Part shown: piece after piece, positions 1 through 64,000 of the stretch
Numbering within the stretch: position 1 is the first letter of the stretch
Layout of the letters: every line of letters begins with the position of its first letter
Origin: Mesorhizobium sp. J428
GTDB taxonomy: Bacteria; Pseudomonadota; Alphaproteobacteria; Rhizobiales; Rhizobiaceae
Assembly: GCF_024699925.1 (NCBI RefSeq)
Contig: NZ_JAJOMX010000001.1
Span: 992,001-1,056,000, forward strand
Length of the DNA stretch: 64,000 nucleotides
Reading direction: 5' to 3'
Program-made: the position numbers and the translations under genes
The notes under the pieces: generated by a model
What the model was told of the DNA's origin: nothing
The model's input: the letters and a program-made list of their open reading frames with translations, nothing else
The model's database searches: none

Positions 1-660
1 TTCATGGCCTCGGGCGAGGAAGACTCGCCGCGCGGCAAACGCAAGAAGATCACCGCCTTCTTCGTCGACAAGGGCACGCCCGGCTTCACCGTCCGCGACG
101 GCTACCGCAACGTCTCGCACCGCGGCTACACCAATGCGATCCTCGAATTCGACGATTGCCGACTGCCCAGGGAGCAGATTTTGGGCGAGGTCCACAAGGG
201 CTTCGAGGTGGCGAATTCCTGGCTCGGTGCCACCCGCCTGCAGGTCGCCTCCACCTGCCTCGGCCGCGCCGAACGCGCCCTGCAGCACGCCATCGAATAT
301 GCCGCGCAGCGCGAACAGTTCGGCCAGCAGATCGGCAAGTTCCAGGGCGTCTCGTTCAAGCTCGCCGACATGGCGACCGAACTGAAGGCGGCGGAGCTTC
401 TCACCCGCGAGGCCGGCTGGAAATACGACGCCGGCACCGTCACCGACGAGGACATGGCGATGGCCAAGCTCAAGGCGACGGAGGTGCTAGCCTTCATCGC
501 CGACGAGGCGATCCAGATCCACGGCGGCATGGGCCTGATGGACGACCTGCCGCTGGAACGCATCTGGCGCGACGCCCGCGTCGAGCGCATCTGGGAGGGC
601 ACGAGCGAGATCCAGAGGCATATCATCAGCCGTGCGCTGCTCAGGGCAGTGGGTGGATGA
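1..660 (+). CDS. Acyl-CoA dehydrogenase, C-terminal part (5' end outside window)
   Basis: This is an FAD-dependent acyl-CoA dehydrogenase, which introduces an alpha,beta double bond into acyl-CoA thioesters in the cytoplasm. The frame is open through base 1, so the first ATG at 4 is not the start and the N-terminal half lies outside the window. The C-terminal helical domain is intact. It shows YAAQREQFGQQIG at about residue 99 of the visible part, QIHGGMGL at about 172, and RIWEGTSEIQ near the end, where the Glu of EGTS is the catalytic-base position in the medium-chain type. Downstream, an acyl-CoA synthetase and a carnitinyl-CoA-dehydratase-like crotonase point to catabolism of a short acyl or carnitine-like acid. 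The exact substrate cannot be read from the sequence. Confidence 0.93.
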   Translation, partial: FMASGEEDSPRGKRKKITAFFVDKGTPGFTVRDGYRNVSHRGYTNAILEFDDCRLPREQILGEVHKGFEVANSWLGATRLQVASTCLGRAERALQHAIEYAAQREQFGQQIGKFQGVSFKLADMATELKAAELLTREAGWKYDAGTVTDEDMAMAKLKATEVLAFIADEAIQIHGGMGLMDDLPLERIWRDARVERIWEGTSEIQRHIISRALLRAVGG

Positions 661-678
661 AGAGCTATGCAGCGCCCT

Positions 679-874
679 GTCCTTCTCCCCTTGTGGGAGA
701 AGGTGGCCGAACCGGAGCGTCAGCGAAGGTGAGGCCGGATAAGGGCTGCGTGGAGCGCGAGGGCGCAGGATTGATGCCAGTCGCGTCTCGCTCCAATGCG
801 TCTCGCCCCGTCCAACACCCCTCATCCGTCTCGGCCTTCCGCCGATCCAGCTTCTCCCACAAGGGGAGAAGGAC
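679..874. repeat. Palindromic intergenic repeat, about 196 bp, 24-bp inverted arms
   Basis: The arms at 679-703 and 851-874 are inverted copies (core CTTCTCCCCTTGTGGGAGAA), and each arm is itself nearly self-complementary, so the DNA can form nested hairpins. It fills the gap between the acyl-CoA dehydrogenase and the DUF2161 gene. The structure is typical of short mobile palindromic repeats scattered through Mesorhizobium-type genomes. It encodes no protein. It may act as a transcription end or mRNA stabiliser, but that is inference. Confidence 0.8.
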
Positions 875-887
875 TAGACCTTGCCCT

Positions 888-1610
888 ATGACCCGAATCC
901 GCGAGACCGACCTCTATCTCCCCGTGAAGCGCCTGCTCGAAGCGCAAGGCTACACGGTCAAGGGCGAGGTCGGCGCCGTCGATGTCGTCGCGGTGCGCGA
1001 AGGCGACGAGCCGGTCATCGTCGAGTTGAAGGCCGGCTTCTCGCTCTCTCTGTTCCATCAGGCCATCGCTCGGCAGACGATCACCGATGCGGTCTACATC
1101 GCCGTGCCGCGCGGCACCGGGCGCGCCTCGATGACTGCGCTTGCCGACAACACGGCGCTCTGCCGACGGCTCGGCCTCGGCCTCGTCACGGTCCGCCTGT
1201 CCGACGGCTTCGTCGAGATCCACTGCGACCCGGCGCCCTACAGGCCGCGGCAGTCCAAGCCGCGCAAGACCCGACTGCTACGCGAATTCGCGAAGCTCGT
1301 CGGCGATCCCAACAGCGGTGGATCGACCCGCCGCAAACTTATCACCGCCTACCGCCAGGAAGCGCTCATGTGCCTGCGGATGCTGACCGAGCAGGGTCCG
1401 ACCAAGGCGTCGGAGATCGCGCGGCAGACCCGCATCGCGCATGCGCGGCGGCTGATGGCCGACAACCATTACGGCTGGTTCGAGCGCGTCGAGACGGGCA
1501 TCTACGCCCTCAGCCCCAAGGGCCTCACGGCGGCGGCCGACTACGCCGTCGAGATCGAAAAGCTCGTCTCCAGCCGAGTCCCTGACCCGGACGCCACGAT
1601 CGCCCCATGA
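888..1610 (+). CDS. DUF2161 family protein with PD-(D/E)XK nuclease-like fold
   Basis: The 240-residue product has the core of a PD-(D/E)XK phosphodiesterase. Residues 27-50 read GAVDVVAV, then about ten residues later VIVELKAG, giving the D...(E)xK metal-site pattern. The C-terminal third (about 155-215) looks like a winged-helix unit. I recognise it as the DUF2161 family, whose substrate is unknown. The ATG at 888 is chosen because it begins a family-like N-terminus (TRIRETDLYLPVK) just after the upstream repeat; the open frame continues much further upstream only as an out-of-frame shadow of the dehydrogenase. Its stop overlaps the ATG of the synthetase by 4 bases (ATGA), so the two are probably co-translated. 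The family call is fairly secure; any DNA-cleaving role is inferred. Confidence 0.82.
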   Translation: MTRIRETDLYLPVKRLLEAQGYTVKGEVGAVDVVAVREGDEPVIVELKAGFSLSLFHQAIARQTITDAVYIAVPRGTGRASMTALADNTALCRRLGLGLVTVRLSDGFVEIHCDPAPYRPRQSKPRKTRLLREFAKLVGDPNSGGSTRRKLITAYRQEALMCLRMLTEQGPTKASEIARQTRIAHARRLMADNHYGWFERVETGIYALSPKGLTAAADYAVEIEKLVSSRVPDPDATIAP

Positions 1611-3852
1611 CCCGCCTCGAACGCCTGCTCCGCCCGAAATCCATCTGCGTCGTCGGCGGCGGCGGCTTCGGCACCAATGTCGTCAGGCAGACGCTGAAGA
1701 TGCGGTTCCCGGGCGAGCTCTGGGTCGTCCACCCGACCAAGGACACGGTCGAAGGTGTCACGGCCTACAAAACCATCGCCGATCTGCCCGGCGCGCCGGA
1801 TGCAGTCTTCATCGGCGTCAACCGTGGCCTCACCATCGACGTCATCCGTCAGCTGCGCGCCAGGGGCGCGGGCGGCGCGGTGTGTTTCGCGGCCGGCTTC
1901 CGCGAAACCGGCGACTACGATGCCGACGGCGAGCGTCTGCAGCGCGAACTGGTCGAGGCCGCCGGCGACATGCCGGTGATCGGGCCGAACTGCTACGGCC
2001 TGATCAACTATGCCGACGGCGCGCTGCTGTGGCCCGACCAGCACGGCGGCCGCCGGCTCGCGCCAGGCGAGACGGGTGCCGCGATCATCACCCAGTCCTC
2101 CAATATCGCCTGCAATCTGACCATGCAGACCCGCGGCCTCCCGGTCGCCTATCTGATGACGGCCGGCAACCAGGCGCAGACCGGCCTGTCCGAAATGGCG
2201 CTCGGGCTGATCGAGGACACCAGGGTCTCCTGCCTCGGCCTGCACATCGAGGGCTTCGACTCGGTGGCAGGCTTCGAGCGCCTCGCCGCCCGGGCACGCG
2301 AGCTGAGGAAGCCGATCGTAGCGATGAAGGTCGGTCGCTCGGAACAGGCCCGCGCCGCCACCGTCTCGCACACCGCCTCCCTCGCTGGCTCCGACGCCGC
2401 CTCGGATGCATTCCTGCGCCGCCTCGGCATCCCCCGCGTCGACACGATCCCCTCTTTCCTCGAAACCCTGAAGCTGTTCCACGCCGTCGGTCCGCTTCAC
2501 GGCAACACGCTGTCCTCGATGAGCTGCTCCGGCGGCGAGGCCTCCGTCATGGCCGACAGCGCCGAGGGGCGCCGCGTCCGCTTCCCGGCCCTGGCGCCCG
2601 AGCACAAGGCGCGCGTGGCCGAAGCACTGGGACCGCTGGTCGCCGTCGCCAATCCGCTCGACTACAACACCTACATCTGGAACAACGAGCCGGCGATGAC
2701 CGCGGCCTTCTCAGCGATGGTGTCCGGCGGCTTCGACCTCAACATGCTGGTGCTCGACTTCCCGCGCACCGACCGCTGTTCGGACGCCGACTGGTGGCCG
2801 ACGGTCAATGCCTTCGAGACGGCGCTGAAGGCGAACGGCGCGAAAGGCGCGATCGTCGCGTCGATGGGCGAGAACATCCCCGAAGCCCACGCCGAGGACC
2901 TGCTGCGACGCGGCATCGTGCCCATCCTCGGCATCGCCGAGTCGATGGACGCGGCCGAGGCGGCGGTGGTTGTTGGAGAGGCGTGGGCGCGGGCGGCTGC
3001 ACCGCCGATAGGTTCCGCCGCATCCCCCCCTCTGCGCTGCCGGGCATCTCCCCCTCAAGGGGGGAGATTGCGCATCAGGAGAGGTCTGCCCCTAGCGCAA
3101 ACGCAGATAAAAGAGACCCGTTGGCAGAACTGCCGATCTCCCCCCTTGAGGGGGAGATGCCCGGCAGGGCAGAGGGTGGTATCGCCGCCGCCACTCCCGA
3201 CGAAGCCGCCGCCAAATCCCTCCTCGCCGCGGCCGGCCTGCCCGTCCCCGAGGGCATGCGCGCCACGAGCGCCGATGAGGCCGTCGCTGCCGCCGAGACG
3301 CTCGGCTATCCCGTCGCCTTGAAGGCGCTGGGCGTCGCGCACAAGTCCGAAGCCGGCGCGGTGAAACTGAACCTGCGCGACGCCGAAGCCGTGCGTGCCG
3401 CTGCCGCCGCCATGGCCGGCCTCGGCACGGGCCTCTATGTCGAGCGCATGGTCACCGGCGCCGTGGCCGAACTCATCGTCGGCGTCAACCACGACCCGAT
3501 GTTCGGCCCGGTGATGACCGTCGGCAGCGGCGGCGTGCTGGTCGAGCTGCTAAAGGACTCGCGCACCCTGCTCTTGCCGTCGGGCCGTGACGAGATCGAG
3601 GCGGCGCTCCGCTCGCTCAGGCTGTTCCCGCTGCTCGACGGCTATCGCGGCCGGCCGAAGGCCGATCTTGCCGCCGCGATCGACGCGATCGCAGCCATTG
3701 CCGCTTTCGCGCTCGCAAATGTCGACGAACTGGTGGAACTCGACGTCAATCCACTCATACTATGCGAACGTGGCGCTTGGACGGCGGACGCGCTGATGGT
3801 GTTCGCCCCGATCTCAGACTTTCAGCGAGGTCGCATCCAAACCGCAACTTGA
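1607..3852 (+). CDS. Acetate--CoA ligase (ADP-forming) type acyl-CoA synthetase; repeat inserted between domains, one-base frameshift
   Basis: This two-domain enzyme makes acyl-CoA from acid, CoA and ATP with ADP as product. The first part (1607 to about 3010) has the CoA-binding Rossmann start VVGGGGFGTN, GPNCYGLI, the conserved SHTASLAG and SCSGGEAS. The second part (about 3185-3852) is an ATP-grasp domain with YPVALKALG, HKSEAGAVKL, VGSGGVLVELLKD and LDVNPLIL. Between them sits a palindromic repeat (3022-3180). The first part reads in frame 2 and the second in frame 1. Adding one C to the run of seven Cs at 3024-3030 joins them into about 748 residues, with the repeat contributing about 53 in-frame residues. 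If the shift is real, the ATP-grasp part could start at ATG 3157, which has GAGG five bases upstream. Confidence 0.85.
3022..3180. repeat. Palindromic repeat inserted inside the acyl-CoA synthetase gene
   Basis: Two inverted arms of about 46-48 bases (about 3022-3069 and 3134-3180) share CTGCCGGGCATCTCCCC and CTCAAGGGGGGAGAT. The total length of about 159 bases is divisible by three. It lies exactly at the linker between the CoA-ligase and ATP-grasp domains. Read in the frame of the downstream domain it is open throughout (peptide containing LPGISPSRGEI and SPLEGEMPGRAEGG). This resembles the in-frame palindromic elements described in Rickettsia, in a different sequence family. Confidence 0.85.
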
Positions 3853-3949
3853 GGTATTGCCCACCGGTATTTTCCTGAAATATCCCACCCCGTCGAGCGG
3901 CTCGCCGGTCGCCCCCAGCTTGACGACGAGCATCGTGCCGGAGGAGTTC

Positions 3950-4729
3950 ATGTCCGTTATCAAACTGCGCAGTGACGGCCCCGTGCTGGAGGTCACACTC
4001 GACCGGCCGAAGGCCAATGCCATCGACCTCGCCACCTCGCGCATGATGGGCGACACGTTCAAGGCCTTCCGCGACGATCCGGACCTGCGCGTGGCGATCG
4101 TCAAGACGGCCGGAGACAAGTTCTTCTCCGCCGGCTGGGACCTCAAGGCGGCCGCCTCCGGCGACGCGGTTGACGGCGACTACGGTGTCGGTGGCTTCGG
4201 CGGGCTGCAGGAACTGATCGACATGAACAAGCCGGTGATCGCCTGCGTCAATGGCATGGCGGTCGGCGGCGGCTTCGAACTGGCGCTGTCCTGCGACCTC
4301 ATCTACGCTTCCGAGCACTCCTCCTTCGCGCTGCCCGAAATCCGCGCCGGCACGCTTGCCGACGCCGCCACCATCAAGCTGCCGAAGCGTATCCCCTATC
4401 ACGTCGCCATGGACCTGCTGCTCACCGGCCGCTGGATGGACGTCCACGAGGCGCACCGCTGGGGCCTCGTCAACGAGGTGCTGCCGGCCGACCGGCTGGA
4501 AGCCCGCGTCTGGGAGGTCGCCCGCCTGCTCGCCTCCGGCCCGCCGCTCGTCTTCTCCGCCATCAAGGAGGTCGCCCGCGAGGCCGAGTCCATGGGATTC
4601 CAGGAAGCGATGAACTGGATCACCAAGCGCAAGTTCCGCACCGTCGACACGCTCTACGCCTCGGAAGACAACATGGAAGGCTTCAAGGCCTTCGCCGAGA
4701 AGCGCGATCCGGTGTGGAAGGGGAAGTAG
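3950..4729 (+). CDS. caiD: Carnitinyl-CoA dehydratase-like enoyl-CoA hydratase (crotonase family)
   Basis: This 259-residue crotonase-fold enzyme most likely hydrates crotonobetainyl-CoA or a related enoyl-CoA in the cytoplasm. It follows Escherichia coli CaiD closely in several stretches: LDRPKANAIDLATS near residue 20, DKFFSAGWDLKAA near 60, GGGFELALSCD near 105 (oxyanion-hole region), and the C-terminus FAEKRDPVWKG. The ATG at 3950 is preferred over the longer frame from 3857 because GGAGG lies just upstream and the extension has no family similarity. The neighbouring acyl-CoA dehydrogenase and acyl-CoA synthetase fit a short acyl-CoA route. No carnitine transporter or CoA-transferase is visible, so carnitine as substrate is inferred. 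Confidence 0.85.
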   Translation: MSVIKLRSDGPVLEVTLDRPKANAIDLATSRMMGDTFKAFRDDPDLRVAIVKTAGDKFFSAGWDLKAAASGDAVDGDYGVGGFGGLQELIDMNKPVIACVNGMAVGGGFELALSCDLIYASEHSSFALPEIRAGTLADAATIKLPKRIPYHVAMDLLLTGRWMDVHEAHRWGLVNEVLPADRLEARVWEVARLLASGPPLVFSAIKEVAREAESMGFQEAMNWITKRKFRTVDTLYASEDNMEGFKAFAEKRDPVWKGK

Positions 4730-4803
4730 TGGTTCACCCAGATGTAAAGGCAACCTACAGGATTTGCTTCCTCGCCCACATCGAGCTTAGTCGCATAAGG
4801 GAC

Positions 4804-4980
4804 ATGACCACGTCTTTAGCTTCCTTCGGCCCAATTTCGATCGCCGATTCTGAACGTGTCGTCGACGTCGATGTCAGAAAGCCCAGAAGGATCGACCATC
4901 TTCGGCGTCAGCTCACAGAGTGGGAACGCTGGGGATTTGTGCGTTGGTCCGAAAAGCCCGATCCGGAGCAATCACTGTGA
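4804..4980 (+). CDS. Small hypothetical protein
   Basis: The frame gives 58 residues from ATG 4804 and could extend to a GTG at 4729. I recognise no family. The last 35 residues (RKPRRIDHLRRQLTEWERWG region) look like a charged amphipathic helix. Base composition is visibly lower in GC than in both neighbours. Its TGA at 4978-4980 overlaps the GTG start of the esterase (GTGA), which suggests translational coupling and is the main reason to keep it. Confidence 0.35.
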   Translation: MTTSLASFGPISIADSERVVDVDVRKPRRIDHLRRQLTEWERWGFVRWSEKPDPEQSL

Positions 4981-5932
4981 CCGACTACACCGACCTGCTC
5001 GACGCCGAGACCTGGGCCTTCGTCGAGCGGACCAACTCCTTCTATCCGCCCGACACGATCGACTACACGATCGTCGAGCAGCGCGAGATCTACGACCGGA
5101 TGTGCCGCGAGTTCCATGCCGGCTATCCGGACGGGCTGGCCACCGAAACGACGGCGATCTCCACCCCGGCGCACGACATCCCCATCCGCATCTACCGCGC
5201 CGCGCGGCCCGACGCGGCTGCGATGGTGCTCTATTTCCACGGCGGCGGCTTCATGCTGGGCGGGCTGGAGAGCCATGACGACGTCTGCGCCGAACTCTGC
5301 CAGCGCACCGGCTTCGAGGTCGTCTCGGTCGACTACCGGCTTTGTCCCGAGCACATCTATCCGGCCTGTCACGAGGATGGCTACGCCGCCTTCGAGTGGG
5401 CGGCAGAGACCTATGCCGACCGCGCCATCGTACTCGCGGGCGACTCCGCCGGCGGCAACATCGCAGCGGCGATCGCCGGCCGCTACCGGCGCCATGCGCA
5501 TACGCCGGCCGGCCAGTACTAATCTATCCCGGCCTCGGCGGCGACCACACGAAGGGCTCCTATGTCACCCACGCCGACGCGCCGCTCTTGTCGATCCGCG
5601 ACATGGCCTTCTACCAGAAGATCCGCACCGGCGGCGCTGATGTGTCGAAGGACGCCGGCTTTGCACCGCTGCGCGACACGGACTTCTCCGGCCTGCCGCC
5701 GACCGTCTGCGTCACCGCCGAGTGCGATCCGCTCTCCTCTGACGGCCCCGCCTATCGCGACGCCATCCGCGCCGCCGGCGGCAGGGCGATCTCGATCGAG
5801 GAGAAGGGATTGGTCCACGGCTATCTGCGCGCGCGGCACACGGTCGGGCGCGCGCGAAAAAGCTTTGCGCGGATCGTCGCCGCCGTGCGAATGCTTGGCC
5901 TCGGACACTGGAACGAGGACGCCCTGACATGA
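4977..5932 (+). CDS. Alpha/beta hydrolase (hormone-sensitive-lipase type esterase), one-base frameshift
   Basis: This is a carboxylesterase of the HSL group acting on a soluble ester. The start is GTG 4977, with GGAG eight bases upstream. The first part (frame 3) carries the oxyanion-hole motif YFHGGGFMLGG and the nucleophile elbow LAGDSAGGN. The frame then hits a stop at 5520-5522. The second part continues in frame 2 from VLIYPGLGG and carries the Asp and His regions (AECDPLSSDG and GLVHGYL). Adding one base in the GGCC-rich stretch near 5505-5517 restores a 318-residue protein with all three catalytic residues. The stop overlaps the next ATG (ATGA). It is either a base-count error or a very recent mutation. 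Confidence 0.82.
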
Positions 5933-6285
5933 AACTGCCCCTGGCCGCCGCCTTCCTCGCTCTGGCGGTCCTTCCCGCCGGGGCGGCGGAGAACCGCTGC
6001 GGCTGGCTCGTAAACCCGACGCCGGGCAATTATTGGCTGACCGACAAGGACGCGACCTGGATCCTCGCCACGCAGGGCATCGAGGCGCCGGACGAGGTGA
6101 TGATGAACCTGCCGGAGTTCGACGAGCGCGAATATGTCGCTACCAACGGCAATTACGGCTATGGCTGCGCCTGCATCAGCGTCGATGTCGACACGGCGAA
6201 CAACAAGGTCCTGCGCGTCTATTCCGGCAAGACCCTGCCGCTGAAACGCTGCAAGGCCGACAAGAGCCTGCCGTCGCCCTATTGA
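5929..6285 (+). CDS. DUF4087 family exported protein
   Basis: This is a 118-residue protein with a clear signal peptide (MKLPLAAAFLALAVLPAGAA, cleavage before ENRCGW). The mature part (RCGWLVNPTPGNYWLTD, then WILATQG, YGYGCACI and LPLKRC) has four cysteines that could form two disulfides in the periplasm. I recognise it as DUF4087; its function is unknown. Its ATG overlaps the stop of the esterase by 4 bases, so it is probably the distal gene of that small operon. Confidence 0.8.
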   Translation: MKLPLAAAFLALAVLPAGAAENRCGWLVNPTPGNYWLTDKDATWILATQGIEAPDEVMMNLPEFDEREYVATNGNYGYGCACISVDVDTANNKVLRVYSGKTLPLKRCKADKSLPSPY

Positions 6286-6289
6286 GCGG

Positions 6290-6404
6290 CCGGCTAGAGC
6301 AATTCCAGCAAAAGTGCGCAGCGGTTTTGCGTTCGGAATTGCGCAAAAACAAAGAGATAGAGCATTTCCGGTGAACCAGTGTTCGCCGGAAATGCTCTAG
6401 CGGA
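6290..6404. repeat. Rhizobial intergenic repeat with two nested hairpins
   Basis: The first hairpin pairs GCAATTCC (6299-6306) with GGAATTGC (6335-6342), with GCAAAA/TTTTGC inside it. The second pairs TAGAGCATTTCCGG (6358-6371) perfectly with 6386-6399 across a 14-base loop. Elements beginning CTAGAGCAATTCCAGC are common between genes in Mesorhizobium-type genomes. It separates the DUF4087 gene from the cation transporter and may end transcription. Confidence 0.8.
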
Positions 6405-6416
6405 AACGGAGGCGAC

Positions 6417-7367
6417 ATGGCGAGCCAGGGCGGATCGAAGACGGTCATCTATGCCGCGCTGGCGGGCAACCTGCTGATCGCGGCGACCAAGTTCGTCGCG
6501 GCCTGGTTTACCGGCAGCTCGGCAATGCTGTCGGAAGGCGTGCACTCGCTGGTCGACACCGGCAATGGCGGGCTGCTGCTCTACGGCATGCACCGGGCCG
6601 CCCGTCCGCCGGACAGCAGCCACCCGTTCGGCCATGGCCGCGAGATCTACTTCTGGAGCTTCGTCGTCGCGCTGCTGGTCTTCGCGCTCGGCGCGGGCGT
6701 GTCCTTCTACGAGGGCGTGATCCACATCATGCATCCCGAGGAGATCAAGAACCCGCTGGTCAATTTCATCGTCCTCGGCCTGTCGATCGTCTTCGAGGGC
6801 TCGTCCTGGTATGTGGCGCTGCGCGAATTCCGCAAGACCAAGGGCAATCTCGGTTACATAGAAGCCGTCCGCAAATCCAAGGACCCCAGCGTCTTCACCG
6901 TCCTGTTCGAGGACTCGGCCGCTTTGCTCGGCCTGGTCATCGCGCTCGCGGGCGTCGCCGGCGCGCATCTGCTGCGCATGCCGGAGCTCGACGGCGCGGC
7001 CTCCATCGGCATTTCGCTCGTGCTGGCCGGCACGGCGATCTTCCTCGCCCGCGAGACCAAGGGGCTTTTGATGGGCGAGCCCGCCTCGCCTGAAATCCAG
7101 GCGCGCGTGCTCGAAATCGTCCAGGCCGATCCCGCCGTGCACAAGGCCAACGGCGTGCTGACCGTCCATATCGGTCCACACCAGATCGTCATCGGCCTCA
7201 GCGCCGATTTCGAGGACACGCTGACCACGCCCGAGATCGAGGCCTGCGTCGAGCGCATCGAGGCAAGACTGCGCGAGGCGGTGCCGGAGATCACCGGCGT
7301 CTTCGTCAAGCCGCAGACCTCCGGCGAATGGCGCCAGCGGCGCGACGAGATCCTGGCCAATGGCTGA
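6417..7367 (+). CDS. Cation diffusion facilitator family transporter
   Basis: This is a 316-residue inner-membrane divalent-cation/proton antiporter of the CDF family. About six membrane segments are visible, from YAALAGNLLIAATKFVAAW at the start to the region near residue 205. Metal-site signatures are present: SEGVHSLVDTGN in the second segment and HPFGHGRE at about 68. The C-terminal 100 residues form the cytoplasmic domain (VLTVHIGPHQIVIGLSADF). GGAGG lies seven bases before the ATG. The metal cannot be assigned. The stop overlaps the next gene by 8 bases. Confidence 0.92.
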   Translation: MASQGGSKTVIYAALAGNLLIAATKFVAAWFTGSSAMLSEGVHSLVDTGNGGLLLYGMHRAARPPDSSHPFGHGREIYFWSFVVALLVFALGAGVSFYEGVIHIMHPEEIKNPLVNFIVLGLSIVFEGSSWYVALREFRKTKGNLGYIEAVRKSKDPSVFTVLFEDSAALLGLVIALAGVAGAHLLRMPELDGAASIGISLVLAGTAIFLARETKGLLMGEPASPEIQARVLEIVQADPAVHKANGVLTVHIGPHQIVIGLSADFEDTLTTPEIEACVERIEARLREAVPEITGVFVKPQTSGEWRQRRDEILANG

Positions 7368-7839
7368 TCTGTCGCCCATCGGCGAGGAGGCGCTGCCCGC
7401 CATCCTTGCGCTCAACAACGAGCATGCGCGCGAACTCTCCTGGCTGGAGCTGCCGAAGCTCAGGCATCTCGTCGGCGAAGCCTTCCTGGCGCTGCGCGCC
7501 GGCGAAGCCGACGCCTTCCTGCTCGCCTTCGACCAGGACGCCGACTACGATTCCGTCAACTTCCTCTGGTTCAAGGCCCGCTACCCGCGCTTTGCCTATG
7601 TCGACCGCGTGGCCGTTGCCAGCCATGCCCGCGGTCGCGGCCTCGCCCGCGCCTTCTACGAGACGCTGTTCGCCAGGGCCCGCGCCGCCGGCCACACCGT
7701 CGTGGCCTGCGAGGTCAATTCCGACCCGCCCAATCCCGGCTCCGACGCATTCCATGCCGCGATGGGCTTTCGGGAGGTGGGATCGGCCGCGATCTACGGC
7801 GGCGAGCGGTCGGTGCGGTATTTCGTGCGGGAACTGTAG
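7360..7839 (+). CDS. GNAT family N-acetyltransferase
   Basis: This 159-residue protein has the GNAT acetyl-CoA-binding pattern: YVDRVAVASHARGRGLARAFY (motif A with RGRGLA), followed by the CEVNSDPPNPGSDAFHAAMGF region typical of motif B. The acceptor is unknown. It overlaps the 3' end of the cation transporter gene by 8 bases, so the two are probably co-expressed, although a functional link is not obvious. Confidence 0.88.
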   Translation: MADLSPIGEEALPAILALNNEHARELSWLELPKLRHLVGEAFLALRAGEADAFLLAFDQDADYDSVNFLWFKARYPRFAYVDRVAVASHARGRGLARAFYETLFARARAAGHTVVACEVNSDPPNPGSDAFHAAMGFREVGSAAIYGGERSVRYFVREL

Positions 7840-7860
7840 GGGGCCAGGGCGAGCGCACCG

Positions 7861-8043
7861 GCGCAACGCCGCAACGCCACAACGCCACAATCACCCCCTC
7901 ACCGTCACGCTTCGCGTGCCACCTCTCCCCCTGCCCGGGGGAGAGGAGACGTCAATCGCCGAGGCGCGACGCCGACACTGCCACTCCTCGCCCCCATGAA
8001 ATGGGGAGAGGTGGATCGGGCGAAGCCCGAGACGGTGAGGGGG
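7861..8043. repeat. Short tandem repeat followed by a palindromic intergenic repeat
   Basis: Bases 7861-7892 hold about four imperfect 8-base units (GCGCAACG, CCGCAACG, CCACAACG, CCACAATC). They are followed by an element with inverted arms at 7894-7931 (CCCCCTCACCGTCACGCT...CACCTCTCCCC) and 8003-8043. The element lies between the convergent acetyltransferase and pcaF genes, so bidirectional termination is plausible. The tandem units have no spacers and are not CRISPR. Confidence 0.7.
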
Positions 8044-8072
8044 CTTGCACCCGTCGAGTTATGCGAGAGCGC

Positions 8073-9281
8073 TCACACCCTCTCGATCGCGATTGCGATG
8101 CCCTGGCCAACACCGATGCACATGGTGGCGAGCGCGAGCTTGCCGCCGGTCTCGCGCAGTTCCAGCGCCGCCGTGCCGGCGATGCGCGCACCCGACATGC
8201 CGAGCGGGTGGCCGAGCGCGATCGCGCCGCCGTTCGGGTTGACGTGCTGCGCGTCCTCGGCAATGCCGAGTTCGCGCAGCACGGCGATGCCTTGGGAGGC
8301 AAAGGCTTCGTTCAGTTCGATCACGTCGAAGTCTGACGGCTTGAGCCCGAGCCGCGCGCACAGCTTCTGCGTCGCCGGTGCCGGCCCGATGCCCATGATG
8401 CGCGGCGCCACGCCCGCGGTGGCCACGCCCAGAATGCGCGCGATCGGGGTAAGGCCGTATTTCCTCGCCGCTTCGGCCGAGGCGATGATCAGCGCTGCCG
8501 CGCCGTCGTTGACGCCGGACGCATTGCCCGCCGTCACCGTGCCGCCTTCCTTCTTGAACGGCGTGCCGAGCTTGGCCAGCGCCTCGATCGTCGTGCCCGC
8601 GCGCGGATGTTCGTCCTTCGACACGATCACCGGGTCACCCTTGCGCTGCGGGATCGTGACGGACACGATCTCCTTGCCGAGCCGGCCCGAATTCTGCGCC
8701 GCCACCGCCTTGTCCTGGCTCCTCACCGCAAACGCATCCTGCGCCTCGCGCGTCACGCCGAACTCCTCGGCGACGTTCTCGCCGGTCTCCGGCATCGAAT
8801 CGACGCCATACTGCTTCTTCATTAGCGGGTTGACGAAGCGCCAGCCGATCGTGGTGTCGTAGATCTCGGCATTGCGCGAGAAGGCTTCGGATGCCTTCGG
8901 CATCACGAAGGGCGCGCGGCTCATCGATTCCACGCCGCCCGCGATCATCAGCTCCGCCTCGCCGGCCTTGATGGCCCGCGCAGCGATACCGACCGCGTCC
9001 ATGCCCGAGCCGCACAGCCGGTTGACCGTCGAGCCGGGGATCTCCTTCGGCAGGCCGGCGAGCAGCACCGCCATGCGCGCGACGTTGCGGTTGTCCTCGC
9101 CCGCCTGGTTGGCGCAGCCATAGATCGCATCGTCCACCGCGCCCCAGTCCACGCCCGGATTGCGCTCCACCAGCGCCTTCAGCGGCACCGCCGCCAGATC
9201 GTCCGCCCTGACCGACGACAGCGAGCCCCCAAACCGGCCGATCGGTGTCCGGATATAGTCGCAGATATAGGCGTCGGTCAT
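8073..9281 (-). CDS. pcaF: 3-oxoadipyl-CoA thiolase
   Basis: This 402-residue thiolase cleaves beta-ketoadipyl-CoA to succinyl-CoA and acetyl-CoA, the last step of the beta-ketoadipate pathway. It shows the active-site Cys in NRLCGSGMDAVG at about 93, NEAFASQ at about 350, GGAIALGHPLGMSG with the catalytic His near 360, and the second Cys near the C-terminus (ATMCIGVGQG). Its start MTDAYICDYIRTPIGRFGG matches the PcaF type rather than the acetoacetyl-CoA type. One base separates it from the upstream pcaJ stop, and the operon order pcaI-pcaJ-pcaF supports the assignment. Confidence 0.93.
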   Translation of the reverse strand: MTDAYICDYIRTPIGRFGGSLSSVRADDLAAVPLKALVERNPGVDWGAVDDAIYGCANQAGEDNRNVARMAVLLAGLPKEIPGSTVNRLCGSGMDAVGIAARAIKAGEAELMIAGGVESMSRAPFVMPKASEAFSRNAEIYDTTIGWRFVNPLMKKQYGVDSMPETGENVAEEFGVTREAQDAFAVRSQDKAVAAQNSGRLGKEIVSVTIPQRKGDPVIVSKDEHPRAGTTIEALAKLGTPFKKEGGTVTAGNASGVNDGAAALIIASAEAARKYGLTPIARILGVATAGVAPRIMGIGPAPATQKLCARLGLKPSDFDVIELNEAFASQGIAVLRELGIAEDAQHVNPNGGAIALGHPLGMSGARIAGTAALELRETGGKLALATMCIGVGQGIAIAIERV

Positions 9282-9282
9282 G

Positions 9283-9951
9283 TCAGAGCTCCGGAACGTT
9301 CAGGTCTTTTACAGTGCCATCGGTCACCAGCGTCGCCCCGGTCAAGGCCCGCAGTTCGTCGAGGCTCATGCCCGGCAGCTTTTCACGAAGGTGAAATTGG
9401 CCGCCCACGATGTCGATGACGGCGAGGCTGGTGAAGACGGTCGTCACGCAGCCGACGCCCGTCAGCGGCAGGCGGCACTGCTTGAGCAGCTTCGGCTTGC
9501 CGTCCTTGGTGACATGGTCGGTGACCACCCAGACCTGCTTGGCGCCATGCACGAGGTCCATCGCGCCGCCGACGGCGGGCACCGAGCCTGGGCCCGTGCT
9601 CCAGTTGGCGAGGTCGCCGTTCTCGGCCACTTCGTAGGCGCCGAGCACGGCCACATCGAGATGGCCGCCGCGCACCATTGCGAAGGAATCGGCATGGTGA
9701 AAGAACGCCGCGCCCGGATTGAGCGTCACCGCCTTCTTGCCGGCATTGATCAGATCCCAGTCCTCCTCGCCGGCTGGCGGCGCCTCGCCGAAGTCGAGGA
9801 TACCGTTCTCCGTGTGGTAGACGACTTCGCGCCCCTCAGGCTTGAACTTGGCGATCATCTCGGGGAAGCCGATGCCGAGGTTGACATAGGCGCCGTCGGG
9901 CAGGTCCTGCGCCGCGCGCCAGGCGATCTGGGCGTTGGAGAGCTTCTTCAT
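9283..9951 (-). CDS. pcaJ: 3-oxoadipate CoA-transferase subunit B
   Basis: This 222-residue beta subunit of a type I CoA-transferase activates beta-ketoadipate with CoA from succinyl-CoA. The catalytic glutamate is in VYHTENGILDFG at about residue 48. GGHLDVAVLGAYEV and WSTGPGSVPAVGGAMDLV are typical of the SCOT/PcaJ family. It overlaps pcaI by 4 bases and is followed by pcaF. The pairing with an IclR-type PcaR regulator favours 3-oxoadipate over acetoacetate as substrate. Confidence 0.93.
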   Translation of the reverse strand: MKKLSNAQIAWRAAQDLPDGAYVNLGIGFPEMIAKFKPEGREVVYHTENGILDFGEAPPAGEEDWDLINAGKKAVTLNPGAAFFHHADSFAMVRGGHLDVAVLGAYEVAENGDLANWSTGPGSVPAVGGAMDLVHGAKQVWVVTDHVTKDGKPKLLKQCRLPLTGVGCVTTVFTSLAVIDIVGGQFHLREKLPGMSLDELRALTGATLVTDGTVKDLNVPEL

Positions 9952-10667
9952 GCCTTCGCTCCCTCGCGCAGCAGCGCCTCTTCCTGGGCGGGATGTGCCA
10001 CTTCGACGATCCGGTTCACGAAGATGCCCGGCGTCACGACGTGTTCCGGATCGATGCCGCCCGGCTCCACAACGCGGCTCGCCTGCACGATAGTCGTCTT
10101 CGCCGCCATCGCCATCAGCGGCGAGAAATTGCGCGCCGCCTTGCGATAGGTGAGGTTGCCCTTGCGATCCGCCACGTCGGCCTTGATGATCGCGACGTCC
10201 GCTTTCAGCCAGCGCTCCTGCACATACATCCGCCCGTCGAACTCGGCCTGCGGCTTGCCCTCTGCGATCCGCGTGCCGTAGCTCGTCGGCGTGTAGAAAG
10301 CCGGGATGCCCGCGCCGCCGGCGCGGATGCGTTCGGCCAGCGTCCCCTGCGGCACCAGTTCCAGCCCGATCTTGCCGGCGAGATAGGCATCGGTGAACGC
10401 CTTCGGATCGGACGAGCGCGGGAACGAGCAGACCATCTTCGCGACCATGCCCGCATAGATCATCGCCGCGATGCCGACGGCGCCGTTACCGGCATTGTTG
10501 TTGATCACCGTCAGGCCGCCGGGAGAACCCGTCCGCTTGTAGCGGTCCACGAGCGCATGGATCAGCTCGACGGGAGCCCCCGCGCCCCCGAACCCGCCGA
10601 TCATCACCGACATGCCGTCCTGGATGCAGTCGAGCGCATCCTCGATACTGGAATAGACCCTGCTCAT
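9948..10667 (-). CDS. pcaI: 3-oxoadipate CoA-transferase subunit A
   Basis: This 239-residue alpha subunit pairs with the pcaJ product. It carries the CoA-binding glycine motif GGFGGAGAPVELI at about residue 24 and VINNNAGNG. GNLTYRKAARNFSP follows the typical PcaI/ScoA pattern. The ATG at 10667 begins MSRVYSSIEDALDCI. The frame stays open to 10775, but the extra stretch runs through the divergent operator and lacks family similarity, so the shorter start is used. Confidence 0.92.
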   Translation of the reverse strand: MSRVYSSIEDALDCIQDGMSVMIGGFGGAGAPVELIHALVDRYKRTGSPGGLTVINNNAGNGAVGIAAMIYAGMVAKMVCSFPRSSDPKAFTDAYLAGKIGLELVPQGTLAERIRAGGAGIPAFYTPTSYGTRIAEGKPQAEFDGRMYVQERWLKADVAIIKADVADRKGNLTYRKAARNFSPLMAMAAKTTIVQASRVVEPGGIDPEHVVTPGIFVNRIVEVAHPAQEEALLREGAKA

Positions 10668-10711
10668 CCTCGCTCCAGACTCAACCGCGCTCGCCCAACC
10701 TTGCGCTCGAA

Positions 10712-10746
10712 GTTCGTATTGCGAACTTTTGTTTGGTATGCGATAC
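10712..10746. promoter_or_regulatory. Probable PcaR operator in the pcaI/pcaR divergent promoter
   Basis: A perfect dyad GTTCGTATTGCGAAC (10712-10726) is followed ten bases later by a second short dyad GTATGCGATAC (10736-10746). Known PcaR/PcaU (IclR-type) regulators bind a palindrome plus a nearby repeat between pca genes and the regulator gene. The position between divergent starts 10667 and 10754 fits both autoregulation and pcaIJF control. Confidence 0.6.
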
Positions 10747-10753
10747 TTTCTAC

Positions 10754-11541
10754 ATGAGCGACCGGACCTCGTCAATCTCCCCTCACGACCGCGACCACGT
10801 TGGCTCGCTCGAAAAGGGCCTCGGTGTGATGGAGATCCTCGCCGCCCATCCCGACGGTATGACGCTGACCGAGATGGCCGAGGCGGCGGGGCTCACTCGC
10901 GCGGGCGCGCGCCGGTTCCTGCTCACTCTCGTCGCGTCCGGCTATGCACTGCAGGACGGCCGTGCGTTCCGCCTGTCGCCCCGCCTGCTGTCGGTCGCCC
11001 GCAGCTGGATCGGCGGCGCGTCGCTCTGGACCTTCGCCGAGCCCTACATGCGCGAGGTGTCCGGACGGCTCAACGAGTCCTGCTCGGCCGCCGTGCTCTC
11101 CGACCTCGATGTGGTTTATGTCGCCCGCGTCGGCTCGACCCGCATCCTCTCGGTGGCCCTGCATGTCGGCACCCGTCTGCCTGCCTGGTGCACCTCCATG
11201 GGCCGCGTGCTCGCGGCAGGGCTACCGGACGCGGAGATCGACGTCTTCGCCGCGCGCTCCGCCGCCTCCCCCTCACCTCGAAGTCGATCACAGCTCCGGA
11301 CCGCCTCGCCGCCGCCGTCCGGACGGCGCGCACCGATGGCTACGCCCTCGTCGACGAGGAACTCGAGCTCGGCCTGCGCTCCATCGCCGTCCCGATCCGC
11401 GACCGCACCGGCCGCACCGTCGCCGCGATCAACGTCTCGACCCAGACGGCCCGCCATACGGTCGAGGAGATGCGCCGCGACATGCTGCCGGTCCTGCGTC
11501 AGGCGGCGGACCGGATCGAGGCCTATTTCGTGGTGCAGTAG
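10754..11541 (+). CDS. pcaR: IclR-family regulator PcaR, one-base frameshift
   Basis: This transcription factor is expected to activate pca genes when beta-ketoadipate is present. The N-terminal winged helix (GSLEKGLGVMEILAAHPDG, then EMAEAAGLTRAGARRFLLTL) and the start of the IclR effector domain (SCSAAVLSDLDVVYVARV, CTSMGRVLAAGLPD) read in frame 2. The rest (SKSITAPDRLAAAV, DGYALVDEELELGLRSIAVP) reads in frame 1. Adding one C to the run of five Cs at 11268-11272 restores 262 residues, the usual length. ATG 10754 is chosen because the earlier start at 10733 lies inside the operator. It is divergent from pcaIJF. Confidence 0.88.
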
Positions 11542-11576
11542 CGCCTGTCCTTCTCCCTGTCGGAGTACGACAGGCG
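11542..11576 (+). terminator. Possible hairpin terminator after pcaR
   Basis: CGCCTGTC (11542-11549) pairs with GACAGGCG (11569-11576), an 8-bp stem directly after the pcaR stop. The 19-base loop is long and no T-run follows at once, so the role is uncertain. Confidence 0.3.
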
Positions 11577-11691
11577 TGGACGGATTTCTCCCGAAAGGGC
11601 CATCAACCCCGAGCTTTGCTCGCGATTTGCAGATTCTTTATCCACCCCCTGGCCGGCATCCGCCATCATGACCGCGCGAAAGGAGGCGGCG

Positions 11692-12135
11692 ATGGGCTGG
11701 AATGCGCGGGGCAGGAAGAAATGGGACATTCTCGACGGCATCGCCATGATGCTGCTCTCGCTGGCCCATCTCGCCGAACGCGCGGCCGGCGCATCGCACC
11801 ACGCCCGCTGCACGGCGCTGTGGGGCCTTCAGCAGGCCGACGCCATTGTCAGGGATTTCGTCTCCGATGAGGCGTGGGAACTGGCGGGCGGGCACTGGAC
11901 GCCTGCTGTGCCGGAAATTGACTACGGCTTCGAGCCCGACGACGCGATGGCACTCGCAAACTCGTTTCGCACCCTCGCGCTAGCGGTGCAAGCCATCGCG
12001 CAACTCCGCCACTGGTCGGATCTGCCCCCGGCTGACACCGGCAGCCGCGAAGGCCGGTCGGACCGGGCCGCTACCGAAGCCGTTCGGCGGCGCGGCGCGG
12101 CGTTCCTTCGCGTCCAGTTCTGCGACACCTCGTAA
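11692..12135 (+). CDS. Hypothetical protein
   Basis: The frame gives 147 residues from ATG 11692, which has an AGGAGG site about six bases upstream; that decides against the longer start at 11668. I recognise no domain. The first part is helical (MMLLSLAHLAERAAGASHH) and hydrophobic but has too many charged residues for a sure membrane segment. Residues 85-110 form another helix. The C-terminus is arginine-rich and low in pattern. It stands between pcaR and the convergent uxuB gene with no evident operon partner. Confidence 0.55.
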   Translation: MGWNARGRKKWDILDGIAMMLLSLAHLAERAAGASHHARCTALWGLQQADAIVRDFVSDEAWELAGGHWTPAVPEIDYGFEPDDAMALANSFRTLALAVQAIAQLRHWSDLPPADTGSREGRSDRAATEAVRRRGAAFLRVQFCDTS

Positions 12136-12232
12136 GCGCGACCGGAAGATGACGACAGTCCGATCTCTTCGCGCCCGCCCAATTCTCTCCGCGGCAACGC
12201 CCTTCTGCGCCCAAAAATTGCTGTTCCGGCGC

Positions 12233-13700
12233 TTACCCCCGAGCCTCGCTCTCGATCGCCTTGCGCATGCCGTCGGCCAGCATCGTCTCCAGCCGCGACT
12301 GGACCGCGCGCCGCCATTCGGGGGCGGCGGCAAGTTCATGCGGAAACAGTCCGGGCAGTGCGAGCAGACGGTCGACGATTGAGGCAGAATCGTCCTCTTG
12401 TCCGCCCAGAAGGGCGGCGATTTCCGCCTCGCGCGGGTCGCGCAGCGCATATCTCTGGCCCGTCTCGTCCATGCCCAGACAATACCGCATCCACGCAGCC
12501 ACAGCGAAGGCATAGGCATCCAGCGATCCGCCGGCTCGCAGGGTGGCGATTGCAGGTTCGATCAGCCGCTGGGGCAATTTTTGCGTCCCGTCCATAGCGA
12601 TCTGGGCACGTCTGGTGAGCGATGGCCGGGTTGGCGAATCGCGACAGCAGGTCCGCCTTGTAGGCTCCAAGATCGACGCCCGGCACCGGATCGAGCGTCT
12701 GCGCCGCCGCCTCCATGTGCCGCGCCACCAGCCGCGCGAGCGCTGTGTCCCGCATCACGTCGCGGACATATTGATGCCCGGCAAGGTAGCCCGAATAGGC
12801 GAGCATGGAATGTGCGCCGTTGAGCATCCTGAGCTTCATCTTCTCGTAAGGCGCCACATCCTTCGCGAAGATCGCCCCGCCCGCTTCCCATGCCGGCCGC
12901 CCGGCGACGAAATCGTCCTCGATCACCCACTGCGTGAACGGCTCGGTCTCCACCGCCGCCCGGTCCTCGAAACCCGTCAGCCTCTCGGCCTCCTTGAATG
13001 TCGCCTCGGTGCTGGCTGGCGTGATGCGGTCGACCATCGTCGACGGAAAGGTCACGTTGGCCGCAATCCATGCGGCGAGCTCGGCATCGACCGCGGCTGC
13101 GAACTCGGTGACCAGCCTCTTCAGCACCTTGCCGTTGTGGGGAAGGTTGTCGCAGCACAGCGCGGTGAACGGCGCGACGCCGCGCTCCCGCCGCAGCCGC
13201 AGCGCCTCGACGATCAGACCGACGGCACCCGCCGGCCGCCGCGGGTCGGCGAGGTCCGGCGCGACCGAGGGATGCGCGCGGTCGAGCCCGCCGGTCCTCG
13301 GATCGAAGCCATAGCCCTTCTCGGTGATGGTCAGGCTGACGATCCTTGTCTCCGGCGCCGTCAGCGCCGCCATCACGGTCTGCGGCTCCCGCGGCGCGAC
13401 CAGCACCCGTCCGATCGAACCCACCACCCGCGCCGACACGCCGTCGGCCCCGCGCATCACGAGCGTATAGAGCCCATCCTGAGGATTGAGCGCGTCGGCG
13501 ACGTCGGGCGAGCGGAGCGACACACCGGTAATCATCCAGTCCCCGCCCACCGCCAGCGCATCGTCGGTGTAGACCGCCTGATGCGCCTTGTGGAATGCCC
13601 CCGTGCCGAGATGCACGATGCCAGCCTTCCGCACCGCACGGTCGTAGGCGGGAACGTGGATGGAGGGGGGAAGATTGGAAGCGGCGGAGAGGCGGGTCAC
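12233..13700 (-). CDS. uxuB: Mannitol dehydrogenase family / fructuronate reductase, one-base frameshift
   Basis: This NAD-dependent enzyme most likely reduces D-fructuronate to D-mannonate, given that uxuA is directly upstream. The N-terminal Rossmann part has HLGTGAFHKAHQAVYTDD near residue 32, and the mannitol-dehydrogenase signature MKLRMLNGAHSMLAYSG is at about 290. The frame changes near 12605: the first part ends ...NPAIAHQTC and the second continues QIAMDGTQKLPQRL. Removing one G from GGG at 12604-12606 (plus strand) restores about 488 residues, close to the 486 of Escherichia coli UxuB. The start is GTG 13700. A 5' piece of a palindromic repeat lies just upstream. Confidence 0.87.
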
Positions 13701-13704
13701 GAGA

Positions 13705-13728
13705 TACCCCCCTCTGGCCTGCCGGGCG
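13705..13728. repeat. Half-copy of the palindromic repeat family
   Basis: ACCCCCCTCTGGCCTGCCGGGC between uxuA and uxuB matches one arm of the element inserted in the acyl-CoA synthetase gene (3022-3180) with about one mismatch. No second arm is visible, so it is a remnant. It overlaps the ribosome-binding region of uxuB. Confidence 0.5.
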
Positions 13729-13743
13729 CTACGGCAGCGACCA

Positions 13744-14959
13744 TCACCCCCTCCCCATGGCCGGATGCCCCAGCGCCGCCATCACGCCGCGCAGCTCCGC
13801 CAGCCCCTTGAGCCGGCCGATCGCCGGATAGCCGGGCTGGGCGCCGCGTGTCAGGTCGTCGAGGATCTCCTGGCCGTGGTCTGGCCGCATCGGGATTTCG
13901 GCATCCGCCCGCCCCGCCTCGCGCCGACGCTTCTCCTCCGCCAGCAGTTCCGCCACCACCGCCACCATGTCGGTCTGGCCTGCCAGATGCTCATCCTCGA
14001 AGAAGGAGCATGGCACCTCCTCCGTGTCGCGCCGCACGTTGCGCAAGTGGACGAAATGGATGCGGTCCGCCAGTGCCCGCGCCATCGCCGGCAGGTCGTT
14101 GTCCGGCCGTGCGCCGAGCGAGCCCGTGCAGAGCGTCGCGCCGTTCGCCGGAATATCCACCCCCTCCAGCACCGCGCGATAATCGGCCTCGGTCGACATG
14201 ATGCGCGGCAGGCCGAGCAGCGGAAACGGAGGATCATCCGGATGACAGCAGAGACGAAGACCCAGTTCCTGCGCCACAGGCGCGACCTCCGCCAGGAAAT
14301 CGATCAGGTTCTGCCTCAGCCGCTCCGGCGAGACGCCGTCATAGGTGGCGAGATGCGCCGACAGTTCCGGCAGCGACCAGCTTTCCACCGCGCCCGGCAG
14401 GCCGGCCGTGACGTTCGCGGCGAGCTCCTTCTTCCGCGCCTCGCTCATGCCGGCGAAACGCCCCTTCGCCTCTTCCACGACATGCGGCGGGAAGCTCTCC
14501 GCCGCGCCCTTGCGCTTCAAGATGTGGATGTCGAAGGCGGCGAAATCGGCAAGGTCGAACCGCATCGCCCTCCCGCCATGACCGATACGCCAAGCGAGAT
14601 CGGGTACGGGTCCAGTCCAGCACCGGCATGAAGTTGTAGCAGACCACCTCGATGCCAGCGCGCGCGAGGTTGGCGAGGCTCGCCTTGTAGTGCTCGACAT
14701 GCGCCTTGAAGTGACCCGTCTGGGTCTTGACCGCCTCCGACACGGGAAGGCTCTCGACCACTTCCCATTTGAGGCCGCTCATCGAGCCGTCGGGCAGGAA
14801 GGCGACCTCGCGCTGCCGCTGCTCGATCTCCTCGGCGCGCCACACCTCGCCGGTCGGCACATGATGCAGCGCCGTGACGATGCCCTCGACACCCGCCTGG
14901 CGCGCATCCTCGACGGACACCTTGTCCTTCGGTCCGAACCACCGCCAGGTCTGTCGCAT
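13744..14959 (-). CDS. uxuA: Mannonate dehydratase, one-base frameshift
   Basis: This cytoplasmic enzyme dehydrates D-mannonate to 2-keto-3-deoxygluconate. The first part ([20 protein letters not shown], then [16 protein letters not shown]) reads in one frame. The rest reads in another: [16 protein letters not shown], the metal-binding [19 protein letters not shown] and IHFVHLRNV. Removing one G from GGG at 14602-14604 joins VLDWTRT to DLAW and gives about 404 residues, close to the 394 of Escherichia coli UxuA. ATG 14959 has GGAGGAG just upstream. It is followed by uxuB on the same strand. Confidence 0.88.
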
Positions 14960-14975
14960 CGCTCTCCTCCACTCG

Positions 14976-15000
14976 CGCAAACTTGTATGGTAGTTTTGCG
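14976..15000. promoter_or_regulatory. Imperfect dyad upstream of uxuA, probable operator
   Basis: CGCAAACT (14976-14983) and AGTTTTGCG (14992-15000) form an inverted repeat around TTGTATGG, 16-41 bases upstream of the uxuA start. GntR-type uronate regulators bind sites with a TTGTAT core, so a UxuR-like regulator outside the window is a reasonable guess. Confidence 0.45.
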
Positions 15001-15052
15001 GGAACGGGTCAAGGGAGCGCGTCTATCTCCACGCCTGCACGAGAAAAGCCCT

Positions 15053-16132
15053 TCAATACCCTGCCTTGATCCTCTCAAACTCGGCGACGAATCTCTGCTT
15101 GGTCTCGGGCGCGACCGGGGCAGCGAACAAGGTCTTCTTCGCCATCTCGTCGAGATCGGAGTAGCCGGCCGCGGCGACAGCGGCAGGGTCGACCTTGGCC
15201 ATCCCGGCACCGTTGGCGTGACCGTAGCCCCAGGCGGTCACCATATAGTTCGACACCTCCGGCGCCATGCGGGCATTGAAGAAGTCGTAGACCTTGTCGA
15301 CATCGCCTGGCGCATCCTTGAGGTGGACGTAGCCGCAGACCCAGGAGGCGATGCCTTCGGTTGTGTCGCGCTTCACCTCGACCGGCACACCATTGGCCTT
15401 CAGGAACGTCGCAGCCTCGTTCCAGCCCCAGGCCAGCGAAATTTCGCCGCTGCCCATCGCCTGGCTCAGTTCCGTCGTGTCGGTCGCATACATCCGGACG
15501 TTCTTGTGCACCTGACGCAGGAAGGCGGCGGCCGCCTGAAACTGTTCGTCGGTGATGGCCTGCACATCCTTGACGCCGGCAGCGAGCAGGCCGAGCGCGA
15601 AGGTGGCGTCGGCGTTGTCGATCAGCGCGATCTTGCCTTTGAACTTCGGGTCGGCGAAGGCTTTCAGGGAGGCGATGTCCTCGGCCTTGACCAGATCGGT
15701 GCGGTAGAGCGGCAGGGTGTTGCCCCAGTCGAACGGCAGGAACCAGGCCTTGCCGTCGGCGTCAGTCATCAGGTCCTTCATCGCCTTGAAGCCCGGCAGG
15801 ATGTCGTTCCAGGCGGCGATCCGCGACGTGTCGAGCGGCTGCAGCAGCCCCGCGTCGCGCCATTTGACGATGTTGGTGCCGCAGGGATGCGAGACGTCAA
15901 CCTTGAAGCCCGCGCGCAGTTTCTCGAAGGCCTCGTCCTCGTCTGCGAAGAAGGTGAAGGTCGGGCCGTCGCCGTGCTTTTCGACATAGGCCGGGTTCAG
16001 GGCCGGGTCTTCGTAGCCGGACCAGTCCAGCACGCTAAGCGCCGCGTCCTGCGCCGATGCAGCGCGCGAAAGTCCCGCCGTAGCGGCTCCCGCCATAAGC
16101 AGGGCGAAGGCAATCCGTGTCTTTCGTGCCAT
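15053..16132 (-). CDS. ABC transporter substrate-binding protein, spermidine/putrescine (PotD) type
   Basis: This is a 359-residue periplasmic binding protein. The signal peptide is MARKTRIAFALLMAGAATAG followed by a cut near ASAQDAA. The mature part has LSVLDWSGYEDPALNPAY, WFLPFDWGNTLPLYRTDLV and MGSGEISLAWGWNEAATFL, the PotD/PotF layout for polyamines or small cationic acids. The open frame runs back to 16852, but that stretch lies under the divergent TetR gene; ATG 16132 starts a proper signal peptide. No permease or ATPase gene is adjacent, so the cognate transporter is elsewhere. A divergent TetR gene shares its promoter. Confidence 0.88.
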   Translation of the reverse strand: MARKTRIAFALLMAGAATAGLSRAASAQDAALSVLDWSGYEDPALNPAYVEKHGDGPTFTFFADEDEAFEKLRAGFKVDVSHPCGTNIVKWRDAGLLQPLDTSRIAAWNDILPGFKAMKDLMTDADGKAWFLPFDWGNTLPLYRTDLVKAEDIASLKAFADPKFKGKIALIDNADATFALGLLAAGVKDVQAITDEQFQAAAAFLRQVHKNVRMYATDTTELSQAMGSGEISLAWGWNEAATFLKANGVPVEVKRDTTEGIASWVCGYVHLKDAPGDVDKVYDFFNARMAPEVSNYMVTAWGYGHANGAGMAKVDPAAVAAAGYSDLDEMAKKTLFAAPVAPETKQRFVAEFERIKAGY

Positions 16133-16163
16133 GATGTTCCCCGTGATGTTTTTTCTTTTCACG

Positions 16164-16199
16164 ATTGACAGGAAACTCCGCCGCAGGTTTCTTGTCAAT
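16164..16199. promoter_or_regulatory. Probable TetR operator (36-bp dyad)
   Basis: ATTGACAGGAAAC (16164-16176) is repeated in inverse form as GTTTCTTGTCAAT (16187-16199), 12 of 13 positions matching, with a 10-base centre. It lies between the divergent starts of the binding protein (16132) and the TetR regulator (16220). Its arm length and symmetry fit a TetR-family dimer or pair of dimers, and both genes could be repressed through it. Confidence 0.7.
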
Positions 16200-16219
16200 A
16201 GTGACAGGATTGGAGCACG

Positions 16220-16813
16220 ATGGGACGGCCACCTAAGTTCGAAGAGCGCAGCGAGGAGATCATGCAGGCTTTCGAAGCCTGCGTGCTGCGTAAGGGCCTG
16301 CCGGCCACCACGCTCTCCGACGTGGCGGAGGAATCCGGCCTGCCGCGCAGCCTGGTGCGATATTTCATGGGCAACCGGGACGAGATGGTCGACCGGCTGA
16401 TCGAGCGAATGATGAAGCTCGCACAGCAGCGCCTCGATGCAGTGCGCGACGAAGCCGGCGCCATGAGCCTGTCGCGTCTGCTGGACGCCTATTTCGGCGA
16501 GATCTTCGCCGACGCCCGCTACAACGCGCTGATGGGCGAACTCTGGTATCTCGCCCGCACCGACGCCCATATCCGCGAGCGGCTGAACGGGGTCTATGCC
16601 TATGCGCTGGATGTGCTGGCCGAGGCCTTGGCCCGCGAGATGCCGGGCGTGCCCGAGGTGGAACGCAACGCGGCCGCCTTCGGCGTGATCTCGCTCGCGC
16701 TCGGCGAGACCGCGCTCAACGATTTCGGATTGACCATGCCGGAAAGGACGTCGCTGCGCACGCAGGCAGCCGCGATCGTCGCCCGGCTCGAGGAGGGAAC
16801 CAAGACATGCTGA
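16220..16813 (+). CDS. TetR/AcrR family transcriptional regulator
   Basis: This is a 197-residue repressor. The N-terminal helix-turn-helix (TTLSDVAEESGLPRSLVRYF at about residues 31-50) is followed by NRDEMVDRLIERMM, which resembles the BetI subgroup. The C-terminal ligand domain is helical. The gene is divergent from the polyamine-type binding protein and overlaps the serine hydrolase by 7 bases. Together with the dyad at 16164-16199 this suggests local control of uptake and hydrolysis of one compound. Confidence 0.9.
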   Translation: MGRPPKFEERSEEIMQAFEACVLRKGLPATTLSDVAEESGLPRSLVRYFMGNRDEMVDRLIERMMKLAQQRLDAVRDEAGAMSLSRLLDAYFGEIFADARYNALMGELWYLARTDAHIRERLNGVYAYALDVLAEALAREMPGVPEVERNAAAFGVISLALGETALNDFGLTMPERTSLRTQAAAIVARLEEGTKTC

Positions 16814-17943
16814 GCCGGGCCGAATTCGCGTTGTCGATGTTCTCCGGTGCACGACAGATCGAGGTGTTCAACAACCTGCACCTGATCTTCCCGGTCTCGA
16901 CCATGACGGCGGCACCAAGGCCTCGCCGCTTCCCGAAAGGTGTGCCGCTGGCGCTGCCGGAAACCTACCGTCACGACGGCACCGACCGCTCGCTCGCCGA
17001 CTTCCTCGAAGAGACCGACACGGTGGCGCTGATGGTCATCGAGGACGGCCGCAAGCGATATGAGAACTACTGGCTGACGGGCGGTCCGGCGGTGAACTGG
17101 ATGTCGATGTCTGTGGCCAAGAGCTTCACCTCGGCGGCACTGGGTATCGCCTGGGGCGAAGGCCTGTTCGGCAGCGTCGACGAGATCGTCTCCGATCACC
17201 TGCCCCAATTGCGCGGCTCCGCCTATGACGGTGTCTCGATCAAGGACGTGTTGCAGATGTCGTCCGGCGCGCGCTGGAACGAGGATTATTCCGATCCCGA
17301 ATCCGACATGAACCGCTTCATCTCGGTCTATGCCCATGGCGGCTCGTTCGACTCCATCCCGCCCGGCATGATCCGCCACACGCCACCGGGCACCTACAAC
17401 CTTTACAACAGCATGGACACCCACGTGCTGGGCATGCTGCTGAAGAAGGTGACGGGCCGGCCGATCCGCGATTATGTCGAGGAAAAGCTCTGGCACCCGC
17501 TCGGCATGGAGGACGACGCTCATTGGCTGGTGGACTCTGAGGGCATGGAGATGGCCTTCGGCGGACTGATGGCCACCGCCCGCGACTTCGCCAAACTCGG
17601 CGAGCTGTTCCGTCTCAACGGCCGCTGCGACGGGAAACAGATCGTGCCGGAAGCCTGGGTCAAAGCCTCCGTCACTCCCGACGGGCCGCACCTCATACCC
17701 GGCGACCACGGCCTGTCGGACACCGCTTTCGGCTACGGCTACCAGTGGTGGCTTATGGACGGAGAGAACGGCGAGTTCTCGGCGATCGGCGTCTACAACC
17801 AGTTCGTCTACGTCCACCCCGACCGTGATCTCGTCATCGTCAAACTCTCGGCCAGCCCGAACTACGGCCAGACCAACGACGAGACGAGCTATCGCGAATT
17901 CGAGACCGTCTCGATGTTCAGGGCGATAGCGAAAGTTCTCTAA
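16807..17943 (+). CDS. Serine hydrolase of the class C beta-lactamase family
   Basis: This 378-residue protein has the penicillin-binding-protein-like fold. The nucleophile motif SxxK is SVAKS at about residue 101, and YNLYNS at about 199 supplies the YxN motif. FGYGYQWWLMDG is typical of the family's C-terminal part. No signal peptide is visible, so it is probably a cytoplasmic esterase, amidase or peptidase rather than an antibiotic-resistance enzyme. It overlaps the TetR gene by 7 bases and probably acts on the substrate of the adjacent binding protein. The exact reaction cannot be told. Confidence 0.85.
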   Translation: MLSRAEFALSMFSGARQIEVFNNLHLIFPVSTMTAAPRPRRFPKGVPLALPETYRHDGTDRSLADFLEETDTVALMVIEDGRKRYENYWLTGGPAVNWMSMSVAKSFTSAALGIAWGEGLFGSVDEIVSDHLPQLRGSAYDGVSIKDVLQMSSGARWNEDYSDPESDMNRFISVYAHGGSFDSIPPGMIRHTPPGTYNLYNSMDTHVLGMLLKKVTGRPIRDYVEEKLWHPLGMEDDAHWLVDSEGMEMAFGGLMATARDFAKLGELFRLNGRCDGKQIVPEAWVKASVTPDGPHLIPGDHGLSDTAFGYGYQWWLMDGENGEFSAIGVYNQFVYVHPDRDLVIVKLSASPNYGQTNDETSYREFETVSMFRAIAKVL

Positions 17944-18035
17944 GACGCTTGCACTCTGTTCCTGGCGATTTGTGCACAGGCTCGCAGAACCGGCTTGCGC
18001 CACGACCGTGCCCGGTGGTATCCGGCATTCATTCG

Positions 18036-18126
18036 ACAGGGGTGCTCCGTAATGCCGGGGCTGAGATGCGGGCGACATGTCCGTGGACCCTCAAGCTGAT
18101 CTGGTTAATGCCAGCGGAGCGAGGCG
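18036..18126 (+). ncRNA. TPP riboswitch (THI element)
   Basis: The conserved TPP-aptamer blocks occur in order: GGGGTGC at about 18039, GGCTGAGAT at 18058-18066, GGACCCT near 18085, then CTGATCTGGTTAATGCCAGC at about 18096-18115 and GGAG. The end of the aptamer runs into the ribosome-binding site of ykoF (start 18129), so thiamine pyrophosphate probably blocks translation initiation. It controls the ykoFEDC transporter operon. Confidence 0.92.
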
Positions 18127-18128
18127 AG

Positions 18129-18737
18129 ATGTTCTCAGGCGCGCAGATTTCCCTATACCCCATGTCCGACGACTTCGTCGGCATCATCCTTGGCGCGCTT
18201 CATGCGCTCGATCCCTACCGGCCCGGCTTCCGCATCGAGACCGACGACGTCTCGACCCTGATCGTCGGCCCGCCCGAACAGCTCTTTCCCGCGATGCGCG
18301 ACCTCTTCGTCGCCGCGGCCCGCACCGGTACGCATTGCGTCCTCCACGCCACCATCTCGCGCGGTTGCCCCGGCGAGCCGGACGACCCGATCTGCACGCC
18401 GCTCTCCGGGGCGGGCATCCGCGGCGATCTGGCCGAACGGATCGCGCTCGCCCGCGACGCGGTCGCCGCCGCCGACCTGACCGGACAGACCGTCGCGGCG
18501 CAGTTCTCGCTCTATCCGCTCGGCGCCGTCCAGCACATGGACGAGATCTACGGCTGCATCGATTTCCTCAAGGCGTCCAGCGTCTTCGACCGGTCGAAGA
18601 ACTTCTGCACTAAGCTCAAGGGCGATGCCGGCCCCCTCTTCGCCACACTCGGCGAAGCCTTCCTGCGCTTCGGCGCACCGGAAGGACATGTGGCCATGGA
18701 CCTGACGGTCTCGGCCAACAGCCCGTCCAAGATATGA
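18129..18737 (+). CDS. ykoF: Thiamine/hydroxymethylpyrimidine-binding protein YkoF
   Basis: This is a 202-residue YkoF-type protein made of two related halves (ISLYPMSDDFVGIILGALHA near the start and AAQFSLYPLGAVQHMDEIYG in the second half), the internal repeat seen in the family. Bacillus YkoF binds thiamine and is linked to uptake of its pyrimidine moiety. The ATG at 18129 directly follows the TPP riboswitch; the longer frame from 17949 runs through the riboswitch and is not used. It is the first gene of ykoFEDC. Confidence 0.9.
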   Translation: MFSGAQISLYPMSDDFVGIILGALHALDPYRPGFRIETDDVSTLIVGPPEQLFPAMRDLFVAAARTGTHCVLHATISRGCPGEPDDPICTPLSGAGIRGDLAERIALARDAVAAADLTGQTVAAQFSLYPLGAVQHMDEIYGCIDFLKASSVFDRSKNFCTKLKGDAGPLFATLGEAFLRFGAPEGHVAMDLTVSANSPSKI

Positions 18738-18794
18738 CGGCCGTTCCCGCCGGCGGCCTGCGCCGGCACCCTTCCCCTATCCGGAGATATCGAG

Positions 18795-19376
18795 ATGAAC
18801 CAGTACGGCTGGACCTTGCGTGAAATCCTGATCGTCGCCGTGCTCGGCGCAGTGTTCGGCGTGCTCTACCTCGCCTGGGTGCAGGTCTGGCTGATCGCGC
18901 AGGCGATCTTCGGCCCGGTGACGATGGACGTTGTGATGGGCTTCTGGTTCATCGTCTCGATAATCGCCGCTGCGATCATCCGCAAGCCCGGCGCGGCGCT
19001 CCTGTCGGAACTGCTTGCCGCGCTCGTGCAGGTTCTGCTCGGCAGTCCGGCCGGCCTGCTGCTGCTCGTCACCGGCCTCGTCCAGGGCGCGGGCGCGGAG
19101 GTGGTGTTCGCCGCGACGCGCTGGAAGAACTACCGCCTGCCGGTGCTGATGGCGGCAGGTGTCGGCGCGGCGATCTTCTCCTTCATCTATACCTGGATCC
19201 GCTTCGACTACGGCGCACTGGCGCCCGGCCTGCTGGTGGTGATGTTCGTGCTGCGCTGCCTCAGCGGCGCGCTGCTCGGCGGCTTGGCCGGCCACCTCAT
19301 CACCGAGGCGCTCTACAAGACCGGCGTGCTCTCCGGCCTTGCGATCGACCGCGACCGCCGGTCCGGAAATGCCTGA
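18795..19376 (+). CDS. ykoE: ECF transporter S component YkoE
   Basis: This is a 193-residue integral membrane substrate-specificity component for hydroxymethylpyrimidine or thiamine. About five to six membrane segments are visible (ILIVAVLGAVFGVLYLAW, FWFIVSIIAAAII, LMAAGVGAAIFSFIYTW). GAGATATCGAG precedes the ATG. The ATP-binding gene starts 8 bases before its stop. The TPP riboswitch upstream and the T and A components downstream fix its role. Confidence 0.92.
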   Translation: MNQYGWTLREILIVAVLGAVFGVLYLAWVQVWLIAQAIFGPVTMDVVMGFWFIVSIIAAAIIRKPGAALLSELLAALVQVLLGSPAGLLLLVTGLVQGAGAEVVFAATRWKNYRLPVLMAAGVGAAIFSFIYTWIRFDYGALAPGLLVVMFVLRCLSGALLGGLAGHLITEALYKTGVLSGLAIDRDRRSGNA

Positions 19377-21024
19377 CGATCTCGTCGCGTGGCACGGCCT
19401 GACGGTCCGCTATCCCTACCAGGAGCGCGACGCCGTCGGACCGGTCACGCTGTCGCTACGGCGCGGCGAAAGGCTGCTGCTGCTCGGCCCCTCCGGTGCC
19501 GGCAAGTCGACGCTGCTCGCCACTGTCAACGGCCTCGTGCCGGGCGCCATCCCGGCGACAGTCGCGGGCAAGGCAGAACTCGCGGGACGCGACGCAACCT
19601 CGCGCTCGCCGGCCGAATGGTCGGACACTGTCTCCTGGCTGCACCAAGACGCGGAGCAGATTCTCTGCGGCATGAGCGTCGCCGATGAGATCGCCTTCGC
19701 ACTGGAGAACCGCCGCCTGCCGGAGGCCGACATCCTCAGCCGGGTCGACGAGGCGATGCAGCGCACCGGCATTCCCGTCGCCTGGCGCGACCGCCGCACC
19801 GCCACCCTGTCGGGCGGCGAACGGCAACTCGTCGCTCTGGCCGCCGCGCTGGCGCAGAATGCGCCGCTCTTCATCGCCGACGAACCGACCGCCCACCTCG
19901 CACCGGAAGCCGCCGCGCGGCTGCGAACGCTGCTGCTCGAACCGCGCGCCGACCGCGGCGTGCTGGTCGTCGACCACCGGCTCGACGGGCTGATCGGCGA
20001 CATCGACCGCGTCGCCGTGCTCGATGCCGACGGTCAGTTGCTTGCAGAGGGTGAGCCGCGCCTCCTGTTCCGCACCCACGGCGCGGACCTCGCCGCCCGC
20101 GGCATCTGGCGGCCCGCGGCGTCGGAACTGGACGAAGAACTCTCCCGAGCCGGCATCGCGCTCGACATGCCGCCGCTGTCGGTCGAGGAAGCCCTGAGCG
20201 CGCTCGACGTGCTGGGCGAAATATGCCGGGAAGCCGCGGTCTCTGGCGTGCGATCCTTCGTCGCCCGTCGTTGCCCTGCTCCGTCCGCCCCACCGGATGC
20301 GGAGCCCCTCGTGCGTCTGACAGACGCATCCTGCGCGCCGCTGTTCGGCCCGATCGTGTTGCGAGGCGTTACGCTGAACATCAATGCGGGCGAGAGCGTC
20401 GCCATCCTCGGCCGCAACGGTGCGGGCAAGTCGACGCTGGGCGCGACGCTGGCAGGCCTGTCGCGGCTGCGCGGCGGCCGCTTTGACGGCCCGCCCGGCG
20501 GCATGGCCTTCCAGAATCCCGAGAGCCAACTGATGGCGGGCTCAGTGCGCGAGGAGATCGTGGAAGCACTCGGCCGGACGGTCGCGAAGGAGGAACGGCT
20601 CGCACAGGCGGAGCGCCTGCTCGTGGACTGGGGCCTCGCTGGTCTCGAGGGGCATCACCCCTTCGAGCTGTCGCAGGGCCAGAAGCGCCGCCTTGCCCTG
20701 CTCGCGCTGGTCGCCGCCGACCGCTGGCCACTGCTGGTGTTGGACGAGCCGACCGCCGGCCTCGACGCCGCGGGCGTAGGGGCGCTATCTCGCCGCCTGC
20801 AATCGCTGACGCAAGGCGGGAAAGCGCTGGTGATCGTCACTCACGACATGGATTTCGCGCTAAAGACCTGCACGCGCGCCGTGGTCATCGGCGACGGAGG
20901 CATCCTTGCCGACCGGCCGATGATCGAACTCGCCCGCGACGCCGCCCTGCTGCGGCAGGCCGGGCTGGAGGAACCGGCGGCGATGCCGGCCCTGCGCTGG
21001 CTGGAGAAACACGCCCCATGCTGA
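19369..21024 (+). CDS. ykoD: ECF transporter ATP-binding protein with two ABC domains, YkoD
   Basis: This is a 551-residue double ATPase that energises the ECF importer. Domain one has Walker A GPSGAGKST near residue 43, signature LSGGERQLVALAAAL and Walker B LFIADEPTAHL. Domain two has GRNGAGKSTLG near 351, LSQGQKRRLALLAL and LLVLDEPTAGLDAAG. ATG 19369 overlaps the ykoE stop by 8 bases and is preferred over the upstream start at 19339. Confidence 0.92.
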   Translation: MPDDLVAWHGLTVRYPYQERDAVGPVTLSLRRGERLLLLGPSGAGKSTLLATVNGLVPGAIPATVAGKAELAGRDATSRSPAEWSDTVSWLHQDAEQILCGMSVADEIAFALENRRLPEADILSRVDEAMQRTGIPVAWRDRRTATLSGGERQLVALAAALAQNAPLFIADEPTAHLAPEAAARLRTLLLEPRADRGVLVVDHRLDGLIGDIDRVAVLDADGQLLAEGEPRLLFRTHGADLAARGIWRPAASELDEELSRAGIALDMPPLSVEEALSALDVLGEICREAAVSGVRSFVARRCPAPSAPPDAEPLVRLTDASCAPLFGPIVLRGVTLNINAGESVAILGRNGAGKSTLGATLAGLSRLRGGRFDGPPGGMAFQNPESQLMAGSVREEIVEALGRTVAKEERLAQAERLLVDWGLAGLEGHHPFELSQGQKRRLALLALVAADRWPLLVLDEPTAGLDAAGVGALSRRLQSLTQGGKALVIVTHDMDFALKTCTRAVVIGDGGILADRPMIELARDAALLRQAGLEEPAAMPALRWLEKHAPC

Positions 21025-21746
21025 GCCGGCTCCATCCGCTGCCCAAACTCGTCGTCTGTCTCACCTGGGTCACAGCCTCGATCCTGGTCTTCGACGCCCG
21101 CTTCCAGGCCACCGCGATCCTGATCGCGGCCGCGGCGCTGGTCGTGCTGGAGCGGAAATCGCCGCTCGTCGTGGCGGCCCTGATGATCCCCTTCGCCCTG
21201 TTCGGCTTCGGCTTCCTCACCACCAGCGTGCTGTTCCGCCAGGAGAGCGACTTCGCGCTGCGCATGGCAAGCGAGACGCCCTTCGGCTCGGCAGCGTTCT
21301 CGGCCGGGATCGTGCTGTTCCTGCGCGCGGTGGCCTGCGGCATGGTGTCGGCGCTCTTCGCGCTGACCACCGACCCGGGCGGCTTCATCAAGGCGCTGAT
21401 GGCGAACTGGCGGCTGTCGCCACGGATCGGCTACGCGCTGTTCTCCGCCCTCCACCTCGTGCCCGACCTTGCGGCGCAAGCGCAGCAGATCCGTCTCGCG
21501 CGCGCCATGCGCAGCGGCCGCCCACCGCGCCGCATCCCAGGCCCGTTCGAGACGGCGTCCCTCGTTGTGCCCCTGCTCGCCTACGCCATCCGCCGCGCCA
21601 GCCGCGCCGCCATCGCCATGGAGGTGCGCGGTCTCGACCGCGGGCCGCGCACGATCATCGCCGCGCCGAGGCTAGGTCAGGCGGACGGATGGTTCGTGAT
21701 TGTGGCGATCTGCCTGCTCGGCGCGCTGATCATCGCGATGCGCTGA
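21018..21746 (+). CDS. ykoC: ECF transporter transmembrane component YkoC
   Basis: This is a 242-residue T component with four to five membrane segments. It carries the cytoplasmic coupling motif ARAMRSGRPP at about residue 163, the counterpart of the Ala-Arg-Gly motifs that contact the ATPases. It overlaps ykoD by 7 bases and completes the ykoFEDC set. It is convergent with xylA, with only six bases between the stops. Confidence 0.92.
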   Translation: MLSRLHPLPKLVVCLTWVTASILVFDARFQATAILIAAAALVVLERKSPLVVAALMIPFALFGFGFLTTSVLFRQESDFALRMASETPFGSAAFSAGIVLFLRAVACGMVSALFALTTDPGGFIKALMANWRLSPRIGYALFSALHLVPDLAAQAQQIRLARAMRSGRPPRRIPGPFETASLVVPLLAYAIRRASRAAIAMEVRGLDRGPRTIIAAPRLGQADGWFVIVAICLLGALIIAMR

Positions 21747-21752
21747 GGGTGC

Positions 21753-23063
21753 TCACACGTAGCGATTGACCACGTTCTCCAGCCACTCCTGCCGTCCCGA
21801 CTTCGGCTGCGGCTCGATCTTCTTCTTGACCACGCGTTCCGACAGGTCCTCCAGCGTGCGCTTGCCGGCGAGGATCGCCTTGCCCTCGGCTGACTTCCAG
21901 CCGGCATAGCGCTCCTCCAGCGGGCCGGACAGCGCCTTGTCCTCGATCATCTTCGCCGCCGCCTTCAGGCCGCGCGCACAGCAGTCCATGCCGCCGATAT
22001 GGGCGACGAGCAGGTCCTGCGGGTCGAGCGATTGGCGGCGCAGTTTGGCGTCGAAATTGGTGCCGCCGGTCTTGAAGCCGCCGGCCTTCAGCACCTCGTG
22101 GAAGGCGAGCGCCATCTCGGGCACGTTGTTGGGGAACTGGTCGGTGTCCCAGCCGGACTGGTAGTCGTTGCGGTTCATGTCGATCGAGCCGAAAATACCG
22201 AGGGCCGCGGCGGTAGCCAGTTCGTGCTCGAACGTGTGGCCGGCGAGGATTGCGTGGCCCTGCTCGATATTGACCTTGACCTCCTTCTCGAGCCCGAAGT
22301 CCTTGAGGAAGCCATAGACCGTGGCGACGTCGTAGTCGTACTGGTGCTTGGTCGGCTCCTGCGGTTTCGGCTCGATCAGGATCGTCCCCTTGAAGCCGAT
22401 GCAGTGCTTGTAGTCGACGACCATCGACAGGAAGCGGCCGGCCTGCTCGCGTTCGCGCTTCATGTCGGTGTTGAGCAGCGTCTCATAGCCCTCGCGGCCG
22501 CCCCAGAGCACATAGTTCTCGCCCTTCAACTTCTTGGTCGCGTCGAGGCAGGCCTTCACGGTCGCCGCCGCATAGGCGAAGACGTCCGGATCGGGATTGG
22601 TCGCGGCGCCCGCCATGTAGCGGCGGTTGGAGAACAGGTTCGCTGTGCCCCAGAGCAGCTTAACGCCGGTCTCCTTCTGCTTGGTGCCGAGGAGGTCGAC
22701 GATCTCCTCGAAGCGGCCGAGACTTTCCGAGAAGGTCTTGCCCTCGGGGCGGATGTCGGCGTCGTGGAAGCAATAATAGGGCACGCCCAGCAGCGTGAAC
22801 ATCTCGAAGGCGACGTCTGCCTTGAGCCTGGCGCCTTCCATCGTCTCGCCGAACCAGGGCCGTTCGAACGTCTGGCCGCCGAAGGGATCGCCGCCCGGCC
22901 AGGCGAAGGAATGCCAGTAGGCGACGGAGAAGCGCAGATGGTCTTCCATACGCTTGCCGGCGACCACCTCGTCGGGATTGTAGAACCGGTAGGCGAGCGG
23001 ATTGGTGGAGTCCGGTCCCTCATACTTGACCGGCTTGATGTCGCCGAAGAATCCCGTGCTCAC
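21753..23063 (-). CDS. xylA: Xylose isomerase
   Basis: This is a 436-residue class II xylose isomerase converting D-xylose to D-xylulose. Active-site stretches visible include [12 protein letters not shown] (catalytic His and Asp), [15 protein letters not shown] (metal-binding Glu and Lys) and [14 protein letters not shown]. Length matches the family (about 435-440). It overlaps the stop of xylB by 4 bases, so the operon is xylB-xylA. Confidence 0.96.
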
Positions 23064-24514
23064 GTCGTTGCTCCCTTGATGGCAGGATAGAAATTTCTCC
23101 AGCGCTGCCAGGCATCCCCATAGGACGGGACGAGGCGAGCGTCTGGGTCGATGGTCGAGGATGTCGCCGGCGGTGTGCAGACGGCGAGCGGATCGGCGGA
23201 GGTAGCAGCGATGAGGCCGAGGCGGGCAGCGCCAAACGCCGCGCCGAAATCGCCGTCGGCAGGTATGTCGACCGCGATGCCGAGGCTGTTGGCAATGACC
23301 CCAAGCCAGTAGCGCGAGCGCGAGCCGCCGCCGATGGCGGTGACGCGCGAAAGCTCGGTGCCGGCGGCGCGCAGCGCTTCAAGATTGTCGCGCAGCGCAA
23401 AGGCTACGCCTTCGAGCACGGCCTGCGTGAGAGCCGCACGTCCGCTCTCATGGCCGAGGCCGGCGAAGGCGCCGCGTATTGCGGCGTCGTTGTGCGGGGT
23501 ACGCTCGCCAGAGAGATATGGGAGGAACATGACCTTCCCCGGTCCTCTCGGCGCATCCCCGAGTTCGGCGGTCAGTTCCTGCGCGTCGCGGCCGGTGATT
23601 TCGCAGAGCCAGTTGAGCGAATCCGTCGCCGACAGGATGACGCCCATCTGGTGCCAGGTGTTCGGCAGGGCGTGGCAGAAGGTATGAATGGCACTTTCCG
23701 GGTTGGGCAGGTAAGAGGCGTTGGCCGCGAACAGCACGCCCGACGTGCCGAGCGAGACAAAGGCGCGACCTTCCGCGACAGTGCCCATGCCGATCGCCGA
23801 GGCCGCATTGTCCCCTGCCCCGCCGGCAACGATGACATTGCCGCCCATGCCCCAGCGCGCGGCGACAGAGCCGCGCAGGATGCCGCCGGGAGCGGTTCCC
23901 TCGACCAGCGACGGCATGTGCTCCTGGCCCAGATCGGTCGCTGCGAGCAGTTCCGGCGACCAGCGACGGCCGCCTGTGTCGAGCCAGGACGTTCCGGCCG
24001 AGTCCGACATTTCCGATATGTGCTCGCCGGTCAGCCAAAGCCTGAGGTAATCCTTCGGCAGGAGCACCTTGCGCACCTGTGCGAAGATCTTCGGCTCGTT
24101 CGCCTTCACCCAAGCGAGTTTCGGCGCGGTGAAACCCGGGAAGACGATGTTGCCCGAAATCTTCCGGAACCGTGGATCAGCATCGAGCGCAGCGGCTTCC
24201 CTGAAGCTGCGCGTGTCGTTCCATAGAATGCAGGGCCGCAGCACTTCGTCCCCGGCGCCGAGCAGCGTCGCGCCGTGCATCTGGCCGGACAGGCCGATGC
24301 CCTTGACCGCCGCGATCTCCTTGGAATGGCTGGCCTTCAGCGCGTGGATCGCCTCCTCGGTCGCACGCACCCAATCGGCCGGCTCCTGCTCGGACCATCC
24401 AGGATGCGGCCGCGAGACGTCGAGATGCCCGTTGGCCGAGGCGACGATTCGCTGGTCGCCGTCGATCAGCAGCGCCTTGACGCCGGACGTTCCGAGATCG
24501 AGACCGAGATACAT
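23060..24514 (-). CDS. xylB: Xylulokinase
   Basis: This is a 484-residue FGGY-family kinase phosphorylating D-xylulose. It shows the N-terminal phosphate loop [48 protein letters not shown] and the C-terminal [13 protein letters not shown] 24514 is preferred because GGAGG lies upstream and [11 protein letters not shown] is the family's true N-terminus; the longer frame to 24637 has none of these. Confidence 0.94.
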
Positions 24515-24730
24515 GTTCCGCTTCCTCCCGGCCGGTCGCGCGTGCTCATGCACGTCTCTTGGGTTCCGGCCAGACGCGATCGCGTCGTCCTCTCCCATAC
24601 CAGAAGCGGTGCGAATTTGAACCGATTTTTTTCGCATCCCGGATTAATTCTGGTCCGACCAGCGAAAGAACCGGTTTACACGACTCGATTTCTCAACCTA
24701 GGCTGGCTTTCGGCTTGGGGAGAATCCATC

Positions 24731-25069
24731 ATGAGAAGAATATCGGCACTACTCGCACTCGGCATGCTCGCTGGAGCATGCACGACGAGCGACGAGGGGT
24801 ATGCTCGCATTCAGAAGGCGGTACGAAATCCAGATATCGGACGAGCGGCGCACTCTGAATGCACTGAGATGACCGGTAGACAACCCCGGAAGACGCGCGA
24901 ACGGGTTGCCGAGATAATGGGAGTATCGCCGGCAATGGCTCCGAGCGTTTACTGTAAGCGTGTATTCAATGGCGTAGCGTCTGGCCGCCTGACGCGTGAT
25001 GACTGGAATTCGATGGCACGCGGCAATCCTTCGGAGAATCTAATCCGCGTAATCAAGGGTCGACGCTGA
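24731..25069 (+). CDS. Small predicted lipoprotein
   Basis: This is a 112-residue protein with a lipoprotein signal (MRRISALLALGMLAGAC, lipobox LAGAC), so it is probably anchored to a membrane. The mature part is basic and contains two cysteines (HSECTEM, SVYCKRVF). I recognise no family. GGGGAG precedes the ATG. Its base composition is lower in GC than its neighbours. Its 3' end overlaps the convergent TPR gene by 17 bases. Confidence 0.7.
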   Translation: MRRISALLALGMLAGACTTSDEGYARIQKAVRNPDIGRAAHSECTEMTGRQPRKTRERVAEIMGVSPAMAPSVYCKRVFNGVASGRLTRDDWNSMARGNPSENLIRVIKGRR

Positions 25070-26375
25070 TCGCCGCCGCCCGATCGCGGAAGATTGCCGA
25101 CAGCGGGCTGTGCGGCCGTGCGATCATGCGTTCTTCCGTCAGCTTCCGCGCCGTTGCAGCATCTCCCAAGCGGATGGCGGCCTCGATCAGCGTGAGATCG
25201 ATCACGTCACGCTGGGCGTGGCTGCCGCCGAAGCGGTGGGCGATGGCGCGGATCGGGCCGAGCAGTTCGGCCGCGGTCTTGTAGTCACCATCCTCGAAGG
25301 CGAGGATGCCGCGCGTCGCCGGGAGGCCGATGTCGCGGGTGAAGCCGGCATTGTCGCCGCCCGCCTCCGCCGCCGCCTCCTGCGCAGCGAGCAAGGCTCT
25401 TGCGGCATCCGTGCGTCCGGCGGCGGCGAAGGCCATCATCGCGTGCATATCGTTGAACGCGTAGTTGCCGTCGCCGGCGAACGGCGTCCAGTTGTCCGCC
25501 AGCACCTGCCAACGCTCGCCTGCTGCCACGCCGCCGAGATGCAGCCGCCATAGAAGTGCTGCCGCATCGACCATATTCAGTGCCAGCGTCGAGTAGTCGC
25601 CATAGATAGGCCCGTCATAAAGCGAGAACACCTCGTCGTGCTGGCCGAGATCGTAATGGAACAGGGCGAGGTGCCACCAGTTGTGCACCTTCATGAAGCT
25701 GTCGTCAGCGCCGTTGGCGAAGGCCGTCCTCATCCAGCCGATGCCGTCGGCCTGGCGGCATTGCATCTCCATGACATGGGCCACCGCGTGCTGGCCCCAT
25801 CCGTCATGCGGTTCGAGTTCGACCGCCTTTCGGCCCGCAGCCTCTGCGGCGATGTAGTCACCCGTCTCTTCGAGACCGAAGGCATGGGCGGCAAGCAAGG
25901 CGTGATAGCCCGGCATTGCATTATCCCAATGCGGCAGCGCGCCGGCGATCCGGTCGCGCAGCATCGGCGCGTTGCCGGTGAAGAAGTCGATCTGGTGGCC
26001 GGCCTGGAGCGCCAGTGCGTCGTGCGGAAAATCGCGTGCGACCGCGGCAAGCGTCTCGCCCGCGCCGTTCCACTCGCCGCCGACGAGTCGGCCGAGTGCC
26101 GCGACATGGCCGGCCTCGCGCGCGGTGATCGGCAGGTTCCTGACGGTCGTGTAGATCTGCCGTGCCACGTCCATCGCCGCCTTGTCGGTCGACAGGGCGT
26201 AGAGCCAGGCCTTCAGCATCTGCGCCATGACGAAGCCGGGCGATTCCGAGATCGCCGCATTGGCGGAGGCCACGGGATCGCCAGTGAAGGTCTGCAGCTG
26301 GCGCAGTCCCCGCTCGTAATGTTCGAGCGACGCCTCGTCCGCGCCGGTGACGATGTTGCCCAGTCTGTCGCGCAT
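25053..26375 (-). CDS. Tetratricopeptide-repeat protein, TTC38 family
   Basis: This is a 440-residue cytoplasmic protein built of helical repeats. It carries the TTC38-like stretches PGYHALLAAHAFGLEETGDY, GWGQHAVAHVMEMQ and VHNWWHLALFHYDLG. Family members occur in bacteria and animals, with no established reaction. ATG 26375 is preferred over the start at 26402 because MRDRLGN begins the conserved part. No operon partner is evident. Confidence 0.85.
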   Translation of the reverse strand: MRDRLGNIVTGADEASLEHYERGLRQLQTFTGDPVASANAAISESPGFVMAQMLKAWLYALSTDKAAMDVARQIYTTVRNLPITAREAGHVAALGRLVGGEWNGAGETLAAVARDFPHDALALQAGHQIDFFTGNAPMLRDRIAGALPHWDNAMPGYHALLAAHAFGLEETGDYIAAEAAGRKAVELEPHDGWGQHAVAHVMEMQCRQADGIGWMRTAFANGADDSFMKVHNWWHLALFHYDLGQHDEVFSLYDGPIYGDYSTLALNMVDAAALLWRLHLGGVAAGERWQVLADNWTPFAGDGNYAFNDMHAMMAFAAAGRTDAARALLAAQEAAAEAGGDNAGFTRDIGLPATRGILAFEDGDYKTAAELLGPIRAIAHRFGGSHAQRDVIDLTLIEAAIRLGDAATARKLTEERMIARPHSPLSAIFRDRAAAISVDP

Positions 26376-26467
26376 AGTCTCTTCGCCGGTTACACGCCGC
26401 AACTATAGGCCCGCCATTGGCGCAGGTCGAGAAACGTGATTGGCGCGGCTAAAGTATCGCGGGGATT

Positions 26468-27091
26468 CTAGTTTCCCTGCCGTATCGCCACTGTCGCCAC
26501 GCCGGCGCCGACGAGCAGCGAGCCACCCGTCCGATTGAAGATGCGGATGGCGCGCTCGCTGGCGAACACGCCGCGGGCGCGCGCCGCGACCAGTGCGTAG
26601 CCGAAGGCATTGCAGAAGGCGAGCACGAGGAAAGTCGCCTCGAAGATCGCCATCTGCGTCCAGAAGCCGGCGTGGCGGTCGAGAAACTGCGGCAGGAAGG
26701 CAACGAAGAAGGTGATGCTCTTGGGGTTGAGCGCCGTGACCAGCCAGGCATGCGCCAGCATCTTCACGGCGCTGGTCGCATCGCGCTGCGGCTCCGCCCC
26801 GAGCGTCCCGCCAGCGCGGAAGAGCTTTATCCCCAGCCAGATGAGGTAGGCCGCACCGATCCACTTGAGCATGGTGAACAGTGTCGCCGAGGCCATCAGC
26901 AACGCGCCGATGCCCAGCATCGACAGGGTCATGGCAGTGAAGTCGCCAAGCGCGACACCGACGGCCATCGGCAGCGCCGTGCGCCAGCCCTGCCCCAGCG
27001 CATAGGAGACGACGAGCAGGATGGTCGGGCCGGGGATGACCAGCAGCACCGCCGAAGCGGCGGCGAAGGCGAGCCAGGTTTCGAACGTCAT
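26468..27091 (-). CDS. LysE/RhtB family amino-acid exporter
   Basis: This is a 207-residue inner-membrane protein with about six segments. It has the LysE/RhtB landmarks VIPGPTILLVVSYALGQG near residue 18, GAAYLIWLGIKLFRAG and LNPKSITFFVAFLPQF. ATG 27091 (MTFETWLAFAAAS) is the usual family start; the longer frame to 27139 is not. The exported amino acid is unknown. Confidence 0.9.
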   Translation of the reverse strand: MTFETWLAFAAASAVLLVIPGPTILLVVSYALGQGWRTALPMAVGVALGDFTAMTLSMLGIGALLMASATLFTMLKWIGAAYLIWLGIKLFRAGGTLGAEPQRDATSAVKMLAHAWLVTALNPKSITFFVAFLPQFLDRHAGFWTQMAIFEATFLVLAFCNAFGYALVAARARGVFASERAIRIFNRTGGSLLVGAGVATVAIRQGN

Positions 27092-27163
27092 GGGAATGCT
27101 CCTCGCGTTGAAAGCAAGGATAAATCCCCCGGCCGGCAAGGATGTAAAGCGGAATTGCTTGGC

Positions 27164-27889
27164 TCAGACGCCGCTGCCGCTATTCAGATAACTTCGCGCG
27201 ATCTCGCGCATCCGTTCGCCATCGAACGGTTCGCCATGTCCGCCGAAGACCACCTTCGCGTCGACCTCGTCGATCAGCCGTCGCATCGTCGCGCGGTAGG
27301 CGGCCTTGTCGCTGCAGGGCATGTCGTCGAGAAGCTGGTCGTCATAGATCGCGTCGCCAGCGAACAGCACGCCGTTCGCCTCGTCGAACAGCGCGATGCA
27401 GGGCGAGTGGCCGGGCAGTTCGAGCACGGCGAACGACCGGTCGCCGAGGTCGACGCGGTCGCCCTCCTTGAGCGGCAGCGTCAAAGGCGCAGGCTGGAGG
27501 CGATAGTCGGTGATTTCCCATCCCGGTATGGGCAGCCGCGTCACGGGCGTCTCGCGCTCGCGATACTCCTCGGCGTAGGTCGCATGGTCCGGCATCGTCT
27601 CGTAGAGCGCGGCTTCGGCGGCAAGCCCCGCGCGGTCGGCAAACTCATGCAGAGCGCCGACATGGTCGACGTGGATATGCGTGGCGAGCGCGAGAACCGG
27701 CTTGCCCTCGGTCAGCGGCAGCACGGGCTTGAGCGGCAGAATGCCCATGCCCGCGTCGACCAGGAGGTCACGGTCGCGGCCGCGCACGAAATAGAGGTTG
27801 GCGCTGTAATAGGGATCGACATAGGGCTCAGCGATGCGGGTGACACCGTGGCCCGCGTCCGACAGGCGGTACCATTCGGCCGGCGTCAC
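27164..27889 (-). CDS. MBL-fold metallo-hydrolase
   Basis: This 241-residue metallo-beta-lactamase-fold protein has the zinc motif THIHVDHVGAL (HxHxDH) near residue 89, ELPGHSPC, FAGDAIYDD and GGHGEPFD. It probably hydrolyses a thioester, lactone or phosphodiester; the substrate is unknown. The start is the GTG at 27889, which overlaps the stop of the sulfite-oxidase-like gene by 4 bases (GTGA). The two are therefore likely co-translated and may act on related sulfur compounds. Confidence 0.87.
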   Translation of the reverse strand: MTPAEWYRLSDAGHGVTRIAEPYVDPYYSANLYFVRGRDRDLLVDAGMGILPLKPVLPLTEGKPVLALATHIHVDHVGALHEFADRAGLAAEAALYETMPDHATYAEEYRERETPVTRLPIPGWEITDYRLQPAPLTLPLKEGDRVDLGDRSFAVLELPGHSPCIALFDEANGVLFAGDAIYDDQLLDDMPCSDKAAYRATMRRLIDEVDAKVVFGGHGEPFDGERMREIARSYLNSGSGV

Positions 27890-28536
27890 GAATAGCGTTC
27901 CTCGTTCCAGGGATCGCCGCGGTCGTGATAACCGTTGCGCTCCCAGAAGCCGGGCTTGTTGCGGTCGAGGAAATGGATGCGGTTGATCCATTTAGCGCTC
28001 TTCCAGAAATAGAGATGCGGCACCACGAGACGCACCGGCCCGCCATGGTCGCGCGTCAGCGGCTTGCCTTCCCAACTATGTGCGACGATCGCGTCTTCCG
28101 CCGCGAAGTCCTCGATCGTCAGGTTGGTCGTGTAACCGTCGCTGGAATACAGCTCCACGAAGCGCGCCTCCGCACGCGGCATGACGATGTCGAGCAGGTC
28201 TCGGGTCGACACGCCGTCCCAGCGGTTGTCATAGCGCGACCAGGTGGTCACGCAGTGGATGTCGGTGACGAAGCTCGTCTGCCGCTGCGCCTTGAACTGC
28301 GAGAAGTTCCAGCTGACCGGGTGTTCGACCGCGCCGGTCACGTCGAGCCGGAACGACTGCTCCGACACCTGCGGCGTCATGCCGAGGTCGAGGATCGGCC
28401 AGTCGCGCACGAGATGCTGGCCAGGCGGCAGGCGCTCATGCTCGGCCCTTGCGACCTTGCCGGTCAGGAACTTCCCTTCGGCCGCCCATTTGCGCTTGGT
28501 TCGGGTAAGCTTGGTCTCGTCGCTAGGTTCGGTCAT
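27886..28536 (-). CDS. Sulfite-oxidase-like molybdopterin oxidoreductase
   Basis: This is a 216-residue protein of the oxidoreductase molybdopterin-binding family. The likely molybdenum-ligand cysteine is in TDIHCVTTWSRYDNRW, and LVVPHLYFWKSAKW is the typical family end. It is the short cytoplasmic type without signal peptide, haem or dimerisation domain. ATG 28536 has GGAG upstream; the frame extending to 28845 has no similarity. It is coupled to the MBL-fold gene by a GTGA overlap. Confidence 0.88.
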   Translation of the reverse strand: MTEPSDETKLTRTKRKWAAEGKFLTGKVARAEHERLPPGQHLVRDWPILDLGMTPQVSEQSFRLDVTGAVEHPVSWNFSQFKAQRQTSFVTDIHCVTTWSRYDNRWDGVSTRDLLDIVMPRAEARFVELYSSDGYTTNLTIEDFAAEDAIVAHSWEGKPLTRDHGGPVRLVVPHLYFWKSAKWINRIHFLDRNKPGFWERNGYHDRGDPWNEERYS

Positions 28537-28633
28537 CGCAGGATCTCCTGCGCCCAAGGTAATCCGACGGATATCCGACGCAAGGCCTATCGCGGAAGGG
28601 TGATCTCGCGCAGCGGGTCGACCAATCGCACAC

Positions 28634-29392
28634 TCATCCGGCGCGTCTGCGTGACGCCGGCTGGACGTTGTTCGCGTCTTCTGCCGCGACGTAGCCCAGC
28701 CGGCGAAGGCAAGCCATGGCGAGCGCGGAATTGCTGTCGAAGATCGCCAGTCCTGCGCTATCCACCACCCGCGACATGACGGAGAGCTCGGTGCAGGCGA
28801 GGATCGCGGCTTCGATGCCGGCCTGGCGGCACGCAGCGAGCGCATTCCCGAGCGCGACGCCCGCGCCGGCGACGTCGCCCGCCTTCACGTCGGCGATCGC
28901 GCGATTGACATCCCGCTGGAAGTCGGCCGCGGAGGGCACGCAGACCTCGTATCCGGCGGCGAGCAGCCTGTCCTGATAGAAGCCGGACGACAGCGTGCCG
29001 GGCGTCGCGAGCACCGCGACGCGCCGCCCGGCGAATCCGTGTCCCATCTCCTCGACCACACTGTCGACGATGTGAACGAGATCGGCCGAGGTTTCGGCGG
29101 CGAGGCGTTCGAACCAGTGATGCGCCGTGTTGCACGGCATGGCGATGCTTTCCACGCCCAGCGAATCCAGCATCCGCACCGCGACGAGCAACTGCTTCAG
29201 CACCGCGTCCGACCCGCTAAGGATCGCCTCGGTGCGGTCGGGAAGCTGCGGGATGCTGAGTAGCACGAGCGGCAGGTGGTCGGTGTCGACGCGGGCCGGC
29301 GTAAGTTCGGTGAGCTTGCGATAGAAATCGGCCGAGGCCAGCGGGCCGAGGCCGCCGATGATACCCAGCCGAAGCTCGAGCCGCTCCGTCAC
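28634..29392 (-). CDS. Aspartate/glutamate racemase family protein
   Basis: This is a 252-residue cofactor-independent racemase. It has LGIIGGLGPLASADFY at the start, and the two catalytic cysteines are in IAMPCNTAHHW (about residue 87) and ILACTELS (about 198). The N-terminus is of the aspartate-racemase type rather than the hydantoin-racemase type. GTG 29392 overlaps the stop of the symporter gene (GTGA). The operon binding protein - symporter - racemase suggests uptake and interconversion of a D- or L-dicarboxylic amino acid. Confidence 0.87.
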   Translation of the reverse strand: MTERLELRLGIIGGLGPLASADFYRKLTELTPARVDTDHLPLVLLSIPQLPDRTEAILSGSDAVLKQLLVAVRMLDSLGVESIAMPCNTAHHWFERLAAETSADLVHIVDSVVEEMGHGFAGRRVAVLATPGTLSSGFYQDRLLAAGYEVCVPSAADFQRDVNRAIADVKAGDVAGAGVALGNALAACRQAGIEAAILACTELSVMSRVVDSAGLAIFDSNSALAMACLRRLGYVAAEDANNVQPASRRRAG

Positions 29393-30762
29393 GCTGGCTG
29401 CTCCGCGCCGGTCGGCTCCTCCATCGCCACCTCGTCGGCATGCGTGTCCGGCACCTCCCTCGTATGCGGCGCGATCGCTGCGGTCGTCGCCGTGACCGTG
29501 CAGACGCTGGAGAGCGTCATGAACGTGTCGGACACGGCATCGACCGCGACGAACAGCACGAAGGCGGCCTCGAAGGGCAGCTTCAGGTAGCCGCACAGGA
29601 TCGACATCTGCGACAGGATCACGAGGCCGGCCATGCCGGTCGTCGTAAGCGCCAGAAGCGATGAGGACACGCCGATCAGAGCGAGATCACCGAGCGAGAG
29701 CGTGCGCCCATAGAGCTGGGCGATAAAGATCACGCCGCTGACATAGAGGAAGATCGCGCCCGTCCGCAGCAGCGCCACGTTCAGCGGCGCGAGAAGCTCG
29801 ACGACGACCTGATTGAATCTGAGCCGCTCCACCAGGAGGTTGATGACCCAGGGAAGCGCTGCCACTGACGAGCGCGTCGTTATGATCACCATGAGCAGCG
29901 GCTGAAAAGCCTTGACCGTCGTCCAGTAGCCTTGCCTCGATCGCATGGCGACGATGCCGAAGGCGACAAGCATCACCGCGAGCGTGGACAACCCCATCAC
30001 CAGGAGGAACCCGCCCATCAGCTTCAGCGGATCCGGCCCCATCGTCGCCGTCTGCTGCGCGATCAGGATGAACGTCGCGAAGGGGAGCGCCCAGATGAAC
30101 CAATTGGTGAGGATGATGCAGGCGCGGTAGACCGCGTCGAGCACGCGCGCCAGGCTCATCGACGACTGCTGCGGCACCTGGCCGACGGCGAGGCCGAACA
30201 GGAGACAGAACAGCAGGACCTGGATCGCATCGCCCTTGGCGAGCGAGCCGAACACGTTGCTCGGCACCAGACCGAGGATGATGGACACCGGGCCGACAGT
30301 CTCTTCCACATTCGCCGGTGGCGTCAGAGGAAGCTGGAGGTCCGTCGAGACCGCCCCCTGCGAATTGATGAACTGGCCGAGCTCGATGCGCGACTGCGGA
30401 TCGGAGATCTCTCCCGGTTGCAGGATCAGCGACAGCGTGCCGCTCAGCGCCACGCCCAGCACGGAGACGACGAGTACGGCCAGCGCGATGCGCGGCAGGT
30501 AGCGTACCGACTGCGGATCCTGCACCATCGAGGTGATCGAGAAGATTACCGCCGAGATGAGGAACGGCAACACCACCATCTTGAGCAGGTTGAGATAGGC
30601 GTTGGCGATCGGGCTCAGCGCATGGGCGACGTCCGGCGCATACATGCCGCACAGGATGCCGAGGCCGATCAGGGCGAGCGTGGTGAAGGGCGAGCGCAGG
30701 ACGCGCTTCACCAGCGTCAGCAGGTCGAAGCGACGCCCTGCGGCGGTTTCCGTGGCCGGCAT
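29389..30762 (-). CDS. Dicarboxylate/amino-acid:cation symporter (DAACS family)
   Basis: This is a 457-residue secondary transporter with about eight membrane segments. It has the N-terminal NAYLNLLKMVVLPFLISAVI, the re-entrant loop serine region TTRSSVAALPWVIN, and the substrate-binding part near AVDAVSDTFMTLSSV. ATG 30762 is taken; a TTG two codons upstream is possible. It lies between a periplasmic binding protein and a racemase gene, an unusual pairing because DAACS carriers normally need no binding protein. Confidence 0.9.
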   Translation of the reverse strand: MPATETAAGRRFDLLTLVKRVLRSPFTTLALIGLGILCGMYAPDVAHALSPIANAYLNLLKMVVLPFLISAVIFSITSMVQDPQSVRYLPRIALAVLVVSVLGVALSGTLSLILQPGEISDPQSRIELGQFINSQGAVSTDLQLPLTPPANVEETVGPVSIILGLVPSNVFGSLAKGDAIQVLLFCLLFGLAVGQVPQQSSMSLARVLDAVYRACIILTNWFIWALPFATFILIAQQTATMGPDPLKLMGGFLLVMGLSTLAVMLVAFGIVAMRSRQGYWTTVKAFQPLLMVIITTRSSVAALPWVINLLVERLRFNQVVVELLAPLNVALLRTGAIFLYVSGVIFIAQLYGRTLSLGDLALIGVSSSLLALTTTGMAGLVILSQMSILCGYLKLPFEAAFVLFVAVDAVSDTFMTLSSVCTVTATTAAIAPHTREVPDTHADEVAMEEPTGAEQPA

Positions 30763-30764
30763 CT

Positions 30765-31613
30765 TCAAGCGCCCCGCGCGGCGCGATAGCGCGCGATGAT
30801 GGTGTCCGTCTTCATCATCTCGTCGCCCCGCGTGAGGTCGAGGAAGAGGTCGGCGAAGGAGGCGAGATGGGCCATGTCGGGCCGCACGCCGATCGCCAGC
30901 GTGTCGGTGCGGTCGGTGAGCGTGATCGAGCGCGCGACGACCGTTAGCGAAGGATCGTCGACCATGAGCTTCTTGATCTCGAAATCGTCGCGATAGGCCA
31001 TGTCGATCTCTTCGCGGCGCACGGCGTCGACCATCGCCGCCCAGTCGGCGTATTCGCGGACCTTGGCATTGGGAAAGCTCGTTGTTGCGAATTCGGCAAA
31101 GGAGGAATGGGCGATCACGCCGAGGTCGCCGCGGAAATCGCGCACCACGTCATCGGCCACATGGCCGGCGGCGAGCCTCGCGAAGCGGACGCGGTTGGTG
31201 ATCAGGCCGTGGTTGAGCGCGGCATAGGGCCGGGAATAGAGGATGAGGCGGCCTCGCCGCACGGTGCGGCTCAGCTTGCAGACGGCCAGATCCGCATCAC
31301 CGCGCGCGATCTGCTCGACGGCCTCGTCGAACGTCGTGGCGGAGCGGTCGAAGGCAAGATCGAGATCGAGCGCATGTGCCACGGCACGGGCCATATCGAC
31401 GTCGATGCCGGCGTCGGGATCGCCGGCCTTCTCGAAGAAAGGGGGAGACGCGAAACGGGGCACGGCCACCCGCAACAGGCGCTGCCCTTGCGGATGGGAA
31501 AGATCGCTCAGGAAGCCTGTCTGCTGCGCGAGGGCGGGCCGGGCGACAATAAGGGCCGCCGCTCCGCCGATCACGGCGCGGCGCGATGGCCTAATGTCCG
31601 TTCCTGCCGCCAT
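30765..31613 (-). CDS. Periplasmic amino-acid-type solute-binding protein
   Basis: This 282-residue protein of the family 3 binding-protein type starts with a Tat-like signal (RPSRRAVIGGAAALIVARPA, cut near ALAQ). It has VDMARAVAHALDLDLAFD and ARGDADLAVCKLSRTVRRGR, the usual first-lobe pattern. No ABC permease or ATPase is next to it; it is followed two bases later by the DAACS symporter gene. ATG 31613 is used, with GTG 31619 as an alternative. Confidence 0.85.
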   Translation of the reverse strand: MAAGTDIRPSRRAVIGGAAALIVARPALAQQTGFLSDLSHPQGQRLLRVAVPRFASPPFFEKAGDPDAGIDVDMARAVAHALDLDLAFDRSATTFDEAVEQIARGDADLAVCKLSRTVRRGRLILYSRPYAALNHGLITNRVRFARLAAGHVADDVVRDFRGDLGVIAHSSFAEFATTSFPNAKVREYADWAAMVDAVRREEIDMAYRDDFEIKKLMVDDPSLTVVARSITLTDRTDTLAIGVRPDMAHLASFADLFLDLTRGDEMMKTDTIIARYRAARGA

Positions 31614-31723
31614 GGCCACCCCAGAATCGGTCCTAGCTCGGTCGCGGGAATCCCGACCGGAGGTCGAGTGGCAGTATTTATAGACGACCGGTTAAGAAAA
31701 TCACCTGCCGATTCAATCCGGTC

Positions 31724-32899
31724 TCATCTGCCCTGCCCGGCGCTGTTCGAACGAGCATCGATCGAGAGGAGGCGCGGTGGCTCGTCGCGCGCGAGCAGCA
31801 GCAGTCCGCCGGAGAGATTGGCGACCGGGCATGAATGGTTGGGCAGGATGAGCACCGGCGTGCCAATCGGCAGGCTGCGGCAGCCGAGCCGCAGAAAGGC
31901 GTGCTCCTCCGACAGCTTTTCAACCGTGAACGGCGCCTCTGCGCCTTCGATCCAGGCCTCGCCATAGCTGGACGTGCCCGACGTGCCGTGCGCGCCGCGG
32001 TCGGAGGACAGCGTCTTGGAACCGATGCCGGCGATGGCATATGTGCCGTTCGCCGAGACGATTCGGGCCGCGATGCCGAGCGCCACGTCGTCGCGCGCGG
32101 CGATGCCGAGTCGGACGGCGGTCAGGTCGAGGAAAGCATAGTTTCCGGGCCGCACCTGGTCCACGCCGTCGAAGCCGGCATTGGCGATCAGCGTTGGCGT
32201 GCTGCCGACCGACACAATCGGCACTTCGATTCCGGCTCGCCGAAGACTGTCGCGCAGCTTCGCCATCAGGTCGAGCTCCTGCCGCGCGACTGCGCGGATA
32301 CCGTTGGGATCGCCCGCGCCATAGGCATGGCCGGCATGGGACAGCAGACCTGCAAAGACCAGATGCGAGGCATCATCGATCTGCCGCGCCAGTGCGTGCG
32401 CCGCCTCGCCATGCGGGTCGACGCCGCAGCGATGCAGGCCGACGTCGACCTTGACCAAGACCTTCGTCTGCCGGCCAGCATCGGCAGCGGCGCGGGCGAG
32501 CGCCGACACACCCTGCGGGCTGTCGGCGATGAAGCGCAACTCTCCTTCGCCCACCCGTTCGAGCAGGCGCCGAGCCTCCGCCGGATCGATCATCGGATAG
32601 GCGAGAGTCACCGGCCCCAGGCCGGCACGCAGGATCATCTCCGCCTCGTTGGCACGCGCGGCCGTGAACCCGGCCGCGCCTGCCTCGCGCTGCATCGCGG
32701 CGATGGCGAGGCTCTTGTGCGTCTTCACATGCGGATGCAGCGCCGCCTTGCCGTGCGTGATCTCGGCCATTCGCGCGATGTTGCCGGCGAGTGCCTCGGC
32801 ATCGACCACCACCTGCGGCGTGGGGCAGGCGTCGAACCCGGGAAACCGGCGCGACAGGTCGAGCGGAAGCCCGGGCTTGGAGATGGAGGACATGGGCAT
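31724..32899 (-). CDS. PLP-dependent D-threonine-aldolase-like enzyme (alanine-racemase fold)
   Basis: This is a 391-residue enzyme of the D-threonine aldolase / D-serine dehydratase family. CPTPQVVVDAEALAGNI opens the TIM barrel, the PLP lysine is in HPHVKTHKS near residue 60, GFTAARANEAEMI follows, and the C-terminal metal-site region is ILPNHSCPVANL. It would cleave or deaminate a beta-hydroxy D-amino acid. It follows the divergent adenine deaminase by six bases, in an operon with an N-carbamoyl-D-amino-acid hydrolase, which makes a D-amino-acid product plausible. Confidence 0.85.
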   Translation of the reverse strand: MPMSSISKPGLPLDLSRRFPGFDACPTPQVVVDAEALAGNIARMAEITHGKAALHPHVKTHKSLAIAAMQREAGAAGFTAARANEAEMILRAGLGPVTLAYPMIDPAEARRLLERVGEGELRFIADSPQGVSALARAAADAGRQTKVLVKVDVGLHRCGVDPHGEAAHALARQIDDASHLVFAGLLSHAGHAYGAGDPNGIRAVARQELDLMAKLRDSLRRAGIEVPIVSVGSTPTLIANAGFDGVDQVRPGNYAFLDLTAVRLGIAARDDVALGIAARIVSANGTYAIAGIGSKTLSSDRGAHGTSGTSSYGEAWIEGAEAPFTVEKLSEEHAFLRLGCRSLPIGTPVLILPNHSCPVANLSGGLLLLARDEPPRLLSIDARSNSAGQGR

Positions 32900-32905
32900 G
32901 CTTTC

Positions 32906-34771
32906 TCAGAAGACCACCGGATGGGTCTGGCCGGTCTGGACGTTGACCAGGCCTTGCGGCGCGTAATCGCTCGGCGCGACCAGCACCCAGCGCCAAGGCG
33001 CGCAGGTGAGCGTCGCGAAGGCGAGGCGTTCGGGAAAGCCCGGAAACCAGCGCGGCTGGAAGGTCGGCTCGTACATCCAGTCCACCTTGGCGCCCTCGGC
33101 GTAGAGGTGCTGCATCTCCTCATGTAGCGCCTCAGCTGGTCGGCACGACATGAGCCCGGCGACCTCGTAGCGCACGCGCGCCACCACCTCGCCGCCACGC
33201 ACCAAGGCCCAGCCGCCGTCGTTCTCGGCCAGCGCGTTGACCGCTTTCGCCATCGCCTCGTCGGAGGAGCCGACGCACCAGACGTTGTGCTTGTCGTGCG
33301 CCATCGAGCAGGCGAGCGCCGTGTCGGGCGTGCGCGGGCCGCAGCCGAGCCAGAACATCTTCGACACCGCGCCCGTGCCGGAGAAGCGGTCGACGATCGA
33401 GAACTTTGTGATGTTGCGGCTCTCGTCGCGCTGCACCAGCCCGTCCTTGACCGGCAGGTCGAAGGTCAAAAAGTCGTCGGTCCAGTGGAAGGGGCGCAGC
33501 ACGGCTGCCTGCATCGTTGCGCGGCCCGGTTCAGCCGCAATGGCGAAATCAGAGGCATCGAGCTGCCTGCCGATATTGATCGTCTTCGTCGCCCACTCCG
33601 GCCAGTCGATACGCGGCACGGCCGGTAGATAGGTTTTCCCCTCCGAAACCTGCGCGCCGTCGGCCCAAACCTTGGCGATCTCGAATTCGGCGACGTCGGA
33701 CAGCAGCACGATATCCGCATAGCGGCCCGGCGCGATCGAGCCGACCCAGGGCGTCAGCCGCATGTGGCGCGCCGGGTTGATCGTCACGCACTGGATCGCG
33801 ATCTCCGGCGCGAGCCCGGCCTTGATCGCCAGCCGGACATTGTGGTCGGTCGCGCCAAGCTTCAGCGTATCCGAGGCAGAGCGGTCGTCGGTCGTCAGCG
33901 CGATCTGCGACCAGTCCGCCAGCCCCTTCTCCAAAAGGCCGGCGATCACCTCCGGCAGGCTGTGCGGGCGCAGTTCCATGAACAGGCCACGCGACAGCTT
34001 GTCCCAGAACTCCTCCACCGTCCACGCCTCGTGGTCGGAGGCGAGGCCTGCGGCGGCGAAGGCATTGATGGTGGGAATATCGCGGATGCCGGCCGCGTGG
34101 CCCTCGACCACGCCGCGCTGCTCGAAGGTTGCTCGTATCATGCCCCAGAGCCGGTCATAGGACGGGTTCTGCGGGTTCCAGACGGAAGGCCAGTCCATCA
34201 CCTCGTCAAGGCCGGCGACCATCAGGCTCTCGCGCAGGAAATCGCGCTGCTCGTCATAGCCGAGCCAGCCGCCGCCATGCTCGTAGCCCGTGGGCGGCAC
34301 GGCCGAGCCCGGCAGCGGGAAGATCTTCAGCGGCGAGCCGGCCGCGCGTGCCTTCAGCCAGAATTCGAGCGTCCTGCCACCATTGACGTTGGAGAATTCG
34401 TGGCTCGCCTCGCAGGTCCAGGTATTGCCGCGCGGCAGCACCAGCGCGGCCTCCCATTCGGGCGTGAGATGCGAGCTCTCGATGTGCTTGTGCACCTCGC
34501 CCAGCCCCGGCACGGCAGCAAGATCCGGTTCCTGCACCCGCCGGCCGACCTCGCCGGGATAGGAGCCGGCGTCGCCGACATAGGCGATGCGCCGGCCCTT
34601 GATGACGATCTCCTGGTCCGCGCGCCAGGTGCGGGTAGCGACATCGAGCAGGCGACCCACTCTCAGTGCCACGTCAGCCGGGCGCTTGCCGAGCGCCACG
34701 AGCGTCAGGTCCTGGCGGATCGCGATCTCGGTCTTCGCGTCGAGCGCGATGTCTTCGTCTGGCATCGTCAT
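32906..34771 (-). CDS. Adenine deaminase family protein, divergent paralog
   Basis: This 621-residue amidohydrolase has the adenine-deaminase domain order. The barrel metal motif is AVPGLGEVHKHIESSHLTPE near residue 90, where classic enzymes have GLVDxHxHIESS. GHAAGIRDIPT and ALTTDDRSASDTL follow, and the C-terminal domain has CSMAHDKHNVWCVGSSDEAM. The Asp-to-Glu change and the Lys between the two His suggest a changed substrate. It overlaps the cupin-regulator gene by 4 bases. The window has a second, classic copy at 55687-57486. Adenine itself may not be the substrate here. Confidence 0.85.
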   Translation of the reverse strand: MTMPDEDIALDAKTEIAIRQDLTLVALGKRPADVALRVGRLLDVATRTWRADQEIVIKGRRIAYVGDAGSYPGEVGRRVQEPDLAAVPGLGEVHKHIESSHLTPEWEAALVLPRGNTWTCEASHEFSNVNGGRTLEFWLKARAAGSPLKIFPLPGSAVPPTGYEHGGGWLGYDEQRDFLRESLMVAGLDEVMDWPSVWNPQNPSYDRLWGMIRATFEQRGVVEGHAAGIRDIPTINAFAAAGLASDHEAWTVEEFWDKLSRGLFMELRPHSLPEVIAGLLEKGLADWSQIALTTDDRSASDTLKLGATDHNVRLAIKAGLAPEIAIQCVTINPARHMRLTPWVGSIAPGRYADIVLLSDVAEFEIAKVWADGAQVSEGKTYLPAVPRIDWPEWATKTINIGRQLDASDFAIAAEPGRATMQAAVLRPFHWTDDFLTFDLPVKDGLVQRDESRNITKFSIVDRFSGTGAVSKMFWLGCGPRTPDTALACSMAHDKHNVWCVGSSDEAMAKAVNALAENDGGWALVRGGEVVARVRYEVAGLMSCRPAEALHEEMQHLYAEGAKVDWMYEPTFQPRWFPGFPERLAFATLTCAPWRWVLVAPSDYAPQGLVNVQTGQTHPVVF

Positions 34772-35430
34772 TTGATCGCGCCCTCATTCATGCGGTCCTG
34801 TCCGACATCGCCACGACCGACGAGGCAAACCGACAGGATCCGCGCCGGGTGCTCGCTGGTCGAGGAGAAGCCGTGCGAGGACGAGCCATCGAAATAGATC
34901 GAATCGCCCTGCGACAGCCTGAGGGGCGAATAGGGCTCCATCTGGAACACCACCTCACCCTCGAGCACATAGACGAATTCCTCACCGCGATGCTTCGAGC
35001 GTACCGGTGCGGTCCCGGCGGCACGGAACGGAATCTCGATGATCATCGGCTCCAGCGACTTGGCCGCGAGGTCCGTCGCCAGCGCCTCGTAGACGCCCAT
35101 GTCGGTGGCATAGCGCCGGCCTTCGCTGCGCCGCGTGACGACGCGCGCGGCAGTGGCGAAGCGTTCGCTCGGCGTGCCGAGGAAGTCGACAAAGTCGATG
35201 CCCAGCCCCTCGGCCAGACGCACCAGCACGCTGTAGGCCGGCGACGAGACGTTGTTTTCGATCTTCGACAGGGCCGAGACGGACACACCCGTGCGCTTCG
35301 ACACGTCGGCCAGCGTCCACTTGTTCTCGAAGCGCAGCTTGGCCAGCATCTGCCCGACCGGGTTCTCGGCCGGCCGCTCGGCGGCGGGCTTGATCTCCTC
35401 GATGGCGGCGCCGTTCTTCGTCATGCTCAT
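34768..35430 (-). CDS. XRE-family regulator with C-terminal cupin domain
   Basis: This 220-residue regulator has a helix-turn-helix at residues 28-82 (LADVSKRTGVSVSALSKIEN) and a cupin domain in the second half (HRGEEFVYVLEGEVVFQM, then LSQGDSIYFDGSSSHGF). Such proteins sense a small ligand through the cupin pocket. The gene lies between the carbamoylase and the divergent adenine deaminase (ATGA overlap with the latter), so it probably controls this operon. Confidence 0.9.
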   Translation of the reverse strand: MSMTKNGAAIEEIKPAAERPAENPVGQMLAKLRFENKWTLADVSKRTGVSVSALSKIENNVSSPAYSVLVRLAEGLGIDFVDFLGTPSERFATAARVVTRRSEGRRYATDMGVYEALATDLAAKSLEPMIIEIPFRAAGTAPVRSKHRGEEFVYVLEGEVVFQMEPYSPLRLSQGDSIYFDGSSSHGFSSTSEHPARILSVCLVGRGDVGQDRMNEGAIK

Positions 35431-35437
35431 TCGCCCC

Positions 35438-36376
35438 TCATTCCGGCAGAATCGGACCCTTGCGTTCGACGATCAGGCCATAATGGGCCGGCTCCCGATG
35501 GCGCGCAAAGTCGAAGATCGTGCGCTTGTAGAGCGCGCCCATTTCGAGGTCGCATCGCGCCGAGATCAGCTCGTCGCCGGTGGTCGTCGCCATGGCGGCG
35601 ATCTGGCCCGAGGGTGCCACGATCATCGACAGGCCGATCATGTTCGACCCTTCCTCGTTGCCTGCCTTGGCCGCAGCCGCGACCCAGGTCGCGTTCTGGT
35701 AGGCGCCGGCCTGGAGTGAAAGCTGGTGGTGGAAGCCGGTCAGCTGGTCGAAGTCAAAGACGCCGGTGTGGTCGTCGGGCGTGTTGTAGCCGACGAAGAC
35801 GATCTCCGCGCCCTGCAGCGCCATCACGCGGTAGGTCTCGGGCCAGCGGCGGTCGTTGCAGATGCACATGCCGGCAATGCCTCCCAGCGTGCGCCAGACG
35901 GGGAAGCCGAGATTGCCCGGCTCGAAATAACGCTTTTCGAGATGCTGCGCGTCGCGTCCCGACACCGGCTCGGCATGGCCCGGCAGGTGGATCTTGCGGT
36001 ATTTGCCAACGATCGCGCCGGTCCGCTCGATGATGATCGACGTGTTGAAATACCGTCGGCGGCCATCCTCGATCGCGAGTTCCGCATAACCGATGTAGAA
36101 GCCGATGCCGAGCTCGGCCGCCGCCTCGAACAGCGGTCGCGTCTCGGGTCCCGGCATTTCGGTCTCGAAATAGGAATCGATCTCAGCCTGGTCCTCGATC
36201 AGCCAACGCGGGAAAAAGGTGGTGAAAGCGAGTTCGGGGAAGACCACGAACTCGACACCCCTGCCCTTCGCCTCGCGCAGCAGCTCGACTTGGCGCTTCA
36301 CCACCCGCGGCCGCGAGTCCAATTTGGCGATCGGCCCCATCTGCGCACAGCCAACGATGACGTTGCGGTGGGTCAT
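35438..36376 (-). CDS. N-carbamoyl-D-amino-acid hydrolase-like carbon-nitrogen hydrolase
   Basis: This is a 312-residue nitrilase-superfamily enzyme with all three catalytic residues: Glu in VFPELAFTTFF (about 47), Lys in YRKIHLPGHAEP (about 125) and Cys in CICNDRRWPE (about 172). HLPGHAEP and the RRWPE context match D-carbamoylases of Agrobacterium. It would release a D-amino acid, CO2 and ammonia. ATG 36376 (MTHRNVIVGCAQMG) is the usual start. It heads the operon carbamoylase - regulator - deaminase - aldolase-like enzyme. No hydantoinase is in the window. Confidence 0.88.
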   Translation of the reverse strand: MTHRNVIVGCAQMGPIAKLDSRPRVVKRQVELLREAKGRGVEFVVFPELAFTTFFPRWLIEDQAEIDSYFETEMPGPETRPLFEAAAELGIGFYIGYAELAIEDGRRRYFNTSIIIERTGAIVGKYRKIHLPGHAEPVSGRDAQHLEKRYFEPGNLGFPVWRTLGGIAGMCICNDRRWPETYRVMALQGAEIVFVGYNTPDDHTGVFDFDQLTGFHHQLSLQAGAYQNATWVAAAAKAGNEEGSNMIGLSMIVAPSGQIAAMATTTGDELISARCDLEMGALYKRTIFDFARHREPAHYGLIVERKGPILPE

Positions 36377-36562
36377 CTCAGATATCCTCTTCGGTCTTTG
36401 TGCAATTTCATGGCAACGCCAAAACGTTAGGTAGACATCGTTTATCTCGCAACAAATTTTTCTTCTAGAAAATTTCATTTAGATACGGAAATCGCGGCCA
36501 CCGCTGGCCCAAAGGATGGCGCTTGAAGAATGAATCGCCCACGTTAGGGGGAGAAGACAAAA
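36377..36562. promoter_or_regulatory. Divergent promoter region with AT-rich inverted repeat
   Basis: This 186-base spacer separates the carbamoylase operon from the nucleoside hydrolase. It contains an AT-rich dyad, AAATTTTTCT (36454-36463) and AGAAAATTT (36467-36475), in otherwise GC-rich DNA. A regulator site, perhaps for the cupin regulator, is plausible but unproven. Confidence 0.4.
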
Positions 36563-37576
36563 GTGAAACGGGGCAGAGGCATGCACAGGGTGATCTTCGA
36601 CACGGATCCCGGGATCGACGATGCGATGGCGTTGCTGTTCCTGCACCATCATCCTGATGTCGAACTGGTCGGCATCACCACCGTCTTCGGCAACGGCACG
36701 ATCGAGGAGACCACCCGCAACGCGCTCTACCTGAAGGAGGCCTGGGGCATCGCCGCGCCCGTGGCACGAGGCGCGGCCGCGCCGATCGATCCGGCGCGGA
36801 ACCGGGGCACGCCGCCGCGCATCGTCCACGGCGACAACGCGCTCGGTAATTTCCCTTTGCCCGACCGCATCGCGGCACAGCCCGACCCGCGCCCTGCGCA
36901 TCGCTTCATCGTCGACGCCGTGCGGGCCGACCCTGGCAATGTCAGCATCGTCGCAGTCGGCCGGATGACAAACCTGGCACTGGCGCTCGCCGAGGCGCCG
37001 GACATCGCGAGCAAGGTCAGGCAGGTCGTGCTGATGGGCGGCGCATTCGCGGTGCCCGGTAATGTCAGCCCCGTCGCCGAGGCCAACATCATGGGCGACC
37101 CGGAGGCGGCCGACATGGTGATGACCGCGCCGTGGAAACTGGCCGCCATCGGTCTCGACGTGACGATGAGGACGGTGATGACGCGCTCGCACCTTGCCGA
37201 GCTCGCTCGGCGCGGCGGCGAGCGCGTGGAGTTCCTGTCGAGTATCTCGCAGCACTATTTCGATTTCTATTCGCGCTTCCTGGAGGACGGCATGGCGGTC
37301 CACGACAGTTGCGCCTGCGCCTATCTCGTCGCGCCCGGGCTTTTCACGATGCGCAGCGGCCCGATCCGGGTGGTCGCATCCGGGATAGCGGACGGCCAGA
37401 CGATCCAGAAGCCGGACGGACGGCGCTTTCCGCCGAACGCTTGGGACGGCAAGCCGAGCCAACTTGCCTGCATCGACATCGACGCCGAGGGCGTTCTCGA
37501 TCGCATAGGCGACACCATCGTCGGTGCGCCGTCCGACCTCGCGAAAAGCAATCTGAGCTCGTCGACACCGATCTAA
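36563..37576 (+). CDS. Inosine/uridine-preferring nucleoside hydrolase family protein
   Basis: This 337-residue enzyme cleaves the N-glycosidic bond of ribonucleosides to base and ribose. It carries the calcium-site motif VIFDTDPGIDDAMALLF near residue 10, GRMTNLALALAEAP, VLMGGAFAVPGN and the second site VHDSCACAYLV. The start may be GTG 36563, with GGAG about ten bases upstream, or ATG 36581 (MHRVIFDTDPG). Its place beside a purine island and an adenine-deaminase-like gene suggests purine nucleosides. It is divergent from the carbamoylase operon. Confidence 0.9.
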   Translation: MKRGRGMHRVIFDTDPGIDDAMALLFLHHHPDVELVGITTVFGNGTIEETTRNALYLKEAWGIAAPVARGAAAPIDPARNRGTPPRIVHGDNALGNFPLPDRIAAQPDPRPAHRFIVDAVRADPGNVSIVAVGRMTNLALALAEAPDIASKVRQVVLMGGAFAVPGNVSPVAEANIMGDPEAADMVMTAPWKLAAIGLDVTMRTVMTRSHLAELARRGGERVEFLSSISQHYFDFYSRFLEDGMAVHDSCACAYLVAPGLFTMRSGPIRVVASGIADGQTIQKPDGRRFPPNAWDGKPSQLACIDIDAEGVLDRIGDTIVGAPSDLAKSNLSSSTPI

Positions 37577-37702
37577 GAGTCATATCCACGCGCGGGAAGC
37601 GCCTCGCGGACGCCGTAGCACACCTGCTCCCAAGCGACCTTGGCGTCAGATCGCGCACATGCACGCTTCGCGGCCATGTCGATAAAAATACTTGATCGAC
37701 CG

Positions 37703-37719
37703 AATTCCCATTTGGAATT
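37703..37719. promoter_or_regulatory. Perfect dyad, probable LysR-type box
   Basis: AATTCC (37703-37708) and GGAATT (37714-37719) are separated by five bases and contain the T-N11-A core expected of LysR-type sites. It lies 45 bases before the DUF3830 gene that heads the ABC-importer operon, whose last gene is a LysR regulator (42025). Confidence 0.55.
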
Positions 37720-37763
37720 GGACAATTCGACGGCAGTGCCCGGAAATATAGCATCTTCAATGC

Positions 37764-38252
37764 ATGGGAATGCCAATGCCGGATCGGAAGCTCTATCTCA
37801 AATTCGTGGACAATGACGTCACGGGCATCATAACTCTTTATTGGGACAACGCCCCCGAGACCTGCAAGGCGCTTTGGGGCGCGCTGGAAAAGCCGATCCG
37901 CTGGCCCGCCACTCACGCTATGTTCTCCGGTCCGGAGATCATGATGGGCCTGCCGGAAGAGAACCGGAATTTCGACCCGACCAAGTTGCCGCCTGAGAAC
38001 CAGACGGTCCTGCCGGATCCGGGCGAGTTGCTGTGGTTCTACCAGCCCAAGAACTTCTTCAAGATCGATCCGACCGAGTTCTGGGAGATCGGCCTGTTCT
38101 ACGCCGCAGGCGGGCGCACCTTCGGCCCGACGGGATGGATTCCCTGCACCTACTTTGGCCGGATGACCGAGAACCTCGAAGGCATCGCCGCACAGTGCCG
38201 CCTGATCCGCACCGAGGGCGCGAAGGTCGTCGAAATCGGCCGTCTTTCCTAG
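37764..38252 (+). CDS. DUF3830 family protein (cyclophilin-like fold)
   Basis: This 162-residue cytoplasmic protein is of the DUF3830 family (YLKFVDNDVTGIITLYWDNA, then ALWGALEKPIRWPATHAMFSG, and the end CTYFGRMTENLEGIA). Related proteins have a cyclophilin-like barrel and are often encoded with transporters for small organic molecules, but no reaction is established. Possible starts are ATG 37764, 37770 and 37776. It is followed after 28 bases by the binding-protein gene, so it is part of the importer operon. Confidence 0.82.
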   Translation: MGMPMPDRKLYLKFVDNDVTGIITLYWDNAPETCKALWGALEKPIRWPATHAMFSGPEIMMGLPEENRNFDPTKLPPENQTVLPDPGELLWFYQPKNFFKIDPTEFWEIGLFYAAGGRTFGPTGWIPCTYFGRMTENLEGIAAQCRLIRTEGAKVVEIGRLS

Positions 38253-38280
38253 ATACGATAGAAGCAGAAAGGGGAACTTC

Positions 38281-39321
38281 ATGAAATACGCAGTCAAGAC
38301 AACCATCCTCGGCGTCTCCGCTCTCGCTCTTTCCGCCGGCGCGGCGGTCGCTCAGGACAAGACACTGACCATCAACTCCTTCGGCGGCGCCTATGAAGAG
38401 GCGCACAAGAAGTGCGTCATCGCGCCGTTCGAACAGGAGACCGGCGCGAAGGTCCAGATCGTCACCGCATACTCGGCCGACGCTTTCGCCCAGTTGCGCG
38501 CCCAGAAGGAGGCGCCGCAGTTCGACGTCATCAACTTCTCCGGCGGACAGGAGATCGTCGGCGCGGCGGAAGGCCTGCTCGCGCCGATCGATGCAGCTAA
38601 GCTGACCAACGCCGCCGACCTTTACGACTTTGCCAAGACCAATCTCGCCGGCGGCGAAGGCCCTGCCTATTCAATCGCGGCGATCGGCCTGGTCTACAAT
38701 TCCGAGAAGGCTCCGAAGGCGCCCTCGAGCTGGAAGGACCTGCTTGATCCGGCCATCGGCGAGCACCTTGTGCTCACCGACATCTCGAACGGCTACGGCA
38801 TGCTGAGCTTCCTAATGCTCAACCAGGTGGAAGGCGGCGACCTCGCCAACATCCAGCCCGGTCTTGACGCGGTGAAGAAGCTGATCGACGGCGGCGCGGT
38901 GGTCGTGTCGAAGTCGCCGGAGATCCAGCAGGAATTCGCGCAGAACGACGCCTGGGTCGCGCCCTATGCGTCGGACTATGCCTTCACGCTGCGCAAGGCC
39001 GGCCTTCCGGCCAAGTTCGTGCAAGGGGCCGAGGGCACGCCGGCCAGCTACATCACCACCAATCTGGTAGCGAACCGGCCGAACACCGACCTGGCGCTCA
39101 AGTTCATCGACATCTCGATCTCGCCGGCAGCGCAGACCTGTTTCGCCGACGCCCTGCGCTACACGCCCACCAACGCGAAGGTCGAGCTGGCCCCGGACGT
39201 GGCCGCGGACGTTGCCTACGGCGCAGACAGCGTCAAGGGTCTGATCCGGTTCGATCCCAAGGCGATCGAGGCGAATCGCGCGGCCTGGGTCGAAGCCTGG
39301 AAGAAGACGATCGCGCAGTAA
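38281..39321 (+). CDS. ABC importer solute-binding protein, PotD type
   Basis: This is a 346-residue periplasmic protein. The signal peptide is MKYAVKTTILGVSALALSAG with a cut at AVAQDKT. The mature part begins LTINSFGGAYEEAHKKCVIA and has DVINFSGGQE and VLTDISNGYGMLSFL, typical of the family 1/polyamine-type group. It is the first of four transporter genes (binding protein, two permeases, ATPase). The ligand is unknown; neighbouring nucleoside hydrolase and guanine deaminase genes make a purine-derived compound possible. Confidence 0.9.
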   Translation: MKYAVKTTILGVSALALSAGAAVAQDKTLTINSFGGAYEEAHKKCVIAPFEQETGAKVQIVTAYSADAFAQLRAQKEAPQFDVINFSGGQEIVGAAEGLLAPIDAAKLTNAADLYDFAKTNLAGGEGPAYSIAAIGLVYNSEKAPKAPSSWKDLLDPAIGEHLVLTDISNGYGMLSFLMLNQVEGGDLANIQPGLDAVKKLIDGGAVVVSKSPEIQQEFAQNDAWVAPYASDYAFTLRKAGLPAKFVQGAEGTPASYITTNLVANRPNTDLALKFIDISISPAAQTCFADALRYTPTNAKVELAPDVAADVAYGADSVKGLIRFDPKAIEANRAAWVEAWKKTIAQ

Positions 39322-39345
39322 GCGAACGACAAGGAGCCCGGACGG

Positions 39346-40167
39346 GTGAGCGACCGCACTGAAAACCTGCTGCTCATTCTGCCCGGGCTCCTGCTTCTGG
39401 CGCTGGCATTCTTCCTGCCGATCTTCCAGATGCTCGCGCTCAGCGTCTCGGGACCGGACGGCCCGACGCTGCAGCACTTCGCCCGCTTCCTGGGCGACCC
39501 CTATTATCTCGGAGTCCTGTGGCGCACCGTGCGCCTGTCGCTGGTCATCACGCTGATCTGCGCGCTCATCGGCTTTCCCCTCGCCTACATCATGGCGCGC
39601 GTCGGGCCGCGGCTCAGGCTGTGGCTGATCGTCATCGTCATCCTGCCGCTAATGACCAGCGTCGTCGTGCGCACCTTCGGCTGGATGGTTCTGCTCTCGC
39701 GCTCCGGATTGATCCCCGAACTGCTGCGCGATCTCGGCCTCGTGAAACGCAACTTTGCGCTGATGCAGACCGAAACGGCGATTGTGATCGGCATGGTGCA
39801 GGTGCTGCTGCCCTTCATGGCACTGTCGATCCTCGGCGTTATCACCCGCATTGACCCGAGGCTGGAGGAGGCGGCGCGCACCATGGGCTGCTCGTTCCTG
39901 CAAACGCTGCGGACGGTCATCCTGCCGCTGTCTCTGCCCGGTATCGTCGCCGGCTCGCTGCTCGCCTTCACCCTCTCCGCAAGCTCCTTCGTGACGCCGA
40001 GCCTGCTCGGCGGCTCGCGCATTGAGGTGCTCGCCGCGTCGATCTACGGCTCAGTGACGCAGACGCTGGACTGGCCCTTCGCGGCCGCGCAGGCCGTGAT
40101 CCTGTTCGTAGGCGTGTTGCTGGTGCTGATCCCCTACATCAAGGTCACGGGGCGCGCCCATGGTTAG
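39346..40167 (+). CDS. ABC importer permease, PotB type
   Basis: This is a 273-residue inner-membrane permease with about six segments and the ATPase-coupling EAA loop (LEEAARTMGCSFLQTLRTVI, residues about 173-192). It starts at GTG 39346 with AGGAG upstream. It overlaps the second permease by 8 bases. Confidence 0.92.
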   Translation: MSDRTENLLLILPGLLLLALAFFLPIFQMLALSVSGPDGPTLQHFARFLGDPYYLGVLWRTVRLSLVITLICALIGFPLAYIMARVGPRLRLWLIVIVILPLMTSVVVRTFGWMVLLSRSGLIPELLRDLGLVKRNFALMQTETAIVIGMVQVLLPFMALSILGVITRIDPRLEEAARTMGCSFLQTLRTVILPLSLPGIVAGSLLAFTLSASSFVTPSLLGGSRIEVLAASIYGSVTQTLDWPFAAAQAVILFVGVLLVLIPYIKVTGRAHG

Positions 40168-40963
40168 GGCCGTTCCCACCTGGCTGCGCGTGGCGGGGGT
40201 TGTCTTCGTCGTGCTCACCGCGCTGCTGCTTCTGGCGCCGCTCGTGGTGGTCGCCGGCGCATCGCTGAGCGCCAGCCAGTTCGTGCAGTTCCCGCCCGAC
40301 GGGCTTTCGCTCGAATGGTACCGTAAGGTGCTGTCCTCGTCGGAATACCTGTCGGCCGGCTGGACCAGCCTGCAAATCGCGCTGCTGGTCACCGTGAGCG
40401 CGACGCTGATCGGCGGTGCCGCCGCGATCGCCATCCATCGGGACCAACTGCCGGGCTCGCAGGCCCTGTCTGCGCTCTTCCTGTCGCCGCTGGTGTTGCC
40501 GACCATTATCTACGCCATCGGCATGCTGATGCTGTGGAGCTCCGTCTTCGGCCCAGTGACCTTCCTGACGCTCTGGATCGGCCATACGATCGTCGCCATC
40601 CCTTACGTCGTGCGCACCACGCTGGCCGTCCTGTCGGAATCCGACCCGTTCCTCGAGGAGGCAGCGCGAACCATGGGCGCAAGGCGCCTTCAGCGCCTCT
40701 GGCTGGTGGTCGTGCCGCAATGCGCGCCAGGCCTGGCAGCCGGTGCCTTCTTCGCCTTCAACGTCTCGTTCGACGAGGCAGTGCTGTCGCTGTTCCTGCG
40801 CAAGCCTGGGCTGACGACGCTTCCGGTCCAGATCTACGGCCAGCTCGAATTCAGCCCGGACCCCTCGGTCGCGGCTGTTTCGACGATCATGATCGCAATC
40901 ACCATCGTCCTGATCTTCTGTATCGACCGCCTGCTCGGCATCAAGAATTTCGCGGAGACCTGA
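40160..40963 (+). CDS. ABC importer permease, PotC type
   Basis: This is a 267-residue second permease with six segments and its own EAA loop (LEEAARTMGARRLQRLWLVV). It overlaps the first permease by 8 bases and lies three bases before the ATPase gene. It forms the heterodimeric channel of the importer. Confidence 0.92.
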   Translation: MVRAVPTWLRVAGVVFVVLTALLLLAPLVVVAGASLSASQFVQFPPDGLSLEWYRKVLSSSEYLSAGWTSLQIALLVTVSATLIGGAAAIAIHRDQLPGSQALSALFLSPLVLPTIIYAIGMLMLWSSVFGPVTFLTLWIGHTIVAIPYVVRTTLAVLSESDPFLEEAARTMGARRLQRLWLVVVPQCAPGLAAGAFFAFNVSFDEAVLSLFLRKPGLTTLPVQIYGQLEFSPDPSVAAVSTIMIAITIVLIFCIDRLLGIKNFAET

Positions 40964-40966
40964 CCC

Positions 40967-42010
40967 TTGCCCGCGGTGAAACTCGACACGATCCGGAAAT
41001 CCTTCGGCAAGGTGGCCGTGCTGCACGGCATCACGCTCGACATCGAGCCGGGCGAATTCATTAGCCTGCTGGGCGCCTCCGGCTGCGGCAAGACCACCCT
41101 GCTGCGCATCGTCGCCGGACTGGAGAGCGCCACTGCCGGCAGCGTCCATATCGACGGGCAGGACGTGACGAACCTGCCGCCGGAAGACCGCGACATCGCG
41201 ATGATGTTCCAGTCCTATGCGCTGCTGCCGCATCTCTCTGTCTCCGAAAACGTCCGCTTCCCCTTGCGTATGCGCCGCATCGGTACCCGCGACGAGCAGC
41301 AGGAACGGGTGAGGAAGGCGCTGGAGACCGTCCAGTTGGGCCATCTGGCAGACCGCAGGCCGCGCCAGCTCTCTGGCGGCCAGCAGCAGCGTGTAGCGCT
41401 CGCCCGCGCCATCGTCTCCAATCCCAAGGTGCTGCTGCTCGACGAGCCGCTGTCCAACCTCGATGCGCGACTGCGCGAGGACATGCAGGTCGAGCTGATC
41501 GAGATTCACAAGCGGCTCGGCCTGACCACGCTGTTCGTCACCCACGACCAGGAAGAGGCGCTGAGCCTTTCCGACCGTATCGTGCTGCTCAACGCGGGCC
41601 GTATCGAGCAGGAGGGCGCGCCGGCCGCGATCTATGCCAGACCCGCGACCGAGTTCGCCTCCAACTTCCTCGGCTCGGCGAATGTCCTGCCGGCGACGAT
41701 CGAGGCGACGGATAAGGGTCCGGTGGCGATGCTCGCCGACGGCCAGCGCCTGCCGCTCGCGCCGGATGAGCTGGCCCGTGGCAGCGTCCGGCTTGCCCTA
41801 AGACAGGAGGACATCCGTCTCGCGGCACAAGGAGACGGCCTCACGGCCGAGGTGCGCACGCGTGTCTATCTCGGCGCGCGCAGTCGCTACGTGCTGTCGC
41901 TGGCCGGCCAGCCGGTACGGGTGCTCGCCTCCAACGACACGCTCTTCGAGCCCGGCCAGCGCGTTGCGCTCGCCATCGCGCCGGACAGGATCCGGGTGAT
42001 CCCCAGCTAA
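40967..42010 (+). CDS. ABC importer ATP-binding protein, PotA type
   Basis: This 347-residue ATPase has Walker [15 protein letters not shown] near residue 37, signature [15 protein letters not shown], Walker [15 protein letters not shown] and the switch His in [12 protein letters not shown]-terminal TOBE domain follows ([14 protein letters not shown] onward). The start is TTG 40967 or GTG 40976; neither is decided by a strong ribosome site. It energises the two preceding permeases. Confidence 0.92.
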
Positions 42011-42024
42011 CCCTACGGTGCCGC

Positions 42025-42996
42025 ATGACCGGCAAGGTGCTGCGCCGGAAGAGAGTTGCTGCTAGAGCGTCGATCATGCGAACGCTCGACATGGTGACGT
42101 TTCTCGTGCTTGCCCGGAATCGGCATTTCGGCCGCACCGCGCAGGAGCTCAACACGACGCAGCCGGCGATCTCCTCGCGCCTCTCGCAGCTCGAATCCGA
42201 ATATGGCTGTAAGCTCGTCCACCGCAGCGATCGCGAGTTCCGCCTTACGCCGGAGGGCGAGCGCGTGCTGGAAGTCTTCCAGCACGTCGTCGAAAGCCTG
42301 CAGGATCTCGAGACCGAGCTGAAGGCGGGCTATGTCGGCGCAGTCGCCAATGTGCGCATCGGAGCGATCGACTCGGTCGCCTCGACCTGGATGCCGCACC
42401 TGATCGAGACCCTGCGCGACATCGCGCCCAACCTGCGCATCGAGCTGACGGTCGACGGCACCAAGGATCTCGTGCACGATATGGGCAAGGGCAAGTTCGA
42501 CCTGATCTTCTGCCTCGATCCGGCGATCGGCGACGGCTTCCGAAGCTTCGTCGCCTGCGTATGGCAGATGATCTGGGCCGGTGCGCCGAAGCTGGTCGAC
42601 GAACATGCGACCTACAGCGTCGACGAGCTCGCCCGCATGCCGATCATCACCTTTCCGCGCGACACCCCGCCCTACCGCCAGATCGCGCCCTATTTTCAGG
42701 ACGAGCGGGTTCTGGCCTCGAAGATGACCAGTTCCAATTCACTGTTCGCGATCATCAATCTCGTCATCGACGGCTTTGGCGTCGCAGCTCTTCCGACCGT
42801 TACGATCGACCGCGAGCTCAACACGGGGCTGCTCGTACCAATGAACGTGTCGAAATGGTTCCCACCGATGCCGATCGTCGCGACCTATCAGTCGTCGACT
42901 CACCAGAAGATCATCCAGCTCGTGGCCGACCAGGCGCGCGAGAGCGCCAAGGCCTTTTGCGAGCGGGCAAAAGCGGGCGCGGCCTGGACGATCTGA
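42025..42996 (+). CDS. LysR-family transcriptional regulator
   Basis: This 323-residue regulator has an N-terminal winged helix (TFLVLARNRHFGRTAQELNT, then QPAISSRLSQLESEYGCKL) and a C-terminal periplasmic-binding-like effector domain. ATG 42076 (MRTLDMVTF) begins the conserved part and is a possible alternative start. It is the last gene of the importer operon and probably controls it from the dyad at 37703-37719. It is convergent with guaD, 22 bases away. Confidence 0.9.
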   Translation: MTGKVLRRKRVAARASIMRTLDMVTFLVLARNRHFGRTAQELNTTQPAISSRLSQLESEYGCKLVHRSDREFRLTPEGERVLEVFQHVVESLQDLETELKAGYVGAVANVRIGAIDSVASTWMPHLIETLRDIAPNLRIELTVDGTKDLVHDMGKGKFDLIFCLDPAIGDGFRSFVACVWQMIWAGAPKLVDEHATYSVDELARMPIITFPRDTPPYRQIAPYFQDERVLASKMTSSNSLFAIINLVIDGFGVAALPTVTIDRELNTGLLVPMNVSKWFPPMPIVATYQSSTHQKIIQLVADQARESAKAFCERAKAGAAWTI

Positions 42997-43018
42997 CGGC
43001 GGCCGATCGCAGAATGCG

Positions 43019-44389
43019 TCATGCGACCTGGGCGCCGCCAACCCAGACGCCGGCGATGTTTGGCTTCGAGGCGGTGTAGAGGATCGTCTCCAGCAGCATC
43101 TCGTCGTCGGCCTCGACGTCCCAGAGCCGGATCGTGCCGTCTTCCGCGGCAGGGTTGATGGCGAGGGCGTCGAAATGGCAGCCGGGGACGAAACGGCCGA
43201 CCGGCAGGTTGAGCGCATCGCCGCCACCCGCGGTCGCGAGATGGAACGCCTCACGCAAATCGATGCGCGCGTTTGCCATGGCCGAGCGCTCAAGCGGCGG
43301 CAGCGCCGGATCGACGCCGCTTTCCAGCATGCGCGACACCATCACGGCGGCGCGCATCGCGTCGAAGATCGAGCTGATCGGCCCGCCGGATATGTCGGTG
43401 CCAAGACCCACGCGCACGCCCTTTTCCAGCGCCGCGCGCAGCGGGAAGATCGCGCCGGCGAAATAGGCGTTGGACACCGGGCAATGCGCCACCGCCGCCT
43501 GTCGCGCGGCGAGCAGGTCCATGTCGTCGGCGGTGAGGAAGTTACTGTGCGCCAGCACGCTTCCCGCGCGGAGCAGGCCGAATCGGTCGAGGCTCGCCGC
43601 ATCGGTCATCCCGTGGCGGGCAAGCACGTAGCCGTGCGCCCAGTCGCTCTCGGAGCAATGGGTCTGGACGTGGCAGCCGCACTCGCGCGCGAGCTCGCCG
43701 AGGCCTTGCAGCGCCGCGTCCGTGCAGGAGGGAATGAAGCGTGGCGTCACCACCGGGCGCACCCTGCCGTCACGATTGGCCGGATGCGACCGGATGTGAT
43801 CGATCACCTCCCACGTGCCGGCGACGGCAGCCTCGGGCGACGCATCGCGATAGTAGTCCGGGCAGGATTGCGGATCGTCCATCGCCACCTTGCCGACCAG
43901 CGCGCGCTGGCCCTCTTCCAGGCAGATGTCGGCCAGGATGCGCGTCGCCTCGACATGGACGGTTGCAAAGTAGAGCGCCGTTGTCGTGCCGGTGGCGAGC
44001 AGGTCCGCTACAAGCCGCCGATAGACGCGTCGGGCAAAGGCGGCGTCGGCGTAGCGCGCCTCCAGCGGGAATGTATACTTGTGCAACCAGACTTCGAGCG
44101 GGACATCGAGCGCGCGGCCGAGCTGCGGATACTGTGGCGCGTGTACATGGAGGTCGACGAAGCCCGGAAGCAGCACCATGCCGTCGGGCAGGGTCGAAAG
44201 CACTCCGGTCTCCCCGGCCGTGGCCAGAGCCCGCTCATAATCTTCCTCGCCTGGCCGTGTGACCGTCCGGATCACCCCGTCTTCGCCGATGGCGATCAGG
44301 ACCTCGTGCAAGGCATCGATATCGCCGCGTTCGGGCGCATGAAAGCCGGAGGCCAGCAGGGTGCGTCCGCGAAGGTCGAGCCCTTGCAT
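43019..44389 (-). CDS. guaD: Guanine deaminase
   Basis: This 456-residue amidohydrolase converts guanine to xanthine. It matches the GuaD subgroup closely: LLPGFVDLHVHAPQYPQLG near residue 75 (zinc HxH plus the guanine-specific PQY), HKYTFPLEAR, HVQTHCSESDWAHGY, SVLAHSNFL and VGLGTDISGG. It is the last gene of the leftward purine operon, two bases after the upstream amidohydrolase. A methylated guanine could also be a substrate in this setting; that is inference. Confidence 0.93.
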   Translation of the reverse strand: MQGLDLRGRTLLASGFHAPERGDIDALHEVLIAIGEDGVIRTVTRPGEEDYERALATAGETGVLSTLPDGMVLLPGFVDLHVHAPQYPQLGRALDVPLEVWLHKYTFPLEARYADAAFARRVYRRLVADLLATGTTTALYFATVHVEATRILADICLEEGQRALVGKVAMDDPQSCPDYYRDASPEAAVAGTWEVIDHIRSHPANRDGRVRPVVTPRFIPSCTDAALQGLGELARECGCHVQTHCSESDWAHGYVLARHGMTDAASLDRFGLLRAGSVLAHSNFLTADDMDLLAARQAAVAHCPVSNAYFAGAIFPLRAALEKGVRVGLGTDISGGPISSIFDAMRAAVMVSRMLESGVDPALPPLERSAMANARIDLREAFHLATAGGGDALNLPVGRFVPGCHFDALAINPAAEDGTIRLWDVEADDEMLLETILYTASKPNIAGVWVGGAQVA

Positions 44390-44391
44390 GG

Positions 44392-45726
44392 CTACAGGCT
44401 GCGGTCGCGCAGCGCGAGCGCCTTCTCGCGGAACCTGGCGCGGATTTCCGCCTCGTCGATGCCCGTAAGCACACGGCCCTCCATCACGATCCGACCATCG
44501 GCGATGGTCGTGACCACGTCGTCGGCGCGCGCCGAATAGACCAATGCCGCCGCCTCGTCATAGACGGGCAGGCAGTGCAGGCGGTCGAGATCGACGATGA
44601 TGACGTCGGCCTTCCGGCCGGGTGCGAGGACGCCGGTCTCGGGACGATTCATGGCAATCGCCGATCCCGCGGTCGCCATCTCCAGCAGTTCGTTCGTCTT
44701 CAGGAACTCGACATCGTTCGTCTTGTCCTTGTGGATCATGCCGGCGAACTTCATCTCCTGGAACATGTCGAGCGCGTTGTGGCTGGCGGGCCCGTCGGTC
44801 GCGAGGCCGACCGGGACACCGGCGGCGCGCAGATCGCGCAGGCGCGCCGTGCCCGAATTGAGCTTGGCGTTGCAGCACGGGCAATGCCCGATGCGCGTGC
44901 CTGTCTCGGCCATGATGGCGATATCGTCGTCGGTCAGCTGCGTGCAGTGGGCGGCGGTGACGTCAGGGCCGAGGAAGCCGAGGGAATGCACCCATTTGAC
45001 CGGCGTCGTGCCATACGTGTCGGCGACGTAGGCGACTTCCTGCGGCCCTTCGGCGAGGTGGGTGTGTATCGCGACCTTCTCCGCGTCGGCCACCTCGCGC
45101 ACCAGCCGGAACATCTCGGCGCCGCAGGAATAGGGCGCGTGCGGCGAGAGAGCGAGATGGACCCGATCTCCGCCCGACCGGTGGTGCTTCTTCACCAGGT
45201 CGCCGAAGGTCTCCAGCGTCTTCCACGACCAATCCGTGATAGAGGCGTAGATGCCCCGGTCGGCGAAGCCGTAGCCGAGCGTAGCGCGCAGCGGGATACG
45301 GTGAAGCGCCTCGATCTCAGGCTCTACCGCATAGGCGTCGAAATGCTCGTTGAAGGTTGTGATGCCGGCCTTGGCCATTTCCGCGAGCCCGGCGAGACTT
45401 GCCCAGTAGAGCGTATCCGCGTCGAAATTGCGCTTCAGGCGCCACATCGTCGACAGCCATTCGAAAAGCTGCACGTCTTCCAGCAGGCCGCGCAGCAGCA
45501 TGTTGGAGGCAATATGCGTGTGGCTGTTGACGAAGCCCGGCATCACGACGCGGCCGTTCGCGTCGATGACCTTCTTCGCGCCATTGGTGTTCACGACATT
45601 CGCCGCGCCGACCTCCAGGATCGCATTGCCCTGGATGGTCAGAGCGCCATGCGCGATCTTGGCCGCCCCGCCCATCGGCAGGACGACCGCATTGACGATG
45701 GCGATATCCGGTCCGTCGGCGGTCAT
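44392..45726 (-). CDS. Amidohydrolase, purine-type deaminase (SAH/MTA deaminase group)
   Basis: This 444-residue deaminase of the COG0402 group has the zinc ligands MPGFVNSHTHIASN near residue 64, IHTHLAEGPQEV, VTAAHCTQL and GLATDGPASHNALDMF. This layout fits deamination of an amino-purine or its nucleoside. Its ATG overlaps the stop of the catalytic oxygenase subunit (ATGA), and guaD follows after two bases. The exact base is unknown; a methylated or oxidised purine is inferred from the neighbours. Confidence 0.85.
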   Translation of the reverse strand: MTADGPDIAIVNAVVLPMGGAAKIAHGALTIQGNAILEVGAANVVNTNGAKKVIDANGRVVMPGFVNSHTHIASNMLLRGLLEDVQLFEWLSTMWRLKRNFDADTLYWASLAGLAEMAKAGITTFNEHFDAYAVEPEIEALHRIPLRATLGYGFADRGIYASITDWSWKTLETFGDLVKKHHRSGGDRVHLALSPHAPYSCGAEMFRLVREVADAEKVAIHTHLAEGPQEVAYVADTYGTTPVKWVHSLGFLGPDVTAAHCTQLTDDDIAIMAETGTRIGHCPCCNAKLNSGTARLRDLRAAGVPVGLATDGPASHNALDMFQEMKFAGMIHKDKTNDVEFLKTNELLEMATAGSAIAMNRPETGVLAPGRKADVIIVDLDRLHCLPVYDEAAALVYSARADDVVTTIADGRIVMEGRVLTGIDEAEIRARFREKALALRDRSL

Positions 45727-46581
45727 GCCGCCTGCGCCGTCGTGCCGTAGACGATACCCTTTTCCTTGAGCCAGCGGCGGTAAGCGACGGAGGAGGCGTC
45801 GGCGCGCGTCGGGATCTCCGCGCGCGGCTCGAGCGGCAGGAGCACCGGCCGCTGGTTCTCGAGGATAATGCGGTCCTGCAGGAAGATGACCTGCTGGAAG
45901 GCGACGAGTTCGCTGACGGTCGAAACCTCATCGATGAGGAACATGACCGGATGCGCGCGGCAGCGCTCGGGATCGAGCGGCTGCACGAAGAGGCAGATCA
46001 CGTCCCAGCGGTTCGCCGCGTTCGGGCATGTCTTGTAGAGCATCACCGCGAAGGGGTTGGTGACCCGGCATGTATTGGGTCATGATCCCCTCGGTCGCCG
46101 AAAGCGCTGCCTGCGGCTGGAAGAACTCGCAATTCGTGGCCCAGACCTCGTCCACGTCGCGTCGAATCTCGGTCGTGTAGTGCCGCACCTCCGTGTGTGG
46201 CTCGGCGCCGAGGATATCGGTATGGACGAAGGGGAAATGCGCCATGTCGAGGAAATTCTCCACGACGCGCGGGCCGGACGCCTTGACCGAAATGGCCCCG
46301 CAGACGACCAGCCGCCGATCGGGCTCATGCGCCTCGGGGATTGACGGAATGTCGCCGGCCGGCTCGCCCAGGCTCGCCCAGAGATAGCCGTAGCCCATCT
46401 TCATGTGCACGACGGCGCCCGTGTCGGCCCGCACAACGGAGATCACCCCGTCCGCGGCGCGGGTCACCTTCAGGTCGTAGCCGAGAAGCCGGTTGGAGCT
46501 TTCGCCGACCGGAACGTCGTCCAGCGCGTCGATGCAGTACCACTGGTCGAGGGCGGCTTTTTCCGCAGGCTTCATCGTCAT
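45723..46581 (-). CDS. Rieske-less oxygenase catalytic subunit (NdmC-like), one-base frameshift
   Basis: This protein (about 285 residues after repair) is the non-haem-iron catalytic half of a Rieske oxygenase. The iron motif N-x2-D-x2-H-x4-H is complete at residues 109-120 (ENFLDMAHFPFVH). The CxH/CxxH Rieske cluster is absent: the flanking strands remain (LLGYDLKVTRAADG, then YGYLWASLGEP) but the cluster module between them is gone. The frame changes near 46060-46068 (first part ends MTQYM, second resumes RVTNPFAVMLYKT); removing one base restores it. Caffeine N7-demethylase NdmC has the same layout. It sits between an 8-oxoguanine-deaminase-like gene and an amidohydrolase. Confidence 0.8.
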
Positions 46582-46592
46582 GACGTCGCTCC

Positions 46593-47993
46593 TCATTGCT
46601 CGTAGACACGGTCCATGGTCGCCGCGTGCTCGGCGAGCGCGGCTTCCACGTCGAAGGCGCGGAACAGGCCCTTGCCGATGATCTCGCGGCCGTTGATGTA
46701 GGAATAGTCCACCTTGAACGGGCCGCAAAGCACCAGCGCGGCCAGCGGATCGCGCTGCGTGCCGGACAGGCCGATCTGGTCGCGCTTCACCGCGATAAAG
46801 TCGGCGCTCATGCCGGGCGCCAGATGGCCGATGTCGTCGCGTCCGAGCAGGGCCGCGCCGCCGCGCGTCGCCATCTCCAGCGCCTCGCGCGCCGACAATG
46901 CGCTCGGCGTGCCGCCGAAGCCGCCGCGGCCGCCGGGCTTCTCGGAAAGGTAGTGGTGCGGCGCGACGCGCTGGAGCATCAGCGCCAGCCGCGCCTCCAT
47001 GAACATGTTCGAGGTGTCGTTGGACGCCGAGCCGTCGACGCCGAGCCCCACCTTCACGCCCTTGTCGAGCATCTCGCGGATCTTGGCGATGCCCTGGCCG
47101 CAGCGCATGTTGGCGGACGGGCAATGCGCCACGCCCGTGCCCGTCTCGGCGAAACGGTCGATCTCGGCGCTGGTCATGAAGATCGAGTGCGCGAACCAGA
47201 CGTCATTGCCGAGCCAGCCCACGGACTCAGCGAATTCCACCGGGCGCATGCCATAGATCTCGTGGCAGTATTTCTCCTCGAACAGTTCCTCGGCGAGATG
47301 GGAATGCAGGTTCACGCCGGGATGCCGGCGGGCAAGCGCCGCGGCGTTGCGCATCAGGTCGGGCGTCACGGAGAAGGGCGAGCACGGCGCCAGGATGATC
47401 CGACTCATCGAGTGGCGGGAATTGTCGTGGTATGCACCGATCAGGCGCTCGGCGTCCTTGAGGATGGCATCTTCGTTCTCGACGCAACTGTCCGGCGGCA
47501 GGCCGCCCTGGCTCTCGCCGCGGGACATCGCCCCGCGCGCTGCGTGGAAGCGCAGGCCGAGCTCGCGCGCGGCCATGATGGTCGCGTCCAGCGTGCAGTT
47601 GTTTGGCAGGATGTAGAGATGGTCCGAGCTGGTGGTGCAGCCGGAGTGGATCAGCTCGGCCATCGCGACGCGCGCCGAGACTCGGATCGCGTCGTCGTCC
47701 AGCCGCGCCCAGATCGGATAGAGCGTCTTCAGCCAGACGAGCAGCTCGTCATCCTGCACCATGACCCGGGTCAGGTTCTGGTACATGTGATGATGCGTGT
47801 TGACCATGCCCGGCATGACCACATGCCCGGAGAGATCGAGCACCTCGTCTGCGCCGCTCGCCGCGAGTTCCGCTGTGGTACCGACCGTCTCGACGACATT
47901 GTCGCGCACCAGCATCGCGCCGTCGGCGATCTCGCGGCGCTCGTCGTCGAACGTCGCGAGAAGATCGATGTTTCTGACCAGAAGTGTCGCCAT
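46593..47993 (-). CDS. 8-oxoguanine deaminase-like amidohydrolase
   Basis: This is a 466-residue COG0402 deaminase. The motifs MPGMVNTHHHMYQNLTRVM near residue 60, NLHSHLAEE, CPSANMRCGQGIAKI and VGLGVDGSASNDTSNMF are those of characterised 8-oxoguanine deaminases, which produce urate from 8-oxoguanine. It lies 11 bases before the oxygenase catalytic subunit and ten bases after a nucleoside permease gene, so it acts on imported modified purines. Related pterin or other 8-substituted purine activity cannot be excluded. Confidence 0.87.
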   Translation of the reverse strand: MATLLVRNIDLLATFDDERREIADGAMLVRDNVVETVGTTAELAASGADEVLDLSGHVVMPGMVNTHHHMYQNLTRVMVQDDELLVWLKTLYPIWARLDDDAIRVSARVAMAELIHSGCTTSSDHLYILPNNCTLDATIMAARELGLRFHAARGAMSRGESQGGLPPDSCVENEDAILKDAERLIGAYHDNSRHSMSRIILAPCSPFSVTPDLMRNAAALARRHPGVNLHSHLAEELFEEKYCHEIYGMRPVEFAESVGWLGNDVWFAHSIFMTSAEIDRFAETGTGVAHCPSANMRCGQGIAKIREMLDKGVKVGLGVDGSASNDTSNMFMEARLALMLQRVAPHHYLSEKPGGRGGFGGTPSALSAREALEMATRGGAALLGRDDIGHLAPGMSADFIAVKRDQIGLSGTQRDPLAALVLCGPFKVDYSYINGREIIGKGLFRAFDVEAALAEHAATMDRVYEQ

Positions 47994-48003
47994 CCCGATC
48001 GCC

Positions 48004-48939
48004 TCAGCGCACGTCGCGGAAATAGGGTTCGCCGAGCGCGGCGGGCGCCGCCATCATCCGCCGCACCTTCTGCCAGGCGAGGACCGGCACGATGATGAGC
48101 GCGATGGTGCCGAGATAGGGCAGCATGGAGAGCACAGGCGCGGCGATCGGCCAGTTGCGCGCCTGGCCGACAAAACCGAGCGAGGTGATGAGGCCGAAGA
48201 GAAGCGCTGCGAGCACCGCGTTGAGCGGCCGGTAGCCTGCGAAGATGACGAGCGCCACCGCGATCCAGCCGCGTCCGGCCACCACGCCTTCCGACCAGGA
48301 GGGCACGAAGGCGAGCGTGAGATAGGCCCCCGCGCCGGCTGCGAGCGCCGCGCCGGCAGAGACATACCAGAAGCGCATTCGCTGCACGGGTATGCCCGCT
48401 GCATCGGCGGCTGCTGGATTCTCGCCCACCGCCCGCATGTCGAGCCCGTGGCGAGTGCGGAACATCAGGTAGTGGAGCGCCAGCGGCAGGACGATGTAGA
48501 TCAGGTAGACGAGGATGTTCTGTGTGAACAGCGCGCGGCCGAGGAGCGGGATGTCGCTGAGCAGCGGGATCGGGATCGGCGTGAAAGTGGCGGGCGCGGG
48601 CATGCCCGAATAGGCCTTGCCGATCGTGGCGGCGAGGCCCGTGCCCATCAGCGTCAGCGCCAATCCGCACAGCACCTGGTTGGCCCGGATGTAGACCGTA
48701 GCGGCGGCGAAGACCATGCCGGCGAGGAGACCGACGAGCAGCGCAAGGAAGAAGCCTAGCATCGGGCTCGGCACGGCGACCACGGTTGCGATGCCGGTGA
48801 TCGCACCGACGGCCATCAGGCCCTCGACGCCGAGATTGACGACGCCGACGCGCTCCGCAAGCACCTCGCCGAGGGCCGCCAGCGCCAGCACGCCGCCGGC
48901 GAGGATGGAGGTCTGGATCAGGCCGGCGATCAGGTCCAT
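48004..48939 (-). CDS. Nucleoside ABC importer permease 2
   Basis: This is a 311-residue inner-membrane permease of the BMP/branched group (about eight to nine segments; ERVGVVNLGVEGLMAVGAITG near residue 29). It pairs with the permease encoded directly upstream. Homologous four-gene sets import purine nucleosides in other bacteria. Confidence 0.9.
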   Translation of the reverse strand: MDLIAGLIQTSILAGGVLALAALGEVLAERVGVVNLGVEGLMAVGAITGIATVVAVPSPMLGFFLALLVGLLAGMVFAAATVYIRANQVLCGLALTLMGTGLAATIGKAYSGMPAPATFTPIPIPLLSDIPLLGRALFTQNILVYLIYIVLPLALHYLMFRTRHGLDMRAVGENPAAADAAGIPVQRMRFWYVSAGAALAAGAGAYLTLAFVPSWSEGVVAGRGWIAVALVIFAGYRPLNAVLAALLFGLITSLGFVGQARNWPIAAPVLSMLPYLGTIALIIVPVLAWQKVRRMMAAPAALGEPYFRDVR

Positions 48940-48960
48940 CGCAAAACTCCGTCTGCTCGA

Positions 48961-50013
48961 TCACCCATTCGCCGGCTCCGCGCGCGTGATGCGATAGTGC
49001 GCCGCCTCGTCGCCGATCGCGGTGAAGAACAGGATCAGGCCGGTGATCGCCAGGACGGTCGAGACGTTGACGCCCTGGGTCTGCAGGATGATGCCGGAAT
49101 TCAGGATCACGCCCATCAGCGCCGCCCCCGCCAGCACGCCGAGCGCCGAGCCGCGCGCCAGCACTGCAACCATGATGCCGAGATAGCCGAAATTGTTGGA
49201 AATCCCGCCCTGCAGGCGGTGGACCGTTCCTGCGACCTCCAGCATCCCGGCAACACCGGCGATCGCGCCCGACAGGAGCATGACCGTGATGAGATGGCGT
49301 CGGAACGGCATGCCGGCATATTTCGCAGCACTTGGATTGGAACCGGCGATGCGGACCTCGTAGCCCCAGCGGGAATAGTTGAGCGTGGCCGCAACTATGA
49401 AGGTGAGGAGAATCGCGATCGGAAAGCCCCAGTGCACGATGCCCCAGAACTCCGGCACTTCGTGCGGCAGCTTGGCCGTCGTCGCAAGCGCGCGGCCGCT
49501 CGGATCGAGCCAGGGACCGGTCGCGACCCAATAGACAAGCAGCGTCGCGACGAAGTTGAGGAGGAGCGTCGTGATTAGCTCGCTGACATCGGCATAGGCG
49601 CGCGCAAGCGTCGGGACGAGGATCCAGATCAGACCGCCCAACGCGCCTGCAATGAACATCAGCGGCAGAAGAACGATCGTCGGCCCGGGGACGAACAGCG
49701 CGACGCCGGTCGCGGCAAAGGCGCCGGCATAGAACTGCCCCTCCGCACCGATGTTCCAGGCACCGATCTTCAGCGCCACGGCGACGGAGAGGCCGGTCAG
49801 GATCAGCGGCGTGACGAGCAGGCCGACATCCTCAAGCCCGAAGCTGTTGCCGAAGGTCGACCGCACCACCTGCATGGCAAGACCGACTGGGTTCGCGCCC
49901 GACGCGGCGAGCACGAGCCCGGCCACAACGAGCGCCAGCACAATGGCGATGGCGCGCGCGGCAAGTGCTACGGCGGGCTGGGCAGAGGGAACGCGCTGGA
50001 TACGGAACGACAC
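48961..50013 (-). CDS. Nucleoside ABC importer permease 1
   Basis: This is a 350-residue permease with about nine segments (ALKIGAWNIGAEGQFYAGAF is the family landmark). The start is GTG 50013 (SFRIQRVPS), with GGAG ten bases upstream; the frame continuing to 50652 is a shadow of the ATPase gene. It follows the ATPase stop by two bases. Confidence 0.88.
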   Translation of the reverse strand: MSFRIQRVPSAQPAVALAARAIAIVLALVVAGLVLAASGANPVGLAMQVVRSTFGNSFGLEDVGLLVTPLILTGLSVAVALKIGAWNIGAEGQFYAGAFAATGVALFVPGPTIVLLPLMFIAGALGGLIWILVPTLARAYADVSELITTLLLNFVATLLVYWVATGPWLDPSGRALATTAKLPHEVPEFWGIVHWGFPIAILLTFIVAATLNYSRWGYEVRIAGSNPSAAKYAGMPFRRHLITVMLLSGAIAGVAGMLEVAGTVHRLQGGISNNFGYLGIMVAVLARGSALGVLAGAALMGVILNSGIILQTQGVNVSTVLAITGLILFFTAIGDEAAHYRITRAEPANG

Positions 50014-50015
50014 GC

Positions 50016-51608
<1,593 letters not shown>

Positions 51609-51628
51609 GGATATCTGGCCTGTCGAAA

Positions 51629-52744
51629 TCAGAGACCGCTGACGCCTTCGATGGACCAATCCCAGTTGTAGAGTTCCTCCTCGGTCATGCGGTGGCCGGC
51701 GGCCACCTTCACATTGCCCTTGGCGTCCTTGATCTCGCCTTCGAATGGGCTCCAGCCGCCAAGGATCTTGTCGCGCACGGCATCGGCCTGCTTGGCGACC
51801 TCCGGCGGAACGGTCTCGCCCCAGGCGTCGCGGTCGACGCCCGCGCCCATCGCGAGCAACGTCTCGCTCGGCGTCCACTTGCCCTCGAGGCGCATCCGCA
51901 CCTGATCGACATAGTATTTCTTAAAGTCGATGACGATCGAGGAGACATAGGCCTTCGGCCCGTAGCGGCGGATGTCGGTGTTCCACATCACCGCCTTGGC
52001 GCCGCGCTGTTCGGCAACCTGCAGGTAGCCCGCCTCGTCCATGATACCGAACAGGAGGTCGCAGCCATTGTCGAGCAACGCCGTGCCGGCCTGCGTGGCG
52101 GCCTGCGGGTCGAACCAGGAGTTGATGACGATCGCCTGCATGGTGGCGTTCGGGTTCACCGAGCGGGCGCCCATCAGGAACGCATTGGTTCCCGAATAGA
52201 CGGACGGGACCGGGAAGGACGCCACATAGCCGAGCTTGCCGCTCTTGCTCATCAAGCCGGCGGCGACGCCTGTCACATAGGTCGGATACCAGTGCTGGAG
52301 GTAGTAAGTGCCGAGATTGGAGAGCGGATTGCGGCCGTCGCATTCGTAGAAGGCGACATCCGGCGAGCGGTTCGCCACGTCATAGAGGAAATCGCCGTAG
52401 TTGGAGGTCGCGAACACCATGTTGGCGCCCTCGGACACGAACTGGCGGAAGGTACGGGTCGCGTCGGCGGAATAGGGAATGCTCTCGACGAAGAGCGTCT
52501 TCAGCTTAGGGAACGCCTCCTGGACCGCCTTCATGCCCTGGTCGTGGCTCCAGGTCCAACCCTCGTCAGTGACGGGGCCGGTGTGGCCGAAGGCGATGAC
52601 GGCGTTCTCCTCGGCGACCGCCGGCAGCGGCTCCTGGGCGCGGGCCGGGGTGATCAGGCCGGTCTTGGGAAGGATGAGCGAAGCGCCCGCGGCGGCGCCG
52701 ATGTTGAGGAAGCCGCGACGTGTCAGATGCGAAAGCTTGAGCAT
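51629..52744 (-). CDS. BMP-family nucleoside-binding protein
   Basis: This is a 371-residue periplasmic binding protein with a Tat-type signal (LTRRGFLNIGAAAGASLIL, cut near ARAQEPL). The mature part has AFGHTGPVTDEGWTWSHDQG and NRSPDVAFYECDG, the BMP/PnrA fold that binds purine nucleosides in characterised members. It is followed by the ATPase and two permeases. The gene directly upstream is adenosine deaminase, which strongly supports nucleosides as cargo. Confidence 0.9.
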   Translation of the reverse strand: MLKLSHLTRRGFLNIGAAAGASLILPKTGLITPARAQEPLPAVAEENAVIAFGHTGPVTDEGWTWSHDQGMKAVQEAFPKLKTLFVESIPYSADATRTFRQFVSEGANMVFATSNYGDFLYDVANRSPDVAFYECDGRNPLSNLGTYYLQHWYPTYVTGVAAGLMSKSGKLGYVASFPVPSVYSGTNAFLMGARSVNPNATMQAIVINSWFDPQAATQAGTALLDNGCDLLFGIMDEAGYLQVAEQRGAKAVMWNTDIRRYGPKAYVSSIVIDFKKYYVDQVRMRLEGKWTPSETLLAMGAGVDRDAWGETVPPEVAKQADAVRDKILGGWSPFEGEIKDAKGNVKVAAGHRMTEEELYNWDWSIEGVSGL

Positions 52745-52769
52745 GTTGGTTCCTTTACGTCTTGTCGTG

Positions 52770-53810
52770 TCAGGCTTGGGAGGTGAGTTCGCTTGCGATG
52801 AGCCCGTCGATTTCGGCTGACCAGTCGGACATCCACGTCCGCTTGGTTTCGGGCTCGAGCCAGGAGGCAGCGAGGCCGGCGAGCGCGACCTCTTTCAGCC
52901 GGACCGGCGACAAGCCGAAATTCTTGGCGATCAGCGTATATTCGCGATCGAGCGTCGTGCCGAACATCGGCGGATCGTCGGTGTGGATCGTGACGTTGAG
53001 CCCCGCATCCATCATGCGGCGGATGGCGTGGTCAGGCGATGCGAGATCGCGCCAGACGGTGGTGACGAGCGTGGTGCTGGGACAGCAGGTGAACACGACG
53101 TCGAGTTCGCGGCAGCGTTCCATCAGGGCCGGATCGTCGACGACATGGTACCCATGGTCGACCCGCCGCAGGCCGAGCAGATCGACCGTGTCGCGGACAT
53201 AGTCCGCCGGGCCGTCCTCGCCCGCATGGTTGGTGACGTTGAGCCCAGCCGCCCTGGCGCGATCGACGATGCGCGAGAACATGCCGGGCGGATTGGGCCG
53301 CTCGTCATAGTCGAAACCGATGCCGATGACCTCTGCCGGACGTTCGGCGAGCACCATGTCGAGGAAGCGCTCGCCACCCTCCGCGCCGAGCGGCTTGGCA
53401 TGGGCCGGAATGAGCCTGGCGACGAGACCATACTTTTCCCTGGCGCGGCGGAAGCCGTCGAGGATGCCTTCGAGCATGGTCGAATAGGCCACACCGTGGG
53501 CGAGATGGGCATGCGGGCTGAAGAACAGCTCGACATAGCGCGCGCCGCCCAGCGCGCACCGCTCGAGCGCCTCGAAGGTGATGCGCGAGAAATCGTCGAC
53601 ACTGCGCACCGATGCGCAGACGAGATCGTAGACCTTCAGAAAATCGAGCAGGTTGCCGTAGCTGTAGAGGTCTTCGGTCGCCTTGCCTTCGGGCAGGACC
53701 ACGCCGTTCCGCGCCGCAAGCTCGGCGAAGGTCGAGGCAGACACGGCACCTTCCAGATGCAGATGCAGTTCGGCCTTAGGTATGCGGCGAATGAAACCCT
53801 CTAACGACAT
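52770..53810 (-). CDS. add: Adenosine deaminase family protein
   Basis: This 346-residue enzyme converts adenosine to inosine, or an N-substituted adenosine or adenine to the oxo form. It has PKAELHLHLEGAVSAS near residue 12 (zinc HxH), NVTNHAGEDGP with the catalytic Glu, RRVDHGYHVVDD and NVTIHTDDPPMFG with the zinc Asp. ATG 53810 is chosen because MSLEGFIRRIPKAELH is the family start. It is the first gene of the leftward purine operon, ahead of the nucleoside importer. Adenine-specific relatives exist, so adenosine is likely but not certain. Confidence 0.88.
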   Translation of the reverse strand: MSLEGFIRRIPKAELHLHLEGAVSASTFAELAARNGVVLPEGKATEDLYSYGNLLDFLKVYDLVCASVRSVDDFSRITFEALERCALGGARYVELFFSPHAHLAHGVAYSTMLEGILDGFRRAREKYGLVARLIPAHAKPLGAEGGERFLDMVLAERPAEVIGIGFDYDERPNPPGMFSRIVDRARAAGLNVTNHAGEDGPADYVRDTVDLLGLRRVDHGYHVVDDPALMERCRELDVVFTCCPSTTLVTTVWRDLASPDHAIRRMMDAGLNVTIHTDDPPMFGTTLDREYTLIAKNFGLSPVRLKEVALAGLAASWLEPETKRTWMSDWSAEIDGLIASELTSQA

Positions 53811-54013
53811 GGCACCCTTTGTCCCGAGCGGGAGTTGTTCGATCTCGTGAACGTTTATCCCGCCACCTGTCCTTCCATACGCAACACATGTCAGGGAAAA
53901 CGGGCTTGCACAAGCCGAAATTTGATGCCTAATTAGACAAGAAATCAAGCTGCACAATAATTATGCAAAATGCCAGAAACTGGGCACTACATGGTTGAGC
54001 GAAGGGCGCAGCG
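53811..54013. promoter_or_regulatory. Divergent promoter of the purine island, with dyad
   Basis: This 203-base AT-richer spacer separates the two purine operons. It contains TGCACAATAATTATGCA (53951-53967), a palindrome with one mismatched pair, followed by AAATGCC. A related dyad lies before the split TPP-enzyme genes (58473-58497). A LysR regulator encoded in the rightward operon (57537) is the best candidate to bind both. Confidence 0.5.
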
Positions 54014-54286
54014 ATGGCTGTGACGGAAACGGTGCGGATGTCCTTCACCGGTCGCTTCGTGCCGCCCAGCTTTCTGGAGTTTATCGACCGGCGCGCGGCG
54101 CGCCTCGACCTGGACGTCTCGGTCACCAGCGCGGATACCGGCCGCGTGGCCGTCGAAATCTCGGGACAGCCGGATCTTATCGACGCGTTCGAGATGGCGT
54201 GCAGCCTCGGTCCGCTGGACTGCATCGTCCTCGACTGCGGCCGCACGATTATACAAGCAGGCAGAATGGAGAACGGGCACCGATGA
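54014..54286 (+). CDS. Acylphosphatase-like small protein
   Basis: This is a 90-residue protein with the beta-alpha-beta-beta-alpha-beta pattern of acylphosphatases: VRMSFTGRFVPPSFLEFIDR, then GRVAVEISGQPDLIDAFE and LGPLDCIVLDC. The usual phosphate-loop signature (GxVQGVxFR) is replaced by GRFVPPSFLEF, so the catalytic Arg is missing and ordinary acylphosphatase activity is unlikely. Its TGA overlaps the ATG of the Rieske protein. A structural or ligand-binding role in the oxygenase system is possible; the fold call is by eye. Confidence 0.55.
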   Translation: MAVTETVRMSFTGRFVPPSFLEFIDRRAARLDLDVSVTSADTGRVAVEISGQPDLIDAFEMACSLGPLDCIVLDCGRTIIQAGRMENGHR

Positions 54287-55002
54287 CCTTTCAAGGCTGG
54301 CACCCAGTAGCGCTTTCCTCGTCCATCGAGCCGGGAAGCTCCGCCGGAACCCATATCGGCGGGAAGGAATATGTGGTGTGGCGCGACAACAGCGGCGTCG
54401 CGCATGTCTGGGAGGATCGCTGCCCGCATCGCGGCATGAAGCTGTCCTTCGGCTTCGTACGTGGCGACCATATCGCCTGCCTCTATCACGGCTGGCAGTA
54501 CGACACCGGCGGCCGCTGCCGCTACATCCCCGCTCACCCCGCCCTTGAAGTGCCGGCCACGATCACCGTCCCGGTCTTCGCGACGATCGAGGCCCTCGGG
54601 ATGATCTGGACGAACGCGGAGCCGGAGGCCACACGCTCTGCTCCGCCGGCCGGCACCGGAGAAACCGTGCCGGTGCGCAGCCTCTACGTCGACAGCGACG
54701 TGGATCTGCTTCTCGAAGCGGTGGGCTCCAATCTCCCTTCTTCCTTCAAGGGTCAGGGCAAATCAGTCCTGACGCCCGCCGGCGAGAACCTGTGGCGCAT
54801 CTCGACGGGCGACGACCACCTGCTGTTGGGGCTCCAGCGCCTCGCCGACGGCCGCGCCGCGCTGCATGTCGTGATAGAGGGGCCGGCATCGGCCTATGCC
54901 GGCGCGGGACAGGCGCATTTCCTCGGCTGGACGACCGACGTGCGCTACGCGCTGGAGCACGGGCCGGCACCGATCCCGGCCACCCGCGCGGAGGCCGTCT
55001 GA
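54283..55002 (+). CDS. Stand-alone Rieske [2Fe-2S] protein
   Basis: This 239-residue protein has a complete oxygenase-type Rieske site, Cys47-Pro-His49 and Cys66-x2-His69 (DRCPHRGMKLSFG, then ACLYHGWQYD). The remaining 120 residues keep traces of an oxygenase C-terminal part (LGMIWTNAEPE, then a short beta-rich stretch) but have no D-x2-H-x4-H iron motif, so it cannot be a complete oxygenase. The two catalytic subunits in the window (45723-46581, 62671-63536) lack exactly this domain. It is coupled to the acylphosphatase-like gene upstream and the GST-like gene downstream (TGATG). Confidence 0.88.
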   Translation: MTFQGWHPVALSSSIEPGSSAGTHIGGKEYVVWRDNSGVAHVWEDRCPHRGMKLSFGFVRGDHIACLYHGWQYDTGGRCRYIPAHPALEVPATITVPVFATIEALGMIWTNAEPEATRSAPPAGTGETVPVRSLYVDSDVDLLLEAVGSNLPSSFKGQGKSVLTPAGENLWRISTGDDHLLLGLQRLADGRAALHVVIEGPASAYAGAGQAHFLGWTTDVRYALEHGPAPIPATRAEAV

Positions 55003-55634
55003 TGTCCGTCCTCACCCTCTACAACTACGACCTCGACGAGAACTGCTACAAGGTTCGGGTCGCGCTCTCGATGCTCGGCCTCGAATACAGGACAGCCGTC
55101 GTCAACGCCTTCCCCGGAAAGGAGCATCTGACGCCGCGCTTCCTGGCCATGAACCCGGCCGGAAGCCTGCCCATCCTCGAAGACGGCGATCTCACAGTGT
55201 TCGGCGCGGAAGCCATCCTGGCGCACCTCGCTGCTTCACGGGATGAGGCGCGGACATGGTTGCCCGCCGGGGGCGCGGATTTCGCCCGCGTGATGCAGTG
55301 GCTCACCTTCTCGGCGGGCGAACTCTCCGCCGCTGTCGCCGCGAGGGCGCACGCCCTGCTCGACGCGCCGGGCGACGAGGCCGCCCTTCGCGCCGGTGCG
55401 CGCAAGGCGCTGCGCGTCATGGATGATCACATGACGGCGCGCGGCTTTGCGGGCGCAGATTGGTTCGCGACGAGCGGCCCTACCGTCGCCGACATCGCGC
55501 TCTTCCCGGCCTTCGTCCTCAGTCGAGATTTTGGCGTCGACCACGATGAATATCCCGCGCTGCGGCGCTGGGCGCGGCGCTTCCGAGCCCTGCCGGGCTT
55601 CCTCACGATGCCGGGCATTCCCGACTATCATTGA
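55002..55634 (+). CDS. Glutathione S-transferase-like protein (NdmE-like candidate)
   Basis: This 210-residue GST-fold protein has an N-terminal thioredoxin-like domain ([44 protein letters not shown]) and a helical C-terminal domain ([17 protein letters not shown]). It directly follows the stand-alone Rieske gene with a one-base overlap. In Pseudomonas caffeine degradation a GST-like protein, NdmE, holds the Rieske-less NdmC together with the Rieske-bearing NdmD. By position this protein is the likely counterpart, although a true GST role is not excluded. Confidence 0.85.
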
Positions 55635-55686
55635 CAAGCGATTCGTAGGCCGCAAGGCGCGTTTCGCGCAGACCACGGAGTTCGAG

Positions 55687-57486
55687 ATGGGTTCACTGAC
55701 ACGTTTTTCGATCCAGCCTCTCTCGGCCATGACTCGCCGGCTGGCGGCGGTCGCCATGGGCTCGGCCGAGCCTGATCTCGTGATCGGCGGGGCACGCGTG
55801 CTCTCGACCTATTCCGAACGCATCCTGCCCGAGCGCGAGGTCTGGATTGCCGGCGGCCGCATCGCGGCGGTCAAGCCGGCAGGCAGCCACAAGGGCTCGG
55901 CAAAACGCTATGACGCCAAAGGCGGCATCATCGCGCCCGGCCTCGTCGACCCGCACATCCATATCGAATCGAGCATGGTCACCGCCTGCGCCTACGCGGA
56001 AGCGGCACTTCTGAACGGCACCACGACGATCTTTTGCGACAGCCACGAGATCGGCAACGTCATGGACGTCGCCGGTGTGGAGGCTATGCTGGAAGACGCG
56101 CGCGAGGCGCCTCTGTCGATCTTCCTCACCGTACCGAGCACGGTTCCCGCAACCTCGCCGCAGCTCGAGACGGCCGGCGGGGACCTGACCCCGGACAAGA
56201 TCGGCGCGCTGTTCGACAAATGGCCGGAGGCGGTAGCACTCGGCGAGAAGATGGACTTCGTCCAGGTCGCCATGGGCGACGAACGCAGCCATGCGATCCT
56301 GGCCGCAGCGCTGCAGCGCGGACGGCCCGTCTCCGGCCATGTTTACGGCCGCGAATTCGTTTCGGCCTATGCCGCGTCCGGCGTGACGGACACGCATGAG
56401 GCGATCGACCGCGAGATCGCCGACGACATGCTGGAAGCCGGCATCTGGCTCTTCCTGCGCGGTGGCCCGCCGACGACGCCATGGCACAGCCTGCCGCAGG
56501 CGATCAGGACGATCACCGAACTCGGTGCCTCGCACAAGCGCATCGCCGTCTGCACCGACGACCGCGATGCCGACGACCTGCTCCTGTTCGGTCTCGACTG
56601 GGTGGTGCGCGAGGCGATCAAGGCCGGCATGAGCCCGGAAAAGGCCTGGAGTATGGGCTCGCTGCACGGCGCGACCCGCTTCGGGGCGGAAGGCGAGATC
56701 GGTGGTCTGGGCGGTGGCCGCCGCGCCGACCTCGTGCTCCTCGACGACGCCATGAAGCCGGTCAACACCTGGTATGGCGGCGAACTGGTGGTCGAGGGCG
56801 GGAAGATCACGCCGCTGCTCGATCACGAACTGTCCACACGCTATCGCTATCCCGAAGCGGCCTACCACACGGTCAAGCTGCCCGAGGGATTGAAGCTGAC
56901 GCCTGAGCTGCCGACGGAGCCCGTAACCGTCAACGCGATCCGGACCGAGCTGCCGGGCATTACCCTCGGCCACGAGAAGATCCGGCTCGAACCCGCCAAC
57001 GACTGGCAGGGCCATTTCGACCGCCACGGACTCTGTTTCGTCACGGTGGTGGAGCGGCACGGCAAGTCGGACGGCAATGTCGCGCACGGGCTGCTCAGCA
57101 ACTTCGCGCTCGGGCGCGGCGCGGTCGCCTCCTCGGTCGGCCATGACAGCCACAACATCATCATCGCCGGCGTCAACGAGGCCGACATGCAGGTCGCGCT
57201 GCGCGCGATCCAAGAGACGCAGGGCGGCGTCTGCGTCGTTGTCGACGGCAAGGTGAGCGCCATGGTCGAGTTGCCGATCGCCGGCCTCCTGTCCGACAAG
57301 CGAGTGACCGAGGTGGCCGAGGAGATGAAACTGCTGAAGAAGGAATGGGAGGCTGCCGGCTGCTCGATCCCGTATATGGGCTTCAACCTGATTCCGCTTT
57401 CGGTGATCCCCGAGATCCGCATCACCGACAAGGGACTGGTGCTGGTGCCACAGATGGAGATCGCACCGTTGTTCGAGGACGCATAG
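55687..57486 (+). CDS. ade: Adenine deaminase
   Basis: This is a 599-residue classic adenine deaminase (adenine to hypoxanthine). It has [16 protein letters not shown] near residue 90, [34 protein letters not shown] and the C-terminal domain [20 protein letters not shown]. Length and motifs are typical, unlike the divergent copy at 32906-34771. ATG 55687 is used; an internal ATG at [11 protein letters not shown] is possible. It is the fourth gene of the rightward purine operon. Confidence 0.94.
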
Positions 57487-57536
57487 GACATGGCCGTCTT
57501 GGCGAACCGGCGCCTGCCTTTCGGGATCTTGCTCTA

Positions 57537-58457
57537 GTGGACCTCTTCCGCTCGGGCCTCGTCTCGCCGCGCATCCACTACTTCCAGCTCGTGGCGCGGC
57601 TCGGCTCGGTGCGCCAGACTGCGCAGGTACTGAACGTCGCGCCGTCCTCGATCAGCCGGGTCATCAAGGGTCTCGAGGACGAGATCGGAACGCCCCTCTT
57701 CGAGCGCGTGCGCCAACGCCTCAAGCTCACCAGCGCCGGCGAACTGTTGCTCTACCACGCACGGCAGAGCAACACCGAGCTGACGCGCGCCTGGTCGGAG
57801 ATCAACGACCTGCGCGGGCTGAACCGCGGCGCGGTGTCGGTGACCGTCGTGGAGAGCGCGGCGCGCGGCCTGATGACCGAGGCGCTGAAGACGTTCTGGG
57901 CGCGCCATCCGCTGATCACGGTGGACATCCGCGTCGCCGGCTCGCAGCAGGCCTGTGACGCGGTGGCGGAGGGCGAATGCGACATCGCATTGGCGTTCGA
58001 CGTGCGCGTACCGCGCAATGTACGGCGGATCGCCGCCACGGCCCTGCCGCTCGGCGTGATTGCCTCTCCCGAAAGCCGCTTCGCCGGCCGCAAGAACCTG
58101 AAACTGTTCGACCTTTCCGGCGAGCAGGTCATCCTGTCGGATGCGAGCCTGGCGCTCGGCCTTTCCGTGGACGATGCGATCAACCGCTCGATCATCGACC
58201 TGACGCGCCGCTCGCGGACCAATTCGATCGCCCTGATGGTCGAGCTCGCGCGCATGAACCTCGGCGTCGCGCTGCAGACGCGCATCGGGGTCGAGAACGA
58301 GCTTGCCGAAGGCAGCCTGATCTTCCTGCCGATCAACGACGCCAAGCTACCGCCGCGGCGGCTGATGCTGCTGACGCGCACCGAACGCGAGATGTCCGAG
58401 GCGGCATCCGCCTTCGCCAACCTGCTCGCCCGTGCCATCGAAGTCCTTGGCGACTGA
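57537..58457 (+). CDS. LysR-family transcriptional regulator of the purine island
   Basis: This 306-residue regulator has an N-terminal winged helix (GSVRQTAQVLNVAPSSISRV, then GTPLFERVRQRLKLTSAGE) and the usual effector domain. The start is taken as GTG 57537; the frame to 57345 overlaps ade and lacks similarity. It is encoded in the middle of the rightward operon, which makes it the natural candidate to control both operons through the dyads at 53951 and 58473. Confidence 0.85.
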   Translation: MDLFRSGLVSPRIHYFQLVARLGSVRQTAQVLNVAPSSISRVIKGLEDEIGTPLFERVRQRLKLTSAGELLLYHARQSNTELTRAWSEINDLRGLNRGAVSVTVVESAARGLMTEALKTFWARHPLITVDIRVAGSQQACDAVAEGECDIALAFDVRVPRNVRRIAATALPLGVIASPESRFAGRKNLKLFDLSGEQVILSDASLALGLSVDDAINRSIIDLTRRSRTNSIALMVELARMNLGVALQTRIGVENELAEGSLIFLPINDAKLPPRRLMLLTRTEREMSEAASAFANLLARAIEVLGD

Positions 58458-58472
58458 GTTGTTGCGTTTTCC

Positions 58473-58497
58473 GCATCATCACAGCGCAAAATGATGC
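58473..58497. promoter_or_regulatory. Dyad upstream of the split TPP-enzyme genes
   Basis: GCATCAT (58473-58479) and ATGATGC (58491-58497) form a perfect 7-base inverted repeat with an 11-base centre containing GCGCAAA. The GCAAAATG string is shared with the spacer at 53964-53972. The site is 53 bases before the next start, suggesting an internal promoter under LysR control. Confidence 0.45.
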
Positions 58498-58549
58498 ACT
58501 ATCTGGAACAACTCCAGTCTGCGAAATTGCAGTCTCACGGAGACGTCAC

Positions 58550-59050
58550 ATGAAGCAGAGCGCCGTCGAAGCGGTCATCAGGGGCCTGAAGAAAGCGGGG
58601 GTCAGCATCGTCTGCTACCTGCCGGATTCGCTGTTCAAGGAACTCTATCCGGCGCTGGACGCCGACCCTGACATCCGCACCATCCGCGTGACCAATGAGG
58701 GCGAAGGCGCTGCGATCTGCGGCGGCGTCTTCCTGTCCGGCAAACGCGCGGCGCTGGTGATGGAGAACTCCGGCCTGCGCGCCTCGGTCGAACCGCTGGC
58801 GCGCATGGGGCTGGGTGCCGGCATCCCGGTGGTCATGCTGATGAGCTATCGCGGCGAACTCGGCGAGAACAATTGGTGGGCGATCCCGCACGGCATCACG
58901 ATGGAGCCGGTGCTGAACGCGCTGCGCATCCCTTATCGGGTCGTGCGCGAGGAAGACCAGATCGAACAGTCGATCGTCGACGCCTACAACTGGTCCTACA
59001 ACGCCTACTATCACTCGGCCATCGCGCTTGGCGGGAGCGTCGTCCGATGA
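58550..59050 (+). CDS. TPP-dependent decarboxylase-like alpha subunit (sulfopyruvate/phosphonopyruvate type)
   Basis: This is a 166-residue protein with the PYR domain of thiamine-pyrophosphate enzymes (GVSIVCYLPDSLFKEL, TNEGEGAAICGGVFLSGK with the catalytic Glu, MLMSYRGELGE). It matches the small alpha subunits of ComDE-type sulfopyruvate or phosphonopyruvate decarboxylases. Its stop overlaps the beta-subunit ATG (ATGA). The substrate in a purine operon is unclear; a 2-oxo acid or a one-carbon acceptor can only be guessed. Confidence 0.83.
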   Translation: MKQSAVEAVIRGLKKAGVSIVCYLPDSLFKELYPALDADPDIRTIRVTNEGEGAAICGGVFLSGKRAALVMENSGLRASVEPLARMGLGAGIPVVMLMSYRGELGENNWWAIPHGITMEPVLNALRIPYRVVREEDQIEQSIVDAYNWSYNAYYHSAIALGGSVVR

Positions 59051-59655
59051 AACGCTACGACTGCATGAAGCTCCTCGCCGCGCGGCTCAAGGACGAGCTG
59101 GTGATCCTGTCGCTCGGCGCATCGGTGGACGAGTGGTACAACGCCGCGCCGCATATGCGCGAGGCCAGCCTGTTCCAGCAGCAGCTCGGCTGCGTCACTC
59201 CGCAGGCCTTCGGCCTCGCCGCCGGCCTGCCGCACCGCCGCATCGTCTCGCTCGATACAGATGGTGGCATGATGTTCAACCTCGGCATTCTGGCCACGCT
59301 TGGCAACGAACAGCCGAAGAACCTGTTCGTCGTCGTCTGGGACAACGAATGCTACCAGTCGATCGGCGGCCCACCGACGCACACCGCCTTCGGACGCGTC
59401 GACATCGCCGCAATCGCACGCGGCGCGGGCGTCGAGAACGCCTACACCGCGCGCACGCTGGAAGAATTCGAAGCCCATTGCGAGGCTGGCCTCAAGGCCG
59501 ACGTTCCCTATGTCGTCGTCGCCAAAGTCGCAGGCACCGTCCAGCCCGACATCAAGCGCAAGCACTCGGACGGCCGCGAGGACAAATACATCTTCGTGCG
59601 CCACGTCGAGGCAACGGAAGGGATCGTCATCATGGGGCCGAGCGAGCATAACTGA
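59047..59655 (+). CDS. TPP-dependent decarboxylase-like beta subunit
   Basis: This 202-residue protein carries the PP domain. Its diphosphate-binding motif SLDTDGGMMFNLGIL (about residues 77-91) is followed, as usual after 25-30 residues, by VVVWDNECYQSIGG. Together with the preceding alpha subunit it forms one TPP active site split across two chains. A GMC oxidoreductase gene follows after seven bases. Confidence 0.83.
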   Translation: MKRYDCMKLLAARLKDELVILSLGASVDEWYNAAPHMREASLFQQQLGCVTPQAFGLAAGLPHRRIVSLDTDGGMMFNLGILATLGNEQPKNLFVVVWDNECYQSIGGPPTHTAFGRVDIAAIARGAGVENAYTARTLEEFEAHCEAGLKADVPYVVVAKVAGTVQPDIKRKHSDGREDKYIFVRHVEATEGIVIMGPSEHN

Positions 59656-59662
59656 CGGGCCG

Positions 59663-61228
59663 ATGTCCTCCCAAGCCGCCAACCTCCCCGTCCGTGCCCT
59701 GAAGGCCGGCTACGACTATGTCGTGATCGGCTCCGGCTCGGGCGGCTGTGCGGTGACGCGGCGGCTGGTCGATGCCGGCGCGGACGTGCTGCTGATAGAG
59801 GCCGGGCCACCCGGCATCGGCGTCGATGCAATCGAGGACCCGGCGAAATGGGTTCCGCTCGGGCGCAGCGCCTATGACTGGGGCTACGACTATGCGCCGA
59901 CGCCCCGCGTCAACGGCCGCACCATCGGCATCCCGCGCGGCAAGGTGCTGGGCGGATCGTCCGCTACCAATGCGATGATGTGGTATCGCGGCCATCCGCT
60001 CGACTACGACGCATGGGAAGAAGCCGGCGCCAAGGGGTGGAGCTTCGCCGACTGCCTGCCCTATTTCCGCCGCAGCGAGGACTGGGAAGACGGCGCGAGC
60101 GAATGGCGCGGCGCGGGCGGGCCGCTGCACATCGAACGCGCGCCCGACACCCATCCCGTCGCTCAGGCGCTGATCGACGGCGCGGCCTCGCTCGGCATCC
60201 CGGTGATCGACGATCCCAACGGTCCCGACAACGAGGGGGCTGCGCGCGCCAACTTCAACATCTCCGGCGGCAGGCGCTGGAGTTCAGCACGCGGCTATCT
60301 CCAGCCGATCTTCGACCGGTTGAACCTCACCGTGCTGACCAGGTCGCTGGCCGTCGGGCTGGTGCTCGAAAACGGCCGCTGCGTCGCGGTGCGCCACGTC
60401 ATCGACGGAGCCGTTCGCGAGACCCGCGCGCACCAGAAGATCATCCTCGCGCTCGGCGCGATCGACACGCCACGCCTGCTGATGCTGTCCGGCATCGGCG
60501 ATCCCGCCGAGCTGGCGCGGTTGGACATAACTGTCGCGCACCCGCTGCCGGGCGTCGGCCGGAATCTGCAGGACCATCCGCTGGCGCAGGCCTGCGTCTT
60601 CCGGGCCAAGCACCCGCTCGGACCCGTGACCGGCAATGGCGGCGGCTCGATGGTGAACTGGAAATCGCGCGCCGGCCTGCCGCAGGCGGACATCCATGCG
60701 TTTCCCGTGCAGGGCAACAGCGCGGAACCGGCCATACGCGCACGATACGACACGTCAGGCCACGTATTCTCCTTCGGCGCTGGCCTCATGCGCTCGAAGA
60801 GCGTCGGCTATCTCAAACTTCTGGAGGCCAAGCCCGGCGGCGCGCTGGAGATCCAGCCCAACTTCCTCGCCGAGCCCGAAGACGTCGACGCTATGATCAC
60901 CGCGGTCGAGATGACGATCGAGATGGCCACGGCGGATGCCAATGCCGATCTCTTCGGCGGCTTCGCTGCGCCCGACAGCCGGCTGACCCGCAGCGAGACC
61001 GTGGCTTTCCTGCGCAACGCCTGCTCCACCTTCTTCCACGTCTGCGGCACCTGCCGCATGGGCGAGGACGATGAAGCCGTCGTCGACAGCCGGCTGAACG
61101 TGCACGGTCTCGAAGGGCTGATGGTCGCGGACGCCTCGGTCATGCCGGTCATACCGAGCTGCAACACCCATGCGCCCACGACCATGATCGGCGAGCGTGC
61201 GGCGGATTTCACGATGGGATTGGTATGA
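59663..61228 (+). CDS. GMC-family FAD oxidoreductase
   Basis: This 521-residue flavoenzyme of the choline-dehydrogenase/alcohol-oxidase group has the N-terminal FAD motif YVVIGSGSGGCAVTRRL near residue 18, GKVLGGSSATNAMMWYRG near 95, and the C-terminal active-site region TFFHVCGTCRMG and SCNTHAPTTMIGE. It oxidises an alcohol group. In this operon the substrate is unknown. ATG 59663 is seven bases after the TPP beta subunit. Confidence 0.9.
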   Translation: MSSQAANLPVRALKAGYDYVVIGSGSGGCAVTRRLVDAGADVLLIEAGPPGIGVDAIEDPAKWVPLGRSAYDWGYDYAPTPRVNGRTIGIPRGKVLGGSSATNAMMWYRGHPLDYDAWEEAGAKGWSFADCLPYFRRSEDWEDGASEWRGAGGPLHIERAPDTHPVAQALIDGAASLGIPVIDDPNGPDNEGAARANFNISGGRRWSSARGYLQPIFDRLNLTVLTRSLAVGLVLENGRCVAVRHVIDGAVRETRAHQKIILALGAIDTPRLLMLSGIGDPAELARLDITVAHPLPGVGRNLQDHPLAQACVFRAKHPLGPVTGNGGGSMVNWKSRAGLPQADIHAFPVQGNSAEPAIRARYDTSGHVFSFGAGLMRSKSVGYLKLLEAKPGGALEIQPNFLAEPEDVDAMITAVEMTIEMATADANADLFGGFAAPDSRLTRSETVAFLRNACSTFFHVCGTCRMGEDDEAVVDSRLNVHGLEGLMVADASVMPVIPSCNTHAPTTMIGERAADFTMGLV

Positions 61229-61271
61229 CACTTGCGTTTCCAACCCGCATGTCGACGCAGGAGAACGGCCG

Positions 61272-62654
61272 ATGATGACTGGAGCACTTATCCTCGCCGG
61301 CGAAGCGCTTCTGACCATGGATGCGGCAAACACGACGCTGGCGGACGGCGCCGTCTTGATCGAGGACGGCCACATCGCCGCCGTGGGCACGCTGGCTGAA
61401 CTGAGCGCTGCCAGCCCCGAAGTAGCGGTCAAGAAGGTGGCCAATGCCGTCCTGATGCCGGGGCTGGTCAACGCGCACGCCCATTCCGGCTTCCTGCGCG
61501 GCACGGCTGAGCATTTGCCGGTGTGGGACTGGCTGACGCTGCACATCAACCCCATGCACCGCATGCTGCAGCCGCACGAAGCGGAGGCCGCCTCGTGGCT
61601 CTGTTATGCCGAGTCCGTTCTGGGCGGCACAACCACGGTCGTCGACATGTGGCGTTTCATGGACGGTAGCGCCAGGGCAGCAGAGGCAGTCGGCAACCGG
61701 CTGGTCGCCGTTCCATACGTCGGGGAGCATCCGGACTACGATTACTTCGACACGCTCGACATGAACGAGGCCCTGATCGAGGCCTGGCATCGCAAGGCGG
61801 ACGGCAGGGTCAATGTCTGGGTCGGGCTGGAGCATCTGTTCTACGCCGACGAGGCCGGCCAGCGGCGCGCGATCGAGCTGGCGAAAAAGCACGGCACCGG
61901 CTTTCACACCCATTGCAGCGAAGCCGAGATCGAGCTGGCCGAGTTCCATAAGCGCTACGGCAAACGACCGATGTTCGCGCTGGAAGAGCTGGGGTTCTTC
62001 GAGACCCCGCGCGCTATGATCGCCCACGGCGTCTGGCTGGATTCCAGCGAAATCGACCTGATCGCGAAGTATCCGGTCTCGGTCGCGCACAATCCGGTCT
62101 CGAACATGAAACTCGCCAGCGGCATCGCCCGCGTCGGCGAAATGCTGGCCGCGGGCGTGCCCGTCGGCATCGGCACCGACGGCGAGAAGGAGAACAACAA
62201 TTTCGACATGTTCGAGGAGATGAAGGTTGCCTCGCTTGTCGGCAAGCTGAAGGACCTCGACGCCGCCGCGATGGATAGCTGGGACGTGCTGAGAATGGCG
62301 ACGATCACCGGCGCGAAAGCGATCGGGCTGGACCACGAGATCGGATCGATCGAGCCGGGCAAGCGCGCGGACATCATAGCCGTGCGCGCAGACACCCCGC
62401 GCATGACGCCGTTCTTTGCCGACGGACCCTACTTCAACCTCCAACACAACCTCGTCCACGCGGTGCGCGGCGGCGACGTGACGCTGACCATGGTGGACGG
62501 GAAGATCCTGGTCGAGGACGGCCAGCTGAAAACCGCCGACCTGAAGGACATCATCGCCGAAATCCATCGTGTCGCGCCCGGCCTCTTCGCCCGCAGAGCC
62601 GCGTGGCTGGCGCAGAATGCGGAAGGCACGATGCAGTGGACGAAGGCATCGTGA
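61272..62654 (+). CDS. Amidohydrolase, purine-type deaminase (COG0402)
   Basis: This is a 460-residue deaminase with zinc ligands LMPGLVNAHAHSGFLRGT near residue 61, GFHTHCSEAEIELAE, MIAHGVWLD and VGIGTDGEKENNNFDMF. The Glu-Lys-Glu insertion after the zinc Asp distinguishes it from the copy at 44392-45726 and suggests another substrate. It is followed after 16 bases by the second catalytic oxygenase subunit, repeating the deaminase-oxygenase pairing seen at 44-46 kb. Confidence 0.87.
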   Translation: MMTGALILAGEALLTMDAANTTLADGAVLIEDGHIAAVGTLAELSAASPEVAVKKVANAVLMPGLVNAHAHSGFLRGTAEHLPVWDWLTLHINPMHRMLQPHEAEAASWLCYAESVLGGTTTVVDMWRFMDGSARAAEAVGNRLVAVPYVGEHPDYDYFDTLDMNEALIEAWHRKADGRVNVWVGLEHLFYADEAGQRRAIELAKKHGTGFHTHCSEAEIELAEFHKRYGKRPMFALEELGFFETPRAMIAHGVWLDSSEIDLIAKYPVSVAHNPVSNMKLASGIARVGEMLAAGVPVGIGTDGEKENNNFDMFEEMKVASLVGKLKDLDAAAMDSWDVLRMATITGAKAIGLDHEIGSIEPGKRADIIAVRADTPRMTPFFADGPYFNLQHNLVHAVRGGDVTLTMVDGKILVEDGQLKTADLKDIIAEIHRVAPGLFARRAAWLAQNAEGTMQWTKAS

Positions 62655-62670
62655 CACGGAGACCCCGATC

Positions 62671-63536
62671 ATGAAGACGACGGACAGGGCCGCGCTGGAC
62701 GAGTGGTACGCAGTCGAGACCTCAACCGACCTGACCGCCGCGCCACTGAAGACGCGGCTGCTCGGCCAGGACATCGAGCTTCGGCGCGACGGGGAAGGCA
62801 GGCCGGTCGTGCGCGAGATCCTGGATGACGGCGCGCGCGGGCCGGCGCTGCCCGCGCAGGAGCGCTACGGCTGCGTCTGGACGACGCTCGGCCATCCCAA
62901 CCGGGACATTTTCGACATCGCGGAAGCTCTGGAGACCGACCGCCGCTTCATCCCTGCGGCTGGGTGAAGATGCGTGCATCGGGCCTGCGGGTGGTCGAGA
63001 ATTTCCTCGACATGGCGCATTTCCCTTTCGTCCACACCGATATTCTCGGCTCCGAGCCGCACACGGAAGTGCCGCAGTATCTGAGCGAGATCCGCCGCGA
63101 TGTGGACGAGGTGTGGGCGACCAACTGCACCTTCTTCCAGCCGCGCATCGCCGCCACCGAATCGAACGGCGATTTCGTCCACCTGACCTACCGGGTCCCG
63201 ACGCCCTTCGTGGTCATGCTCTACCGAGTGTGCCCGACCGCACCCGACAGGCTCGACGCCATCGCGCTCTTCATCCAGCCGATGGAGGAGGACCTCTGCC
63301 GGGCGCAGCCGGTGATGTATCTGGTGGACAAGACCTCCACCCATACGGCGCTGCTGAATTTCGAGCAGGTGATCTTCCTGCAGGACCGGATCATCGTGGA
63401 GAACCAGCGCCCGCTGCTTCTGCCGCTCGAGCCGCGCGCGGAAATCCCCACGCGGGCCGACTCCTCCTCCGTCGCCTACAGGCGCTGGCTAAAGGAGAAG
63501 GGTATCCGCTTCGGCACGACCATGGGAGCGGCATGA
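62671..63536 (+). CDS. Rieske-less oxygenase catalytic subunit 2 (NdmC-like), one-base frameshift
   Basis: After repair this is a 288-residue catalytic subunit. The iron motif ENFLDMAHFPFVH is at about 110-122, and the C-terminal half is nearly identical to the 45723-46581 protein (QVIFLQDRII, LEPRAEIPTRAD, SSVAYRRWLKEKGI). The N-terminal part differs. The Rieske cluster is absent: ELRRDGEGRPVVREILDDG runs straight into ERYGCVWTTLG. Frame one stops at 62967 and frame two opens at a GTG overlapping that stop; adding one C to CCC at 62952-62954 gives RRFIPCGWVKMRASG and matches the paralog. Its stop overlaps the ATG of the xanthine-dehydrogenase FAD subunit. Confidence 0.8.
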
Positions 63537-64000
63537 CCACTGCGGCGCATGGAATACGCGTGCTGCGGCCGGCGACGCTCGCGGAAGCGCTGGAGATGGC
63601 GACCGAGCCCGACGCGCGCCTCTTCGCCGGCGGCACCGCGCTGCAACTCGACTGGGCAAAGGGCATCGCGCAGCCGCGCATGCTGGTCGCGCTCGACCGG
63701 ATTTCCGGCCTCGGAGGCGTTTCGACGACGGCAGGAACAGTCCGCATCGGCACCCTCACCACCCTCGGCGCGCTGGAACGGGATCCCACCATCGCCTCGG
63801 CGCTGCCGCTGCTCCACGCAGCCATCCGCTCCACGGCCGGCCCGAGCGTGCGCACTCTCGCGACCATCGGCGGCAATGTCGCCGGACGAACCGGCTGCCT
63901 CCTGCCCGCGCTCCTCGCTCTCGATGCCGAGGTCATCGTGTCGGGCGGCTCCGGCGAAGTGACGCTTCCTCTCACGAACTGGCTATCGCGGCAGGCGCAC
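63533..64000 (+). CDS. Xanthine dehydrogenase FAD-binding subunit, N-terminal part (3' end outside window)
   Basis: The visible 156 codons encode the FAD domain of a molybdenum hydroxylase medium subunit: VLRPATLAEALEMA, then LFAGGTALQLDWAKG, RIGTLTTLGALERD and TLATIGGNVAGRTG, the two glycine-rich FAD loops of the CoxM/XdhB family. It would pass electrons from xanthine oxidation to FAD. Its ATG overlaps the stop of the catalytic oxygenase subunit, linking demethylation and xanthine oxidation in one transcript. The molybdenum and iron-sulfur subunits should lie beyond the window. Confidence 0.9.
   Translation, partial: MTTAAHGIRVLRPATLAEALEMATEPDARLFAGGTALQLDWAKGIAQPRMLVALDRISGLGGVSTTAGTVRIGTLTTLGALERDPTIASALPLLHAAIRSTAGPSVRTLATIGGNVAGRTGCLLPALLALDAEVIVSGGSGEVTLPLTNWLSRQAH

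Follow-up and report, generated by a model that had tools for sequence, protein, structure and literature searches.

A predicted four-gene relative of NdmCDE without a reductase in a purine-catabolism locus of Mesorhizobium sp. J428

Introduction

Which enzyme is encoded where a Rieske protein, a GST-like protein and catalytic subunits with an iron motif appear as separate genes among those for purine catabolism? The question arises from a 64,000-nucleotide stretch of Mesorhizobium sp. J428 (contig NZ_JAJOMX010000001.1, positions 992,001 to 1,056,000), here called the window, to which all coordinates refer. The accessible parts of three papers describe NdmCDE of Pseudomonas putida CBB5 as an N7-demethylase complex, in which the catalytic subunit has no Rieske cluster, the Rieske site is on another chain and a GST-like protein is the partner (PMC4408171, PMC10380055, PMC13237722). 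The window resembles it in these three respects. The features of the locus are as follows.

43019..44389, minus strand: guanine deaminase (TIGR02967, 391.2 bits; cut-off 375.4)
44392..45726, minus strand: TRZ/ATZ-type amidohydrolase overlapping the end of catalytic gene 1 (below cut-off for all families among the matches listed)
45723..46581, minus strand: catalytic gene 1, NdmC-like, with a frame change at about 46050-46080
46593..47993, minus strand: 8-oxoguanine deaminase, directly upstream of catalytic gene 1 (NF006055, 616.9 bits; cut-off 532)
48004..52744, minus strand: ABC importer, presumably BMP/nucleoside-type (two permeases, ATPase, binding protein)
52770..53870, minus strand: adenosine deaminase (TIGR01430, 273.2 bits; cut-off 216.55)
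54014..54286, plus strand: acylphosphatase-like protein, 90 aa, first gene of the operon (PF00708, 16.7 bits; cut-off 22.5)
54283..55002, plus strand: free Rieske protein, 239 aa, with a C-terminal half resembling a decayed catalytic domain
55002..55634, plus strand: GST-like protein, 210 aa, NdmE relative (PF02798, PF00043)
55687..57486, plus strand: adenine-deaminase-like protein, below cut-off (TIGR01178, 348.1 bits; cut-off 472.5)
58550..59655, plus strand: two-subunit TPP decarboxylase-like pair, sulfopyruvate decarboxylase-like, below cut-off
59705..61228, plus strand: GMC-type oxidoreductase, choline-dehydrogenase-like, below cut-off
61272..62654, plus strand: TRZ/ATZ-type amidohydrolase upstream of catalytic gene 2 (below cut-off for all families among the matches listed)
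62671..63536, plus strand: catalytic gene 2, NdmC-like, with a frame change at about 62920-62970
63533..64000, plus strand: start of a xanthine-dehydrogenase-like FAD/molybdenum subunit, which continues past the window

Results

The profile scan places one Rieske domain in the 239-aa product of 54283-55002 (PF00355, E=2.2e-23), and an alignment of 66 sequences shows no variation at Cys47, His49, Cys66 and His69. This confirms the initial annotation of a stand-alone Rieske protein with these ligands, on a chain free of any reductase. All 128 Rieske proteins compared carry the Rieske motif and none carries D-x2-H-x4-H; the gene is present at all 81 loci (80 named loci and the window). The 40-64 kb part of the window shows no reductase gene, as first reported, and the profile scan of the window gave no match to one.

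The motif D-x2-H-x4-H was found at both catalytic loci, but neither gene is one open frame in the assembly: gene 1 is divided into 45928-46581 and 45723-46046, and gene 2 into 62671-62967 and 62964-63536. Intact relatives, mostly of 280-303 aa at the 80 named loci, have this motif in 172 of 172 cases, and a Rieske motif was sought in the same 172 and found in none. The earlier claim of two iron-motif proteins lacking the Rieske cluster thus stands for the motifs and fails for the intactness of the genes. Asp114, His117, His122 and Asp239 are invariant in 54 aligned rows. A broken catalytic copy also occurs at locus L055, and at L051 the catalytic frame runs on.

The term "Rieske-less" is nevertheless too simple for the catalytic subunit, which appears to keep both ends of the Rieske fold and to have lost only the cluster-binding insert. 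Its profile aligns with SxtDIOX at 3-48 and 102-333, the N-terminal part contributing only 9.5 bits, and the skipped segment holds all four cluster ligands. The Rieske protein, for its part, seems to retain a decayed catalytic half. In a wider comparison with fused and full-length relatives added, its profile was collinear with the catalytic and full-length profile (98%, E=1.8e-13). In a narrower comparison of the Rieske and catalytic alignments, the match was limited to 46 N-terminal columns (probability 87%), and the C-terminal half alone gave a weak match (P=2.3e-4, probability 44%), making this the weaker part of the case. Together, the comparisons suggest that the two proteins descend from a single oxygenase by duplication and that each has since lost the part retained by its counterpart. 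C-x-H and C-x2-H together with a 2-His-1-Asp site, the signature of a Rieske oxygenase, are found only in the protein pair taken together.

The subunits are homologous to those of NdmCDE. Intact relatives of the two catalytic genes have 44% and 50% identity to NdmC of an ndm cluster (L167), the Rieske protein matches the N-terminus of its NdmD at 35% over 155 aa, and the GST-like protein, assigned as such from the outset and with its gene adjacent, has 38% identity to its NdmE over 206 aa. In ndm clusters the same parts occur in fused form, adjoining an NdmB relative. Unlike NdmCDE, the window has a Rieske protein without reductase fusion, an added acylphosphatase-like gene, two catalytic genes, and a context of deaminases and a nucleoside importer. 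Judged from sequence, the locus is a four-gene NdmCDE relative without a reductase in a purine-catabolism locus, and the comparison holds for architecture. The proposed NdmCDE-type arrangement is kept in architecture and subunit homology. More is involved than a Rieske domain detached to act in trans: the two proteins look like diverged copies of a complete oxygenase that have undergone complementary losses, and a fourth gene accompanies them. Titles and abstract beginnings in the open-access literature describe no free-Rieske or acylphosphatase-carrying variant among the matches listed.

This fourth gene, left out of the first description although the interval given there begins with it, is present in 79 of the 80 named loci (80 of 81 with the window), and genes overlap within the set that it forms with the Rieske and GST-like genes. 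Its product falls short of an acylphosphatase: the PF00708 score is below cut-off, and the Arg and Asn that we take to be the catalytic residues are not generally kept. With the two columns matched by eye, Arg occurs at its column in 5 of 107 proteins, and near the other column Asn is absent from the six commonest residues. Among 51 loci of the GST tree, 32 have the acylphosphatase-like gene only, 16 a reductase only, 2 neither and 1 both. The counts are inverse, but supported branches provide just 3 independent pairs, which point both ways and are too few to give power to a test of the gene as a stand-in for the reductase.

Within the order, the split catalytic gene was found in 39 of 249 genomes and the Rieske gene in the same 39, within about 8 kb. 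Such co-occurrence in both directions is more than chance; together with the lack of a Rieske motif in intact catalytic relatives, it leaves the initial proposal unrefuted on two of its own tests. Window-type loci, with the acylphosphatase-like gene and without reductase fusion, make up 24 of the 39. In sister loci, among them ndm clusters that also contain an NdmB relative, the same Rieske protein is fused to a reductase, as in NdmD. The names given to family members are generic among those seen.

The catalytic tree had 62 rows; 11 of the 80 named loci were used, 11 near-duplicate loci were omitted, and the rows of L101, L132 and L134 were removed for their long branches. The window type lies inside a branch of 39 rows (38 with the acylphosphatase-like gene, 1 bare) with support 100/99, and the fused type is scattered outside it, the outgroup branch being very long. 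A quick tree of 94 rows likewise places the fused type outside. A tree with all acylphosphatase-carrying and bare rows held together was not rejected (p-AU 0.453). In the GST tree, a branch with support 99/95 sets the fused type apart.

The importer's binding protein has only a weak BMP-type match in NCBIfam, and we assigned its BMP/nucleoside type partly from general knowledge. Beyond the window (L148), the FAD/molybdenum subunit is followed by an iron-sulfur subunit and an aldehyde dehydrogenase. At 17 of the 80 named loci, some of them on short contigs, the fetched stretch contains not one of the window's purine genes, and 16 of 38 loci in the order have neither the importer pair nor a deaminase relative.

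Discussion

We consider it reasonably probable that the locus encodes a heteromeric, NdmCDE-like Rieske non-heme iron oxygenase, built from two reciprocally degenerate copies and most likely removing N-alkyl groups from purines. In ordinary Rieske oxygenases, electrons cross from one subunit to its neighbour. In this locus, the Rieske protein, with its [2Fe-2S] site and the decayed remains of a catalytic domain, would pass electrons through the invariant bridging Asp to the iron of an adjacent catalytic subunit, which would keep the 2-His-1-Asp site and the Rieske-fold ends without the cluster-binding insert. The source of the electrons would be a reductase or ferredoxin whose gene lies elsewhere, because the locus has no counterpart of NdmD's reductase half. 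The GST-like protein may be a structural partner, as proposed for NdmE, and the acylphosphatase-like protein may have a structural or docking role. A single set of these three proteins would serve two catalytic subunits, each adjoining its own amidohydrolase. A more specific proposal is that an inactive acylphosphatase-fold protein replaces the reductase that NdmD carries on its own chain, bringing in a generic ferredoxin or reductase, within an obligate two-paralogue hetero-oligomer that is a widespread N-dealkylase for modified purines, for example from RNA turnover. We regard this as speculative and on balance doubtful.

From gene order, the likeliest job is to strip imported purines oxidatively of N-methyl or other N-alkyl groups, probably after deamination and before xanthine dehydrogenase. 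N-demethylation of methylpurines is plausible and would suit the neighbouring genes, and those for TPP, GMC and aldehyde dehydrogenase proteins give a hint of a substituent bulkier than methyl. Large loci carry them around catalytic gene 2, and they would be superfluous if formaldehyde were the only by-product. The same complex might instead remove larger N-substituents or hydroxylate the purine ring, with no N-demethylation. We find this somewhat unlikely: 17 minimal loci are without such genes, and the nearest characterised relatives by architecture are, in the accessible parts of the papers on them, N-demethylases. It is also improbable that the locus is a plain NdmCDE orthologue, N7-demethylating 7-methylxanthine in a caffeine-type pathway. 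The homologous subunits would fit, as would the ndmCDE homologues of unknown function that a 2015 review, in its accessible part, places in Sinorhizobium and Mesorhizobium; yet the reductase fusion is missing, an extra gene is present, the window type has its own catalytic-tree branch, and full-length oxygenase matches in the genome are weak.

Could the Rieske protein be an ordinary soluble ferredoxin for other oxygenases? It has only one Rieske domain, and a number of its relatives are called "nitrite reductase/ring-hydroxylating ferredoxin subunit" at source. However, oxygenase Rieske domains (SxtT, 84.3 bits; NdmA, 64.8 bits) score far above ferredoxins (25.8 bits), the protein is about twice as long as the matched ferredoxin chains, and its gene accompanies the split catalytic one in all 39 genomes that have either, which leaves the ferredoxin role very improbable. 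A close full-length oxygenase in the same genome was also considered as its user and rejected, the best of the other matches having E=5.7e-6; with the catalytic query, the window's own pieces were the sole matches in this genome. A further question is whether the system is dead in this strain, with true pseudogenes at both catalytic loci. Each copy is interrupted by a frame change while the remaining genes of the set are open, but the pieces are still highly similar to intact relatives (92-95% for a piece of gene 2, the best among the matches listed), which fits recent damage or assembly error equally. We think true pseudogenes unlikely.

If correct, the reciprocal-loss origin of the heteromeric oxygenase would supply an origin for the NdmCDE complex itself. 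It predicts a remnant catalytic domain in the Rieske part of NdmD, and that NdmC is a Rieske fold without the cluster insert. The family, present in 39 of the 249 genomes, may mark a route of modified-purine catabolism in soil and plant-associated bacteria. The best PDB matches of both the Rieske and the catalytic proteins are SxtT/SxtDIOX and NdmA/NdmB, which differ in being homomeric chains bearing both metal sites. The closest undivided relatives in the order sample are single-chain oxygenases of 338-343 aa with both motifs (L110, L111 and L147), which have no GST or acylphosphatase match in the fetched stretches; L110 and L111 have a BMP-type importer alongside, like the window.

Gene set and its conservation

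In the Mesorhizobium source genome (5.9 Mb, 5 contigs, 99.5% complete), the window spans positions 992001-1056000 of contig C1, and the set comprises a trio of overlapping genes and two catalytic genes apart from it.

54014-54286: acylphosphatase-like (acyl) protein, overlapping the next gene of the trio
54283-55002: Rieske protein, the middle gene of the trio
55002-55634: GST-like protein, the third gene of the trio
45723-46581, minus strand: NdmC-like catalytic gene 1, apart from the trio
62671-63536, plus strand: NdmC-like catalytic gene 2, apart from the trio

In the present assembly a frame change breaks each of the two catalytic genes, through either genuine damage or an assembly error, while all remaining members of the set have open frames. 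A search for catalytic relatives, limited in length so that longer proteins fell outside its scope, gave 3994 matches at E<=1e-5. Most relatives are intact, and most of the best 120 of the 3994 are 284-291 aa long. In a Bradyrhizobium locus (L055:18456-19323), catalytic gene 2 likewise lies in two frames of 84 and 246 aa.

The Rieske protein had 1868 matches, of which the best 120 were listed. We compared the best 80 of 517 loci, picked by similarity to this protein. The GST gene is present in 80/80, the catalytic gene in 79/80 (all but L030, whose contig measures 7.3 kb) and the acyl gene in 79/80 (absent from L076). With the window counted and L076 left out, the acyl and Rieske genes overlap by 4 bases in 35/80 loci, and the Rieske and GST genes by 1 or 4 bases in 78/80. 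Seventeen of these 80 loci show only the four-gene set, with a divergent catalytic gene, and no counterpart of the window's purine genes within the fetched stretch; some of the contigs concerned are short.

Proposed reciprocal loss of the two metal sites

The Rieske motif is found in all 128 Rieske proteins (112 free and 16 fused to a reductase) and the iron motif D-x2-H-x4-H in none. Among catalytic matches of >200 bits and >250 positions, a tally that leaves the window's broken copies outside, the iron motif is present in 172/172 and the Rieske motif in 0/172. The initial annotation had described catalytic proteins with an iron motif and without a Rieske cluster; this holds in the relatives. 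The window's own copies are broken by the frame change. Full-length relatives carry both motifs (3/3).

The catalytic profile aligned to SxtDIOX over residues 3-48 at only 9.5 bits and over 102-333 at 112 bits. The 53 residues between the aligned segments contain all four cluster ligands, by our count on the alignment. Because the profile skips this segment, the catalytic subunit has lost the cluster-binding insert and seems, from sequence comparison, to have retained the ends of the Rieske fold. The Rieske profile is collinear with SxtT over 9-209, past the Rieske domain. It matched the profile of catalytic and full-length relatives with 98% probability (E=1.8e-13, single-target comparison), and in this alignment the D-x2-H-x4-H stretch is replaced. 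The C-terminal half alone matched more weakly (P=2.3e-4, probability 44%; controls: GST profile P=0.044, acyl profile P=0.24).

Co-occurrence and architectures

We next took 249 genomes from the order without regard to Rieske similarity. At E<=1e-20, the Rieske search matched 79 of them and the catalytic search 43. The catalytic matches are of the split type in 39/43; in 4/43 both profiles fall on one frame of a single-chain oxygenase (three fetched and inspected, G114 assigned from coordinates). The pairing of Rieske and catalytic genes is borne out in relatives, since the 39 genomes that hold the split catalytic genes are also those whose Rieske matches are strongest (E no higher than 5e-34), with the two genes on one contig and about 8 kb apart or closer as read off both lists. 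Where a genome lacks a split catalytic match, its Rieske match is weaker and usually falls in an oxygenase-sized frame. Two single-chain oxygenases near this family (L110:6308-7318 and L111:5880-6890) adjoin a BMP-type importer and an AraC-type regulator.

Across all 39 split-type loci, the window among them, 24 have a free Rieske protein and an acyl gene. In one of these, L137, a reductase also lies nearby, next to a full-length oxygenase that is distinct from the set, and the acyl gene is ~6 kb away. A Rieske-reductase fusion, recognised by similarity to the L095 reductase half, is found in 13, and a profile scan gave no acyl match in any of these 13. In five fused loci scanned with Pfam, a plant-type ferredoxin domain was found in 5/5 and an NAD-binding domain in 4/5. 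In L101 the Rieske protein is free and a reductase is encoded separately beside it (1/39), and L106 has neither reductase nor acyl gene (1/39). The GST gene is matched in 38/39, the exception being L097. Immediately upstream of the catalytic genes, two fused-type loci encode a protein that has no Pfam match (L095:9436-10431 and L092:5997-6923).

Comparison with NdmCDE

A catalytic match at E<=1e-20 was found in 6 of 348 genomes from the family of the anchor genome G528. Four of the six are of the split type; in each of these fetched loci (4/4) the catalytic gene, the fused Rieske-reductase gene and the GST gene are consecutive, with a full-length oxygenase upstream in three. In locus L167, bit scores are 634 for the full-length enzyme against NdmB and 116 for the fused protein against the NdmD ferredoxin structure. 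The gene order NdmB-orf-NdmC-NdmD-NdmE agrees with the ndm cluster in the portion of PMC10380055 consulted, whereas the permease of that cluster is elsewhere in L167. L167 was therefore taken as the ndm reference. Catalytic types 1 and 2 are 50% and 44% identical to its NdmC, with intact L008 (Aquibium sp. ELW1220) and P0001 replacing the broken window copies. The Rieske protein is 35% identical across 155 aa and the GST-like protein 38%.

The same portion of PMC10380055 describes NdmCDE as containing three copies of every subunit and gives NdmE a structural role. According to passages of a 2015 review, no Rieske domain had been reported as split off to a reductase before NdmCDE; they also mention ndmCDE homologues without assigned function, mainly in Sinorhizobium and Mesorhizobium. 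The wider family was thus already known. For the free-Rieske, acyl-carrying type, we found no description in open-access literature searched by title and abstract start.

Electron transfer

In the Rieske oxygenase CntA, the metal sites are >40 Å apart within a chain and adjacent across neighbouring chains, and a bridging glutamate lies three positions ahead of the first iron histidine (excerpts of PMC7948474). The catalytic subunits have an acidic residue, D114, at the bridging position, and D114, H117, H122 and D239 are invariant in 54 rows. We searched the 24 acyl-type genomes plus G010 and G226 for an NdmD-like reductase at E<=1e-5. Some match was found in 20/26 genomes and none in 6/26, all six of the acyl type. 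The best match in the source genome adjoins another Rieske oxygenase.

Purine neighbourhood

The set is flanked by 8-oxoguanine deaminase, guanine deaminase and adenosine deaminase genes, all over NCBIfam cut-offs, and an adenine-deaminase-like protein and a BMP-type importer are also near. Catalytic gene 2 is followed by a xanthine-dehydrogenase-like enzyme and an aldehyde dehydrogenase, both under cut-offs. A TRZ/ATZ amidohydrolase, claimed by no NCBIfam model shown, adjoins each catalytic gene. As raw counts without a random-locus control, at least two importer parts occur in 18 of 38 order loci and a deaminase-family relative in 16; on the same basis, 22 have one or the other and 16 neither. 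The simplest reading of the neighbouring genes is a putative route that leads from deamination through N-dealkylation to xanthine oxidation. From the side-chain genes, the group removed may be either methyl or larger. A two-subunit TPP decarboxylase-like pair at 58550-59655 recurs next to catalytic gene 2 in many of the named loci.
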